Source: Haematococcus lacustris (taxonomy: Eukaryota; Chlorophyta; Chlorophyceae; Chlamydomonadales; Haematococcaceae). Taken from it: DNA of 64,000 nucleotides. Positions 1-64,000 of this stretch are shown here, piece after piece (the first letter of the stretch is position 1; each line of letters opens with the position of its first letter). Where the stretch lies: NCBI GenBank assembly GCA_030144725.1, contig JASKMD010000025.1, positions 620,001-684,000 of the forward strand, in the 5' to 3' direction. The notes beneath the pieces were generated by a model. It ran no database searches, was not told the DNA's origin, and worked only from the letters and a program-made list of their open reading frames with translations. Made by a program: the position numbers and the translations under genes.

Positions 1-475
1 GCAACCAAGGCAAACAAAGAGGCATGAGAGGAGCAAAGACCAGTGCACTCGGCAACTGGACCTATCTCTTCTCCTCGTTGACGAGAGCAGCTCCCGCCTT
101 GTCCGTCGGATGTCGCACTAAAATCTGAAGTTAAGGCTCCAAAGGTCCAAACTTCAGCTGTCAGCCAACGTCCCACGTTGAGGTAGTTCTGCTCCCTCCT
201 TGACGACGCCAGCAACTCCACAACAGCTCGATGACCCGCAACGGTCGTGTGCGGCACCCGGACCTCATTTGTATTCCGCTGGACAAAGCGGTGCCCGTTC
301 AAGCCTGGGAAGGCTGTCCCGTTGCATCCCGATTTATATACCGCTGGGTGCGGTGGTGAGGTAGCTTAGCCAATCCGTGCGACCGAAGTCAACGCGGATT
401 GTTACCAGGGCCACCGCGTGGAGGTGCCTCACCGCCAGCCCCGCTTGCTGTTAGTTAGTACGCGTTGATGTACAT
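1..475. other. Unassigned sequence
   Basis: No gene, repeat or recognisable element was seen here. There are no long open frames with coding character and no terminal repeats. Confidence 0.4.
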
Positions 476-1066
476 GTGTGCTCGAGGCGGCTAATGCGTG
501 CACATCATTGCGGACAATTTGCGCCGCAGGCCACATGTTGTCCGCATGTTGGGCAGACATGTGTACAAGGGAGGTGTGGAGATGGAGGAGGGGTGGCTGA
601 GGAGGGGCAAGGAGGCAGGGATCAGGCAGCCCCAGCGGGACACGAGGGTGGCAGGTTTCGTGAGGGTGCAGTGAGAGGACAGGGAGGAGGGGACGGAGAG
701 CATGGGGGGGGAGAAGAAGACAACAGGGGGGGACAGCGCGGAGACAGAGAAGGGGGGGGTGTAGGAGGAAGGGGAGGAGTCGACGGAGGATGGGACGGAG
801 GTGACAGTGATGACAGTGGGAGTGAAGACAGTGATGAGGAAGGGGATGGGTATCCAGGAGGTCCCAGGGGTCCGGGAGGTCCCGGGGGTCCAGGAGGTCC
901 CGGGGGTCCAAGAGGTCCAGGAGGTCCAGGAGGCCCAGGGGGTCCAGAGGGGGATGAAGGAGGGGGGGATGGCGCCAGGGCACGTCGAAGCAAGGTGTTC
1001 AACACTCATGATAAACAAGGACCGGTCGCGATTGGACCGACCATAGCTCATTGGAAAGAGGAGTAG
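476..1066 (+). other. Low-complexity ORF, collagen-like Gly-Gly-Pro repeats
   Basis: An open frame of 196 codons is rich in Gly, Asp and Glu and ends in Gly-Gly-Pro repeats encoded by GGAGGTCCC-type DNA repeats. The opposite strand is also open over the same stretch, which is typical of simple-sequence DNA rather than a gene. Its last ~60 bases fall in a segment (from 1004) repeated almost verbatim at 42576-42730, so the frame runs into a satellite unit. A real protein is possible but unsupported. Confidence 0.15.
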
Positions 1067-1481
1067 AAGGCCGTTCGAACGGTACACGTCTTATGTAATT
1101 CCGTGCATCCGTTGCGACGTAAATAGGCCGCGATTTTCTTCGCTTTCGAATCTGTACAGATGTCGGTTGTCCTTAATCTGCACAGCTTCTGCTAGTCGAC
1201 ATCTGCACAGATGTCGTATACCGCGACCAACATCTGTGCAGCTTCTGATAACGACATCTGCACAGATGTCGACTATTACAATTAATGCTTGGCTGTGCAG
1301 ATGTCTAAACCGACATCTGTGCAGCTGCTGACGTCGACATCTGCACAGATGTCGACTATTACATTCAAGCCTTGGCTGTGCAGATGTTGTCTGTAGCATC
1401 TGCACAGATGTCGACTATTACATTCGCGGCTTGGCTGTGCAGATGTTGTGGCTTCATCTGCACAGATGTCGACTATTTCAT
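1004..1481. repeat. Dyad satellite, CATCTGCACAGATG family, with leader segment
   Basis: A unique-looking leader (1004-1150) is followed by many copies of the near-palindrome CATCTGCACAGATG or its complement, spaced by short A/T-richer linkers. The same leader plus satellite occurs at 42576-42964, and the satellite continues at 62930-62990. The core is two 6-bp half sites (CATCTG and CAGATG) around a CA centre. Confidence 0.85.
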
Positions 1482-1795
1482 CGACTCTTACATCCGCAAA
1501 ACACATGTATTGACACCCAAACATCCCGCAACATCCCCGCAAAACACATGTATTGACACCCAAACACCCCGCAACACATCGCTACACCCCCGCAAAACAC
1601 ATATATTGACACCCAAACACCCCGCAACACCTCGCTACACCCCCGCAAAACACATGCATTGACACCCAAACACCCCGCAACACATCGCTACACCCCCGCA
1701 AAACACATGTATTGACGACCAAACATCCCGCAACATCCCCGCAAAACACATGTTTACACACCCAAACATCCCGCAACACCTCGCTACGGGACTTG
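1482..1795. repeat. ~58-bp tandem repeat (CCGCAAAACACATGTATTGA type)
   Basis: About five imperfect copies of a unit containing CCGCAAAACACATG, TTGACACCCAAACA and CGCAACACCTCGCTACACC. A shorter run of the same unit is at 62998-63220, in the same order relative to the dyad satellite. Both are followed by the same GGGACTTGCAAGCACATG segment. Confidence 0.85.
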
Positions 1796-2133
1796 CAAGC
1801 ACATGTCTCGATGCACCATCACTCCACAACACCTCAATATGGAAATGCTAAGCACATGCATTGATGCACCCAATGACCGCAACACCCCCCTACGATGTGA
1901 CAAGGTAGCAACGACACAACACAACAACAAGGTGACACCACACACCACCATCACCATCACCATCACCATCACCATCACCACACTCCGGTTGAACATGCAT
2001 CACTATCACCATCACCATCACCATCATCCACACCACCACACCACACCACACCACACCACACCACACCACACCACACCACACCACACCTCACCACACCACA
2101 CCACACCACACCACACCACACCACACCACACCA
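1796..2133. repeat. Microsatellite-rich stretch (CACCAT)n and (CCACA)n
   Basis: A ~140-bp unique-looking segment shared with 63215-63420 is followed by CACCAT hexamers (about 1945-2030) and a CCACA pentamer array (about 2030-2133). No gene. Confidence 0.8.
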
Positions 2134-2438
2134 CCAAGGGTAGGGTAGGGAGAGGGCTGCTACGCCAAGGGTAGGGTAGGGAGAGGGCTGCTACGCCAAG
2201 GGTAGGGTAGGGAGAGGGCTGCTACGCCAAGGGTAGGGTAGGGAGAGGGCTGCTACGCCAAGGGTAGGGTAGGGAGAGGGCTGCTACGCCAAGGGTAGGG
2301 TAGGGAGAGGGCTGCTACGCCAAGGGTAGGGTAGGGAGAGGGCTGCTACGCCAAGGGTAGGGTAGGGAGAGGGCTGCTACGCCAAGGGTAGGGTAGGGAG
2401 AGGGCTGCTACGCCAAGGGTAGGGTAGGGAGAGGGCTG
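2134..2438. repeat. 31-bp tandem repeat, about ten copies
   Basis: Nearly perfect 31-bp units contain GGGTAGGGTAGGGAGAGGG and CTGCTACG. The GGGTAGGG core resembles degenerate telomeric sequence, but the period is 31 bp, so it is a minisatellite and not a telomere. Confidence 0.9.
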
Positions 2439-2776
2439 CAGCGTGTGTCGAGGGGCGGGGGGTGGGAAAGGCGGGAGGTAGGTGGGGTGCCAGGCTTGGA
2501 GGTGGTGGGACAGGGGAGGGGAGGGGGAAGGGGGAAGGAGGAAGGGGGGAAGAGGGAAGGGCTGACCGTGGGACCTGCAGTAAACAATGGGCATCTTTGC
2601 GGTTAGGCTGGGCATCGGACCACCCATGTGCAAGGGCTGGCCACTCACTCTTTGCTAGCGCCACTTCTATACCTACCTGGCAGCGCCTCCATGGCTGCAG
2701 CTCCTGGCTGCTCCTGCGCTCCATGCACCTGCTTCTTGTGGTAGGGTGATGAAGGAGGTGGTGGTGGGGGAGGGAG
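2439..2776. other. G-rich spacer without a gene
   Basis: Strand-asymmetric G-rich sequence. Short phrases (for example GGGCTGGCCACTCAC-like words) recur loosely at 40640-40810 and 41240-41340, suggesting an old dispersed repeat. No coding signal. Confidence 0.4.
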
Positions 2777-3173
2777 GGCTGGGCTGGGCTGGGCTGGGCT
2801 GGGCTGGGCTGGGCTGGGCTGGGCTGGGCTGGGCTGGGCTGGGCTGGGCTGGGCTGGGCTGGGCTGGGCTGGGCTGGGCTGGGCTGGGCTGGGCTGGGCT
2901 GGGCTGGGCTGGGCTGGGCTGGGCTGGGCTGGGCTGGGCTGGGCTGGGCTGGGCTGGGCTGGGCTGGGCTGGGCTGGGCTGGGCTGGGCTGGGCTGGGCT
3001 GGGCTGGGCTGGGCTGGGCTGGGCTGGGCTGGGCTGGGCTGGGCTGGGCTGGGCTGGGCTGGGCTGGGCTGGGCTGGGCTGGGCTGGGCTGGGCTGGGCT
3101 GGGCTGGGCTGGGCTGGGCTGGGCTGGGCTGGGCTGGGCTGGGCTGGGCTGGGCTGGGCTGGGCTGGGCTGGG
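2777..3173. repeat. (GGGCT)n pentanucleotide microsatellite, ~80 copies
   Basis: A virtually uninterrupted run of GGGCT (GCTGG in another phase). The long open frames through it on both strands (Ser-Pro-Ala-Gln-Pro or Gly-Leu-Gly-Trp-Ala repeats) are by-products of the 5-bp period and are not genes. Confidence 0.95.
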
Positions 3174-3829
3174 TGTAGGGAAGGGGAGGTTGGGACCATT
3201 GAACCTGCAACAATTCAGTGGTTGGCAAATAGTCAGGCAAGGTACTTGGAGCCACATGACTGCAAGATAAAATACTCACCATTCGCTAGGGTGGGGTTTG
3301 TGTGGGTGCACCCAACTTTTTTTCAAGTGCACCCAGCTTCGTCTCTTGCATGGCTCCTGACCGCCTCCGGGCTCCTCCACTCCTCTTCCGCTCCGTCTCA
3401 CAGGCTTCGGGCTACGTGTCCTAGTTGCACCTCATGCATTTGCCGCATCTTTGCATCGCTCTGTCGCTGCATCGCTGCACCTCCTTCCGTTTTCTGTCGC
3501 TATATCTTGATCCTATCGCTTAACCTGATGGCATCTGGTCACCTAAGCGGCTGGCTGGCTCGTAGCTAGCCTTTTGGCGGCTGGCTGGCTCGTAGCTAGC
3601 CTTTTTGTTGGCTGCTCCTGGCTGCTCATTGCTGCTATGTGGGGCAATCTAGGCTCCTTCGCGGTTCCTAGGCTTCCTTCGCGCCACCTTTGCGAAAACT
3701 TTATGCAGATATCACACAGATTGTTGAATAATAGAAGAGTCTTGATTCCTTCGCGGTGACTTTGCTTCCTTCGCGGTGCCTTTGCGTAACTTTTATGCAA
3801 GCCTTTTCTTCATGTGCACAGCTGCACTA
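3174..3829. other. Unassigned repeat-like region with a direct repeat
   Basis: No gene. A ~30-bp direct repeat around GGCTGGCTGGCTCGTAGC lies at 3549-3604. GCTCCTGGCTGCTCC words and CCTTCGCGGT phrases recur at 26690-26980, so 25985-27060 looks like a diverged copy of this satellite mosaic. Confidence 0.45.
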
Positions 3830-4606
3830 CTTGGCATCTGTGCAGATGTCGAGGTATTCATCTGTGCAGATGTCGACATTGTCGGCATCTGCACAGATGT
3901 CGTCCTTTAATTATAACCGGCATCTGCGCAGATGTCGCCCTTTTATGCATCTGCACAGATTTAAATACCGGCATCTGCACAGATGTCGCCCTTAATAGCA
4001 TCTGCACAGATGTCGCCCTTAAATTATAACCAACATCTGCACAGATGTTGCTTTTTTATGCATCTGCACAGATGTAATTACCGGCATCTGCACAGATGTT
4101 GCTTTTTTATGCATCTGCACAGATTTTATTACCGGCATCTGCACAGATGTCGCCCTTAATATTATCTGCACAGATGTCGCCCTTCGATTATAACCAACAT
4201 CTGCACAGATGTTGCTTTTTTATGCATCTGCACAGATGTAATTACCGGCATCTGCACAGATGTTGCTTTTTTATTCATCTGCACAGATTTAATTACCGGC
4301 ATCTGCACAGATGTTGCCTTTATTAGCATCTGCACAGATTTATTAACCGGCATCTGCACAGATGTCGCCCTTAATAGTATCTGCACAGATGTCGCCCTTC
4401 AATTATAACCAACATCTGCACAGATGTTGCTTTTTTATGCATCTGCACAGATTTAATTACCGGCATCTGCACAGATGTTGCCTTTATTAGCATCTGCACA
4501 GATTTAATAACCGGCATCTGCACAGATGTCGCTTTTCGTAATGGCATCGACATGCAGCTGCACAGATGACATGCTCATTTAACCGACATCTGCACAGATT
4601 CCCAAA
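3830..4606. repeat. Dyad satellite array, CATCTGCACAGATG family
   Basis: About thirty copies of the CATCTGCACAGATG core (or CATCTGTGCAGATG) are separated by short A/T-rich linkers such as TTGCTTTTTTATG and TAATTACCGG. It directly precedes the transposase gene at 4735, a position compatible with a subterminal or upstream regulatory array of that element. No terminal inverted repeat was found to prove this. Confidence 0.85.
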
Positions 4607-4734
4607 AAGGGGGGGGTACCTCGCGCGCGGATCGATGTATCTTCGCAACCGCTGCGAGTTAGGACTTCATTCAAGAGCGAGGTCCCCCTTAAACTCAACG
4701 CTCTATCGTTCTATCGGAGCGGAATGTCCATCCG

Positions 4735-7700
4735 ATGCAAAAAAGGCCCTCGCGTCGACCTTATTTATCGTGAGTGAAGCTGGATGCCAACCTTGAACAA
4801 CCCGTGTTCAGGTATTTAGAAATAACAGATAATAGTATCACTAGCAGTGCGTTGTTCAGTATAGTTGTTGCTTGTCTTTGTGCATGCCATTACAGGAACT
4901 GCCCCATGACAGGCAAGGGCATGTTGGACGAACTGTGCCGGCTTTTGGACATGAAGCTGACCAAGGAGCAGATGAAGGGGGTGTTGAAGCTGCTCCGTGC
5001 GCTACTTGCACACCAGCCTGATCTCAACCTCATCACCAGCTTCTACCAGCTGATGAGTTTGCAGGGCGTCCAGCACGCAAATGAGTACGAGGTGCACGTG
5101 TGCAACGCGGGCAAGGACAACAAGGCCAACAACAAGTACTGCCCAGGCTACACCTACCCGAAGATAACACGGTGAGGTCAGGGGAAAGGGTGAGGATTAA
5201 GCAATGCATGCATGGCGCAATTCACATGTTGTTGGTGTGGGTCAAGGCTGCCTTAATGTGCATGCATGGTAGGTCTGAGTGGCTCGCCCACAAGGATGAC
5301 AAGTGCTACTACTGCGAGACGCCTCGCTTCTTGGAGAGCAAGAAAAAAGGTGAACCAATCTACATGGGCATGGTGAAACTCTATAGACACTTGAAGAGGT
5401 ATAAATGGGTTGTATGCTGTCCCTTGCTTGGTAACAGGGAGCCCACAGGAGGTCACCTTGAAGCCTCGGTGGAGCATGTCTCTGTTCGGCTGGAACACAG
5501 TGGTGAAGAACATCATGGAGCGCAAGGACGTGATGACCTGGTTCAGGCGAGCTCGGGGCGTGGACCCACCTCCTGGCTCTTTCCGGGCAAGTGAGTAGGC
5601 TTGGGTTGACCTAGGCATAGAATTGACCGCATAGCCAGGTGATTAGTACAGTGACATGCACCATACCATGTGATGTTGTTTGGCAGGCCCTGCATGGCGA
5701 GAGATGCAGCCCAAGCTACCAGAGGTTGTGGCCACCTCCCCCAACACAGCCCACTTCATGATTGGGGTTGACTGGATGACCATGGGCAAGAACGGCACCT
5801 GGTCAGTGGGTGTGATCCTGTTGAGGCTGCTGGATGTGCCGGCTGAGGTGTGCGGCAAGCGGGCGTGCAGCTCAGTGCTGGCCGTCATCAACGGAGGGAA
5901 GCACCAGTCTCACCTGACAGGCTACATGAAAGCCATCTGCCAGGAAGTCAGCAAGCACATCGAGGGCCCGGGTGACCTGGGTGTGATAGTGGAGCCACAC
6001 CCAGGCCCAGGTGTTGATGGTGTGGCTCCTGCCCGTGTTGAGCCTGTCCGCATCCATGGAGTCCCAGTGGTATCGATCGCTGATACCCCAGCCACGTGAG
6101 TGAGGCAAAGGCCAACAGCTAGCACCTACAAATGATTCCACCACCTCCCAGTCTAGTCTATCCCTATACAACTTGTACCCTGCCATGTACCATCCACAAA
6201 CATATGACACCCATTAAGGCCACAATTGCGTGATTGTGTGCATGTAGAGCCACCTTGACCAGGGGCATGGGCCACAGCGCCCACAAGATGTGCTACAACT
6301 GCAACATCAGCAAGCCCCCCAACCCCCCTACCGAGAAGGCGCCCCTTGGCTACGACTCGCCAACGCTGCAGACCCTACCAGGCTCCAACCGGGAGGTATG
6401 GAGCACTTGACACACACACCAGCATGGGCTATTAAATCAAACACGAGGATCCCTAGGCACACACATTCCTTGCTTGCGGTGGTGGACTGCAGGAGTATGT
6501 GCTCATCTATGACGTGCGCATGAAGTTCACCCACGAGGAGATCATGGACCGAGGTGCCCCCTTCATCCATGGGTGGTCTCAAGGCGACCCTAGGGTGGTG
6601 GGCTGCCACGCCCAGCCCCTCCTGCCCCTGCTGCTGAAACACCTGGACGCCCGGTTAGCCCACCTGGTGCCTGTGTACCACAGCTTCATGTATGGCTTGC
6701 TGAAGCACCAGCTGGATTGGTTCATGAGTGCAGATGGCCTTCACATTAATGTGCGGCGTGAGATAGTGAAGCGTGGAGCAGCCATTCAATCCCCATCAGA
6801 CTTGGGACGGGACCTGGGAGACCTTGCCAACCGCACGTAAGCCATAAGCATGTAGTGCAGTATGTCATAATCATATCACGACTGACAGGCAAAGATGCAG
6901 ACTATGCAAGGTGCATGTCATGCACGCTTATGATTGCACTGGTGCTGCAATGCTCATGTCATCATGCAGTGGATGGCGCATGGAGGACTACAAGCACTGG
7001 TATGTGCACTTCTCACCCATCGTGTTGCGGGGCAACCTTTTGCCAGAGCCCTACCGTGGGTTGTGGACAGCCTTGGAGGGCGCTATGCTGCACTACTTGA
7101 CACCTGGTAATTTACAGACCAGCATCTACAGGCACGGTCCCACTGCATGATGACTAACATATATCTAACAATGAGGAATTGCCTGCCCAATTCAGGCTCG
7201 GAGAACAGCGCCACCCCTGCGGGGATGGCGGCAGGCTATGCACATCTGAAGACCTATGCAGCCAGGTTGGAGCGCTGCCGCCGTGATCCTCTGCTTCCAG
7301 CTGCGCATGGAGACAACGAGGGCAAGCTGTCTGTGCCTACTGACCAAGTCTGCCCCAACCTCCACACAACGGGCTGCAGGTGAGAGTTTTAACAGTAGCA
7401 TGCAGGCCAACCTTACTCATCAACAATACATGCATGCTGCAGGCAGACCATGCATCACATGGTATCATGGCTGTGGTGTGCACAGGCTGTACATGCAAGA
7501 GGAGAACGTGGGCAGGACATGCCTGTTTGGCGAGCTCTGGATCGAGCGAGACCTGCATGACTTGAAGTCCATCACCACCAGCGGCATTCCTGGAGCCCAA
7601 CTGGATGCCCACATTGCCATGCGGGTGGCCGGGCATAACGCCAGCAAGAGGCTGCTTGACCGGGCTGAGCCAGAGGCACAGCAGGACTACAAGGCCCGCC

Positions 7701-8659
7701 TGAAGGACGAGCTGACACAGGACGGGCAGCAGGCCCTGCTGCTGGGAGCGGGCAGTGCAGAGTGCCCACTGCAGAACAGCCCGGGTGCCATGATGAGGGG
7801 CTGCATGAAGGCAGTCCAGGATCTGCAGAAAAGCGACGAGGCCACCCCATGGCGCCCATGGCACGTCAAGCAGGTGTTCGGTGAGGACTTAACCCAAGGG
7901 GAGGCAGAGGAGGAGGCCAAGGAGGCTCGACGGGTCGCTGTCCCTGCACCCCCGTACCCAGTGCGGTACTACCAGCGGGCAGACTGCAATAACACCATCG
8001 TGTTCAGCAGTGTGTACAAACGCCCCTCAACCCGCAACAACACCTGGGTCAGCATCCCGTTCGAGCTCGATGACGACAAGTGGGCCATTTGGGCTGGCCA
8101 TGTGCAGTTCTGGGTTCGTCTGGAGCACCCCAAGCTGCCTGGGGTGTTCCTACGCCTAGCAGTCAGCCGCATCTACTTGACACGCCCTACAACCCACCCC
8201 TCATGCTTGGCAGCAACTGGCCAGGCTGTCCCCGTGCCACAGCAGGCAGCAGGAGCTGGAGCAGCAGCTGGGGCAGGAGGTCAGGGGGGGGGAGAGCCAC
8301 CAGGAGACGGGGATGCAGGAGGGGCTGCTGGGCCAAGCGGTATAGGTGGACCACAGCAGCACAGGTCAGCAAAGCGTGGCGTGGAGCAGGCAGCAGCGGA
8401 GGCAGCCAGCACAGGTGGCACCAGGAAGTCCCAGAGGCTCGCAGCCGGTGCATCACAGCGGCAGGCTGACCCCCTTCCACCTGTTGAGGACCGCCCGCAG
8501 CAGTCAGCCATGGGCAGCATGCACCAGGGCTATGGAGATCAGCATTGGTATATGTTTGACGCCACCAAGATCTTCACAGTCTTTGTGACCAGCTTTGAGG
8601 ATGGGGAGGGCTACGGCCGTATGTTCTTTGTGCCAGCGCACAGCCTCAGTCGCAGCTAG
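4735..8659 (+). CDS. CACTA/Plavaka-like DNA transposase (tnp2-type), ten exons
   Basis: Predicted to cut and move a DNA transposon in the nucleus. Exons read with consistent GT-AG boundaries and phases: 4735-4769, 4896-5171, 5273-5349, 5438-5590, 5687-6095, 6248-6395, 6493-6836, 6970-7106, 7196-7379, 7486-8659. Together they give 978 codons. The first exon (MQKRPS...) is the least certain. Tnp2-like landmarks: a Cys pair (CYYC), an acidic core around GVDWMTMGKNGTWSVGVI, SIADTPATATLTRGMGHSAH, then CYNC, YHSFMYGLLKHQLDW, and near the end HVQFWVRLEHP. The C-terminal ~130 residues are Ala/Gly/Gln-rich before a conserved tail. The same domain order and several equivalent intron positions occur in the gene at 57274-61656. 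Family assignment rests on motif recognition; a domain search would settle CACTA versus Plavaka. No stop or frameshift was seen, so it may be functional. Confidence 0.78.
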
Positions 8660-8823
8660 TCATACATCAATCACGGTGCTGCACCAAGTGAAAACGGATG
8701 ACAGAATAGATGCTCGTAATCCTGTTCCTGTTCTGTGGTTGCTGGGGCTGCGTCACTGTCATGTTGCTGCTGTTGCCACAGACACTCCATCAGCAAATAG
8801 TGATAGAATGCCTTAGCTACCTA

Positions 8824-9790
8824 GCGGTGTGACCTGCAGGACCCTGTAGGCGTGCGGCAGAACCCTGAAGAGTAATGACGCAGGACCCTGTAGGCGTGCG
8901 GCAGAACCCTGTAGACGTGTGTCGTAGGACCCTGTAGCCGTGCGGCAGGACCCTGAAGAGTAATGCCGCAGGACCCTGTAGCCGTGCGGCAGGACCCTGT
9001 GGACGTGTGTCGCAGGACCCTGTAGGCGTGCGGCAGAACCCTGAAGAGTAATGACGCAGGACCCTGTAGGCGTGCGGCAGAACCCTGTAGACGTGTGTCG
9101 CAGGACCCTGTATGCGTGCGGCAGAACCCTGTAGAGTAATGCCGCAGGACCCTGTAGGCGTGCGGCAGAACCCTGTAGACGTGTGTCGCAGGACCCTGTA
9201 TGCGTGCGGCAGAACCCGGTAGAGTAATGCCGCAGGACCCTGTAGACGTGCGGCAGAACCCTGTGGACGTGTGTCGCAGGACCCTGTAGGCGTGCGGCAG
9301 AACCCTGTAGACGTGTGTCGCAGGACCCTGTAGCCGTGCGGCAGGACCCTGTAGACGTGTGTCGCAGGACCCTGGAGCCGTGCGGCAGGACCCTGTAAAC
9401 AAATGTCGTAGGACCCTGTAGCCGTGCGGCAGAACCCTGTAGACGTGTGTCGCAGGACCCTGTAGCCGTGCGGCAGGACCCTGTGGACGTGTGTCGTAGG
9501 ACCCTGTAGCCGTGCGGCAGAACCCTGTAGACATGGGTCGCAGGACCCTGTAGCCGTGCGGCAGGACCCTGTAGACGTGTGTCGCAGGACCCTGTAGCCG
9601 TGCGGCAGGACCCTGTAGACGTGTGTCGCAGGACCCTGTAGCCGTGCGGCAGAACCCTGTGGACGTGTGACGCAGGACCCTGTAGCCGTGCGGCAGAACC
9701 CTGTAGACGTGGGTCGTAGGACCCTGCAGCCGTGCGGCAGGACCCTGTGGCACAGGACCCTGTACAGGGTCGGTAGGACCCGGTACAGGG
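8824..9790. repeat. CAGGACCCTG minisatellite array (~44-bp unit)
   Basis: Tandem ~22-bp half-units alternate as GCAGGACCCTGTAGCCGTGCG and GCAGAACCCTGTAGACGTGTG. The core CAGG-AC-CCTG is a near-palindrome. The array begins ~165 bp after the transposase stop and ends ~55 bp before the stop of the minus-strand ORF. Long ORFs through it (repeating Arg-Val-Leu-Arg-His) arise from the repeat period. The same family recurs at 15860-16880, 17288-17469 and 23513-23750, with variants at 25915-25985, 27129-27510 and 31750-32210. Confidence 0.92.
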
Positions 9791-9845
9791 TTAGGTAACT
9801 TTTCAAATTGTTATAACATCGCAGCAACTTTGAGTTTTTCAATGA

Positions 9846-12800
9846 TTACAACGGCGATGAGTCGGCCTTTGCTGGGGCTATCTGCAGTATGCCTCCCGGC
9901 AAGAAATGACGTAGGCGACTTCCGGCCTTAATCAGCGCGAGTGGTGTGGAAAGTGGCTTTGGCCTCCGGTTCAGCGAGTCCAGTTGATACCAGCCTTGGG
10001 TCGTATGTTTGATTACGGTTGCATGGTGGTGTGATAGCAGGAGGACAGCATCCGTGGTTGTCGCGCCGGTGTTTGCAATAGTTGTGGTGATCGTCTCTGG
10101 TGTAATACTGTGGGTTGGGAGGTAGGTTGTTGCTGGGTGCAGGTACGTGCATGTCTCGTGTTGTTTGCGGTAGAGGTAGTGGTTCAGTGTGTCGGTTGAG
10201 AATTTGCCTTTCTCGTGGTAGATGTGGTTGGTTGTGAGGGTTCTGATAGCATACCCTTCTTCTCGTGCCTTCTGTGCAAGGGATTGCAAATGTTCTTGTA
10301 GTTGCTTGCAGTGGTCAATGACTGCGTGGTAGTCAATGTGTTTTTTTCCCATGGCCATGTTGAATGCATGTACTAGGCAGCACTCTTCGTATTGCCCTTC
10401 CATGTACATGTGTGTAGGCTTGTGGGTCGGGATATGCGTAGGGCCGGTTGCTATTGGTGTATGTTCTGTATGGCTAATGATGTGGTGGATGTCCTTTTCC
10501 TTGCATTGGCGTATCTGCTCTCGTGAGCGGGTGTTGGGTGTGATGACAAAGAGTTGGTGCATAGTTCGCTTGGTTGTAGCTGAGATGCGTGGGAGGGGTG
10601 TGGGCGTCGTTTCCATGGAGTCTAGTAGGTTCCATGTGCCGTTCATGCATTTCATGGCCATGCTGTGGCCTTGTTTTCTGCAAAGGAAAGTGTGTGTACC
10701 GTATTGGGCAGCTAGGTTCCCTAGGTTATTAGCGGACCAGTCGCTGGGTTGGTTGAGTTGGGCAATGCTCTGTACTGCAAGGCCATAATGGGTGCGTAAG
10801 TACATCTCGATCACTTCGTCGGAGTAGCCATCTATGCCTCTTGCCATCAGCCATGCGCCGCGCTCTAGGGTATCAGTTAGTTGAGGGAGCCTGTTCTCGT
10901 AGAAGTTGTCTATGTCCTGCATGGTGACCCATTCATGTCCCGCAGCATTGTTCAGGGAGTAGACCTGGCACGCAGAGCTATCCTTATCTTGTTGGAAGTG
11001 CTGAATGGCAGGGCCTGGGTTAGCTTCAACGTCTCCAGCGGCTAACAAGAGCCATGCTACGTAGACATCCCGTGCGGTGATTATGGGGTTCAGAGTGTAG
11101 TTGGTCCAGTTAATTTTACCTGTTGTTGTTTGATAGCAGTAGTAGACATGCAAGGTGCTATTGAATTGGTATACTGTGTATGTGCGGCCGTTGTTCACCC
11201 CATGTGTGGAGAGGTGGAATCTATGGGCGACCTTGCAGAGGGAGCTAGAGGCGGCTAGGGAGCCATCTAGGCCTGTCATTAGGTTGTACCCAATTGCTCG
11301 TATGGCTGGCCTGCAGGCGCCTAATCGCTTTATGTGGCGCTTTAGGCATCGTCTGGATTCTTTAGCTGTGGGTGTGCGGCGTTGATGCAAGTTTGTTTTG
11401 ATGGCATAGGTGCCAATAGTGAAGAGTAATAGGTAGTTCACTAGATTCTCTTGTTGATGGATGATGCTTCCTATTTGTGTGGCAGTGTGACGGTGGGCGG
11501 CGCAGGCAGTCTCGTGATGTGGTTGAATGTTCACACTCCTTTTGGTTACATTGACTACATCGTACGCGTGTGACATGGTGCCCGAGCGGGGTGCAGGGGC
11601 AAGCAGGAGTGTAGAGCATTCGTGTCGTAGCTCCAGTCCTCTATTACTATATAGTACCCCTATCTTATTGAGGTCTCGATTACTTCCCCGCCGCCGCATG
11701 TGCTGATCATGGCCTATTGGGTGCGCGGGACACTGGAGCTCGCCAGTCCCACTCTTTCTTCGGTGCGGCTCTGTTGCGTGGGTCTCCTTCCACCTGCATG
11801 TATGGGTAGTGGTGGCCATTGTGTGAGGGGCAGCAGGTGGGGCAGTGGGTGTGGCAGTATGCCGTGTGGTGGGTGGGTCAGTTGGTGGGGCGGCAGTTGG
11901 TTTAGTAGGTAGGGCAGCTGCGGGTGGGTTTGGAGATGGGGCTGCTAGTGGGACTGTGAGGGCGACTGCCGGTGAGTCTGCGGGTGGGGCTGTGGGTAAG
12001 GCTGTAGGTGGGGCTGCGGGTGGGGCTGTGGGTGGGGCTGCCGGTGAGTCTGCGGGTGGGGCTGTGGGTGAGGCTATAGTCGGGGCTGCAGGTGGGGCTG
12101 TGGGTGGGGCTGCTGGTGGGGCTGTAGGTGGGGCTGTGGGTGGAGTTGTGGGTGGGGCTGTAGTTGGGGCTGGTGTTGGGGCTGTAGGTGGGGCTGCAAA
12201 TGAGGCTGTAGTGGGAGGGGCAGGTGGTGTGGTCGATGGGGTAGTAGGCGGGGGGGTAGATGGGGTGGTTTGTGGTGCAGCCGATGGGACGTCATATGGG
12301 GCAGCAGGTAGTGCAGTATGTGCGGCATATGGTGCCCTAGTAGATGCCACAGGTGATGCAGCATATGACATTGCGAGTGTGGCAGTGGGAGGGGCAAGTG
12401 GGGCCGCTAGGTTCTCTGTGTGCTTGTGCTTGTTGGTGTCGTGCACATCAGGGTGGGTTGGTGTCATGTATATTGGTGGTGTATTGGTGCCGTGTATGTA
12501 TGTGTCTTTTGTCTGTCTTACCTTGGTTGAGTCTTCAAGCTGATGGCAGGTCCATCGACTCCGCACCGTCCATCTCATCATACAGGTGTTGAAATGAGCT
12601 GGTGGAGTTGTGTCGCTTGAGGGGCTGCTTCGGCGGGGACTGCACGCATGGAGGGTAACGGCATGTGGTGATGGGTATATCGTGGGGCAGGAGTTGTGGG
12701 TGTTGCATGCGTGAGGAAGGGTGTATAGGGGTTGACAGGTGGTGTCATTGCTATGAATGGTGAGTTCATGGCATGCGTGTGGCTCAGCTGTGGCGCAGGT

Positions 12801-14504
12801 CATGTGGTTGCATATGGTAATAGATCTAGGGTGTTGGGGGTGTCCTAGGTTCTCCACTCCTCTGACCTGTCGTTCATCGCTGGTGCGGCGACCTCCGGTC
12901 CCTGCAGCCCGTGGTGGCAGGGACGCGGCTGCAGACTGGGTGCGGCCTGGCAGGAAGGTGCTGTTCCTGGGAGCCCCCATGGGTGGCCTGGACGTGGTGG
13001 CCATGGTCACTGGGCGCTGCGGCGGGTCGCGCCTTAGGCCTGAGGTAGGGTTGCCAATGATGTCCACCATCACAGTGTAGATATCCAGCACCTTGCGGGT
13101 GGCAGCTGCTCTGGCGCTGTCGGTGGTGGTGGCTGCAGCTTCTAGCATAGCCTTGACTAGGGGCAGGCATTGCTCCACCAGCTTGTCTAGGCTGGAGGTA
13201 ATGGCCATCATCCTGCGGTTGGCCTCATGGCCTTGGTCCTTGTCCTCTACCAGCAGGTGCTGGCTGCTGTCCAGGAAGTCCTTGGCCCTGCGCTGATCCG
13301 CACGGGTTAGGTGGTACGCCTCAGCCATGGCAAAGCACGCTGCCTTATGCATTTCTGCCTTGCGCGACAGGGGCTGCATGCTGTCCGTGCCTACAGCCGC
13401 TGCGCTGCCAGTGTAGCTCTCGTCATGCCCCATGATGGTGATGGCCTTCTTGGAGCAGTCCTGGATCGGGGTGCCCTTGCTGCTCATGGCAGCCACAGTG
13501 TATACTGTGGCTGCGCGCTGCGGTCCACCCCCTGGATAGAGGTTGGTTTTGGCCCTGCTGCCCAGCCCCACTGCAGAGATGATGGCTGAGGAGCTGCTGC
13601 TGGCTAGTGACACGTGGTTAGGGGTGGCTGTGTAGTTGGCGACATTGCTAGCTGTTACAGCTGTGCCCTTGAGGGGCGGAGTAGCATTGGTGCCTGCCTG
13701 GAAGGTGGCATTGAGGGACAGGTCCACCCCAAAGATGGCCAGGTAGGCCTCGGCCAGCCCCTTGATGGTAGAGGCCAGGCCAGCCATGCCAATGCCTGAC
13801 GCAGTGCTGAGAATGAGCGCATGCTTGGTATTCAGCCCGCTGACCCTGCTGAACTGAGGCTGGGTCAGGGTGAACCTGACTTTGCTGCCGCTGACCGTCA
13901 GCTCACCCGCGTTCTGAATGGCTGTATAGGTGTCATGGTCAGTGAACTCCACCCTGGTCATATTGCTGTTAGGCACATCCGCAGCCGCATGAACAGAGCA
14001 GGCCAGGAGGTAGAGAGGGTGGCTAAGGAGCTGCGCGTCCTGAGCCATCTTCATTCGCAGATACCCTAAGGATTTGAGCAGGGAGGTGGCTGCAGGCCCC
14101 ACGGCCCTGTTGGTCAGGACTGCGTTGGCTGCCGGGTCGCTGCAGTAGGCATTGCTGCTCATCTTCAAAGTAAAGGCCATGGTTGGGGAGGGTGTTTTGG
14201 GGAAGAAGAGCAGGGGTCGGGCCTGGGTGGTAGTGCTGCTGGTGGAGGAGAGGTGCTGGGTGCATGGCAGCATAGAGAGCAGCCCGCCTGTGGAAATGGC
14301 AGCCCCAACTAGCCCCAGCATGGCGGCTCTGCGGACCTCCTCGTCCTCATGGGTGGCTTCCACTACCAGCTCCATGGTGTCCATTCCTCCCAGTTTGTAG
14401 GACACCTCGTCGAGCGTGTATTCCTCGCAGCCCATGCTGCTTAAGACCGCATCGACCTTTCTCAGGATGTCTGCAACCAGGAGCATGGTGTGATTGGCAC
14501 CCAT
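9846..14504 (-). CDS. 1552-codon ORF: unknown N-terminal region, 2A motif, two cysteine-protease-like domains
   Basis: An uninterrupted frame. Residues ~1-540 are unrecognised (helical, Ala/Ser-rich). A GT at the end of that part (near 12865) could be a splice donor. Residues ~700-900 are a Pro/Ala/Thr repeat. Residues 1157-1165 read GDVEANPGP, the full 2A (CHYSEL) consensus, preceded by a Leu-rich stretch as in known 2A sites; ribosomes would skip the last Gly-Pro bond. After it come two papain-fold-like blocks, each with a Cys and a later His. Block 1 has SACQVYSLNNAAGHEW and HSMAMKCMNGTWNLLDS. Block 2 has YEECCLVHAFNMAMG and HHATVIKHTTQGWYQLDS, resembling Josephin/OTU-type proteases. Dualen retrotransposons encode a cysteine protease and LINEs often carry N-terminal 2A motifs, so the 3' half may be the 5' part of such an element. 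This is inference; APE and RT domains are absent here. Confidence 0.6.
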   Translation of the reverse strand: MGANHTMLLVADILRKVDAVLSSMGCEEYTLDEVSYKLGGMDTMELVVEATHEDEEVRRAAMLGLVGAAISTGGLLSMLPCTQHLSSTSSTTTQARPLLFFPKTPSPTMAFTLKMSSNAYCSDPAANAVLTNRAVGPAATSLLKSLGYLRMKMAQDAQLLSHPLYLLACSVHAAADVPNSNMTRVEFTDHDTYTAIQNAGELTVSGSKVRFTLTQPQFSRVSGLNTKHALILSTASGIGMAGLASTIKGLAEAYLAIFGVDLSLNATFQAGTNATPPLKGTAVTASNVANYTATPNHVSLASSSSSAIISAVGLGSRAKTNLYPGGGPQRAATVYTVAAMSSKGTPIQDCSKKAITIMGHDESYTGSAAAVGTDSMQPLSRKAEMHKAACFAMAEAYHLTRADQRRAKDFLDSSQHLLVEDKDQGHEANRRMMAITSSLDKLVEQCLPLVKAMLEAAATTTDSARAAATRKVLDIYTVMVDIIGNPTSGLRRDPPQRPVTMATTSRPPMGAPRNSTFLPGRTQSAAASLPPRAAGTGGRRTSDERQVRGVENLGHPQHPRSITICNHMTCATAEPHACHELTIHSNDTTCQPLYTLPHACNTHNSCPTIYPSPHAVTLHACSPRRSSPSSDTTPPAHFNTCMMRWTVRSRWTCHQLEDSTKVRQTKDTYIHGTNTPPIYMTPTHPDVHDTNKHKHTENLAAPLAPPTATLAMSYAASPVASTRAPYAAHTALPAAPYDVPSAAPQTTPSTPPPTTPSTTPPAPPTTASFAAPPTAPTPAPTTAPPTTPPTAPPTAPPAAPPTAPPAAPTIASPTAPPADSPAAPPTAPPAAPPTALPTAPPADSPAVALTVPLAAPSPNPPAAALPTKPTAAPPTDPPTTRHTATPTAPPAAPHTMATTTHTCRWKETHATEPHRRKSGTGELQCPAHPIGHDQHMRRRGSNRDLNKIGVLYSNRGLELRHECSTLLLAPAPRSGTMSHAYDVVNVTKRSVNIQPHHETACAAHRHTATQIGSIIHQQENLVNYLLLFTIGTYAIKTNLHQRRTPTAKESRRCLKRHIKRLGACRPAIRAIGYNLMTGLDGSLAASSSLCKVAHRFHLSTHGVNNGRTYTVYQFNSTLHVYYCYQTTTGKINWTNYTLNPIITARDVYVAWLLLAAGDVEANPGPAIQHFQQDKDSSACQVYSLNNAAGHEWVTMQDIDNFYENRLPQLTDTLERGAWLMARGIDGYSDEVIEMYLRTHYGLAVQSIAQLNQPSDWSANNLGNLAAQYGTHTFLCRKQGHSMAMKCMNGTWNLLDSMETTPTPLPRISATTKRTMHQLFVITPNTRSREQIRQCKEKDIHHIISHTEHTPIATGPTHIPTHKPTHMYMEGQYEECCLVHAFNMAMGKKHIDYHAVIDHCKQLQEHLQSLAQKAREEGYAIRTLTTNHIYHEKGKFSTDTLNHYLYRKQHETCTYLHPATTYLPTHSITPETITTTIANTGATTTDAVLLLSHHHATVIKHTTQGWYQLDSLNRRPKPLSTPLALIKAGSRLRHFLPGGILQIAPAKADSSPL
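11010..11036 (-). other. 2A (CHYSEL) ribosome-skipping motif
   Basis: The nine codons encode GDVEANPGP, matching every position of the D(V/I)ExNPGP consensus. The upstream residues AWLLLAA supply the usual hydrophobic approach. Known 2A sites break the peptide bond between Gly and the final Pro without stopping translation, which would release the downstream protease-like part as a separate chain. Confidence 0.8.
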
Positions 14505-14835
14505 AGCGATGCAAGTATTACATATGGGAAGGCTTGAATGTGATACGCGGAAACTTTGATATCTCCATGCCCTAACTCTGCCAAAGCTGACAACCAGTAC
14601 TGGATACCAACCAGTACTGGTTGAGGTCCAGTACTGGTTAGCAACCAGTACTGAACCTGAACCAGTACTGGTTGCCTCTCAAAACGGCACGACAGGCCAA
14701 CGCTCAAATCTCGCCAGCCACTTGGAGTTGATTTTTTTTTTCAAGTGCGTTGGCTTGCCAATGGGAAACTGAAGACTTCCATCAGAAAAAAAAGTACCCT
14801 TAGGTGGCACTTATAATGCGATCTTTTCTACGAGT
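14505..14835. repeat. Spacer with CCAGTACTGG palindromes
   Basis: Between 14598 and 14672 the 10-bp perfect palindrome CCAGTACTGG and close variants recur about six times. The rest is an A/T-rich spacer without a gene. It lies just upstream of the start of the minus-strand ORF, so the palindromes could be promoter-proximal sites for that gene. Confidence 0.55.
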
Positions 14836-15684
14836 GCAGTCCAGGATCTGCAGAACAGCGACGAAGCCACCCCATGGCGCACATGGCACGTCAAGCAGGT
14901 GTTCGGTGAGGTCTTAACCCCAGGGGAGGCAGTGGAGGAGGCCAAGGAGGCTTCACGGGTCGCTGACCCTGCACCCCCGTATCCAGTGCGGTACTACTAG
15001 CGGGCAGACTGCAATGGCACCATTGTGTTCAGCAGTGTGTACAAACGCCCCTCAACCCGCAACAACACCTGGGTCAGCATCCCGTTCGAGCTCGATGACG
15101 ACAAGTGGGCCATTTGGGCTGGCCATGTGCAGTTCTGGGTTCGTTTGGAGCACCCCAAGCTGCCTGGGGTGTTCCTACGCCTAGCAGTCAGCCGCATCTA
15201 CTTGACACGCCCTACAACCCACCCCTCATGTTTGGCAGCAACTGGCCAGGCTGTCCCCGTGCCACAGCAGGCAGCAGGAGCTGGGGCAGCAGCTGGGGCA
15301 GGAGGTCAGGGGGGGGGAGAGCCACCAGGAGACGGGGATGCAGGAGGGGCTGCTGGGCCCAGCGGTATAGGTGGGCCACAGCAGCACAGGTCAGCAAAGC
15401 GTGGCGTGGAGCAGGCAGCAGCGGAGGCAGCCAGCACAGGTGGCACCAGGAAGTCCCAGAGGCTCGCAGCCGGTGCATCACAGCGGCAGGCTGACCCCCT
15501 TCCACCTGTTGAGGACCGCCCGCAGCAGTCAGCCATGGGCAGCATGCACCAGGGCTATGGAGATCAGCATTGGTATATGTTTGACGCCACCAAGATCTTC
15601 ACAGTCTTTGTGACCAGCTTTGAGGATGGGGAGGGCTACGGCCGTATGTTCTTTGTGCCAGCGCACAGCCTCAGCCGCAGCTAG
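14836..15684 (+). pseudogene. 5'-truncated transposase duplicate with premature stop
   Basis: Nearly identical to 7811-8659, the last exon of the transposase gene at 4735-8659, but all upstream exons are missing. Homology begins abruptly at GCAGTCCAGGATCTGCAG. A CAG codon (Gln) of the intact copy is TAG here (14997-14999), in the conserved Tyr-Tyr-Gln-Arg-Ala-Asp block. It is a dead fragment carried along in a ~2.2-kb duplication that also includes the downstream minisatellite and the tail of the protease-like ORF. Confidence 0.85.
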
Positions 15685-15854
15685 TCATACATCAATCACG
15701 GTGCTGCACCAAGTAATACGGATGACAGAATAGATGCTCGTAATGCTGTTCCTGTTCTGTGGTTGCTGGGGCTGCGTCACTGTCATGTTGCTGCTGCTGC
15801 CACAGACACACCATCAGCAACTAGTGATAGAATGCCTTAGATACCTAGCGGTGT

Positions 15855-16880
15855 GACCTGCAGGATCCTGTAGCCGTGCGGCAGAACCCTGTAGAGTAAT
15901 GCCGCAGGACCCTGTAGGCGTGCGGCAGAACCCTGTAGACGTGTGGCACAGGACCCTGTAGCCGTGCGGCAGAACCCTGTAGAGTAATGTCGCAGGACCC
16001 TGTAGGCGTGCGGCAGAACCCTGTAGACGTGTGGCACAGGACCCTGTAGCCTTGCGGCAGAACCCTGTAGAGTAATGCCGCAGGACCCTGTAGGCGTGCG
16101 GCAGAACCCTGTAGACGTGTGGCACAGGACCCTGTAGCCGTGCGGCAGAACCCTGTAGAGTAATGTCACAGGACCATGTAGCCGTGCGGCAGAACCCTGT
16201 AGACGTGTGGCACAGGACCCTGTAGCCGTGCGGCAGAACCCTGTAGAGTAATGTCGCAGGACCCTGTAGGCGTGCGGCAGAACCCTGTAGACGTGTGGCA
16301 CAGGACCCTGTAGCCGTGCGGCAGAACCCTGTAGAGTAATGCCGCAGGACCCTGTAGCCGTGCGGCAGAACCCTGTAGACGTGTGTCGCAGGACCCTGTA
16401 GGCGTGCGGCAGAACCCTGTAGACGTGTGTCGCAGGACCCTGTAGCCGTGCGGCAGGACCCTGTAAACAAATGTCGCAGGACCCTGTAGCCGTGCGGCAG
16501 GACCCTGTAAACAAATGTCGTAGGACCCTGTAGCCGTGCGGCAGGACCCTGTAACCGAATGACGCAGGACCCTGTAGCCGTGCGGCAGAACCCTGTAGAC
16601 GTGTGTCGCAGGACCCTGTAGCCGTGCGGCGAGACCCTGTAAACAAATGTCGCAGGACCCTGTAGGCGTGCGGCAGGACCCTGTGAGAATGTGTTGCAGG
16701 ACCCTGTAGCCGTGCGGCAGAACCCTGTAGACGTGGATCGCAGGACCCTGTAGCCGTGCCGCAGGACCCTGTGGACGTGTGTCGCAGGACCCTGTAGCCG
16801 TGCGGCAGAACCCTGTAGACGTGGGTCGTAGGACCCTGTAGCCGTGCGGCAGGACCCTGTGGCACAGGACCTTGTACCGG
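15855..16880. repeat. CAGGACCCTG minisatellite array, second copy
   Basis: Same family, unit and orientation as 8824-9790 and in the same position relative to the truncated transposase copy, so it was duplicated with it. Spacer variants differ (more GTAGAGTAATG linkers), showing independent turnover since duplication. Confidence 0.92.
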
Positions 16881-16910
16881 GTCGGTAGGACCCGGTACAG
16901 GGTTAGGTAA

Positions 16911-17274
16911 CTTTTCAAATAGTTATAACATCGCAGCAACTTTGAGTTTTTCAATGATTACAACGGCGATGAGTCGGCCTTTCCTGGGGCTATCTGCAGT
17001 ATGCCACCCGGGAAGAAATGACGTAGGCGACTTCCGGCCTTAATCGGCGCGAGTGTCACAGCAGGTAGCACGGCGCACAGTTTGCAGCGGGTGGTGGAAG
17101 CTAAAGCTAAGTATGTGATTCCATTCCACGCACTCGCGCCGATTAAGGCCGGAAGTCGCCTACGTCATTTCTTCCCGGGAGGCATACTGCAGATAGCCCC
17201 AGGAAAGGCCGACTCATCGCCGTTGTAATCATTGAAAAACTCAAAGTTGTTGCGATGTTATAACTATTTGAAAA
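16911..17274. repeat. Inverted repeat made from two copies of the protease-ORF tail
   Basis: Arms 16911-17055 and 17131-17274 are near-identical reverse complements separated by 75 bp. Each arm holds the last ~30 codons of the minus-strand ORF (Lys-Ala-Gly-Ser-Arg-Leu to the stop) plus its short 3' flank, matching 9790-9935. The left arm continues into a minisatellite in one orientation and the right arm into the same minisatellite in the other, so the structure is a head-to-head junction of two duplicated ends. Confidence 0.8.
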
Positions 17275-17287
17275 ATCGCCCAAACCT

Positions 17288-17469
17288 GTACAGGGTCCTA
17301 CCGACCCTATGCAGGGTCCTAGGCCACAAGGTTCTGCCGCACGGCTACAGGGTCCTACGACACTAGTTTACAGGGTCATGCCGCACGGCTACAGGGTCCT
17401 ACGACACAGTTTCACAGGGTCCTGCCGCACGTCTACAGGGTCCTACGACACTAGTTTACAGGGTCCTGC
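17288..17469. repeat. CAGGGTCCTG minisatellite, opposite orientation, 5' of LTR element
   Basis: Units such as GGCTACAGGGTCCTACGAC and TAGTTTACAGGGTCCTGC. The array is interrupted at 17469 by the LTR retrotransposon and resumes at 23513. Confidence 0.85.
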
Positions 17470-17659
17470 TGTTACGTGACCATGCTGAGTAAGATCGCAT
17501 GCGGCCGAATATCTGAAAGGTCTCAAGTGACATGACAAGTCCCCTGTGAGAAATGTGTGAGTGGTGAGGTGTTCTGAGGCTGGGTTCGATACCCAGGCAG
17601 ATGGACTACGCCCTGATCTGTGTAGGCACACTTGGAACACCATTGCCACGAACGCAACA
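17470..17659 (+). repeat. 5' LTR, containing a tRNA-like T-arm
   Basis: Begins TGTTACGTGACC and ends GCCACGAACGCAACA, giving the usual TG...CA ends. Within it, 17580-17596 (CTGGGTTCGATACCCAG) is a perfect 5-bp stem with a 7-nt TTCGATA loop, identical in form to a tRNA T-arm, and includes the Pol III B-box GGTTCGATACC. An A-box/D-arm-like GTGTGAGTGGTGAGG lies ~20 bp upstream. Confidence 0.95.
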
Positions 17660-17660
17660 G

Positions 17661-17678
17661 TGGTTCCGGCCGATGGTG
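17661..17678 (+). promoter_or_regulatory. Probable tRNA primer-binding site
   Basis: TGGTTCCGGCCGATGG starts one base after the LTR, where minus-strand priming sites lie, and has the expected TGG complement of a tRNA CCA end. The matching tRNA was not identified. A second TGGTGCCGAACCCG at 17674 is an alternative. Confidence 0.5.
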
Positions 17679-17948
17679 CCGAACCCGACTGGGTCCGTCT
17701 AGCGCGTTTCTGCCCGAGCCTAGCGTCAGAGGACGTCCGTGGTTATTGGTTGGCGTGTGGAAGTGCGGTCGAGTTCCCGCATTCGCCTGAGCAACGCTTG
17801 GAATTGGGTGTAGTGCGCCGGCTGTGGAAAGAAGCGGAGGAGTTGTGCGCTAAGCTTGCGGGTAAAGCTTTGAGAAGCGACGTCGGTGTACGGTTGTGAG
17901 GAGAGGCTGCCGTGAGCCTGGGTACCCTTCTGCGGTACAGGACTGTCA

Positions 17949-19244
17949 ATGAACCCAGCGGGGGAGGTAGATTCTGCGCGAGTGGCAATGGAGACGGGAG
18001 GTTGCCCCGAGGACCTGCAAAAGACTGTGGAGGCGCTGCAAGCTCAGTTGGCCGCAAAAGAGCGAGAGCTGCGGGAGTCCCGCGAGAGAGAGAAGCGTAG
18101 TGCTGGCCCAGGAAGCAATGGGCGTGAGGGCGGCGAGGCCCCTTCGAGAAGTGCGGCTGAGGTTGGTGCAAGTCAGCATGGAGCGCTTGCGAATCTTGGC
18201 GGAGCTGGCCTGGGAGAGGCAAGTGGTCGGTCGCTGCAAGGAGCACCAGCGGCACAGCATGTGGTCAGAACGAATGTGAGCCTACCTGAGGCTTGGAAGG
18301 TTGATGATGTGCTGCGTAGTCGAGACTTTGAGTCTTACTTCTGGCTTGTGGGTCAATGGTGTCGTGCCACGCAGCAGCCACTGGTGGCGGGAGTGCTGCA
18401 GGCGCTGAGTGGAGATCTGAAGGCTGCTGTGCTCCAGCTGGTGAGCAGCTACAGGCAGCAGGGTAAAGACCTCACAGATGCGGAGCTAGAGGCATGGCTT
18501 AGAAGGGCTACTGGGTGTACGGACCAGAATAACGAGGCTGAGTTGATGCAGAAGCTGGTGGATCGGGAGTATCACCAGAAGGGAGCAGAGCTTATGAGCT
18601 ATTGCCTGCAGTTTTCTTTGCTAGCCATGCGCTTGCATCGTTTGCCCCAGGACCTCCTGTGCATGTACTTCATCGCTGGCCTGAAACCTGAGTTGAAGCG
18701 AGAGTGTGCGACTATGCCCGATGGGAAGCGATGGGAGTCGCTGGATGCACTGCTTGCTTTTGCACGTGGGCGTGATGTGGCTGCGCGAGCTGCCAAAGTG
18801 TGTGTGCGTGCTGCCACTGCTGTGACTGCTTCATCCCTGCCTGACGACGAGGAGTTTGATGGTGGGCCTAGTGTGGCCGTGTTTGCGGGACGAGGGCGCA
18901 GCTTCAATGGAGGGAACAATGGGCGCTCACGCAGTCGTTCTGCTGATGGTGGGCGTGCTTTGCAGAGTCGTCTGAATGACCGACTGGATCGGTTCCAGCC
19001 AGCGGACCTACGACGCCGTGACGAGGGTCGAGGGCCGAACCGAGGCAGGAGTCCCAGCAGAGACGCACGCCATGTGTCGTTCGCTGACGACCGTGACCGT
19101 GACCGTGACCGTAAGAGACACAAGGGGCCCAACCAGCCCAGTGACGTGTGCTACGAGTGTGGAGGCCGAGGCCACTACGCCAAAGACTGTGCCAACAAGC
19201 AGCAGCACCGTGGTAGCCGTGGGGCTTACAATGATGATCAATAG
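17949..19244 (+). CDS. gag: Gag (capsid and nucleocapsid) of the chromovirus
   Basis: Forms the retroelement particle and packages its RNA. The 431-residue protein has a charged N-terminal coiled segment (~residues 20-60), a central retrotransposon-Gag helical domain (~110-290, with AWLRRATG and LDALLAFARGRD), an Arg/Ser-rich linker, and one CCHC zinc knuckle (CYECGGRGHYAKDC, spacing C-x2-C-x4-H-x4-C) near residue 400. The ATG at 17949 is the first in this frame after a ~290-nt leader. The ORF ends in TAG (19242-19244), and the pol frame continues in the same register with no other stop, so Gag-Pol is probably made by stop readthrough. Confidence 0.93.
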   Translation: MNPAGEVDSARVAMETGGCPEDLQKTVEALQAQLAAKERELRESREREKRSAGPGSNGREGGEAPSRSAAEVGASQHGALANLGGAGLGEASGRSLQGAPAAQHVVRTNVSLPEAWKVDDVLRSRDFESYFWLVGQWCRATQQPLVAGVLQALSGDLKAAVLQLVSSYRQQGKDLTDAELEAWLRRATGCTDQNNEAELMQKLVDREYHQKGAELMSYCLQFSLLAMRLHRLPQDLLCMYFIAGLKPELKRECATMPDGKRWESLDALLAFARGRDVAARAAKVCVRAATAVTASSLPDDEEFDGGPSVAVFAGRGRSFNGGNNGRSRSRSADGGRALQSRLNDRLDRFQPADLRRRDEGRGPNRGRSPSRDARHVSFADDRDRDRDRKRHKGPNQPSDVCYECGGRGHYAKDCANKQQHRGSRGAYNDDQ

Positions 19245-19289
19245 GGCTTTGCCTGGTGGGAACAAGGTGCTGACCTGCCAGGACCGCCA

Positions 19290-22200
19290 TTGGATGAGTC
19301 TATACCAGTGTTCCAGGAGGGATCCCTGTGTAAGAAACTTGCCCTGGCGTGTGCACCAAGAGAGGCTCTCTTTGACAACGCTGAAACACTACAGCTGCCG
19401 TTCATGTATGTGGGCCGATTTGGAGGCAGACCATGCCTGATTATGATGGACACGGGCGCTACCTTCAGCATCATCAGTGAACAGTGGCTGGAAAAGCACA
19501 AGATAGGCACAGCTGATGCTACCCTGGAGCGGGGAGTCATGGCGCCAACATCAGTGCTGACTGCTAACAATGAGCGTGTGGTGCTGAAAGAGAAGAGGAC
19601 AGGCCTGCTGGAAATTCAGAAGAGCAAGACCACCTTAATGGCGAGAGTCATGCCCAGAGTAATTGAGGGTGTCGACCTAATCCTGGGATCGGACTGGCTG
19701 TTCGTCCACGACGTGATGATGAAACCGAAACACGGGGTGTGCACGTTGCTGTCGCCTGAGGGCAAACCTGTGAACCTGCTGGCATTGCGTCCGAAGCATC
19801 TACCATCATTCGAGGCCGTAGCTCAGGCTGCTGCAGCCTCAGGCGGACTTGTCGAGCCAGTGGAACCGCTCAGCGTGGGACAGACGGCGAGGCTGCTCCG
19901 CAAGGGATGCCGCAGCTTGCTGTTGTTAATTCAGCCTGGTAGCGACAGTGACAAGGAGGGCTGGCACAAAGGGAGCCTGGCTGCTGCAGTGGCAGGCTGC
20001 AAGGAGAGCAGTGAAAGGGACAAATCTGAGCTGGTCACAGATGCAGAGCTGCAGGCTGTGCTAGCTGAGTACTCTGATGTGTTCCAGGACATGCCACCAG
20101 GTCTGCCCCCAGACAGGGGTGTAGGGCACACCATCAGGATGGAGGCTGATGCCCAGCCACCCTACAAGAGGCCTTACAAGCTCAGTCCCAGGGAGGAGGC
20201 TGAGGTCAAGAAGCAAGTGTCAGAGCTGCAGGCCAGAGGGCTGATAGAGCCCAGCAGCAGTCCCTTTGGAGCCCCGGTGTTGTTTGTGGAGAAGAAGGAT
20301 GGATCTTTAAGGATGTGCATTGACTACAGAGCTCTAAATAAGCTGACGGTGAAAGACAGATACCCCCTGCCCAGAATTGACGATCTCTTTGACAAGCTGG
20401 CTGGCAAGAAGGTGTTCAGCTCACTTGACTTGCAATCTGGGTACCATCAAATCAGAATCACTGAGGCGGACCGGCCCAAGACAGCATTCCTGACGCCCAT
20501 GGGGCAGTTCCAATTCAAAGTGCTGTGTTTTGGTCTGACCAACGCTCCTGCAACCTTCCAAAGAGCCATGAACAACGTGTTTCGGCCCCTAATCAACAAG
20601 TCGGTGCTGGTTTACATTGACGACATCCTGGTGATGAGCAACTCTGCTGAGGAGCATGTGCAACATCTCAGAGAAGTGCTGGAGCTCATGAGGCAGCACA
20701 AGCTCTATGCCAAGCGATCGAAGTGCGAGTTCAACAAAACAGAGCTGACGTTCCTCGGCCACATTGTGGGCGAACATGGCATTGCAGTCGACCCAGCAAA
20801 AGTGAAAGTGGTCCGGGAGTGGCACGTTCCGCGCAACCTGAAGGACCTGCAAGCCTTTTTGGGGTTGGCGAATTATTTCCGGCGCTTTATTCCTAACTTC
20901 AGTGCTATCGCCGCGCCACTGACCGACCTGACCAGCAAGACGGCTGCAGCACAGTTCGACTGGCAAAAGTTTGGGGAGGCGCAAATGAAAGCATTTAATG
21001 GCCTGAAAGACGCCCTGTGCTCTGCTCCTGTGTTGGCGCTGCCTGACTTCACAAAGCCCTTTGTGGTGTGCACTGACGCGTCGCTGGTGGGCACTGGAGC
21101 GGTGCTGCTACAAGAAGGCAGACCCATTGCTTACACCAGTAAAAAGCTGTCACCACCAGAAACAAGGTACTCTACAGGAGACCAGGAGCTGCTGGCCATC
21201 ATCAGGGCTGTGAGGGAATGGAGGTGCTACCTGGATGGGGCTGTGGATGTTACAATACAAACTGATCACAATCCCCTAATCTACCTGCAAACACAAACAA
21301 ACCTATCAAGGCGGCAGACACGGTGGATGGAGGAGCTGTCCCGTTACAAATATGAAATCAGGTACCACCCTGGTGCAGACAACGTGGCTGATCCCATTAG
21401 CCGCAACCCGGCGCTGAGTATGCCTGACACGGAGAGCTGCCCGGTGCTACTGCTGGTGCCTGGACGTGAAGGTGCTGTGCTGGCTGCCACCACCCGTCGC
21501 ACAGCAGCTGAGCTCCGCAAGGTGGCTGAGAGAGAGCAGGCTGTGGCTAGGGAAAGGGCCTATGAGGCTGGCAAGCTGACCCCGCCTGCTGACATGGCTG
21601 CCGGCGCCCCTAAGGGGCTGCAGCCAGGTGGGGGGGAAGCCCTGCAGCAGGACACACAGCAACAAGAGGCCAGTGACGGGTCAGACCCCACGACGCTGCT
21701 GCAAGCAGTTAGGCGGGCCTACGGAGCGGACAAGCGGTTTGACGAGGCTGCCTTCACCTCAAAGCTACACCGGCTGGAGGGGCTGTGGCTAACAGAGCGT
21801 GGTCAGGTGGTGGTGCCTAATGATGAGAAGCTGAGGAGGAGAGTGATACACACCATGCACGATGCCAAGTCTGCGGGTCACTTGGGCATGACGAAGACCC
21901 TGGAGCAAGTGACACGCTACTTTGACTGGCAGGGTGTTTCAGAGGCTGTCAAGCACTATGTACGCACCTGCCACTCATGCCAACTGAACAAGTCCAGCGC
22001 CCAGAAGCCGGCAGGCAAGCTGCAGCCGCTGCCCATCCCCTTAAGGCCTTGGGGCGCCGTGTCGCTGGACCTCATTGTGAAGCTACCTGCAAGCGGACCA
22101 GCCAAGTATGATTCGATTCTAGTGATTGTGGACAGGCTGACCAAGATGGTGCACTTGGCCAGGACCTGGGAGCGCATGACTGCAGTGCAATACGCCAAGC

Positions 22201-23195
22201 TCTTTGTTGACAATGTGTTTCGGCTACATGGCTGGCCAGACAGCATTGTGAGCGACAGAGGACCAAACCTAAACAACAACAGGTTCTTTATTGAGCTGGC
22301 GGCGCTGCTCCAAGTGGACCTGGACCTATCCAGTGCTTACCATCCTCAGACGGACGGCCAAACGGAACGCATGAATCGGGTGATAGAGGAGATGTTGCGG
22401 CACTACATCAGGCCCGACCAGAAGGACTGGGCTGAGCACTTACCCCTCGTCGAATTCGCCATCAACAACGCCTGGCAGGAGTCCACCCGTTGCACGCCTT
22501 TCTACCTGAACTATGGCTACCATCCGCGAGTGGCTGAGCTGCTGGACCTGCCCCAGAAAGTGCCGCAGGCGCACGGGTTCGTGGCCAATGCGAGGCAGGC
22601 GGTGGAGCAGGCCAGGCAATGCCTAGCCCGAGCGCAGAAGCGCATGAAGGCCTATCAGGATACTAAGCGGCGTGACGCGGTGTTTGAACCTGGCGACATG
22701 GTGTTGTTGAGCACACAAAACATGAGGGGCCGAGTGGGCCAGCCTGGTGCCAGAAAGCTGAAGCCACGCTATGTCGGCCCTTTCCGAGTTGAGTACATGG
22801 TGGGCAGAGCAGCAGTGAAGCTGGACCTGCCTGAGGAGTGGTCTCGGGTCCATAACGTGTTCCATGTGTCCCTGGTGAAGCCTTACAGGACCTACGATGC
22901 CTCTGATCAGGTGCCTGGGCATGCAGGTCCACCCCCACTGCAGTGGCTAGATGGAGAGCCAGAGTACCAGGTGGAAAAGGTGGTGGATCACCGGCTGGCC
23001 AAGAGCCAAGGCAAGCGGGGTGGCAAGCCCAAGAAGAGGCAGTTGGAGTTCCTGGTTAAGTGGCAGGGCCATGGGGACGAGCACAACACGTGGGAGTCCC
23101 GGTCACAGCTGGTGGGATGCCAGGAGTTGTTGGCTGCTTACCTACAGAAGCACGGGTTGGAGGCTGATATGGTGGAGGCTGAGGCGGTGGGCTGA
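19290..23195 (+). CDS. pol: Pol polyprotein: protease, RT, RNase H, integrase, chromodomain
   Basis: Copies element RNA to DNA and integrates it. Open from 19245, directly after the gag TAG and in the same frame. The TTG at 19290 is only a nominal start: no ATG occurs before 19404, close to the protease, so readthrough is favoured. Domains by residue from 19290: aspartic protease (DTG at ~54-56), RT (YIDDIL at ~442), RNase H (TDAS ~595), HHCC integrase zinc region (~853-895), DDE catalytic core (LDLIV..., SDRGPN..., TERMNRVIEE), and a chromodomain (~1225-1290, starting EYQVEKVVDHR, with VKWQGHGDEHNTWE). All catalytic motifs look intact. The chromodomain usually directs integration to marked chromatin, which fits insertion into satellite DNA. 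Confidence 0.95.
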   Translation: MDESIPVFQEGSLCKKLALACAPREALFDNAETLQLPFMYVGRFGGRPCLIMMDTGATFSIISEQWLEKHKIGTADATLERGVMAPTSVLTANNERVVLKEKRTGLLEIQKSKTTLMARVMPRVIEGVDLILGSDWLFVHDVMMKPKHGVCTLLSPEGKPVNLLALRPKHLPSFEAVAQAAAASGGLVEPVEPLSVGQTARLLRKGCRSLLLLIQPGSDSDKEGWHKGSLAAAVAGCKESSERDKSELVTDAELQAVLAEYSDVFQDMPPGLPPDRGVGHTIRMEADAQPPYKRPYKLSPREEAEVKKQVSELQARGLIEPSSSPFGAPVLFVEKKDGSLRMCIDYRALNKLTVKDRYPLPRIDDLFDKLAGKKVFSSLDLQSGYHQIRITEADRPKTAFLTPMGQFQFKVLCFGLTNAPATFQRAMNNVFRPLINKSVLVYIDDILVMSNSAEEHVQHLREVLELMRQHKLYAKRSKCEFNKTELTFLGHIVGEHGIAVDPAKVKVVREWHVPRNLKDLQAFLGLANYFRRFIPNFSAIAAPLTDLTSKTAAAQFDWQKFGEAQMKAFNGLKDALCSAPVLALPDFTKPFVVCTDASLVGTGAVLLQEGRPIAYTSKKLSPPETRYSTGDQELLAIIRAVREWRCYLDGAVDVTIQTDHNPLIYLQTQTNLSRRQTRWMEELSRYKYEIRYHPGADNVADPISRNPALSMPDTESCPVLLLVPGREGAVLAATTRRTAAELRKVAEREQAVARERAYEAGKLTPPADMAAGAPKGLQPGGGEALQQDTQQQEASDGSDPTTLLQAVRRAYGADKRFDEAAFTSKLHRLEGLWLTERGQVVVPNDEKLRRRVIHTMHDAKSAGHLGMTKTLEQVTRYFDWQGVSEAVKHYVRTCHSCQLNKSSAQKPAGKLQPLPIPLRPWGAVSLDLIVKLPASGPAKYDSILVIVDRLTKMVHLARTWERMTAVQYAKLFVDNVFRLHGWPDSIVSDRGPNLNNNRFFIELAALLQVDLDLSSAYHPQTDGQTERMNRVIEEMLRHYIRPDQKDWAEHLPLVEFAINNAWQESTRCTPFYLNYGYHPRVAELLDLPQKVPQAHGFVANARQAVEQARQCLARAQKRMKAYQDTKRRDAVFEPGDMVLLSTQNMRGRVGQPGARKLKPRYVGPFRVEYMVGRAAVKLDLPEEWSRVHNVFHVSLVKPYRTYDASDQVPGHAGPPPLQWLDGEPEYQVEKVVDHRLAKSQGKRGGKPKKRQLEFLVKWQGHGDEHNTWESRSQLVGCQELLAAYLQKHGLEADMVEAEAVG

Positions 23196-23308
23196 TGTGA
23201 GGAGGCCATGAAAGGAACTCAGACACCTAGCGCTAGTGTGGGCGCGAGTGACGGCACAATGTGCCTGAGCGGGGCAACACCACGGTGGTCAGCTGAGTGC
23301 AGCTGAGC

Positions 23309-23322
23309 CAGGTGGGGGGGAA
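23309..23322 (+). promoter_or_regulatory. Polypurine tract of the chromovirus
   Basis: The purine-rich AGGTGGGGGGGAA (one T) abuts the 3' LTR start at 23323, where plus-strand DNA synthesis is primed in LTR retroelements. Confidence 0.75.
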
Positions 23323-23512
23323 TGTTACGTGACCATGCTGAGTAAGATCGCATGCGGCCGAATATCTGAAAGGTCTCAAGTGACATGACAAGTCCCCTGT
23401 GAGAAATGTGTGAGTGGTGAGGTGTTCTGAGGCTGGGTTCGATACCCAGGCAGATGGACTACGCCCTGATCTGTGTAGGCACACTTGGAACACCATTGCC
23501 ACGAACGCAACA
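23323..23512 (+). repeat. 3' LTR
   Basis: Base-for-base the same as 17470-17659 on inspection, and followed by the target duplication CCTGC and the resumed minisatellite. It carries the same T-arm-like hairpin. Confidence 0.95.
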
Positions 23513-23750
23513 CCTGCCGCACGGCTACAGGGTCCTACGACACAGTTTTACAGGGTCCTGCCGCACGTCTACAGGGTCCTACGACACTAGTTTACAGGGT
23601 CCTGCCGCACGTCTACAGGGTCCTACGACACTAGTTTACAGGGTCCTGCCGCACGGCTACAGGGTCCTACGACACTAGTTTACAGGGTCCTGCCGCACGC
23701 CTACAGGGTCCTACGACACTAGTTTACAGGGTCCTGCCGCACGGCTACAG
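23513..23750. repeat. CAGGGTCCTG minisatellite resumed after the LTR element
   Basis: Continues the array broken at 17469, with units GGCTACAGGGTCCTACGAC and CTAGTTTACAGGGTCCTGC, and ends abruptly at ~23750 in unrelated sequence. Confidence 0.88.
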
Positions 23751-24337
23751 GTCAGGCGCTCCCAACATGGGGTTGGTAATATGCATGCAAGTACTCTCTC
23801 AATACTGCATCGTTTTCGATAGCGTTTGTCACATTGGTAGCTGCAAAGCAATGCGCGTCATCTGACCATCAGCGCAAGCCATTGCATTTCTTGCTCGCGT
23901 ACTGCCACATGTGCCCGCGAACAAATCACAGCGGCGAGATGGGTCCCCTTGGCACGGTGAGCCACATCCCTGTGACCCCATCTGCCTAGCGTAGTGAGCT
24001 GATTGTGCACAAATGGAATGTCCGGCCGACACCCAACGCGATGCCTACCGGGCGTGCAGGGCGCCTAGACGGGGTGAATGAAACATTGTTTCATACTCGC
24101 TTCCGTCGAATACACCATTCTGGTCGGCGCACACTAAGGTATCACCGGCATACACCCCCCCTCCTCCACTGTGTCCTCCACTATGTTGCACCCGCTGCAC
24201 CCAGAGAAAATTGGCTATGAAATGTTTGTTCTTGACCCCTTGGCGCATTTATTAAAACAAACCGCACGTTAAACAGCCCAGGCCTATATCAGTTTGACAT
24301 CTTCAAAGTGACATCATGTTCTCCAAGCAGAATCAGG
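23751..24337. other. Unassigned sequence
   Basis: No gene or repeat recognised; short frames here have no coding character. It may be remnant unique DNA or an unrecognised old element. Confidence 0.4.
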
Positions 24338-24345
24338 GCTACGGG

Positions 24346-25296
24346 TAGGGCGCGACCGTTAATATTAACACCTGAGGTTTTTGACCTTAACACGATCTTA
24401 ACACAACCTTAACACATCCTTAACAACTTTAGCCTCCACCCTGGGAACCCGGAGTGATATGGGGGTTTGGTGGAGGTCTTGCGATGTATAATATGCACGA
24501 TTGAACGCTCCCGATATTTGGAGAGCCAGGCAGATGACATGTTTGAGGACATTTGGGGGCACCGTGTGCTGGTATGAGCTGAGAGGGGGTGGCAGTGAGA
24601 GGTGCTGGATGGCACGCAAGCCCTCGAGCCGGTAAGCAAGCCGCTGAGCAAGCCGCGCAGCCATTATTGTCCTTTTGTTGCTGCGTGATGTTCGACACGG
24701 CTAGTTGCGTCTAGCATAGCAAGCACACAGGCTTGACTAGATTGTTGACCGCAACAATACTGATATTGTAATGTGCCTATTGTAAGCGCCATAGAGCGCC
24801 GTAGCTCCCCGGAGGGTACTTAGCTAGTCCCGCTGGTACTTAGCTAATCCTGACTTGCAGCCTGACTTGCACGACTGCACTGACTTGCACGACGCAGTTT
24901 GTGCATTTGCGCTTGCGATGCTTGCGGCCATCATCTTCGCTACCACCCCAGCTAACGGGGCAATTGCGTCCTTGTTGTCACCAAACCTGAAACCCGGCCC
25001 CCAAAACTACAACCAGCCTTTCTTACATAGCCTGATCCACGCAAAGTCCCATCATAGCGATACACCAGACGAACGCCGTAGTTTTGCGTATAGCTCTGCA
25101 CGGACAAAAGTTCCTTTGCGGTAGGACTGCATTATTGGCCCCGTCGGGGTCAGCATCCCAACCAGGGCTGCTTCACCGTTCATTACGGCACGATCGTGTG
25201 CAGGACGCGGTCGGGCCGCGTGTGTTAAGGTTTTTGTTAAGGTTTCTCTCTTGTTAAGAAAGTTATGTTAATATTAACAAGGCCGGTCGCGCCCTA
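24346..25296. mobile_element. hAT-like non-autonomous DNA transposon
   Basis: A 951-bp element with imperfect inverted ends TAGGGCGCGACCG ... CGGTCGCGCCCTA. Further inside, TTAATATTAAC and repeated CCTTAACA motifs occur near both ends in inverted orientation. It is flanked by a perfect 8-bp direct repeat GCTACGGG (24338-24345 and 25297-25304). An 8-bp duplication with a TAGGG-type end fits the hAT superfamily. No transposase frame is present, so it would need a partner elsewhere. Confidence 0.82.
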
Positions 25297-25304
25297 GCTA
25301 CGGG

Positions 25305-25914
25305 GCTGTGGGGTGGCAGTTGAGCTATGAAACTTTGCACGCAGGTGGATGGCATGTAGGGGAGTGTAACTCTCAGAGGAGCCGAGTCCAAACTCGGTCA
25401 TGGTGTGGAGTTGTGTGACTGACTGCATGGCCCTGGCCCTGAGATCGGCTAAGGGAGTTGGGGGTCACAGACCAAAGTGAGCTTTTGACATATCTGAGTA
25501 TGAGCGTTTGTAGCAATGTCGTAGATGAGCTTAACCTAGTAAGTAGCATCCTGTAAGTCCCAATGGTCGAGCTGTGGCATTGCCCTCCAGGTATGGGGAG
25601 GAGGTGGGCTCAGTGCCACATCGCTGCAACCGCTTTCCGATCCGACTGCTGCTGCCGATGCGCATGCTCGTGTAGAGCAGCCTAAGCGACGCGGGCGGTC
25701 GCAGCGAGGACTGCATGCTCCGCTACGGCTCAAATTTGAATCACTAACTTTGATGCTTTGCTGTGCACGGCCTACTGAGTGGACAATTCTATAAAGTGGG
25801 TGAAAGGTAGCTGGCTGGGTTGGCTACATTGTGAATCATCTAGCATAATATTTGGCGCAGGGAGTGCAGAGTTACAGCCGTCCTACTACCAGGGGTAGGT
25901 TTTCTGTTAGTTGG
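25305..25914. other. Unassigned sequence
   Basis: No gene, RNA or terminal repeats recognised. Confidence 0.4.
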
Positions 25915-27128
25915 GGTCCCCCGACTACAGGGTCCTACGACATAGTTTCACAGGGTCTGCTGCACGTCTACGGGGTCCTACGTATGCAACGACGCCCGAA
26001 CACCTCGTAACACCACAACAAACGACATGTATTGCTGGTGCTGAGCACATGCACTGATGCAAGGTGACAACACCACACAACAACACCACACAACATCACT
26101 ACACCAACAACACAACGACTCATGCCTTGCTCACCACATATGCCATGTGCACAATCACAAGGATTGGCTGCACCTCATTGCTATGGGCTAACACCTTATC
26201 ACGGGACTGCTAAGCACTTTGCCTTGCTACCTATGCCCCATGGCAACAAATCAGGCTGGGCTAGGCTAGGCTGGGCTAGCCTGGGGTAGGCTCATCGCTA
26301 CAGCTTCTAACTGCTCCTGGCTGCTCCTAGCTGCGCCGCCTTACTGCTTCCAATGGCTGCACTTCCTGGCTCCTAGCTCTTGACTGTCCTCCTAGCTGTG
26401 CCATGTTCATCTTGTTTCGGGTTCTTGGCGCTCCACCTGCAAGCAAGCCACGCCACATGAGCCTTCCTGCACCTTCTGCTCTCTATCTCGCTGCGCTTTC
26501 TGCTCCTTTCGCTCGACCTGGTCGCAGTTGCGATAAGGCTGCATGCTGCCAATAGCTTGCATTTGGTTGCGATATGCTATGTTGTGAGGTTGCTAGCTGG
26601 CGATGGCTGGCTGGCATGGCTACATCGCTAACATCACTATGCCTCTTTTGCGTATTGCGTTTGCGATGTCTTCTACGAATGAGGCTACGATTTGCTCCTG
26701 GCTGCTCCTGGCTGCTCCTGGCTGCTAGCTCCTGCGATATGCGTGTGCTGTGTACAGTGCTGCCTCTTGATCCTATCGCCTGACATGATTGCTATGGTTG
26801 GTCGCGAATGCTGTAAGGCTCCTGGCTAGAGATGGCTGTCTAGCTCGTGGCTACCCTTCTCGCGACGATGTCCTGTTCGCTGCTCCTGGCTGCTCCTGGC
26901 TGCCATTATGCAGCATGCCAGCTTGGCGGGGCAGTCAAGATGCCCTTCGCGATTCCTTTGCTTCCTTCACGGTTCTTTTGCGAACCCCCCTTGCAAGCCT
27001 CCATGCAACTTGATGTTTTCCATGCCACATGATGGTCCAGCAACTCCCCAACGACTGAGATTTACACTTTGGCCTGAGAGAGACTTGTACTTCTCAAAGT
27101 CATAGCAGCCCACATATCTAATTTCAAC
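25915..27128. repeat. Degenerate copy of the satellite mosaic
   Basis: A short piece of CAGGGTCCT minisatellite (25925-25980) leads into AACACCACAACA-type sequence like 1500-1930. This is followed by GGCTGGGCTAGGCT (26250-26290), a decayed relative of the GGGCT array, and then GCTCCTGGCTGCTCC phrases like 3600-3660. The order parallels 1482-3830. No gene. Confidence 0.55.
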
Positions 27129-27510
27129 CCTAAAATTGTGAGCCACAGTTGACCCTGTTGCATAGGGTCCTGCGTCACAACCACAGGGTCCTGGCACACA
27201 CCCACAGGGTCCTGCTGCACACCCACAGGGTCCTGGCACCACACCACAGGGTCCTGGCCCGCAGGGTCCTGGCACACACCCACAGGGTCCTGGCCCACAG
27301 GGTCCTGCGTCACACCCACAGGGTCCTGCGTCACACCCTGTGGTGTGGTGCCAGGACCCTGTGGTGCCAGGACCATGTGGTGTGGTGCTAGGACCCTGTG
27401 GGCCAGGACCCTGTGGTGTGGTGCCAGGACCCTGTGGTGTGGTGCCAGGACCCTGTGGTTGTGACGCAGGACCCTATGCAACAGGGTCAACTGTGGCTCA
27501 CAATTTTAGG
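27129..27510. repeat. Imperfect large inverted repeat of the CAGGGTCCTGG minisatellite
   Basis: The outer arms CCTAAAATTGTGAGCCACAG and its complement (27491-27510) are perfect. Inside, the minisatellite units switch strand near 27335. The right arm is cut directly at the start of the LINE copy, so the LINE marks or caused the right boundary. Confidence 0.75.
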
Positions 27511-30500
27511 ACCTCTACGACAGAGCAATTAATCAATGTATTAAGAAAAAACTCAGACTCCCATTAGGCACACCCAATGCCGTTGTCAGGGAGGACATCG
27601 ACAAGCTCGGCCTTGGCATCAGCTCAACCGCCAAAGAGTACCATACCAGAAACACTACAGCCCTCCTACACAGCCTCCAGTCCACAGACACCACACATGC
27701 CCACATAACCAGATGCATGCTACACAAACAGATCACTTGGCTCTACGCTCAAGCTGCCAAGCATGGACACCGCATGCTCCTTATGCTGCGACACACCCTA
27801 CGAGCCAGACAACTCCTACATGCCACCACGGCGCAGCTCACTGCCACCCAGGCAGGACAAGAACTCTACCCTAAGGAAACCAAACTGCTTGGACAACTCA
27901 TCACACAGAATACCAGCCCCCTTCCACTCGACATAGTTAGTGCTTGCATGACGTGCCTCAAAAGCTTGGGCATCCGACATGCCACAGAGCTCCAACACAC
28001 CATCGCTGGCCATACCTACATCATATCAGGACAGATGCTTAAAGAACGCTTCCACAACAAAGTCCAACAAAAGCACTATATCGCCCTCAACAGACTAACG
28101 ACCATGGCGACCCAGGACAGATGCCCAACCACAACAGAAGCGAAAAACATCGCAGCCAAACGAGACACCACCCTAGACCTGCCCGCTGCGCAAAGACTCA
28201 TTAAGCCATGGGCCGCGGGTCTGACGGAGCTTGCACCAACCGACGTCGAGGAAGACACAAAACACCGCTACGCTGATATTAGGGCGTACGTGACTGCCAA
28301 GAAGCCCACACCGACCGAAGCGACGCACGTGACCGAACATGCAACACAACCACCCGCAGCCCAGGAGGCCATCAAGGGTAGCTCCCGGCTGCTAAGGCGA
28401 GAGAACAGGGAAACCCAATCGCCCCCAACGAAACCCGCCCGACACAAGGCGGGCACGAAACGGAACACTGAGGGCAGACAGATCCAGACTATCCCGAAGG
28501 ATATAGTGCGCACAGTTGGCCTTGACCTTCCAGGGCTCTCCAGCTGGAAGGTGGATAAAGCCTGCCGTTGTAAACCCAAGGACCTAGGCAGTATACTAGG
28601 GGCCATGTACGGACACCAAGAGGCCATCACCAGCATAGATGGATGGCAATGGGACGGCATCAACAAAGAAAGCTACTACAAGGTGCATTGGAAGCCCACA
28701 ATCATAGATAGATGGGCTTTACCACTATGTGCAGAAGAAGGCTATACACCCACACACATAGAACCCATCAGCAGGGAAGAGGCTAAAGACGTATGCACAT
28801 GTGAGCTATGCTGGCTACCAAGAGGAGACAGCCCAATGTGCCACAACTGCAAGAGGGCCTACCACCCAGCCTGCCTTGAGGAAGCCCTCCTGTCGGGACA
28901 CAAAGAACCATGCCACTGGCTGTGCCCAATATGCAAGTTCGGCAGCAACGAGTTCAAAACGACTATGCGTCTGTCAGCGCACTCGGACCTTATACGAGTT
29001 CACTGGCGCCCCACCCTCGAACCGGCACCTCTCATCACGGCACACCTGGACTACCTGGCGCGACGCAGCGACTATGAAGAGGAAAATAAGAGGATACAAG
29101 AAGCTAGATACGCGCGGCCTGACACACAGCTGCCAACACACACCCGGCAGGGACTGCCGGACCCGCACACCTGGCTACCCCGGTGCACCAACCTTCACTC
29201 GAAGGCCACCTTCCACACGTACCCCATCAACCCGCAGACGGACATCGTCGGGACGGGCAAATGCGAAACCTTCCTCCAACTGCACCCCCACATGACCACC
29301 CCCGCGATGAACCTCAGCACGGGAGAGCCCATCATGCCAAAGCACGACCTAGTGCAACATGTAACGGTTCACGATGAGTCGGGCCGCACAATAGGCCTTA
29401 TAACCAAACAACAACACCAACACCTACATGCTTGGCTACAACACACACCACACACACGCAACCTGGCCACAGAACTGGTGGCCCTCCTCAGGAGACAGGA
29501 CACACAGAGCAGCCGCCACCCCATGAGACTGGCACAAGACAAAGCCCTCACCAAACTACACACCACACGAAGCTTTCCAAGTACCGTCCAAAGGTGGGCT
29601 GATCCACTCACAGTTCGACCGGAAACCACTACCTACTGGAGCCCCGACATCAATGACACGGCCTTTGGGGCACACCACAACTGCCTACTTGTACGTCACA
29701 CTGGGCTATCCACATGGAATGTACCAGCCGATGATGCGGTGGCCTTGAAATGCGTCAACCATGCTATACACTCAGCACACCAGGAGGAGGCCATGGCCAC
29801 CATCATGTTGATCCCTGGTAAGAAGGGCATCTCTTATCCCAAGCACATTGACACCCTGAGACGGTACCCAGAGTACTGCCAGCACCTGGCCAGCATACCC
29901 CTCACCAATACCAACTGCTCCAAACATGGCAAACACGCCACCCTCCTCGTCTACGTCATATGGAATGAGGCAGGGCAACTACTCACCACGAAAGGCAACC
30001 CACAAGGGTGGGTGGCTAGCACAGCCACTGCCCTACACCCGGACAGGGAGACACACCCTCTCCTTCGCAGACCCCACAATCAAAAACAGCCAGCCACTCT
30101 CCCCAGTGGCCACAAACAGCACCTCCGCCTCCCGCTCGACAGGACTCTACCCACGCTGGGGCACACACGCAGCCAACACCAACTCACACACCACTCCACC
30201 ACGCTACCACGGATGGCCATCACCGAACGGACCACCGTAGCGTACACTGACGGTAGCTGCATCAAGACATCCGAGCCAGACCCGGCGCGCGTCGGGGCGG
30301 GGGTCTATATCCCGGAAAGCAATGCCCTCCTGACCATTGCGATGAACGACCTAGCAAACAACACCATCAACAAGGCAGAACTCACAGCGATACACGCGGC
30401 ACTCAAAGCGGGGGCCAGACGCATCGCCACCGACAGCCTCTGCTCTCTCTACCAGATCCGTCGAGCTCTCGCTAACCCGATGTCCCTTATCAATCATAGA

Positions 30501-31634
30501 CACAACGACATCCTGACGGACATCGCCACCCTCATCATCGACAGCCCCGACACGATCCAGTTCTACAAAGTTCGGGCACACTCGGGCATCATCGGCAACG
30601 AAGGCGCAGATGCCCTTGCTAAACACGCAGCGCTACACCCGGAGCAGGCAAACACCCTAGGGCACCACCCGACCATACCTAAAGAGAGGGGCATCTGGCT
30701 CAACCACGGGACCGATAGCGAAACCCTCGCCCCGCTGCCGGACTGCCGACAAAGCGTGCGCGCACACATGCACAGCAAGCACAAGTTAGGTCTCGCCAAC
30801 CAAGACAGCACCTACTACCAGATGACCCAAGATATCACCAAAGCCGCGGCCAAAGGAGCGGGCGAAAGAGTGATGACCGATGCGACCATCTCCATCCCCG
30901 CGCAAAGGACCGCCCTACTCTACCGTACTGGAGGGCTCTATAACCAAAAGCTGGCCATGCGTTGGAAGCAGGCGACCGACGACCACTGCCCGCTCTGTGG
31001 GGAGGCCGACAGTGCCACACACCTCCTCTCGGGCTGCAGCGAGACCCTGCCGCTCGTGCAAGAAAGACATAACGGTGCTGGCCGCCTCATCGCCAAAGCC
31101 ATCAGCAAAGGAACCCTGGGCGGGTGCATCCGGTTTGCGGACACCGGCAGCTGGGAGAAGGGCGCAAGAGAAAACCTTGACCTCCCTAACGACACACTAC
31201 ACACCACACTACGGGCACTCGGCCTGAAACCAACAGCGACCAAAAACACTACCAGACCAGACATACTCATGGTGGCGCCACAAAAAAAGACGGGCAAACG
31301 AGACAAAGCCATTAAAAGGATCACCATCGTAGAAATCAAATACTGTGCAGACTCGAGGTGGATGGAGCAACTGGACAAGGCCCTGAATCAACATAAGAAA
31401 TTGGCACACACCATGCGTAAAATAGGCCACATGGTTGAGATCAGACCAATCTTACTGGGTATAGGTGGTATTACCTATGAAACACACACACGTCAACACC
31501 TCATCGCCCTGGGGATCACTCAAACCAACGCCACCAAGCTACTAAACAAGCTCACTAGACATGCGGTAGAAGCAGCCCACACCATTGCCAAAACAAGCTA
31601 TAGACTAAGAGCTATTAGAAAGGGGGGGGGGTAG
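27510..31634 (+). CDS. LINE polyprotein C-terminal part: PHD finger, RNase H, restriction-like endonuclease
   Basis: Open from 27510 (a stop precedes it at 27507); the first ATG is 27717. The N-terminal part aligns with the RT thumb/connection region of the minus copy. A C4HC3 PHD finger lies at ~28790-28935 (CELC, CHNC, HPAC, CPIC). Next is an unrecognised segment (~28940-30230) with a possible degenerate methyltransferase-like block. RNase H runs from ~30239 (YTDGSC, ELTAIHAAL, ATDSL, NEGADALAKHA). CPLCGEADSATHLLSGC is at ~30985. A PD-(D/E)XK core follows (RPDILMV ~31252; VEIKYC ~31329). RNase H plus a restriction-like endonuclease after RT matches the Dualen/RandI lineage. The frame is intact but lacks the RT active site, so this copy cannot be autonomous. 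Confidence 0.82.
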   Translation, partial: DLYDRAINQCIKKKLRLPLGTPNAVVREDIDKLGLGISSTAKEYHTRNTTALLHSLQSTDTTHAHITRCMLHKQITWLYAQAAKHGHRMLLMLRHTLRARQLLHATTAQLTATQAGQELYPKETKLLGQLITQNTSPLPLDIVSACMTCLKSLGIRHATELQHTIAGHTYIISGQMLKERFHNKVQQKHYIALNRLTTMATQDRCPTTTEAKNIAAKRDTTLDLPAAQRLIKPWAAGLTELAPTDVEEDTKHRYADIRAYVTAKKPTPTEATHVTEHATQPPAAQEAIKGSSRLLRRENRETQSPPTKPARHKAGTKRNTEGRQIQTIPKDIVRTVGLDLPGLSSWKVDKACRCKPKDLGSILGAMYGHQEAITSIDGWQWDGINKESYYKVHWKPTIIDRWALPLCAEEGYTPTHIEPISREEAKDVCTCELCWLPRGDSPMCHNCKRAYHPACLEEALLSGHKEPCHWLCPICKFGSNEFKTTMRLSAHSDLIRVHWRPTLEPAPLITAHLDYLARRSDYEEENKRIQEARYARPDTQLPTHTRQGLPDPHTWLPRCTNLHSKATFHTYPINPQTDIVGTGKCETFLQLHPHMTTPAMNLSTGEPIMPKHDLVQHVTVHDESGRTIGLITKQQHQHLHAWLQHTPHTRNLATELVALLRRQDTQSSRHPMRLAQDKALTKLHTTRSFPSTVQRWADPLTVRPETTTYWSPDINDTAFGAHHNCLLVRHTGLSTWNVPADDAVALKCVNHAIHSAHQEEAMATIMLIPGKKGISYPKHIDTLRRYPEYCQHLASIPLTNTNCSKHGKHATLLVYVIWNEAGQLLTTKGNPQGWVASTATALHPDRETHPLLRRPHNQKQPATLPSGHKQHLRLPLDRTLPTLGHTRSQHQLTHHSTTLPRMAITERTTVAYTDGSCIKTSEPDPARVGAGVYIPESNALLTIAMNDLANNTINKAELTAIHAALKAGARRIATDSLCSLYQIRRALANPMSLINHRHNDILTDIATLIIDSPDTIQFYKVRAHSGIIGNEGADALAKHAALHPEQANTLGHHPTIPKERGIWLNHGTDSETLAPLPDCRQSVRAHMHSKHKLGLANQDSTYYQMTQDITKAAAKGAGERVMTDATISIPAQRTALLYRTGGLYNQKLAMRWKQATDDHCPLCGEADSATHLLSGCSETLPLVQERHNGAGRLIAKAISKGTLGGCIRFADTGSWEKGARENLDLPNDTLHTTLRALGLKPTATKNTTRPDILMVAPQKKTGKRDKAIKRITIVEIKYCADSRWMEQLDKALNQHKKLAHTMRKIGHMVEIRPILLGIGGITYETHTRQHLIALGITQTNATKLLNKLTRHAVEAAHTIAKTSYRLRAIRKGGG

Positions 31635-31706
31635 GGGGTCGGTTACTTCTCGAGCTTGATGGTGGGAGCAGGCCGCGCCCCAGGCGGTTGCTCCTCCCTT
31701 AATGCA

Positions 31707-31749
31707 CGCCGGTGAATACCGGCGTAGTCTTCTTCTTCTTCTTCTTCTT
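31707..31749 (+). promoter_or_regulatory. LINE 3'-end hairpin and CTT tail
   Basis: CGCCGGTGAATACCGGCG (31707-31724) folds into a 7-bp stem with a GAAT loop just before the (CTT)n tail. The minus copy keeps a 5-bp version with the same loop (33920-33933). Conserved stem-loops before microsatellite tails are recognised by the encoded RT in several LINE clades. Confidence 0.6.
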
Positions 31750-32215
31750 GTGGGTCAGGACCCTGTGGTGTGGTGCCAGGACCCTGTGGGTGTGCAGCTG
31801 GACCATGTGAGCCAGGACCCTGTGGTGTGGTGCCAGGACCCTGTGGGCCAGGACCCTGTGGTGAGGTGCCAGGACCCTGTGGTGTGGTGCCAGGACCCTG
31901 TGGGCCAGGACCCTGTGGTGTGGTGCCAGGACCCTGTGAGCCAGAACCCTGTGGTGTGGTGCCAGGACCCTGTGTGGAAAGACACTCATCGTAGGACCCT
32001 GTACAGGGTCCTGGCACACATGGTCAAAAGCATCCAAACGGGGTCAACAGGACCAACCAAAAGCTATGTAGGAATCCTAACAGGGTTCTATGACATAGGG
32101 ATGCAAGGAATGATTAAAACATCTACACTCATAAGGTACACATGACACTGTACAGGGTCCTAGGACCATGATGACGCTAGGAACCTGTACAGGGTCCTAG
32201 GACACGGGCCATAGA
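31750..32215. repeat. CAGGACCCTG minisatellite, GTGGTGTGGTGC spacer type
   Basis: About eleven units CCAGGACCCTGTGGTGTGGTG up to ~31975, then scattered TACAGGGTCCTAGGAC copies to ~32210. The family matches the inverted repeat at 27129-27510 on the other side of the LINE. Confidence 0.85.
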
Positions 32216-32479
32216 TCATTCGTTGTTGGGACTTTTTGCATGCCCCCTACTAGGTTGGACAGCTGTAATCACCCTTTACAACATCTCATACTCACATTTC
32301 ATGAAAAGTCACTTTGGTCACACGGTGCCAACTCCCTTAGCCAAAACACTCGCAGAAAAGATCAGGAGAAAAGTTGAATGTTTCGACAAAGTGCTCTGAT
32401 ACATTGTATTATTTAGCGGTTGTAAGAATGGGGGTGTAAACCTAAATTCGAGGAAAAATCGGGCTGAGGAGATATGAGA
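32216..32479. other. Unassigned spacer
   Basis: No gene or repeat recognised. Confidence 0.4.
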
Positions 32480-33133
32480 AATCCAGTACTGGATGACCCC
32501 CATCCAGTGCCGGATGACCCCCATCCAGTGCCGGATGACCCCCCATCCAGTGCCGGATGACCCCCATCCAGTGCCGGATGACCCCCATCCAGTGCCGGAT
32601 GACCCCCAATCCAGTGCCGGATGACCCCCATCCAGTGCCGGATGACCCCCATCCAGTGCCGGATGACCCCCAATCCAGTGCCGGACGACCCCCATCCAGT
32701 GCCGGATGACCCCCATCCAGTGCCGGATGACCCCCAATCCAGTGCCGGATGACCCCCATCCAGTGCCGGATGACCCCCATCCAGTGCCGGATGACCCCCA
32801 TCCAGTGCCGGATGACCTCCATCCAGTGCCGGATGACCCCCCATCCAGTGCCGGATGACCCCCCATCCAGTGCCGGATGACCCCCAATCCAGTGCCGGAT
32901 GACCCCCATCCAGTGCCGGATGACCCCCAATCCAGTGCCGGACGACCCCCATCCAGTGCCGGATGACCCCCATCCAGTGCCGGATGACCCCCAATCCAGT
33001 GCCGGATGACCCCCATCCAGTGCCGGATGACCCCCATCCAGTGCCGGATGACCCCCATCCAGTGCCGGATGACCCCCATCCAGTGCCGGATGACCCCCAT
33101 CCAGTGCCGGATGACACCCCATCCAGTGCCGGG
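32480..33133. repeat. CCAGTGCCGGATGACCCCCAT minisatellite, ~29 copies
   Basis: A very regular 21-23-bp unit with length variation in the C run. The core CCAG-TG-CCGG is near-palindromic. A related but diverged array (CCCAGCACCGGATAG) is at 40115-40290, on the far side of the minus-strand LINE. Confidence 0.93.
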
Positions 33134-33137
33134 GCCC

Positions 33138-33695
<558 letters not shown>

Positions 33696-33885
33696 ACATA
33701 CTGTGTGACCATCATCCATTACTTGTGTGACCATCATCCATTACTGTGTGACAGAAAGTCCCGAAGCCCTTGAAGGGGAGGGCGGCCTAGCAGCCTATCG
33801 GCTTAAGCGGTGTAAGCCACATCATCAATTACTGTGTGACACCCATCCAGTGCTTTGTAACCCCCCCAAGTGTTGAAGGGCTGAA
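33696..33885. repeat. Short repeats before the LINE insertion
   Basis: GTGTGACCATCATCCATTACT occurs two to three times (33706-33760), with a related GCCACATCATCAATTACTGTGTGAC at 33820. No gene. Confidence 0.6.
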
Positions 33886-33898
33886 GGAAGGGAGGTAG

Positions 33899-36800
33899 AA
33901 GAAGAAGAAGAAGACTACTCCGGTATTCACCGGCGTGCATTAAGGGAGGAGCTACCGCCTAGGGCGCGGCCTGCTCCCACCAATCAAGCCAAGAAAGAGG
34001 CGACCCCCCTACCCTCCCTCCCTTTCTAATAGCTCTGAGTCTGTAGCTTGTCTTTGCAATGGAGTGGGCTGTCTCCACCGCGTGTCTTGTTAACTTGTGT
34101 AGAAGTTTAGTAGTGTTATCTTGTGAGATCCCCAAGGCCAGGAGGTGTTGCCGTGTGTGTGCTTCATATGTTATGCCCCCTATGCCCAGGAGGATTGGTC
34201 TAATCTCCACCATGTGGCCTTCCTTGCGTATGGTATGAGCTAGATTGGTGTGTTGGTTGAGTGCCTTGTCTAATTGATCCGTCCACCTTGAGTCCGAGCA
34301 GTACTTGATTTCTATGATGGTGACCCGTTTTGTGACTTTGCCGCTTTTGCCCGCCTTTGCTTGCGGCGTCACCATGAGTATATCTGGTCTAGTGGTGTTT
34401 TTGGTTGCCGCTGTTTTCAGTCCGAGTGCTCGTAACGTTGTGTGTAGTGTGTCGTTAGGGAGGTCAAGGTCTTCCTTCGCGCCCTTCTCCCAACTGCCGG
34501 TGTCCGCGAATCGGATGTACCCGCCTAGGGTACCCTTGCTTATGGCTTTAGCGATGAGGCGACCGGCCCCGTTATGCCTTTCTTGCACCATCGGTAGTGT
34601 CTCGCTGCAGCCCGAGAGGAGGTGAGTGGCACTATCGGCTTCCCCGCACAGTGGGCACCGGTCGTCGGTCGCCCGTTTCCAGCGCATGGCCAGCTTTTGG
34701 TTATAGAGTCCGCCAGTACGGTAGAGAAGGGCAGTTCGTTGCGCGTGTATGGAGATGTTCGTGTCGGTCATCACCCTTTCGCCCGCTCCTTTCGCCGCGG
34801 CTTTGGTGATCTCCTGGGACATCTGGTAGTAGATACTGTCTTGATTGGCAAGGCCGAGCTTGTGTTTGCAGTGCATGTGTGCTCGCACGCTTTGGCGGCA
34901 ATCCGGCAATGGGACGGGGGTGTCGCCGTCAGCTTCGTTGTTGAACCAGGTGTTGGTCTCTTTCCGTGTGGTCGGGCGGTAGGCCGGGGTGTTGGCGAGC
35001 TCTGGGTGTAGCGCCGCGTGCTTGGCGAGGGCATCTGCGCCTTCGTTGCCGATGATTCCCGAGTGGGCCCGGACTTTGTAGAATTGTATAGTGACGGGGC
35101 TATCGATGATGAGGGTAGCGATAGCGGTCAGGATGTCGTTGTGTCTGTGTGTAATGAGCGACATCGGGTTAGCGAGGGCTCGGCGGATCTGGTAGATAGA
35201 GCAGAGGCTGTCGGTGGCGATGCGTTTGGCCCCCGCTGTGAGTGCCGCGTGTATCGCCGTGAGTTCCGCCTTGTTGATGGTGTTGCTTTCTTGGTCGTCC
35301 AGGGTGACGGTGATGAGGACGTTGGTCTCCGGGATGTAGACCCCCGCCCCGACGCTCGCTGGGGCTGCCCCCGAGGTCTTAATGCAGCTGCCGTCCGTGT
35401 ACGCGAGCGTGGCCCATTCGGTGATGGCCATCCGTGGCTGCGTCGTGGAATGGTGCGTGAGTTGTTGGTGGCCGCGCTGGTGCCCCGAGGTGGGGAGGTC
35501 CTTGTCCAACGGCAGGCGCATGTGTTGTTTGTGGCCGCTGGGGGGTGTGGCTGGCTGGCTTTGATTCGTTGGTCTGTTGCGGATTGGGTGTGTGTCTCGT
35601 TGTGGGTGGAGGGCAGTGGCAGTGCTAGCCAGCCATCCTTGGGGATTGCCTTTGGTGACAAGTTGTTGTCCCGCTGCATTCCAGATGACGTAGATGTGGA
35701 GGTTGGCGTGCTTGCCTGGCTTGGAGCATCTGGTCTTGGTGGGGGGTATGCTAGCCAGGTGCTGACAGTATTCAGGGTGGCGCCGCAGGGTGTCAATGTG
35801 TTTAGGGTAGGAGATGCCCTTTTTCCCAGGGATCAGCATGATGGTTGCCATGGCCTCCTCCTGTGTAGCTGAGTGTATAGCATGGTTGACGCATTTCAGT
35901 GCCACTGCATCGTCTGCCGGTACATTCCATGTGGATAAGCCCGTGTGGCGTACCAGTAGGCAGTTGTGGTGTGCCCCAAAGGCCGTGTCGTTGATGTCAG
36001 GGCTCCAATAGGTGGTGGTTTCTGGTCTAACTGTGAGTGGATCAGCCCATCTTTGGACGGTACTTGGAAAGCTGCGTGTGGCGTGTAGGGTGTTAAGGGC
36101 TTTGTCTTGTGCCCCTCTCATGGGGTGGTGGCTGCTCGGTGCGTCCTGTCTCCTTAGTAGGGCCACTACCTCTGTGGCCAGGTTGCGTGTGTGTGGTGTG
36201 TGTTGTAACCAAGCGTGTAGATGTTGGTGTTGGTCTTTTGTCAGGAGGCCAACTGTGCGACCCGACTCGTCGTGGACCATTACGTGTTGCACTAAGTCGT
36301 GCCGTGGCATAATGGGCTCCCCCGTGCTGAGGCTCATCGCGGGGTCGGTCATGTGGGGGTGAAGTTGGAGGAAGGTTTCGCATTTGCCCGTCCCGACGAT
36401 GTCCGTCTGCGGGTTGATGGGGTACGTGTGGAAGGTGGCCTTCGAGTGCATGTTGGTGCACCGGGGTAGCCAGGTGTGCGGGTCCGGTAGTCCCTGTCGG
36501 GTGTGGGCCGGCAGGTGCGTGTCGGGCCTCGCATGTCTGGCCTCTTGTATCTGCCTGTTTTCCTCGTCGTAGTCGTTGCGCTTTGCTATGTAGTCCAGGT
36601 GTGCCGTGATGAGCGGCGCCGGTTCGAGAGTGGGGTGCCAGTGTACTCGTATGAGGTCCGAGTGCGCTGACTGACGCATGGTAGTCTTGAAGTCATTGCT
36701 GCCGAACTTGCATATAGGGCACAGCCAGCATCCTGGTTCCTTGTGTCCTGGCAGGTGGGCTTCCTCAAGGCAGGCTGGGTGGTATGCCCTCTTGCAGTTG

Positions 36801-39777
36801 TGGCACGTTGGGCTGTCTCCTCTTGGTAGCCAGCACAGCTCACAGGTGCACACGTCCTTAGCCTCTTCCCTGCTGATGGTCTCTATGTGTGTGGGTGTAT
36901 AGCCTTCTTCTGCACATAGTGGTAATGCCCATCTATCTATGACTGTGGGCTTCCAATGCACCTTGTAGTAGTTTTCCTTATTGATGCCGTCCCATTGCCA
37001 GCCATCTATGCTGGTAATGGCCTCTTGGTGGCCGTAGTATGCAGCCTAGGTTCTTGGGTTTACAACGGCAGGCTTTATCCACCTTCCAGCTGGAGAGCCC
37101 TGGGAGGTCAAGGCCTACTATGCGCACGATATCCTGCGGGATGGTTTGGGTCTGTCTGCCCCCATTGTTCCGTTTCGTGCCCGCCTTGGGTAGAGTGGGC
37201 TCCGTCGGGGGCGGTTGTGTTGCTCGTTGCTCTCGTTTCAGCAGTCGTGAGCTCGTCCTAGTGGCGTCATGGACTGCGGGTGCCGCTGCGTCCCGGTCCG
37301 CCGTTGCCGGTTGCGTTGCGTGCATGACCGCATGTGCTTTCATATCCATATAGCGAGTTCTGGTGTCTGGCACTGCGGGTGTGGGCGCAAGTTCCGTGAG
37401 GCCCGCGGCCCATGTTGTGATTTTGCGTTGGTCGGGCGGGAGGTCGAGTGATGTGTTGCGGCTGTCTCGGATGGCACGCGTTGCGGTCGCGTCTGGGCAT
37501 GAGGGTTGGGCCGCCATGGCCGCAAGTTTGTTGAGGGCGATGATGTGCTTCTGCTTGACCTTTTTTCCGTACTTCGATGTGAGCATGCTACCGGTGATGA
37601 TGTGTGTGTTGCCCTCGCAGCTGAGCTCAGATGCGTGAGTGATGCCTAGGCTTTTGAGGCAGGTGATGCTGGCGCTGACGACATCGTGTGCATTAGAACT
37701 GCTGGCTTGTGTGATGAGGCGGCCTAGTGTTTGGCATTCCTTGGGGTAGAGGGGTAGTCCCCCTTCCGTGGCTGACAGCCCGGCTAGTGAGGTGTAGACT
37801 AGTTGCCTTGCCCTGAGGGTATGGTGGAAGAGGGTGAGCATGCGGTGTCCTTGAGTGTTGGCTTGGGTATTGAGCCACGTGATTTGTTTGTGTAACATGC
37901 TCCTTGAGATGTGGGCGTGCGTCACATCTGTGGACTGGAGGCTGTGTGTGAGGGCTGTCGTGTTGCGAGCGTGATATTCCTGGGCTGTGGAGCTGATGCC
38001 CATGCCTAGTTTCCCGGCGTCTTCTCTGACGATGGCGTTGGGCGTTCCCAGGGGGAGTCTGAGTTTAAGCTTAACGCATTGATTGATGGATCTGTCATAC
38101 AGCTCAAGGTCCCCTGGGGTGCAGGGCACGGCGCAGAAGCTGTAGGCTAGGCTGGGTATGATGGCCGTGCGGATGATGTGTATGGCCTGTCTAGCACTAG
38201 CGAAAGAGCGTCTGAGTCTCTCTAGTTTGTGGCGGAGTTGGGTAATCATAGCGGTGTGTTGTGGTTTCCAGTCCAGCGTCATGGTGATGAGCACTCCCAG
38301 GTAGGTGAAGGGTGAGGTCGGGCGGTGGTAGGTAACGGGTTTCCCTTGTAGGCTGACGGTTTGGAGTTGTTGGCGAGCCCGCTTGTCCGCTTCGGCCGCG
38401 TTGCTGCACATGCCTGTTTCGACCGAGTGGTGAAGCGCCGCGGTTGCGAGGGTTTTACTGTGTGAGATGATGAGGTGGCCCCAGTCCGAGAAGGCTGAGA
38501 GTTTGTCCGCTTGGCATCGGAGGTTGCGGAGTGTGTTGCAGAGTATAGCGATGTCATCTGCGTAGTCGATGCTGCTGACGGTGGCGCGGTCCCCGCTGTC
38601 GGCCGCTGCTGATTTGAATTTATAGCCCCTCGCGCCCACCTGCAGCCAGCGCAGTAGGGGTTCGATATAGATGAGGAACAGGAAGGGTGAGAGGGAGTCG
38701 CCCTGGATAGTACCCCGGTCTACATGTACCGGGTCGGTGGGGCCGTAGGGAGTTCTGAAGCGCGTTGTAGCGCCCGTGTATAGGTCCTTCACTGCGTCAG
38801 TCGCGTCCGTGGGGAAGCCTAGATCGTGCATGATCCATAGTAGTTTGTCCTGGCAGGTGGTGTTGAACGCACTGGTGAAGTCGACCAGGAGCGCGTAAAT
38901 ATCTGCTTTGGCCAGTTTAGCATCCTCAAGGGCCATGACGAGCATCTGCAGCTGTTGTGTGGTGTCCCTGTGGGAGCGGAACCCAGCCTGGTTCTTGCTG
39001 AGCATCCCATTAGCTTCGGCATACTCGGACAGCGTCTTGGTGATGAGGCTGGTCCACAGCTTATAAACGGTGTTGGCTAGGCCCACTGGCCTGTAGGAGT
39101 TAAGGTCCGTTTCTTGCCCCTTATCCTTATAGAGCAGGCATGTGTCACTGGTTTTCCACGTGGTGGGTGTGCAGCCTGTTGCCCACATGATGATGAAGAG
39201 CTAATGGATGGTGTCCCTCATCTCCCACGGCAGCATCTTGATGATCTCGTTCTCAATGCCGTCTGGTCCTGGGGCTTTGCCCCCTGACAGCCTACTGAGG
39301 CATTCCTGGAAGCTTGCCTTGTCCATGATGGCTGTGTGTAGCCAATGTACGTTTTGGCAGGTGTGCATCGTGAAAGGGTCGTCCGCTTTGGCGCGGGCCC
39401 ACGGGTAGTTTCTTGTCTGCGTGTTTGTGTAGTTGCCAGTTTTGGGCGTTGGGGGTGACAGCTTCTGCCCATAGGCGGCGGTGATAATCCGGTTCAGGTC
39501 GGCCGGGGCCGTGCATATCTTGTTGGTGATGGTGTCGGCTAGCGCCTGCAGGCCTCTGTGATCAGTGCGGGATGGGCGTAGGATGTATTTGTTCGCTTTC
39601 TTAGGCTGGGTGCTTATTAGTTGTTGCATTCTGAGACGCGCCTGTGCAATGGCGAGTGCGGAGTCGTCGTCGTCTAGCTTGTGAATTTGGTCGCGGTACG
39701 AGTTGGTCAGCCGGGCGAGCGCGGCCTGCACGTGGTTTTCGGTTGTGTCGTCGCCCTGGCGCGCTTGCACCGCCTCC
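33899..39777 (-). mobile_element. Dualen/RandI-like non-LTR retrotransposon, 5' truncated, with 13-bp target duplication
   Basis: A 5879-bp insertion read on the minus strand from 39777 to a (TTC)n tail at 33899-33914. It is flanked by GGAAGGGAGGTAG on both sides (33886-33898 and 39778-39790), a 13-bp target duplication. The coding frame is already open at the first base, showing 5' truncation; no upstream endonuclease (APE) or protease region is present. It includes the full RT missing from the plus copy. Confidence 0.9.
33959..39777 (-). pseudogene. LINE polyprotein (RT, PHD, RNase H, endonuclease) broken by a stop and a frameshift
   Basis: Three blocks of one reading frame. 39777-39201 holds the pre-RT linker and first RT motif (GGKAPGPDGIENEI) and ends at an in-frame TAG (39203-39201); the frame continues directly beyond it. 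39188-36978 holds RT (VDFTSAFNTT, RGTIQGDSLSPFLF, YADDIAIL, YLGVLI) and the thumb region. Near 37035-37045 an 11-nt deletion relative to the plus copy shifts the frame. 36961-33959 then resumes with PHD finger (CELC, CHNC, HPAC, CPIC), RNase H (YTDGSC, ATDSL), CPLCGEADSATHLLSGC and the PD-(D/E)XK block (RPDILMV, IEIKYC). It cannot make the full protein. It is otherwise very similar to 27510-31634, so the lesions are recent. Confidence 0.85.
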
Positions 39778-39790
39778 GGAAGGGAGGTAG

Positions 39791-40114
39791 CTTGTGCGGG
39801 AACGATTACATCATAAGCTGGTAATTGCTGGATGTATTTACAAGTGATACTGAGCTACTGATGTTGCAAGGTATACAAAGTACATATCACCACGAGGACA
39901 ACATGCTATAACCACATGCATATGCTATGACCCACTACTTGTCACAATGTTACATAGTACACAGCGCCGCACAACCATCAAGCTATGTAGCGTCTACCAA
40001 CACCTTCCACAACCTCATGTGCTGGTTGTCCTGAGTCAATGCCCTCTTCTAGATAGGGTTCAACGACCTTGATGTTATGAAGGTACTCGTCCATGCTGCA
40101 GCCCCTGCAAAGCG
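39791..40114. other. Unassigned spacer
   Basis: No gene or repeat recognised. Confidence 0.4.
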
Positions 40115-40295
40115 GATGGTCACCCATCACTGGATAGCCACCCAGCACTGGATAATCATCCGGCACTGGATAGTCACCCAGCACTAGATGGCACCCAGCA
40201 CCGGATAGCAACCCAGCACCGGATAGACACCCGGCACAGGATAGTCACCCAGCACTAGATGGCACCCAGCACCGGATAGCAACCCAGCACAGGCC
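40115..40295. repeat. CCCAGCACCGGATAG minisatellite
   Basis: About ten imperfect units of 17-20 bp (CACCCAGCACTGGATAG and variants). Related in core to 32480-33133. Confidence 0.8.
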
Positions 40296-41581
40296 GAGTG
40301 GCGCCGGCAGCAAAGTGGACAGACCTAATGCCCGCATGCTGCTCATTACTTTCCTCTTGCCTTTCGCACTTGCTGCCTGGCGGGGGAGGGCTGCTGCTCC
40401 TTGCCACCGCTCCTGTAAGGTGTTGGAGGAGGAGGGTGGGAGGGAGCGATGGTTGCAATGGGGAGGCTAGGGGGTGGGAAGGAGAGCAGTGGTGGGGTGA
40501 GGTGGTGGCTGCCATGCCGCGTGAAGGAAAGGGAACTGACAGGGAGGGGGATGAAGGGGATAGGGGAAGGGGATATCGGCTGCCTCCGGACTGCTCATAC
40601 AGTGCGCACAGGGGGGCATAGGGGGCATAGTGGCGGGGCGGGGGGAAGTGTATCAACAAACTGGGAGGGGGTGGTTGTATAGGGGGTGGGGGAGAAGAGG
40701 TGCCCATCAGACCTGCAGCCAAGGGGCGTGCACGTGAGGTAGTGAGATCAGGCTGGGCACTGAGTGTTAGCCACTTACCGGTAGCCACCAACAACCACTC
40801 ACTGGCAGGGAGCAGGGAGCGAAAGATCCAAGAAGAAGAGGGGAACGGGGGAGCTTGTGTGTGTGGAGGTGGGAAGGTGGTGGTAGTGATGCCAAGGTGC
40901 CAAGGAAGGTAGGAGAAGGTCTGCTCTTGGCTGCTGGGAAGGGTAGGGAGGGAAGGGCAGGTGGCTGCGATGTCAGGGGGTAGAAGGCGAGGGGGAAGGG
41001 GGAAGTAGGATAGGAGGAGGGTGGGGTGGGGTGGGGGATCGGGGGAAGGGAAGGGAGAGGGGGTAGGAGGGTGGTTAGGCTAGATAATAGAGGACACTGT
41101 AAGGCGGAGGGAAGGCTCGAGGGAAGGCAGGAAGAGGAGGTAGGGGGGAAGGGAGGCAAGAGGGGAGGCGGGAGGCTCAATCTGGGATGCTAGTGATTTT
41201 TTGTGCGAGTGTAGGGCATGCAATGTCAGGGGTAGGAGGGTGGTGTGTGACCGTCAGACCTGTAGCAGACACAGGACATGCCCGTGGTTAGGCATGGTAA
41301 CGAGGGACACTGAAAGGCAGGGGGCAAGCCACTCACCGCTCCGTGTTGCACAATGGTTGTGGTGCTCCGTGTTGCACAATGTTGTCTTCTTGTTTGCTCT
41401 GCCTTACCCTGCAGGGGGAATGGGGCTAAATTGTAAAATGTAAATGTCAACTGTAGGCTGCGACGTGGCGCTGAGTGCCTGGGCTGCATGCGAGACAAGC
41501 TGCGAGTTACTTTGTAGTGCGTGGCAGCGGAAATGTCTACGAGGTGAGATCGGAATTGTTAGCAGCGTTTAAAGCTCGCAT
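40296..41581. other. G-rich spacer without a supported gene
   Basis: Purine-rich on the plus strand, with long but low-complexity open frames on both strands (Pro/Ser-rich or Gly/Arg-rich). Short phrases recur at 2440-2660. GCTCCGTGTTGCACAATG is repeated at 41338 and 41362. No start, splice or domain evidence for a gene. Confidence 0.4.
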
Positions 41582-41926
41582 CACTCCTACAATTTAGTCC
41601 CTGCGTTTGTCCCTGCGTTCTACCGACCTTGTCCGATCGGGCTGAAATTTTGATAGATGACAGTTTTCAGAAAATAAAACATATTTTTCAAGAAACATAT
41701 TTGGAAAATCCCAAAAGCTGTTGCGCTGTGGCCCGCAACCTATCCCTGCACTTATCCCTGCACCCACGCCCCAGGGCCACAGCGCAGCCGCCTTTGATTT
41801 TTTCAAAATATTTTTTCTGAAAAATATGTTTTATTTTCTGCAAACTACCATCATTTAAAATTTCAGCCCGATCGGACAAGGTCGGTAGAACGCAGGGACA
41901 AACGCAGGGACTAAGTTGTAGGAGTG
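41582..41926. mobile_element. 345-bp CACTA-type MITE
   Basis: Ends CACTCCTACAATTTAG ... CTAAGTTGTAGGAGTG, flanked by a 2-bp duplication AT (41580-41581 and 41927-41928). The first ~65 bp of each end are inverted copies differing at one or two bases, and looser complementarity continues inward so the whole element can fold back. The termini and subterminal TCCCTGCG words match the 20-kb element at 42965-62929, so it is a probable non-autonomous derivative mobilised by the same transposase. Confidence 0.9.
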
Positions 41927-41928
41927 AT

Positions 41929-42575
41929 TTGCGAAGTTATCCGCGGACTGTTGGCTGGGTGACCATCGTTGACTGCGCCATTGCTGACTGCGCTACTGGT
42001 CGCTTCCCTGCTACCCTGGACGCTTTGCTTATGGACGCTTTGCTCCCCCCAACAACGGCACGAACCTGCAAATGCAAAGAGTAGAAGGGAGACATATGAA
42101 TTAGTGAACTCATTGCATTGAGCACGACGTAGCCAAACAGCGAAGCAGTGTGTCAACTATATAGCTGAATCGCAGCCGTAGCTAGCGGCAGCTAGAATCT
42201 CTGCCTTGAGGATAAGCATAGAAACTCAGCCTCGCAGCCTTGCAGCCGCACTTTGCGGCCCCCATCAAGGTAGCCACGCGGCCACCAAGCCAACACTCGC
42301 CTTGCAGACAACATCTCAGCAGCTAGTTGCAGCAACGCGACGCAACTAGCAGCTCGCCTAACAGGTGTCCGCGCAGCCAACTCAGCAGCCAACTCCGCAT
42401 CCACACGGCATAGTACCTCGCCGCCAACTCAAAGCCAACTCCGCAGCCAAATCCTAGCCAGTACCTAGCAACGAGTCTCTCGTGGAGTCCAGCCACACAA
42501 CCTCGCAGCCAACTTCGCAGCCACACGGCACAGTACCTCCCAGCGAGTCTCATGGAGTCCAGCCACGCACCACCA
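41929..42575. other. Unassigned sequence with short direct repeats
   Basis: No gene supported. From 42330 to 42565 phrases such as CGCAGCCAACT, CACACGGCA and TGGAGTCCAGCCAC recur two or three times, giving loosely repetitive sequence. Confidence 0.4.
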
Positions 42576-42964
42576 CACTCACGATAAACAAGGACCGGTC
42601 GCGATTGGACCGACCATAGCTCATTGGAAAGAGGAGTAGAAGGCCGTTCGAACGGTACAAGTCTTACGCTAATCCGCGCAACCGTTGCGACGTAATTTGG
42701 CCGCGATTTTCTTCGCTTTCGTATCTGTACAGATGTCAGTCGTTCTTCATCTGCACAGCTGCCGCTAGTCGACATCTGTACAGATGCTGGCGATGTCGAC
42801 ATCTGTGCAGCTGCGGGAAGTCAACATCTGCACAGATGTCGTATACCGAAACCAACATCTGTGCATCTGCTGACGACGACATCTGCACAGATGTCGACTA
42901 TTGCATTCAATGCTTGGCTGTGCAGATGTTGACACCGACATCTGTGCAGCTGCTGACAACGACA
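42576..42964. repeat. Satellite leader and dyad repeat, interrupted by the 20-kb transposon
   Basis: Near-identical to 1004-1350: the GATAAACAAGGACCGGTCGC leader followed by CATCTGCACAGATG dyads. It stops at GACAACGACA, where the transposon begins. The dyad continues at 62930 as CATCTGCACAGATG, so removing the element and one CA restores GACAACGACATCTGCACAG. Confidence 0.88.
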
Positions 42965-43134
42965 CACTCCTACAATTTAGGCCCTGCGTTTCTCCCTGCG
43001 CTTTGGCCGACCTTGTCTAAATGGGCTGAAACTCAGCCAGTTGGTAGCTTATGATGTAAGGAATCCATCCCAAAAAGAATCAGGTCAAAAAAGTCAAAGG
43101 CTGAGGCTGGGCGGCCCGTGGCGTTTACGCAGGG
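42965..43134 (+). repeat. Left terminal inverted repeat
   Basis: Starts CACTCCTACAATTTAG and includes GACCTTGTC and a shared GGCTGAGGCTGGGCGGCCCG block. It pairs with 62760-62929 reversed, with roughly six substitutions or small indels over ~170 bp. Confidence 0.9.
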
Positions 43135-43920
43135 ACGGATGCAGGGATGGAGGGGGGGGCGCAGGGACAAACGCAGGGATGGAAGGGGGGGTGCAGGGAC
43201 GAGTGCAGGGACGACTTGGGGGCGCAGGGACGAACGCAGGGATGGAGGGGGGGGTGCAGGGACGAACGCAGGGACGAGTGCAGGGACGAGTGCAGGGATG
43301 ACGGGCGCAGGGACGAGTGCAGGGACGAGTGCAGGGACGAGCGCAGGGATTATGGGCGCAGGGATGGACGCAGGGATGAGCGCAGGGACGAGCGCAGGGA
43401 TGAGCGCAGGGATGAGCGCAGGGATGACGGGCGCAGGGACGAGTGCAGGGATGAGCGCAGGGACGAGCGCAGGGATTATGGGCGCAGGGACGAGTGCAGG
43501 GATGAGCGCAGGGACGAGTGCAGGGATGAATGCAGGGATGAGTGCAGGGATGACGAGCGCAGGGACGAGTGCAGGGATGAACGCAGGGACGAGCGCAGGG
43601 ATTATGGGCGCAGGGATGAGCGCAGGGATAAGCGCAGGGACGAGCGCAGGGATGGCGGGCGCAGGGACGAGTGCAGGGATGAGCGCAGGGACGAGCGCAG
43701 GGATGAACGCAGGGACGAGTGCAGGGATGGCGGGCGCAGGGACGAGTGCAGGGCTGAGCGCAGGGACGAGTGCAGGGACGAGCGCAGGGATGATGGGCGC
43801 AGGGACGAGTGCAGGGACGAGCGTAGGGACGAGTGCAGGGATGACGGGCGCAGGGACTAGCGCAGGGACGAGTGCAGGGACGAGTGTAGGGACAAGTGCA
43901 GGGACGAGCGCAGGGACCTT
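43135..43920. repeat. Left subterminal array (GCAGGGACGAGT units)
   Basis: About sixty-five 12-bp units GCAGGGA(C/T)GAG(T/C), with GGGC-type breaks where the period slips. Orientation is inverted relative to 61735-62760. In plant CACTA elements such arrays bind the element's accessory protein to bring the ends together. Confidence 0.92.
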
Positions 43921-44016
43921 GCATGACATGTCACCTTTGTGTATCCCTAACACTTGCATACTCTGTGTAACCCAACCATTTCAACCATGGTCGTGAAGTA
44001 TCACATTTAGTCCATG

Positions 44017-47000
44017 TCAATCCTCTCGATCTCTCTTACTGCGTCCACCCCTGCCACCACCCCTGCCACCACCCCTGCCACCACCCCTGCTACCACCCCT
44101 GCTACCATCACCGACTGGCTTTCGCTGGGTCTTGCCACCCTTTCCAGGCTCAGCCTCCTGCTCTTCTGGCTTTGCTGGTGGCCAGCTTACGCCTGCTGCC
44201 TCGTACCACTGCTGCTCCAACTGCTTCAGACCTGCCTCTGAGAAGTCTGGGACTTTAAGCCAATCCTCCACCCACATGGCGTCCTCTTCTTTCCGAGCTG
44301 GGGGCTTGTATGGGACCTTAGGCACGTGCTTGCCACCTGCTGCTTCCCCCTGCCATGCCGGCACCTTGGGGGTGCTGCCGGTCCTGGGCTCCGTGGTGGG
44401 CTGGCACAGGCTGTCAAACAGGCGGCCAAACTCAGCTATGTAGCAGGTGGTGTCCGACACAAAGCCAGTGGAGGCGTAGAAGTGCACCCGCACTGAGCCT
44501 GTCCCCTCCCTGCCCTCATCACCAGCATGGATAGTGTACCCACGCATCCCCAGCACCTGACCTGGCTCCAACGTCACCCTCACCACCTCCTGGGCTGTCA
44601 TCTTCTGCTGCAGGTACTCCTGAAGAGCAGCCTGGCACTCATGGCTCTTGCCCGGACCGTTCCAGAAATGCTCCACTATCTGGACCCACTTGTGGCTGCG
44701 GGGGATGAGGAGGATGCTGACCCGCTGCATGGCCATGATGAGCACCATGCCATCACGCCCTGGAATGAAACGCCACTGGATGGCGGGCGGCTTCTGCTTA
44801 AGGGATGGCTGCCGGCTGGGGGATTGCTGCCGGCTTGGGGATTGCTGCCGCCTGGGGGATGGCTTCCGCTTGGGGGATGGCTGGCTGGGACCTGCACCTG
44901 TACCTGCTGCCTGGCTGCTGCATGCTGCTGAGGAGGGGGCTTCTGGCTGGGGAGCGTCTGTCGAGGGGGGTTGGGGTGGGAACAGAGCTGCTTGTCTTGC
45001 CTCCTCCTCATCTGACCACGAAGGCCGCACATCCACATGCAGTGCCTGAGCTGGCACCAAGCCGGTAGCCCCTGTGGGTTTGCCGTTTTCCAGCATCTTG
45101 TACGGGTCGTTGCACAGGATGGTGCCACCACGGAGGGGGGAGTTGACCAGCTGGTTGGCCCTGGCCTGGAGGCGCTTCAAGCACGCCTGAGCCCACACCT
45201 TGGCAGCCAGGTGGCGTGCCTTGATGGTGGCATCCAGATTCTGGAACGTCTGCACCGCTTCCTCGGTCAGCATCCCCGCCATGGACACCTCGTCAGCCAG
45301 GCTGCCATCATGCTGAGGGCTGGTGAAGAGCAGCTGTTTGCGCTGCCCTGTCCCAAACTCAGTCACCACTTCCTGCAAGCAAGCAACACACCATAAGCAT
45401 GCGCCTTGTTGAGATGGTGTATGTGCGCATGCCAATGTTGTGACATGTAAGTATTGCGGACTAAGATATAGTCTTGTAAGGCTAGAGTTAGGGATAGGGA
45501 TGGGGACAGGGACAGGGACAGGGATAGGGACAGGGGTAGGGTTAGGGATAGGGTTAGGGCTAGGGCTAGGGCTAGGGCTAGGGTTAGGGTTAGGGTTAGG
45601 GTTAGGGTTAGGGTTAGGGTTAGGGTTAGGGTTAGGGTTAGGGTTAGGGTTAGGGTTAGGGTTAGGGTTAGGGTTAGGGTTAGGGTTAAACTGAAGGGCT
45701 CAACTCTGCACCTGAGCTCAACCGGACAGGTTAGCTATCATTTGAAGCAGTTGTTCTCACCTCCGTTCCCTGCACCTCTCCCGGTACAACCTTCAGCGTC
45801 CCATCGGTGTTGACAGCGCTCTCCTTGAAGATGATGCGAGCGTAGTGCATGGCCAGCGTCAACAGGGCCCAGAGCTCCTTGGCGATTGGCATGATGTCTT
45901 TTCCAACCACCGTCACTGCATAGCCCTCCTCCTCGACCTCAGCCTTGAACTCCTCCTCCTCTCCAAGCTGGAACTCCCTGCAGATAGCGTTCCTGAAGCG
46001 AGGCCCCATCCATGACAGGGTGCCCGTCTTGCCCTTCTTCTGAGGTGGCTCTGCACCCTGCATAAAATTCACAAGGCCCATGATGGTGCCGTTAGATCTA
46101 CACAACTCGTATGTAGAGTGTGCAAGGCATAGGTGACTTGCAGGCATGTAAGTCATGGAAGTTTAAACATGATGCCTGTTATGCAATGCAAGTAAATGAC
46201 AAGTGACATGCTGCTTTGTCTCCACTGTCAAACCTTGTCAGCCGCCGCCGCCTTGTCTTGCTGCTTGTGCATCTTCAGGTCAAACAGCCCCTCCATCATG
46301 GCCTCCATCCTCTCCACCGTGGCCTGCAATGCGTCCAGCTTTTGCAGCTTGGTCTGCATGGCGTCCAGCTTTTGCAGCTTGGTCTGCATGGCGTCCAGCT
46401 GATGATGCTTGGGGAGCATAGCCTCCAGCTTGGCGATACGCTCCTCAAGGGCCTGAATTCACGACATTGGTTACTGTCATTGTCAATGCTCTTCACATCA
46501 TCAACATGTATGATGCCCCATATGCTGTGATGACTCACAGCTTGGCTTGTCGAGTCTCTCTCGGCTGCCGTCCTCTTCTTCTCTCCTCCCACTTGGCTGG
46601 TTCCCTACAATCACACATTCAATGCATGTTCTGGGTCTATGTCCTCACAACTATCTAGATGCACCACACATCATTAACGTCATTATGTGATGTACAACAC
46701 ATATGGACATCAAGCAATTTCGCCCAATTACATGCACAGTCATGCGTATTAGCTCATCAGGCTTAATGAGTAGGTGCCCATTATCCATGGTTATGCAGAT
46801 ATGAGCGGTTTTCCATACACACACTTAGACCAACCTCTGCATCACTGTCACCGATAGTCAGGTCCAAGGGTCCTTGCTTCGATGCTGGCGCGCTCAGCTG
46901 TGCCTCCTCGCCTCTCTTAGCCACCCGGCCTGCCTGCAGTTATACAAAAATGCAGGCCATGGTTTAGTGTCATGCGCTCACCTGCGTGTGGGGGTGGAGG

Positions 47001-50000
47001 CACGGTGCTTGAAGCCTTATGCATGCATGATGCGCACGATGAGCATAGTGTGCATGCTGCATGTGGTAATCAAAGGTCAATTGACATAACTCGATCCTCA
47101 TCCTCCCATCGTCTGTACGCATATCTGTTGGACAACACCTTGTTCTCTTCGGCAGCGGCGTCCTCCCACTCGTCACTAATGTTCACCTACGATCATCATT
47201 CACAAATGATGTATCCTGCATGTGCATGTTGCGTTGCAATCATGAAATTGCTAGTTATGGGACCTATACTCACAATGCTTGGCCACCCCTCACAACGTTG
47301 CACCGCGTCCTTCCAACACATGCGCCTCCCAATCATGCCCTTCTCAGTGTTGTTGTCAAAGTCAATCTCGGTAATGAAGTGACTGCAGCGCATGCCTTAG
47401 GTTAGGTCACCTTACAAGCCATGTGATGTATATGCCAGGCAGTGCCATTGCATGGTATATTCTTTCACACCTTGTAAGCGCGGACTCACCTTGTGCGCCG
47501 CTCGGTTATGTAGTCAATGTGCACCAGCATGCGGTCGCCACAACTCCAGCAATCTCCCTGTGGTGGGCAAGCACCTGTCTGCGACCGCCACAGCCCATCC
47601 CTAACATTCTTCTTGAGGAAAGCCTCGAGCTTCCTCCACAGGGGAAAGGGGATGTTTCCGGGCTGCATGTATGCAGAAGAACGTGGCACTGATCACATTC
47701 ATAACACTGCAAAACCCCTTCATGTTCAACTCACCGTGATGGGGTCATAGTACACGACCTTCCGCATATCCACGTAGACAGCTGCCACTGTCCAATGGTT
47801 GTCTGTAGGGTTGAAGGGGATGAGGATCAAGCTTGCATCTCTTAGCTGGGACATGCCCAACTTCTTCAAAATCTTGCTCCTCTCCTTGTAGTGGTCCATC
47901 GCCCTGTCCGCCGCCTCCTCATTGTCCCGGATTCCCTTTCCCACATGGCTCTGGAGGATCAAGAACTTTCGTTCTTCCTTGTTGAAGCGAGTAGCCTGTA
48001 ATGACATACCACCATGCATGGTACCTTTCATCCTCTGTTCAATCATCGTGCACACACTCTTCTTCCATGCTACTAACATGTCAACCTGTGGTGTTTACTC
48101 CACTCACTTGGATCAACTCCATGGCCACGTCTAGCGCATTGCCATTGATACTCTGCGGCTCATATGTGGTTGGGTCAAAGAACCTTGAGTCATCGACATA
48201 GTATGGGGGAACGCCCTGCAATAGCATCCACACAGTCAGAACTAATACAAGTGTATGTGTCCGTTTGATTGCTGTCAATCTCAAATCTATGCTCCCATGC
48301 TCCCGTGCTCCTACCTTCACCACCTTTCTTGCGCCTGCGCCAGGCGTTGCACCGCCCTTGGGGGCACCTGCAACCATACCAATTCCCACCACATGAACAG
48401 CAAGCGTGAGAGACCCCGCTTGCCTAATCCATCATACTACTAAAACCAACATGTAGTGACTTTCCTAGACTATACCTGGGTTGGGCTGAAGGGCGGCCTT
48501 GGTAAGGGTTGGTTGGGCTGGGGGGCAGGCGGTGGCAGGGGGAGTGACGGATGATGAGGGTGGGCGGTTGGATGAGGTCTTGGCCAGGGAGAGGGCTGGT
48601 GAAGGCACAGTGGAAGGGGTTGGGGCAGGGGCTGGGGTAGCAGCAGAGGTGGGCAGGCCACGTGAAGTCGTAGCTGCTGGGGCCATGCGAGGGGTGGGGG
48701 AGCGAGTGGGCGCCACCGCCTTGGATTGGGTAGGGGCTGGTGGGGCTGGGGGGCAAGTGGGGGCAAGGGGGGTCACGCGTGGTGTGGCTGGGCGGTGGGA
48801 TGAGGTCTTAGGCAGGGTAAGGGTTGGAGGAGGGGCTTTGGGAGGGGCTGGGGCGAGGGATGGGGCAGGAGCTGAGGCAGGCTGGACAGGGGCAGGCGTA
48901 GCTGATGGGGCCATGCGAGGGGTGAGGGTGGGAGTGGGCGCCTTCGCCTTAGATGCAGCAGCCGGCGACCCTGTGAACACGATGCAAGCACAGTTCGTGT
49001 GATGCATGTTGGGTGGCATGCTATTATGAGATGTGCATGCAGCACACAATTACATATACCTAGCAAAGCGTGCTTGTACTTTGCTGGAGAGGTCTCCTCT
49101 GCCTGCTGCGCATCAACCTCAGTCACTGGAGGTGGGAGGGTGACCTGCATTACACCAGTAGTGCAATTGTTGATGACTAGATCTGGCCAAGGTTGACTTC
49201 ATGCCCTGTCAACTCACCTCTGTGTTTGACACAGTGGGTGTCTGGGATGGGAGTGGGGGGGTGCGTGTCTGCTGCAAAGACGCCTGCACATATAGGGGTA
49301 CACAATGAGTCATCACATTCACGCCAAGTTTGCACCCCTCACCCCCCTGCACACCTGCATGAGTAACATGACTCACCTTGGGTGACCGTTGCTTCTTGAC
49401 CTTGAGGGTCTTTCCACTCAGCAAGCTGACCATCACACACTTCACTGCCTTCACCGTCTTCTTCAGCTCATCTGTGAACTGGATGGGGGCCTCTGCACTC
49501 ACAATCACCATCATGATTGTCATGCTGTGAGCCTCCTAGGGTACTCATGCGTGCCTAGCTAGCACCTACTTGACGTCTCATACACATGGTACAGCTCTGC
49601 TAGGCATTCCATGCCTTGTGGCACTGCACCACCTCCCTCTTTCCCCACGGCTGACAGGCCGGGGAAGTTGTTGGTGGCCACCACGTAGGAAGCGACCCAC
49701 GTGTCCTGATCCTCCTTGCTCATGCTGTTGTACTGGATGCGTGCCCTATCAACCATCCTGTGCATGCACACATCCAGCATGTATGCATGCATGTGGCTGA
49801 CCCTATCAGACTGTTGCATTGTCTTGAAGCTGGCACACTCACTTGTGCACTGCTGCTGTCATCGCTGCCGCTGTTGGAGGGTTGGCGCTGTTGGCCAGGT
49901 TTATGCCAGTTATCATGGCGCCTGTGATAAGCTTGAATCTGGGCTGGTCTAAGGTGGCATCCTGCATAGCACATTGTAAGTGGACGTTGTTAGCAACCTA

Positions 50001-50164
50001 GACACCAGTGCTTCACAATCGATTGGCTTTACCCTGAAATCGATCAACACTGGGAGGATTGCCGCCACATATGTGGACAACTGCACAGTTTCCCCGGAGG
50101 TAGATGTGCCATTCATATCGCCCGTTGTGAACACAGCCGGAAATGGGGCGCTTGCAGACGACAT
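44017..50164 (-). CDS. Ulp1-like cysteine protease gene with coiled coil and beta-helix-like C-terminus, ~18 exons
   Basis: Starts at ATG 50164. Exons with plausible GT-AG ends: 50164-50033, 49961-49843, ~49758-49572, ~49523-49379, ~49287-49219, ~49143-49062, ~48972-48476, ~48370-48318, ~48226-48115, ~47997-47736, ~47667-47490, ~47397-47277, ~47189-47142, ~46932-46833, ~46608-46550, ~46451-46233, 46057-45761, 45372-44017. The 48972-48476 exon is Pro/Ala-rich. Ulp1/SENP-like (C48) signatures: His in FNPTDNHWTVAAVYVD, Asp in VVYYDP, then Gln and Cys in PPQGDCWSCGDRM. A heptad coiled coil follows (LDAMQTKLQKLDAMQTK). The last exon has LEPGQVLGMRGYTIHAG...RVHFY, similar to the end of 2OG-dioxygenase/cupin folds but without an obvious HxD, then a Gly/Arg tail. 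Likely cleaves SUMO or ubiquitin-like conjugates, or the element's own proteins. Could be two genes. Confidence 0.58.
45540..45688. repeat. Interstitial TTAGGG telomere-like array inside an intron
   Basis: About eighteen perfect TTAGGG units (45577-45688) are preceded by degenerate GGGCTA and GGGACA hexamers (45483-45576). The array lies between two exons of the minus-strand protease gene, where the transcript would read CCCTAA. Confidence 0.95.
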
Positions 50165-50478
50165 TGATTGACGATGATAGAACTGGTCTGCGATTAGTGG
50201 TGTGCGGTGCAGCTGTGTAACCTGAACGCAGACTTGTCTTCGGCGATGCTCATGCAAGTCGTGTTCAAAGTAAAGTTATTGCTTGCACGTTCCCTTCGTT
50301 ACCGTAGACTTGTTACCTGGATTTCACCTTTAGCTAACCGTGTAGCCCTGCCTTTTTTGAGCATTGTGGGCGTCAATATTGTGCTACATGACTTGCAACA
50401 TGGAAACCACGCATGTGCAAGCGCCCGCCAGCGATCCTATGGTCGGAGGCGGTACACACCTCAGCACGGCGTCTGACA
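50165..50478. promoter_or_regulatory. Divergent promoter region between cargo genes
   Basis: The only gap between the minus-strand protease gene (ATG at 50164) and the plus-strand paralogue (ATG at 50479) is ~314 bp, so it must hold both start regions. No clear TATA box was identified. Confidence 0.45.
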
Positions 50479-51615
50479 ATGCAGCGCTCAGTTATGGGGC
50501 AAAACGGGGTCGAGCCTGTCGTTGTAACAAGCGGCGGTGATTTTGTACGGCCCGGTCAGGGTAGCGAGTCCAGCCCAATCACCGAAGAGTCCCGTGAGAC
50601 GTGCTTGGCGACTTGTGACTTCCTGGCCCTCAGCATCGACTCAGAAACTATCTACACGCATCTATCACCTCGCCAGTTGGCGGCTCTGTATGGACGTCGG
50701 CAGCGTCTATCGCTAATGCTGACCCTGGAGCAGCGACTTGGGCCACACGCCATGAGGTGCAGAGTGGAGGGGGTGATTGGGTTCCTGGGCTACTGTGAGG
50801 CTGTTCACAGCGTGGAGATCAGACTCGTCATGGACGAGTACACGGATGAGGAGCCCACCTATGAGCAGCTGCCAGTGGGGGCCTGGTTGGCGGAGAGGCT
50901 AATATCCAACTTCCCCAACTGCCAGGTGTTGGGTATCAAGCCTTTCATAATGCTGGACTCAGAGCTGCTGGAACTCCTCAGCCACCAGCTGGTTGTGGGG
51001 CGGATCAAGCATGTGGACATCCAAACAGCCATCCTGACAGACAGGGCAAGTGATGTTCCTTATGAGTGGGTGGAGCCAGCTTTGGGGCTGACAACCTTGA
51101 TAGCCACCTACCTGGGCCCCCTCCCCATCTCCCTTCGTGACCGCACCTGCAACCTTGTGGAGCTGAGTGTCACTGAGATGAACCTAACAGACGTGGGCAA
51201 CCTACCACAGTCCATCTCAACCCTACTGATATCTGACCTCACCGTCGTCCTGCCAGAGCCGGATATGGCGGCCTTGAACAGAGGTGTGGCAGACCTCAGC
51301 TCAGGCCGGTTCGAGCGTCAGTATATTGGGATGCTGGCCATGGCATTCACAAGGAATGCAGGATGTGCACAAGTAGCAGCCCTGAAGCCCCTGGTGGGCC
51401 GGTTTAGGGAGGCCCTGGTGGAGGTGGGGGAGCCAGGCATTGATGGCAAGCAGCTGATACAGCCGCTTGTGGTTGATGCTGTGATTCCAATGTTGAAAGG
51501 GTGTGCAGGGGTCGAGTTCAGGAATGCCATGTGCACGCTGTATTCATGGCACGAGTGGGCAATCAAGAATGCCATGGCGCCGGGTGCGTCGTTCAGCATA
51601 CGTTATGCGCACTGA
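50479..51615 (+). CDS. Cargo protein 1 of unknown function (paralogue pair)
   Basis: An intronless ORF. The ATG at 50479 (MQRSVMG) is preferred over 50413 because the similarity to the next gene begins near it. The ~378-residue protein has Leu-rich segments with alternating hydrophobic residues (LISNFPNCQVLGI, IKHVDIQTAI, LVELSVTEMNLTDVGNL, ISTLLISDLTVVLPEPD) that suggest an irregular leucine-rich-repeat-like solenoid. No catalytic motif, signal peptide or membrane segment is evident. Its neighbour at 51883 is a clear paralogue with the same blocks (PTYEQLPVGAWLAERL, ALKPLVGRF). Lack of introns sets both apart from the other genes of the element and suggests capture or retroduplication. Function unknown. 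Confidence 0.68.
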   Translation: MQRSVMGQNGVEPVVVTSGGDFVRPGQGSESSPITEESRETCLATCDFLALSIDSETIYTHLSPRQLAALYGRRQRLSLMLTLEQRLGPHAMRCRVEGVIGFLGYCEAVHSVEIRLVMDEYTDEEPTYEQLPVGAWLAERLISNFPNCQVLGIKPFIMLDSELLELLSHQLVVGRIKHVDIQTAILTDRASDVPYEWVEPALGLTTLIATYLGPLPISLRDRTCNLVELSVTEMNLTDVGNLPQSISTLLISDLTVVLPEPDMAALNRGVADLSSGRFERQYIGMLAMAFTRNAGCAQVAALKPLVGRFREALVEVGEPGIDGKQLIQPLVVDAVIPMLKGCAGVEFRNAMCTLYSWHEWAIKNAMAPGASFSIRYAH

Positions 51616-51882
51616 CATGCTTAGTCCTGGGTCACAGTGACATGGAGTGGGCTTGGATGGACAGCATGAACTCCAAGGATGAGTGGTCATGGATGTAAAC
51701 ATTGAAAGATGTTATATCTTGAGCACCACTGACTCCAAGGTTCCCTACAACGATTGCATGCCCTAGCTCAGCGACGGAGCCATGATATGACGTTCATTGG
51801 GCGTTCATAGCATGCCCATCATATCCATTGTGTGTGCAAGTGCATGGTGCAAGCCTTGCGGCCAGTCTGCAGTACAAGCACG

Positions 51883-53022
51883 ATGGCCCTCACGTCGCGG
51901 CGCCCAAACCCGTCGGACTGGGTGACTATAGAAAGCAACGGCGACTTCTATTGGCTCCATGACGATGATGAGAGCACTTTGATCAGTATAGAGTGTCGCG
52001 AGTCCAGCCTCGCGACTTGCGAGTGTATAGTGATCAACATCGACTCAGAGTCCATCACCAGCCACCTATCTCCTCGCATCCTTGCGGCGCTTCGCGACCG
52101 TCGGCATCCACTGGCACTCCAGCTGCTCGTGACGACCCTGCTTGGGCCACACACCATGAGGTACAGACTGGAAGGGGTGATTGGTCTCCTTGGCCGCTGT
52201 GAGGCTGTTCACAGCGTGGAGATCAAATTCCTCGACAAGCGGCCGGCCATTGAGGAGAACCCAACCTATGAGCAGCTGCCAGTGGGGGCCTGGTTGGCGG
52301 AGAGGTTGATGGCCAACTTCTCCAAAAGCCTCTCACTACGTCTCCAGGATTCTCAATGCCAGTATGAACAGCTGGCGGAGCTCCTCAGCCACAGCCACTT
52401 TCTGGGAAGCCTACAGAACCTCGACATCCAGGAGCTACACATCCAGGATGGCAGTGTGGATCACTATGAATGGGTGGAGGGTTACTTGGGGCTCACAGTC
52501 TTGTCAACGGTGTACCTGGGTCCTGTGCCCACTCCCTTACAGCCATCACTGCCTCACAGCAAACTCATGAAGCTCAGCCTGACAGAAATGCACATAACAG
52601 CCGCCAGCCTGCTGCCTCAAACCATCCAGGTTCTCGACATCACGTACCTCCATGTCACCCTGCCAGAGCCTGATCAGCAGGCCATGACCAGCGGGGTGGC
52701 GGCCCTCAGCTCAGGGCGCTTCAAGACGCAAGACATTGGATTTGTGGGCCTTACAATCACCAGCCTTGAAGGAGGAGGGCATGCTTCGTTGGCGGCTCTG
52801 AAGCCACTGGTGGGCCGGTTTAAGAAGGCTGAGGTGAAGTTGGGGGAGATAGCACCAGATGGCGAGTATGAGATTGAATCAGTCATCCATAATATGGTGA
52901 CACTATTGCAGGGGTGTACAGGGGTTGTATTCATGGGCTATAAAAAGCCGCTGTCTAGCTGGTGCATGTATCGATTGAAGGGTAGCATGGCTGAGGGCGC
53001 TACTGTGGAGGTACAGGAGTGA
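51883..53022 (+). CDS. Cargo protein 2 of unknown function (paralogue pair)
   Basis: An intronless ORF of ~379 residues from ATG 51883 (MALTSRRPNPS); an in-frame ATG at 51832 is possible. It aligns along its length with the upstream gene, sharing SHLSP, LGPHTMRYRLEGVIGLLG-like, CEAVHSVEIK, PTYEQLPVGAWLAERL, LTEMHIT, VTLPEPD and AALKPLVGRFKK blocks. The Leu-rich pattern (FLGSLQNLDIQELHIQD) again suggests an LRR-like fold. The gap to gene 1 is 267 bp, so this is a local tandem duplication. The two have diverged substantially yet both frames are intact, which argues they are under selection. No known family recognised. Confidence 0.68.
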   Translation: MALTSRRPNPSDWVTIESNGDFYWLHDDDESTLISIECRESSLATCECIVINIDSESITSHLSPRILAALRDRRHPLALQLLVTTLLGPHTMRYRLEGVIGLLGRCEAVHSVEIKFLDKRPAIEENPTYEQLPVGAWLAERLMANFSKSLSLRLQDSQCQYEQLAELLSHSHFLGSLQNLDIQELHIQDGSVDHYEWVEGYLGLTVLSTVYLGPVPTPLQPSLPHSKLMKLSLTEMHITAASLLPQTIQVLDITYLHVTLPEPDQQAMTSGVAALSSGRFKTQDIGFVGLTITSLEGGGHASLAALKPLVGRFKKAEVKLGEIAPDGEYEIESVIHNMVTLLQGCTGVVFMGYKKPLSSWCMYRLKGSMAEGATVEVQE

Positions 53023-53365
53023 CATTGTAAAACATTGTTTGCGCTGTATGGAGCATTGGACCGAGCTGAACCTAAACAGGTCTTCATATGCTGCAACCCA
53101 TCACTTCTAACCCAAAGAAGGCCAATGCTGACATCTGTGAGGCGACACAAGTCACCTTACAAAAAGACACGACCCTAACACTGTCACATGAGGCACATGC
53201 AAGACAAAAGCACATGTCACATAGGAGAATTGTGACTGTTGTTAGGTTAGAAGCTTACCCCCCTGCTGCTTGGCCTGAGATTGGTGCAGGAGCTCAGTCA
53301 GTTCGTCTTGAGGGTCACTGCTGCTTGATTCCTCTCCTTCCCCCCCTCCCTCTGAGGCCACCTTG

Positions 53366-56300
53366 TCAACCTCCCCCTCCCCCCCCTCCCTCTCCCCCTC
53401 CCCCTCCCCCCCCCTCCTCGACCTCCTTCAGCCCCATCTGCTGGACCCCCTCCCCCTCACCAGCCCCCTCCACCCAGTCCTCCCCCCCCCCCTCTGCCCC
53501 GAATTGCTGGGTGTCTCCTGCTTGGTGGTCTGGGAGTACTCCAAGGTCCGGCTGCTGCCCCACGCTAGTCTTGGCCTGCAGGTCCTTGTGGACACCCTCG
53601 GCCACCTCAGATAGGAAGGCCTACAACATACATGGCACATATTTAAGTCATAGCATGGCAGGTAGACCCCACACGCATATGACAAGCTCACTGACCTGGA
53701 ACCTGTGGAGCTTGGTGGCCAGTACGCCCTCGATGGAGCTCAAGACCATGGCCTCCTACACATGACATCAGGCCTTCATCATACCATGCAAGACATCATA
53801 CCATCATACACACTCAGGACACACTCAAGACACACGCAAGACACACTCAATACACACTCACCTGTACACCATAAGCATCCACGAAACCTGGTGCCAGGCT
53901 GCTGAGCATTGACTGGAGCTGCTCCACCATGACGGGCGGGACCGTCAGACTGGGCGCCGCAGCCTCTGCGCTGAGCTGGTCAGCAGCCTCACCTGGATGG
54001 CAGCCAACTCAATCGTGTCATGTCAGCACTGGATGTAAACACTGTTCAAACTATAGGACACATACACTGCAACCATATGTCAAGGGTGATGGACACTTAT
54101 GATTACAACAGATAGGCCATGCATAACATTGAAGCCAATACGCAAGGTTACTCACTGGCTTGCCAGAAGTCCCGGCCACGTTTATACTCTAGTCCCCACT
54201 CCACCGGCACAAAGTCGATGCCCTTGGTCCAGCGGAGGACGACATATTTCTTGTAGGCATCGGTCTCTTTGCCAATCTGGCTGCTGCACAGCTTGTTGGG
54301 GTTCTTATTGCGCCATTCACTGACAGTGCGACGCTTGTTGCGAAGAGCACTGCATAATAGCATGACAAATACACAGGTGCAAAAGCACATGCATTACCAT
54401 GTGAGACATGCTAGATAGGACACGACATGGTATACACACTATAGGACATGACATGGTATGATGCTAGATGGGACAAGACATGGTATTCACTCACTGTTGC
54501 ATGACTTTATCCACGTTAGTGTATGTCACACACGGGGGCAGTTTTCCTTCAAACTCGACTTCAAGGGCCATCACAACAGCCCCAAGCGCCGCAAACTCCG
54601 CTGCAGGCCACTTTGAAATATCTTCTTTCATGCTCTTTTTGCAGAGCATCCCATGAGGCTCATCGCCAATAGGATACTCCTGCATGTGCACAGCTTTCAA
54701 GTCGTTCAACATGTTGCAAGGCAATCCATGTGCAATGGTCGTAGCTACACTTTGATCTTACAGGCAAGTAAGTTCTCATACCGAACTTGACCCAGGCTTT
54801 CCCTGACTCACTCATCACACACTTAAACGCCTGCAAACCACATGCACATATAATTGTGACATTCATCACGGGGCAGAATTGCATGCATGTGTCAGCTAAC
54901 CCACACACACACACACCTTTTTCCCGTCCTCATCACCACCGAATGAATTGTGTGAGGAGTCCTGCAGAGCACAGTCTGGGCAGTTTTAGCAACTCATGAA
55001 TATCATTATCCATTTTGTTGCATGACGACATGAGGCATCAGTCCACCTTGCTGGCATTCACCTCCTTGGGCTGCTTCTTCTTCTCTTGCCCTTTCCCCTT
55101 CTCCTTGCCCTCCTCCTTCTCCTTCTCCAGCCCCTCCTCCTCGCCCTCCTCCTGGGCGTCCTCCGTGCCCTGAACCTGGCCCTTCTTTAGGCTCTTCTTC
55201 TGTCCCTGGTCCTGCCTCTTGCTGGTGCCTTTACTCTTGGGCGCTTTGTCACCACCTCGACGGCCCTGTCAAGGCATAGGTGATGAGCGGATTACTCAGA
55301 CACAACATGCAGCTCAACAACATGCAGCGCCTCAATTACAACATACTCAGACACAACATGCAGCACCTCAACAGATGGTTATCTTACCCTCTTCTTGGCA
55401 AAAATCTCCTCCTCATCCCCCTCCTCACCCTCCTCCACCCTTGTCTGCACATGCTTCCTGGGGCTGGCAGCAACGAGGCCACGAGCATGACCGCGCAACT
55501 GCATGTTTAGAACAAGATACCATGCGCATCATGCATGGCCCCATGGTAACCCAAGTATCTCTTTCACTTACAGTTATCTTTGCGGGTCGCTTGCCTAGTG
55601 AGCCAGCACCAGCTCCTGCCGCAGCCTGCAAGTCAGCAGGGCATGCTCAATCACTACCATTCGACTAAAGCAACAATGGCTTCCTGGTTGTGCGTAGAGC
55701 CTCCATGCATGACCTACCCGTTTAGCACGGGGCTCGTCATCCTCTTCCTCATCAGACACCTCAGATTGCCCCTCCTCCATGCCTTCATCTACACTATCCA
55801 GCAGGCTGTCCTCATGGCTTGTACGTGCCGGTGGGGTCACGATCTGAACATGGCAGCGCATGGAATACTACCTAGCTCAACACCCGCATGGCAACCTGGC
55901 ATCATGTCAGTGGCATACCTTGCTTGCAGGCTTAGGGGCCTTCCCAGCTGACGATCCAGCAGATGCACCAATGCCCCTCACGACCTGCCCTCCATATCTA
56001 TGCATACTCGGTGAGACTGGCAGCAAACCCAGGCTTGGTGGCTGGGGTGGAGAAGGTGCCTGTAAGTATAGCAGACACAGTGATGTCACCAAGATGGAGG
56101 GTCACGTTGTACCACATTCCAACGCACCTTTGTTTGGGCATACAGAAGGACATCGACATAACCCTTCTCTGGCTTGTAGCTGCCACACTTCATGGCAGCA
56201 AATGCATCGAACCAAGCCTTGTCCTGCTTCTTGTTTTGCAAGAGACGTACAAGGGCCTGGACATTCCCCGGCTCCATCATGCCGGTATAGGTAACTTGTT

Positions 56301-56439
56301 CATCGCTGTAGACTTTCACTTTGCTGAGGTGGAGTGACATCAGGTGCTGCGACAATGCATCCGCTGAAGGATAATCGGTGACATCGAAGCTCGCAATGAC
56401 TCCATTGGACTCATCAAGCACGGTTACGTTGACAGCCAT
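53366..56439 (-). CDS. Unknown multi-exon gene with charged segments
   Basis: Starts at ATG 56439 (MAVNVTVLDES); an upstream in-frame Met at 56556 is less likely. Probable exons: 56439-56128, ~56059-55921, ~55847-55720, ~55626-55575, ~55500-55390, ~55267-55045, ~54962-54917, ~54832-54780, ~54717-54497, ~54350-54158, ~53990-53860, ~53755-53700, and ~53620 to a stop near 53366. The first exon encodes a compact, ordinary-composition domain (LSKVKVYSDEQVTYTGMM). Exons three and six are acidic and Lys/Glu-rich. Exons nine and ten give WPAAEFAALGAVVMALEVEF and RRTVSEWRNKNPNKLC. The last exon ends in poly-Gly/Glu. No family recognised. By position in a CACTA element it could be the repeat-binding accessory protein, but that is a guess. 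Confidence 0.45.
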
Positions 56440-57273
56440 ACTTCGCTGTTGTTTCTCCCTCCGTTCTGTTCTCTTCAACATCCGCCGAAATGTTAAGCAA
56501 GAAATGTGAGATGGTCGAAGAGCCACCGGCATCCAGGGATACGGAATAGCCTTCAACCTGTTATGACAATGGATCTACAGGCTGGTGATTAGACGGCTGT
56601 GGATGATGATTGGAGTCGGTGCATACAAGCGGCCCGCTTCTACAGCAGCTCATGACTTCGGCCGCACTAGAGATAGTGCTATTGGTACGATCGCTGGCAT
56701 CGATGGCCATCAGCAGGCGGCGGCGACAGGAGGGACACAGTGCAAGCGATCACCAGCGCCACCGCCACAGCGATTGGCACCGGTACGGCTTGAGGGAGTA
56801 CGCTCAGATCTTACTAGCATGTATTGCCAAGCAAGTATTACTAGCTACTATTACAGGGAGACGGACGTAATCCACGGCTCTTCATGGCTCAGTACATGAG
56901 AAGGATGGGGGCAACAGACAGGGTGAGGGAGACGGCATGGAGCTGTCAAGGACAGTTTCACTAACGTACCATTGTCGTTGTTTGTCATGTAGAGAGTCGA
57001 GGCTCACAAAGGGCACAGTGAGGCCATAAACAATGAGACCAGCAGCTTGCCTGGCCCTTCTACACCCAAGCAACTACCGCCAGCTCAGGTTAGGCGTGTC
57101 TCACTGATGATTCATGCTCGGTCGCTTATAGTTATGTTACTGTGTGTCATTAACGAATGACTTTCCATGTCTCTAATCTTGATCCCAGGCGTCCAACGGA
57201 GGAACAGCATCGCGGTGAGTGACAGGGAGGGTAGGCGGCACAAGAGGGGGTGGGTCCTTGCCGGGAGTAGACG
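56440..57273. promoter_or_regulatory. Divergent region upstream of the transposase; 5' exon unresolved
   Basis: Separates the minus-strand unknown gene from the plus-strand transposase. Frames at 56585-56899 or 56610-56870 could be a first transposase exon, but no splice pair could be fixed. From 57230 the plus strand becomes a GGAGGG-rich stretch. Confidence 0.35.
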
Positions 57274-60200
57274 GTGGAGGGGGAGGGAGGCGGTGGAGGG
57301 GGGGGCGATGGTGGAGGGGGAGGCGGGGGTGGAGGGGGGGTTGGGGGTGGGGAGGGAGGGGGGGATGTCAGAGCAGCAGCACTAGGTGGCGGCCCAGTCT
57401 TTCGCCGCAACAACAAGAACAGCAAGGACAAGGATGCACTTCTCAGCAACGAGCTTGTGTATCCTGACAGGCCAGATGTCAGAATGCAGGACCTTGTCCG
57501 GCACTTGTGTGAGTACTACATCAAGGCCAAGCCGTCTGACCAGCAGATGAAGGACGTGCTGGAGCTGTTGGACAACTGCATGGGCAAGGGCAAGACCTTG
57601 CTCCCTTCAACAACGCACCGGTTCTACGGCTTGATTGATGCGTTGGGCAGTGAGGAGGAACGTGTGCACGTCTGCAACGGCAAGACCTGTCCAGGACATG
57701 CCTATCCGCACCTGCCTCGGTGAGTCACATGTACATAAGCCACCACATACTCCACCACATACTCCACCACATACTCCACCACCTCCAATGCAACGTCCAC
57801 TTGAGTTGTTTGATTGCCACAGGAACCAATGGACACATCACTTGAAGGACGTATGCCCTCATCCACAGTGTGGTGAAACCCGTTTTGTGACAGGTAACAG
57901 CACATCCACATGCATCCATTGAGCTTAATACCACCACCTCCCAGCATCACCTCCAATTCTCCCATACTCCCCTATAGACAATGATGGTGTCTTTGTGACG
58001 CATGCCATTATGTGGTGCTGTACTATGCCATGACAGAGAGTGGCTCCATTGAGGCACGTAGCAGCATCTACCTTCACGGCCTTGAGGACACCCTGAACAT
58101 CCTCATGAACAACCCCCAAGTCAAGAAGTGGCTCCTGGAGCGCCCAGTGAATTCAGAACCAGGCTCCTTTGCTGCAAGTAAGAGAGTGTGCATGACAGGT
58201 GCATATTGGAGGACAACAACAATAAATCCATAGCCCATCAACGTGTGGTTGATTTGGTTGCATCACACGTAGGCCCTGCCGCTGCCCACATCCGGGAGCA
58301 TGTTACGCCTGATGTGTATGATAACCCGTACGCTGTGAGGGTCAGCTTGGGGCTGGACTGGGTGAGCATCAACAAGAAATCAGTGGGAGTGATTGTCATG
58401 CAGGTGAGCAAGCAACCTAGTATCCTTGACACCACGCATTGACTTGCCCTACATACACAACCATCAGTGCAACACCCAGCCAGTCCATGCAGGTTGACAC
58501 CATGCATAGCTTTGCACTCATGCCCGCCTTGTGTTTTGTTGTCTGTGAGCTCCAGTTGGTGGACGTCCCAGATCATGTGCGGGGCAAGGACGACACCTGG
58601 GCCATCCTGGGCGTCATCATCGACAACAAGACTTCAGCTGACTCGCATGTCACCGGCTACATGAAGCCCATCTTCGAGGCTTTCCAGGGAGCGCTGGGAC
58701 CAGACAGCTCCAAGCACATCCACCTGCGCAGTGAGACCCTTGGCGACCGCCCCACTGAGGGCCCCCGGCTGTACCCTATCGTGATCAGTCTGGTGGCAGA
58801 CACTCCAGCCAGGCAAGTTGTTACAACCAGAGGTGCACTATGTGGCTGGCCTCACAACGTCATCACCAACATGTGGCACCCTGTGGTTGCAGGGCTGCTT
58901 GGTCTGGTGGCATGCAAGCGGGCGCCAACATGAACTGCATGTGGTGCTGGCTCAGTACCCCAAAGCATGGCAAGGAAGGAGTCCATCCCATGGGCTACGT
59001 CGAGCCTGTGGACGCACCTACAATCCCCCCAGCAGTCAGACCTCCACCGCCTCTGGCTGCCGGTGAGGCAGCTCCAGCCAAGGTGCATATGATGGATGCG
59101 TGCATGCGCCTGACGGCTGAGGAGTTCAAGCTGCGGGCAGACCTGGTAAAGGCTGCTCTAGAGCATGGAGGTCAGGAGCATGTGGGCCTGAAGCCTGGCC
59201 AGCATGGCTGTAACCGCCCTGCTCTCATCCTGGAGTTCCTTCGGTACGTGGAGGGCACGTGGGTCCATGTCGTGCCCATAGCCCACGGCCTGCTTTTTGG
59301 GCTGGTTAAAAACCACCTGCTGTGGCTGCTTTCTACCAAGGAGAACAGCCCTTTTGACACCCATGAACGCAAGCTCATTGAGGAGCGCTTCAAGCACATC
59401 CGCGTGCCTGTGGACTACGGACGCCAGCCCCATCACAGCGTCAAATGCAGGTAAGATGACAAATCAACAGGGGCAATGGGAGCAACACTAGCATAACTGG
59501 GACTAGGGTAGCACAGGTATGTAAGAGAAGGAGTTGCTATGCAGATGTTTGGAAGCTGTGACCAATTGAGACTGAAAGTAGGGCACATACACACGAGATG
59601 AAGATGTTGTGTTTGTATTGCAGTGCGTGGATCATGGACGACTACATGAACTTCCTCAAGCACGAGTGGGAGTACGTGTTATTGGACATCATGAAGCGCA
59701 ACACAACCAGCCGGCGAATTCACTTTGAGCTGTGGGAGCACCTGGTCCAAGCCGTGCTGCACTATCTGACGCCAGGTGTGTAGGTTATAGATACTGCTCA
59801 GATATTGTTATTAGGACCACCAGCATGATCACCATCATGGAGTGCTCTGATAACACATTCATATGCTCCTTGTGCCAGGTGCTGACACACCTGCAAAAGT
59901 GGAGGCCAACATCCGAAAGGGCTTCGACAACCTGCTCGACTACGCTAAGAAGCTGGAGAAGCACAAGGTGGAGCTGCATGTCCCGGCCCACATGTTCTCT
60001 CCCAACCTCCATATGTGTGTATGCCGGTGAGTGAGCAGTAGGACGTTGATGTCAGCTACTCCACCATCTTCGAGACCAATAGCCCCTCCTAGTTTGTCAC
60101 CATGAATAAGACAGCCTATAACACCCCCCCAAAGGTAATTATGATGCTCACTTACCATGTACCTATAATGCTTACCAAATACCTGTAATGTACCTATAAT

Positions 60201-61318
60201 AATACCTAATGCAGTACATGGCTGGCCGTGATGTACGCAGGCTGCTGTATCAAGAGCTGCAACGTGGCCGCAGCTTTCGTGATGCTGAGTTTTGGTTGGA
60301 GCGCGCCATGCAGTACATGAAGCGCTGGGGAGGCAAGCATGCACCCGGTTCTACCATTGGCCTCTCAGCCTGCCTGCGTGAGAAGGTGTACCGCCAAGCT
60401 CAGCGTTTCCTGCACAAGATCCGGGCGCTGCAGGGTGGGGAGGATGAGGAGGGTGGGCGCCAATCGCAGCAGGGAGCAGAGGGTGAGCCGGTGGGGTCAC
60501 AGCGGGGGGGTGCAGGGGATGGGGCAAGGGAACAGGTGGAGCGCCCTATCGAGTGGGGCTGGTCAGGTCCGGGCCCCCACCACAGCGGAGGACACACAGC
60601 CAGAAGCAGAGAGGAACTGCCAATTGGTTGGCGCAGGTTACCGTCAGTGCCCAGTCACGGGTGGGGAGCAGTGGGTGCGCCAGGCGGTCTGCACTATGGT
60701 GGGGGAGCTCAATGCTGGGTTGAATGGCGAGGGCAGCGGCTGGTGTGAGCAGGATGTGCTCGACCTGTTCTCTACTCCCCCTGCCACCAGTGGTGCTCCT
60801 GCCCAGCCCCCTAACGTGCCGGGGCGGGTATGGTACTTCACCCGTGCAGAGTGCACACAGCAGCTGATGTTCAGCGTGGCGTACAAGCGTGCAGAAAAGC
60901 GCAACAACAGCTGGGCCATGGATAAGTACTACTACAGAGCCAGCTTGTCCACTGTGAACGAGTATGCGGCCCACATCCAGTTCTGGGTGCGACTAGAGCA
61001 TCCAATCATCACAGGCCGCTTCCTACGAGTGGCCATCGCAAGGCTGTTCCCCGTCTACCCTGTGGGTGGCCTGCCCAACTTGTTGCATGGCATGGGCCCT
61101 GAACCAGAGCCGACAGCAGCATCAGCCGCAGCACGCACACCCGGGCGCAAGAGACCAGCCCCACAGGACACAGCGGCCAAACGCCTGGCAACAGGGCCAA
61201 AGCCGGCAGCAGCAGCAGCAGCGGCTGCAGCGACATCAGCAGCAGGAGCAGCGGCAACAGAAGCAACAGCAGGAGGTGCAGGGACAGCAGCAGCAGAGGC
61301 AACAGCAGTAGTGACCGA

Positions 61319-61349
<31 letters not shown>

Positions 61350-61656
61350 CCACCAGACGGTGGTGGTCACTCTGTTCAACCACCCCACAATGGTGGGACC
61401 ATCAACCGACAAGCGCCGCTCAACCCGTGTGGCCAAGGGGCCAGCCACCGTCCCACAGGAGCAGCCAACCCAGGCAACCTTACCCTACCATCGGCGCGCC
61501 AAGTTCAGGACAAAGGAGGCAGGTGCTGGTCCTGCTGAGTGGTTTGCTGTGAATGGGGAGCAGCTGCACACTCTGTTCGTGTCCTTCTTCCCCACAGGCG
61601 AGGGCCATGGGGACATGTACTTTGTTCCATACAACAGCCTCAGCAAGCAGCACTAG
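57274..61656 (+). CDS. CACTA/Plavaka-like transposase of the 20-kb element, at least eleven exons
   Basis: Homologous throughout to the gene at 4735-8659. Phase-consistent exons: (5' end unresolved)-57719, 57823-57893, 58037-58177, 58234-58403, 58550-58812, 58893-59450, 59624-59775, 59879-60018, 60215-60482, then 60637 onward to the stop at 61654-61656. The intron after 58812 uses a GC-AG pair (GCAAGT donor). Landmarks: CPHPQCGETRF, GLDWVSINKKSVGVIV, LVADTPAR, MNCMWC, HGLLFGLVKNHLLWL, HIQFWVRLEHP and the final FVPYNSLS. The early part is poly-Gly. Between ~61300 and 61414 the frame changes at an Ala-coding CAG run; this is either a short intron not resolved here or slippage that would disable the gene. 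It is the obvious candidate for moving this element and the 345-bp MITE. Confidence 0.72.
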
Positions 61657-61734
61657 ACACTGTCCCTGTCGTTCAGGTCACAACATAATGATGAGGATGT
61701 GCTGATTGTAATCAGGTGGCGCCAGTCATCCATG

Positions 61735-62759
61735 CATTCATCCCTGCACTCGTCCCTGCACTCGTCCCTGCATTCAGTCCCTGCGCCCCTGCACATCCAT
61801 CCCTGCACTCGTCCCTGCACCCCCACTTCCGTCCCTGCAATCATCCCTGCACCCCCAGGTCATCCCTGCACGCGTCCCTGCACTCATCCCTGCGCCCGAA
61901 ATCCCTGCACTCGTCCCTGCACTCGCCCCTGCGTCCGTCCCTGCATCCGTCCCTGCACTCGTCCCTGCATCTCGTCCCTGCGCTCGTCCCTGCACTCGTC
62001 CCTGCGCCCGTCGTCCCTGCGCCCGAATCCCTGCGCCCGTAATCCCTGCGCTCGTCCCTGCGCCTCATCCCTGCACTCGTCCCTGCGCCCGTCATCCCTG
62101 CACTCGTCCCTGCGCTCGTCCCTGCACTCGTCCCTGCGCCCTTAAATCCCTGCACTCGTCCCTGCGCCCGTCATCCCTGCACTCGTCCCTGCGCTTCAAT
62201 CCCTGCACTCGTCCCTGCGTTCATCCCTGCACTCGTCCCTGCGCCAGTCATCCCTGCACTCGTCCCTGCGCCATGGTCCCTGCGCTCGTCCCTGCGCTCG
62301 TCCCTGCACTCGTCCCTGCGCCAGTAATCCCTGCGCTCGTCCCTGCGTGTCCGCGTCATCCCTGCACTCGTCCCTGCGCCCAGAATCCCTGCGCTCGTCC
62401 CTGCGCTCGTCCCTGCACTCGTCCCTGCGCCCATAATCCCTGCGCTCGTCCCTGCGCTCATCCCTGCGCTCGTCCCTGCGCTCATCCCTGCACTCGCCCC
62501 TGCGCCCATAATCCCTGCGCTCGTCCCTGCGCTCATCCCTGCACTCGTCCCTGCGCCCGTCATCCCTGCATCCGTCCCTGCACTCGTCCCTGCGTTCGTC
62601 CCTGCGCCCCCGGTCCATCCCTGCGTTCGTCCCTGCACCCCCCCCTGCATCCCTGCGTTCGTCCCTGCGCCCCCCAGTCCATCCCTGCGTCTGTCCCTGC
62701 ACCCCCCCTTCCATCCCTGCGTTTGTCCCTGCGCCCCCCCCTCCATCCCTGCATCCGTC
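61735..62759. repeat. Right subterminal array (CACTCGTCCCTGCG units)
   Basis: About eighty 12-bp units of (C/T)TC(G/A)TCCCTGC, the inverted counterpart of 43135-43920 and slightly longer. It begins ~80 bp after the transposase stop. Confidence 0.92.
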
Positions 62760-62929
62760 CCTGCGTAAACGCCACGGGCCGCCCAGCCTCAGCCTTTGAT
62801 TTTTTTGGCCTGATTCTTTTTGGGATGGATTCCTTACATCACAAGCTACCAACTGGCCGAAGTTTCAGCCCATTTGGACAAGGTCGGCCAAAGCGCAGGG
62901 AGAAACGCAGGCCCTAAATTGTAGGAGTG
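62760..62929 (-). repeat. Right terminal inverted repeat
   Basis: Ends CTAAATTGTAGGAGTG. It is the reverse complement of 42965-43134 with few differences, followed directly by CATCTGCACAGATG satellite. Confidence 0.9.
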
Positions 62930-63425
62930 CATCTGCACAGATGTCGACTATTACATTCGCGGCTTGGCTGTGCAGATGTCGACTATTTCATCGACTATTA
63001 CATCCGCAAAGCACATGCATTGACACCCAAACATCCAGCAACACCTCGCTACACCCCCGCAAAACACATGTATTGACGACCCAACACCCCGCAACACCTC
63101 GATACACCCCCGCAAAACACATGCATTGACGCTCAAACACCCCGCAACACCTCGATACACCCCCGCAAAACACATGCATTGACACTCAAACATTCCGCAA
63201 CACCTCGCTACGGGACTTGCAAGCACATGTCTCGATGCACCATCACTCCACAACACCAGAATATGGAAATGCTAAGCACATGCATTGATGCACCCAATGA
63301 CCGCAACACCCCCCTACGATGTGACAAGGTAGCAACGACACAACACAACAACAAGGTGACACCACACACCATCACCATCACCATCACCATCACCATCACC
63401 ACGCTCAGGTTAAACATGCATCGAC
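62930..63425. repeat. Satellite resumed after the 20-kb transposon
   Basis: Dyad repeat, then ~3-4 units of the CCGCAAAACACATG tandem repeat, then the GGGACTTGCAAGCACATG segment and CACCAT hexamers, in the same order as 1400-2012. Confidence 0.88.
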
Positions 63426-63429
63426 CCAC

Positions 63430-63434
63430 CCCAT

Positions 63435-63467
<33 letters not shown>

Positions 63468-63569
63468 CCCACCCTCACCCTCACCCTCACCCTCACCACC
63501 CTCACCCTCACCCTCACCCTCACCCCACCCCACCCTCACCCTCACCCTCACCCACCCTCACCCTCACCC

Positions 63570-63608
<39 letters not shown>

Positions 63609-64000
63609 CCCACCCTCACCCTCACCCTCACCCTCACCCACCACCCTCACCCTCACCCTCACCCTCACCCCACACCCCACCCTCACCCCACCCTCACCCA
63701 TCACCCACCACCACCCTCACCCCCACCCTCCACCCCACCTCCACCCCACCCCACCCTCCACCCTCACCCCCACCCTCCACCCTCCACCCCCCACCTCCAC
63801 CCTCACCCCACCCTCCACCCTCCACCCCCACCCTCACCCCACCCTCCACCCTCCACCCCACCCCACCCTCCACCCTCCACCCCACCCCCACCCTCCACCC
63901 CCACCCTCCACCCTCACCCTCCACCCCCACCCTCCACCCCCACCCCCACCCTCCACCCCACCTCCACCCCCACCCTCACCCCACCCTCCACCCTCCACCC
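63430..64000. repeat. (CCCTCA)n then CACCCTCCACCC simple repeats to the window end
   Basis: Hexameric CCCTCA with CACCC slips to ~63720, then irregular CACCCTCCACCCC to the end. CCCTCA is one base from the complement of TTAGGG, so it may be degenerate telomere-like DNA. The window ends inside it. Confidence 0.9.

Follow-up and report, generated by a model that had tools for sequence, protein, structure and literature searches.

A 20-kb CACTA-like transposon in Haematococcus lacustris with predicted Ulp1 protease and dioxygenase genes that may counter host silencing

The region at 42965-62929 of the window, which denotes the whole 64,000-nucleotide stretch of Haematococcus lacustris DNA analysed here, very probably represents a single insertion of a CACTA-like (CMC-type) DNA transposon that is present in multiple copies and has a full length of ~18-20 kb. 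This confidence applies to the whole explanation given below apart from the step that concerns silencing. It seems to encode a protease that cleaves SUMO and an iron-dependent oxygenase, possibly within one protein, and these may help it to escape host silencing. The initial annotation had proposed a large CACTA-like unit that is mobile, bears cargo and has exact ends, and this proposal is supported by the ends, the target site duplications and a collinear copy elsewhere in the genome.

Ends and target site of the element

The first 16 bp of both ends were identical, reading CACTCCTACAATTTAG at 42965 with the reverse complement at 62914-62929. End-to-end alignment of the left terminal inverted repeat region (42965-43140, plus strand) with the right one (62753-62929, minus strand) gave 96% identity across 177 aligned columns. 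Each end is followed inwards by a subterminal array with a period of 12 bp. The left array (43128-43930, plus strand), in which GCAGGGACGAGT is the commonest unit, contains 58 occurrences of GCAGGGA, and the right array (61730-62764) contains 74 on the minus strand, while only 2 + 3 occurrences were found in the 17.8-kb interior. The arrays are therefore inverted and built of short units, as are the subterminal repeats of CACTA/EnSpm elements.

The insertion is bordered by a CA/CA target site duplication (42963-42964 and 62930-62931), which is 2 bp long and not 3. When the flanks were joined at a single CA, they aligned through the junction to 1226-1305 (80 bp, 90% identity, ungapped) and, over a longer range, to 1146-1387 (245 columns, 86.5%, 4 gap openings). 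This similarity is part of a longer stretch within the window, from 1002 to 2107, which takes in the satellite repeat at 1004-1480 into which the flanks had been said to rejoin. The matching inverted termini, the inverted arrays and the CA duplication described in the initial annotation were likewise borne out.

A 345-bp MITE with its own AT/AT duplication sits 1.0 kb outside the element, at 41582-41926. Both of its 67-bp ends match the element ends at 84-85%, and it was probably mobilised by the same transposase as the 20-kb element.

Predicted genes

Five genes were predicted within the element, in agreement with the initial count: a transposase, a tandem pair of LRR-like genes, a gene for an acidic/basic protein (the TnpA candidate) and a minus-strand gene.

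The transposase gene was placed at 57189-61656 on the plus strand, with the start not fixed, from the splice model, motifs and Ka/Ks. The motif codons are D1 at 58356, D2 at 58799, C2C at 58936 and 58945, PNLHMCVC at 60001 and E.W.ER at 60287, and these motifs may resemble those of EnSpm. D2 and C2C lie in different frames, both outside the splice-model exons, and this frame change is present in all five aligned copies; an intron between them is assumed. D1, D2, C(2)C and E.W.ER also occur in a relative of 27-37% identity located at 4801-8188, where D2 and C(2)C are shifted in frame as well, and the later motif PNLHxxxC, which is found in both, gives H(3)C as against the H(3-4)H of the CMC group. 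The modelled exons of five copies contained neither a stop nor a frame-breaking indel, and the Ka/Ks was 0.24. The transposase is under purifying selection; its C-terminal stretch (61195-61656) had a Ka/Ks of 0.87. No Pfam transposase model matched up to E=10 (hand-joined and splice-model translations, P0020-P0022), which leaves the proposed tnp2-like identity unsupported by a family model. The predictor began this gene at 55709, which would place some of its exons antisense across the acidic gene, and this start was disbelieved.

The acidic/lysine-rich protein is predicted from the splice model at 53862-56439 on the minus strand, with its start at 56439 and an uncertain 3' end, and matched no Pfam family. 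Predictor output in which this gene ran antisense into the second LRR-like gene was also disbelieved.

The tandem pair lies on the plus strand at 50479-51615 and 51883-53022, and the second gene is 47% identical to the first. The initial annotation was right about the pair, whereas its label of unknown genes can be revised, as the structure model and the Foldseek search make the pair look like leucine-rich-repeat proteins. The AlphaFold model had a pLDDT of 69, and the best ten Foldseek matches included NLRP3, NLRC4, NLRP7 and COI1, with NLRP3 (E 3.6e-4) the only match below 0.001 and a best TM-score of 0.42. No Pfam LRR match was obtained for the pair. Among the database proteins, P0001 and P0007 are single proteins of ~378 aa, and two such copies are fused in each of P0002 and P0022; a predictor output joining the two window genes into one was disbelieved.

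The remaining gene is predicted at 44017-49967 on the minus strand, with 15 exons and 1,089 codons that would encode a Ulp1/C48 protease, followed by a coiled coil and then a 2OG-Fe(II) dioxygenase. The model starts at 49967, and another ATG is present at 50164. The Ulp1 domain exons (47274-48215) matched PF02902 (Peptidase_C48) above the cut-off, with an E of 8.2e-8. The His (NHWT), Asp (YYDP, 47741-47752) and Cys (WSCGD, 47534-47548) of the C48 catalytic domain align with those of a solved Ulp1-like SUMO protease in a weak match (E 0.1). The initial annotation had named the Ulp1-like protease; the dioxygenase downstream of it in the same splice model had been overlooked.

The dioxygenase part (44017-46057) contains HVD within 45028-45045 and IHAGDE at 44515-44532. 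The HxD was present in all four alignment rows covering the site and the HAG in four of five, the second His being missing in P0005. The nearest family model was PhyH, with a match just under the cut-off for the window protein (E 7e-4) and above it for its relative P0006 (E 2.4e-5), and the TET/JBP model gave no Pfam match up to E=10. Sequence searches against solved structures returned nothing significant for the dioxygenase (best oxidoreductase E 0.72, others low-complexity); in such a search DhiD matched the TVHxG stretch of P0006 with an E of 1.2. The AlphaFold model (pLDDT 38) was unusable, so that TET/JBP and PhyH are not separable by structure. The window protein may carry a 2OG-Fe(II) dioxygenase with an HxD...H triad. 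One intron of this part (45373-45760) holds a (TTAGGG)17 array at 45584-45685.

According to the splice model, the Ulp1 gene may continue into the dioxygenase as one protein, given that 14 in-phase GT-AG introns join the 15 exons, which run from Ulp1 via the coiled coil into the dioxygenase free of any intervening stop. An exon of zero length that the predictor listed between the Ulp1 and coiled-coil exons is accounted for by a single GT-AG intron. Two separate neighbouring genes are given somewhat less than even odds. The fusion comes from our own predictor, which was partly trained on the same segments and used no transcripts. Weak donors (GTGTTG, GTTGGT and GTTTGA) mark all three of the introns between Ulp1 and the dioxygenase, whereas eight of the 11 others begin with GTGAG. 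Furthermore, the fusion was found in none of the 13 database proteins, of 22, whose sequences were examined.

Copies elsewhere in the genome

A search of the genome for further copies with the same ends, as suggested in the initial annotation, identified end pairs, a collinear copy and deletion derivatives; 40 matches were scored of 1,176 candidates. Exact 2-bp duplications were observed in 14 of the 16 end pairs checked, namely the genome pairs together with those of the window, the MITE and C136, and a 3-bp duplication in none of the 15 pairs where the comparison extended to three bases. For C276 and C542 the outer ends paired with a mismatch (9 of 12 pairs then matching), and the count of 14 uses the inner ends. 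The two pairs with mismatched flanks were the second copy on C136 (AT/CA) and C127 (TA/TT).

The collinear copy, C64:12348924-12367256, is 18.3 kb long and has matching ends, the gene regions and its own CT/CT duplication. A second end pair of 19,920 bp, C136:689317-709236, contains three gene markers (dioxygenase, LRR and transposase) that are similarly spaced. Copies with intact ends and duplications that lack the internal genes are many. The initial annotation had named such copies among its refuting cases, yet we read them as ordinary deletion derivatives, because the collinear copy and the C136 pair with its gene markers exist. This comparison covered matches longer than 120 bp, and another match filter took those of at least 300 bp and 86%. 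A 14.5-kb candidate with other cargo (C64:12253067-12267612) was rejected, as it proved to be a small element in which a LINE-type ORF is nested.

A divergent transposase locus was located within 30 kb at 21 of the 40 scored dioxygenase loci, at a distance of 12-15.5 kb in six of these, and two dioxygenase-transposase pairs had another orientation; the count takes the 40 main matches of each gene search and leaves out 28, 1 and 1 secondary pieces. Half of the scored transposase loci (20/40) cover the whole 981-bp query at 94% or more. CpG transitions among the copies occurred at 1.8-2.5 times the non-CpG rate, as expected if the copies are methylated, with a few controls (three pairs) at 1.40, 0.54 and 0.00.

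The cargo genes could also be passengers, that is, host genes caught by chance through transduplication that do not serve the element. Gene fragments are often captured by CACTA and MULE elements, as stated in PMC13317346, many copies have lost the cargo, and some cargo copies contain stops or frame-breaking indels. We nevertheless regard this as less likely than not, since Ka/Ks was below 1 for the dioxygenase (0.50), the coiled coil (0.31), Ulp1 (0.52) and the LRR-like pair (0.44 and 0.33), in comparisons that share the window copy and are non-independent, and since several loci, more diverged copies included, keep the genes in the same order and orientation. P0005 and P0006, which are divergent database models, likewise combine LRR-like and dioxygenase-like sequence. 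The N-terminal exons of the minus-strand gene (49967-49054) had a Ka/Ks of 1.57. Although small elements with such ends are common and one lies only 1.0 kb away, there is next to no chance that two independent MITEs of the same family inserted around unrelated host DNA, the refuting case named in the initial annotation, given the single shared CA duplication, the outward flanks that rejoin into a related repeat, the independent collinear copy and the gene spacings that recur at other loci.

Classification, proposed mechanism and meaning

Plant CACTA elements usually give a 3-bp duplication. Here the duplications are of 2 bp, and the ends read CACTCC on both sides of this element and of 12 further pairs, that is, CACTC, so a true CACTA terminus is not supported. 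With these ends, the 2-bp duplication and the missing Pfam transposase match, the element cannot yet be placed in CACTA proper. The CAC...GTG ends and 2-bp duplications agree with the CMC/CMCT group, which is described as having CA..TG termini, 2-5-bp duplications and a transposase with D, D, C(2)C, H(3-4)H and E (PMC12730594).

Like soybean Tgmt* (20.5 kb) and maize Spm, as described in PMC2613891, the algal element has CAC...GTG ends, subterminal arrays, a length of ~20 kb, derivatives with internal deletions, and a transposase with a candidate second protein. It differs in its CACTC ends, its 2-bp duplication and the lack of a Pfam transposase match, and it adds the LRR-like, Ulp1 and dioxygenase genes. 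Precedents for the enzymes exist separately. In grapevine, those Cactavine families that have a ULP1 region are CACTA-type elements in which Tnp2 and ULP1 domains co-occur, and their description mentions no dioxygenase or LRR genes (PMC2528002). Fungal TET+ EnSpm and Plavaka elements are CMC-type transposons with a 2OG-Fe(II) dioxygenase, and their duplications are of 2 bp in PlavakaA, as in the alga, and of 2 or 3 bp in PlavakaB; the fungal enzymes are TET/JBP, whereas the algal one lacks a TET/JBP match, and the main text of that paper contains no occurrence of Ulp1 (PMC12730594). In KIU-carrying Arabidopsis Vandal MULEs, a Ulp1 domain is joined to a transposon-encoded anti-silencing protein; these belong to the Mutator superfamily, and the partner there is VANC, not a dioxygenase (PMC13317346).

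The best reading is a CACTA-like cut-and-paste transposon that encodes its own proteins against silencing, the cargo function being our inference. That the ends, arrays, 2-bp duplications and a transposase under purifying selection denote a cut-and-paste element is close to certain. With somewhat better than even confidence, the transposase would cut at the termini (CACTCC), and the 12-bp arrays would be recognised by a DNA-binding protein that the element itself encodes, for which the acidic/lysine-rich protein is the candidate, in the role of TNPA in Spm. With somewhat less than even confidence, the Ulp1 SUMO protease and the dioxygenase, possibly one protein, would counter host silencing, the former by stripping SUMO from silencing factors and the latter by oxidising a methylated substrate, with the LRR-like pair as putative protein-binding partners. 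The boldest version, which we consider rather improbable, is that a single algal protein fusing both enzymes acts as a two-headed anti-silencing factor, directed or regulated by the LRR-like proteins, and that it evolved independently of Ulp1-VANC in the Vandal elements of plants and of TET in fungal EnSpm.

To our knowledge, transposon escape from host silencing is known in few cases, namely TNPA (Spm), VANC (Vandal) and, by inference, fungal TET. The algal element seems to combine two enzyme types from these separate cases, perhaps in one protein. Because both cargo-bearing and many cargo-less copies exist, the anti-silencing idea is testable in one genome, by asking whether copies that have the cargo genes differ in methylation and activity from those that lack them. 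The family further provides a ready set for the repeat annotation of the industrial alga Haematococcus lacustris.

Ends, insertion site and genomic copies

The two ends of the element were identical over their first 16 bp and 96% identical across the terminal 177 columns, confirming the matching inverted termini of the initial annotation. The inverted subterminal arrays were also recovered, as GCAGGGA units with a 12-bp period, 58 on the forward strand at the left (43128-43930) and 74 on the reverse strand at the right (61730-62764); the 17.8-kb interior held five, both strands combined. CA was read beside each end, in agreement with the proposed 2-bp duplication. The flanks had been said to rejoin into the satellite at 1004-1480, and fusing them at a single CA gave junction-spanning alignments with 1226-1305 (80 bp, 90%, gapless) and with 1146-1387 (245 columns, 86.5%, four gap openings). 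These matches fall in a similar stretch extending from 1002 to 2107, which represents a related repeat at another place in the window and not an allelic empty site.

Copies were searched for in a genome of 307.9 Mb (597 contigs), in which the window occupies C136:620001-684000 and where 40 matches to the left 176 bp were scored among 1,176 candidates. Exact 2-bp duplications (CA, AT, TC, CT, TA, GT, GG) flanked 14 of 16 end pairs, two of which had been moved to inner ends after their outer pairing mismatched (initial tally 9/12). Matching duplications were missing on contig C127 (TA/TT) and at a second copy on C136, the window's contig (AT/CA), and no 3-bp duplication occurred among the 15 pairs with the third base compared.

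The proposed check for other copies with the same ends yielded a collinear 18,333-bp copy, C64:12348924-12367256, with a CT/CT duplication and about 86-97% identity across most of its length. Its main gap corresponds to 50951-52723, and it therefore carries one LRR-like gene where the window element has two. The single gene of this copy and of that on C542, compared with the two at 50951-52763, looks like a fusion of the window pair, arising either by unequal exchange or as an ancestral single copy. Telomere-like sequence (gggttaccct / ctaaccctaa) flanks the C64 copy. The C542 copy (4667770 onward) is collinear but split by three large insertions, one of which, 3,053 bp long, is itself a family member with its own CA/CA; the right end of the C542 copy was absent from the 2 kb examined beyond. 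A 19,920-bp copy, C136:689317-709236, lies 6.4 kb from the window element and was read at its ends and marker positions only. Some copies with these ends lacked the internal genes: C276:156194-165316, C175:18450972-18459226 and C1:4616925-4624283 represent derivatives with internal deletions, and those on C74, C100, C40, C476 and C127 had no match longer than 120 bp to the coding interior.

Among 40 dioxygenase loci scored from 215 candidates, 21 had a divergent transposase locus within 30 kb, six of them 12-15.5 kb away, as in a full-length element. Two C276 loci within these 21 have the same transposase loci in common. Another orientation was seen in two dioxygenase-transposase pairs, one being the junction of the adjacent C136 elements. 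The family has the usual autonomous and non-autonomous structure.

Predicted genes and their conservation

The splice model took introns as GT-AG and learned its codon scores from 11 open segments within the very element it annotates, which makes it partly circular; it yielded five coding units with the tandem pair taken as two, matching the five genes proposed. Gene 1 (reverse strand, starting at 49967 or at the alternative ATG 50164 and ending at 44017) is predicted to encode Ulp1, coiled-coil and dioxygenase segments. The Ulp1-like protease was borne out by a Peptidase_C48 match (E 8.2e-8 for the domain alone, 4.6e-7 in the joined protein), and a weak alignment (E 0.1) places its His, Asp and Cys on the corresponding residues of a Ulp1-like SUMO protease of known structure. 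The dioxygenase domain fell narrowly short of the cut-off for phytanoyl-CoA dioxygenase (PhyH; E 7e-4), and P0006, a divergent database relative, lay above it (2.4e-5). HxD was present in 4/4 alignment rows covering the motif and HAG in 4/5, P0005, another such relative, being without it. The joined model has 15 exons, 14 in-phase GT-AG introns and 1,089 codons with one terminal stop; as donors are weak (GTGTTG, GTTGGT, GTTTGA) in the three introns between the Ulp1 part and the coiled-coil and dioxygenase parts, it is quite possible that Ulp1 and dioxygenase are two separate genes. A telomere-like (TTAGGG)17 array lies at 45584-45685, inside one of the introns predicted for the dioxygenase gene.

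The tandem pair, previously described as unknown genes, stood as two forward-strand paralogues with 47% identity; the label "unknown" held less well, as the predicted structure of LRR-like gene 1 (pLDDT 69) had best PDB matches including NLRP3 (E 3.6e-4), then NLRC4, COI1 and NLRP7, at a low TM-score of 0.42 and with no Pfam LRR model matching. Gene 4 (reverse strand, from 56439), encoding an acidic and lysine-rich protein, was assigned no family in the Pfam search. The database proteins listed all bore the name Haematococcus lacustris (16 for LRR-like gene 1, three each for the dioxygenase and transposase), which points to this species or a very near relation as the source.

Ka/Ks, pooled against up to five copies with the window copy common to all comparisons, was 0.24 in the modelled transposase core, which had no stops or frame-breaking indels. 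The coiled coil, dioxygenase and Ulp1 gave 0.31, 0.50 and 0.52, the LRR-like genes 0.44 and 0.33, and the acidic gene 0.50. Exons 49967-49054 (1.57) and the segment 61195-61656 (0.87) are either unconstrained or poorly modelled. The stop count of one in dioxygenase copies is taken as the normal stop codon, since it became zero with the terminal codon skipped, or one for C1. The C64 dioxygenase carried two frame-breaking indels, and one aligned copy, C276_961k, had a stop in the Ulp1 exons. Among copy differences, the rate of CpG transitions was 1.8-2.5 times that of non-CpG transitions in 7/7 copies, where three small control pairs gave 1.40, 0.54 and 0.00; CpG observed/expected was 0.46 in the interior vs 0.59 to its left, a pattern that fits weakly with past methylation.

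The transposase and superfamily placement

Gene 5, the predicted transposase (forward strand, 57189-61656, 5' boundary provisional in the splice model), carries D at 58356, D at 58799, C-x2-C at 58936 and 58945, and E.W.ER at 60287. The second D and C-x2-C lie in different frames outside the modelled exons; because the frame change between them is common to 5/5 aligned copies, an intron is suggested. A highly diverged relative (4801-8188, forward strand, 27-37% identity) retains GVDW, IADTPA, MCYNC and ELWIER, with IADTPA and MCYNC likewise in different frames. EnSpm transposases have the motif PNxHxxxH, whereas both of these sequences have PNLHxxxC instead.

The CACTA-type assignment was upheld in the CAC...GTG ends and inverted arrays. 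Several listed features of a strict CACTA element fail: the ends are CACTC, not CACTA, the duplication is 2 bp, and the transposase matched no Pfam transposase model. Placement in the wider CMC group, as described in PMC12730594, is favoured by the CAC...GTG ends, the 2-bp duplications and the region with the candidate motifs D, D, C-x2-C and E.W.ER.

The 3' end of the 4801-8188 relative occurs a second time, at 14968-15213, the duplication lying in a pair of direct repeats (7811-9750 and 14836-16774). Between these repeats, an open reading frame of 1,610 codons that includes a Josephin (deubiquitinase) domain (9849-14678, reverse strand) shared 47% identity over 569 residues with the N-terminal part of a 3,491-codon LINE-type frame. 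The latter combines Josephin, endonuclease, reverse transcriptase and RNase H, matches to PHD and PCIF1_WW being below threshold, and belongs to an element nested inside a 14.5-kb element with window-family ends and TA/TA (L038:3984 to L039:4456, copy C64:12253067-12267612). Ty3/Gypsy-type retrotransposon frames (zinc knuckle, reverse transcriptase, integrase, chromodomain) occupy 17916-23192 on the forward strand. LINE-type groups at 27510-31631 (forward) and 33962-39200 (reverse), with RNase H and, in the second, reverse transcriptase, lie within a 3.4-kb inverted repeat (85% identity) flanking a tandem array.

Proposed working and precedents

The transposase probably moves the element by cut-and-paste, a reading supported by the element's anatomy. 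The acidic protein would probably bind the 12-bp arrays, as TNPA binds Spm repeats (PMC2613891); TnpA and demethylation are treated in PMC10398659. The predicted dioxygenase and Ulp1 protease may act as anti-silencing proteins, a tentative proposal to which we give somewhat less than an even chance, based on three separate precedents: fungal EnSpm and Plavaka carry TET/JBP enzymes, whose function the author describes as not experimentally validated (PMC12730594); grapevine CACTA families carry Ulp1 (PMC2528002); and in Arabidopsis Vandals Ulp1 is joined to the anti-silencing VANC, the role of Ulp1 being unknown according to that paper (PMC13317346). In the literature covered, which leaves most subscription papers and Repbase outside, no combination of a CACTA transposon, dioxygenase and Ulp1 was found, nor any Haematococcus element of this kind; the words CACTA and EnSpm were absent from the main text of the Haematococcus genome papers examined. 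The mobility of the element is ordinary. What makes it interesting is the protease and dioxygenase it is predicted to encode, most of all if they form a single protein.
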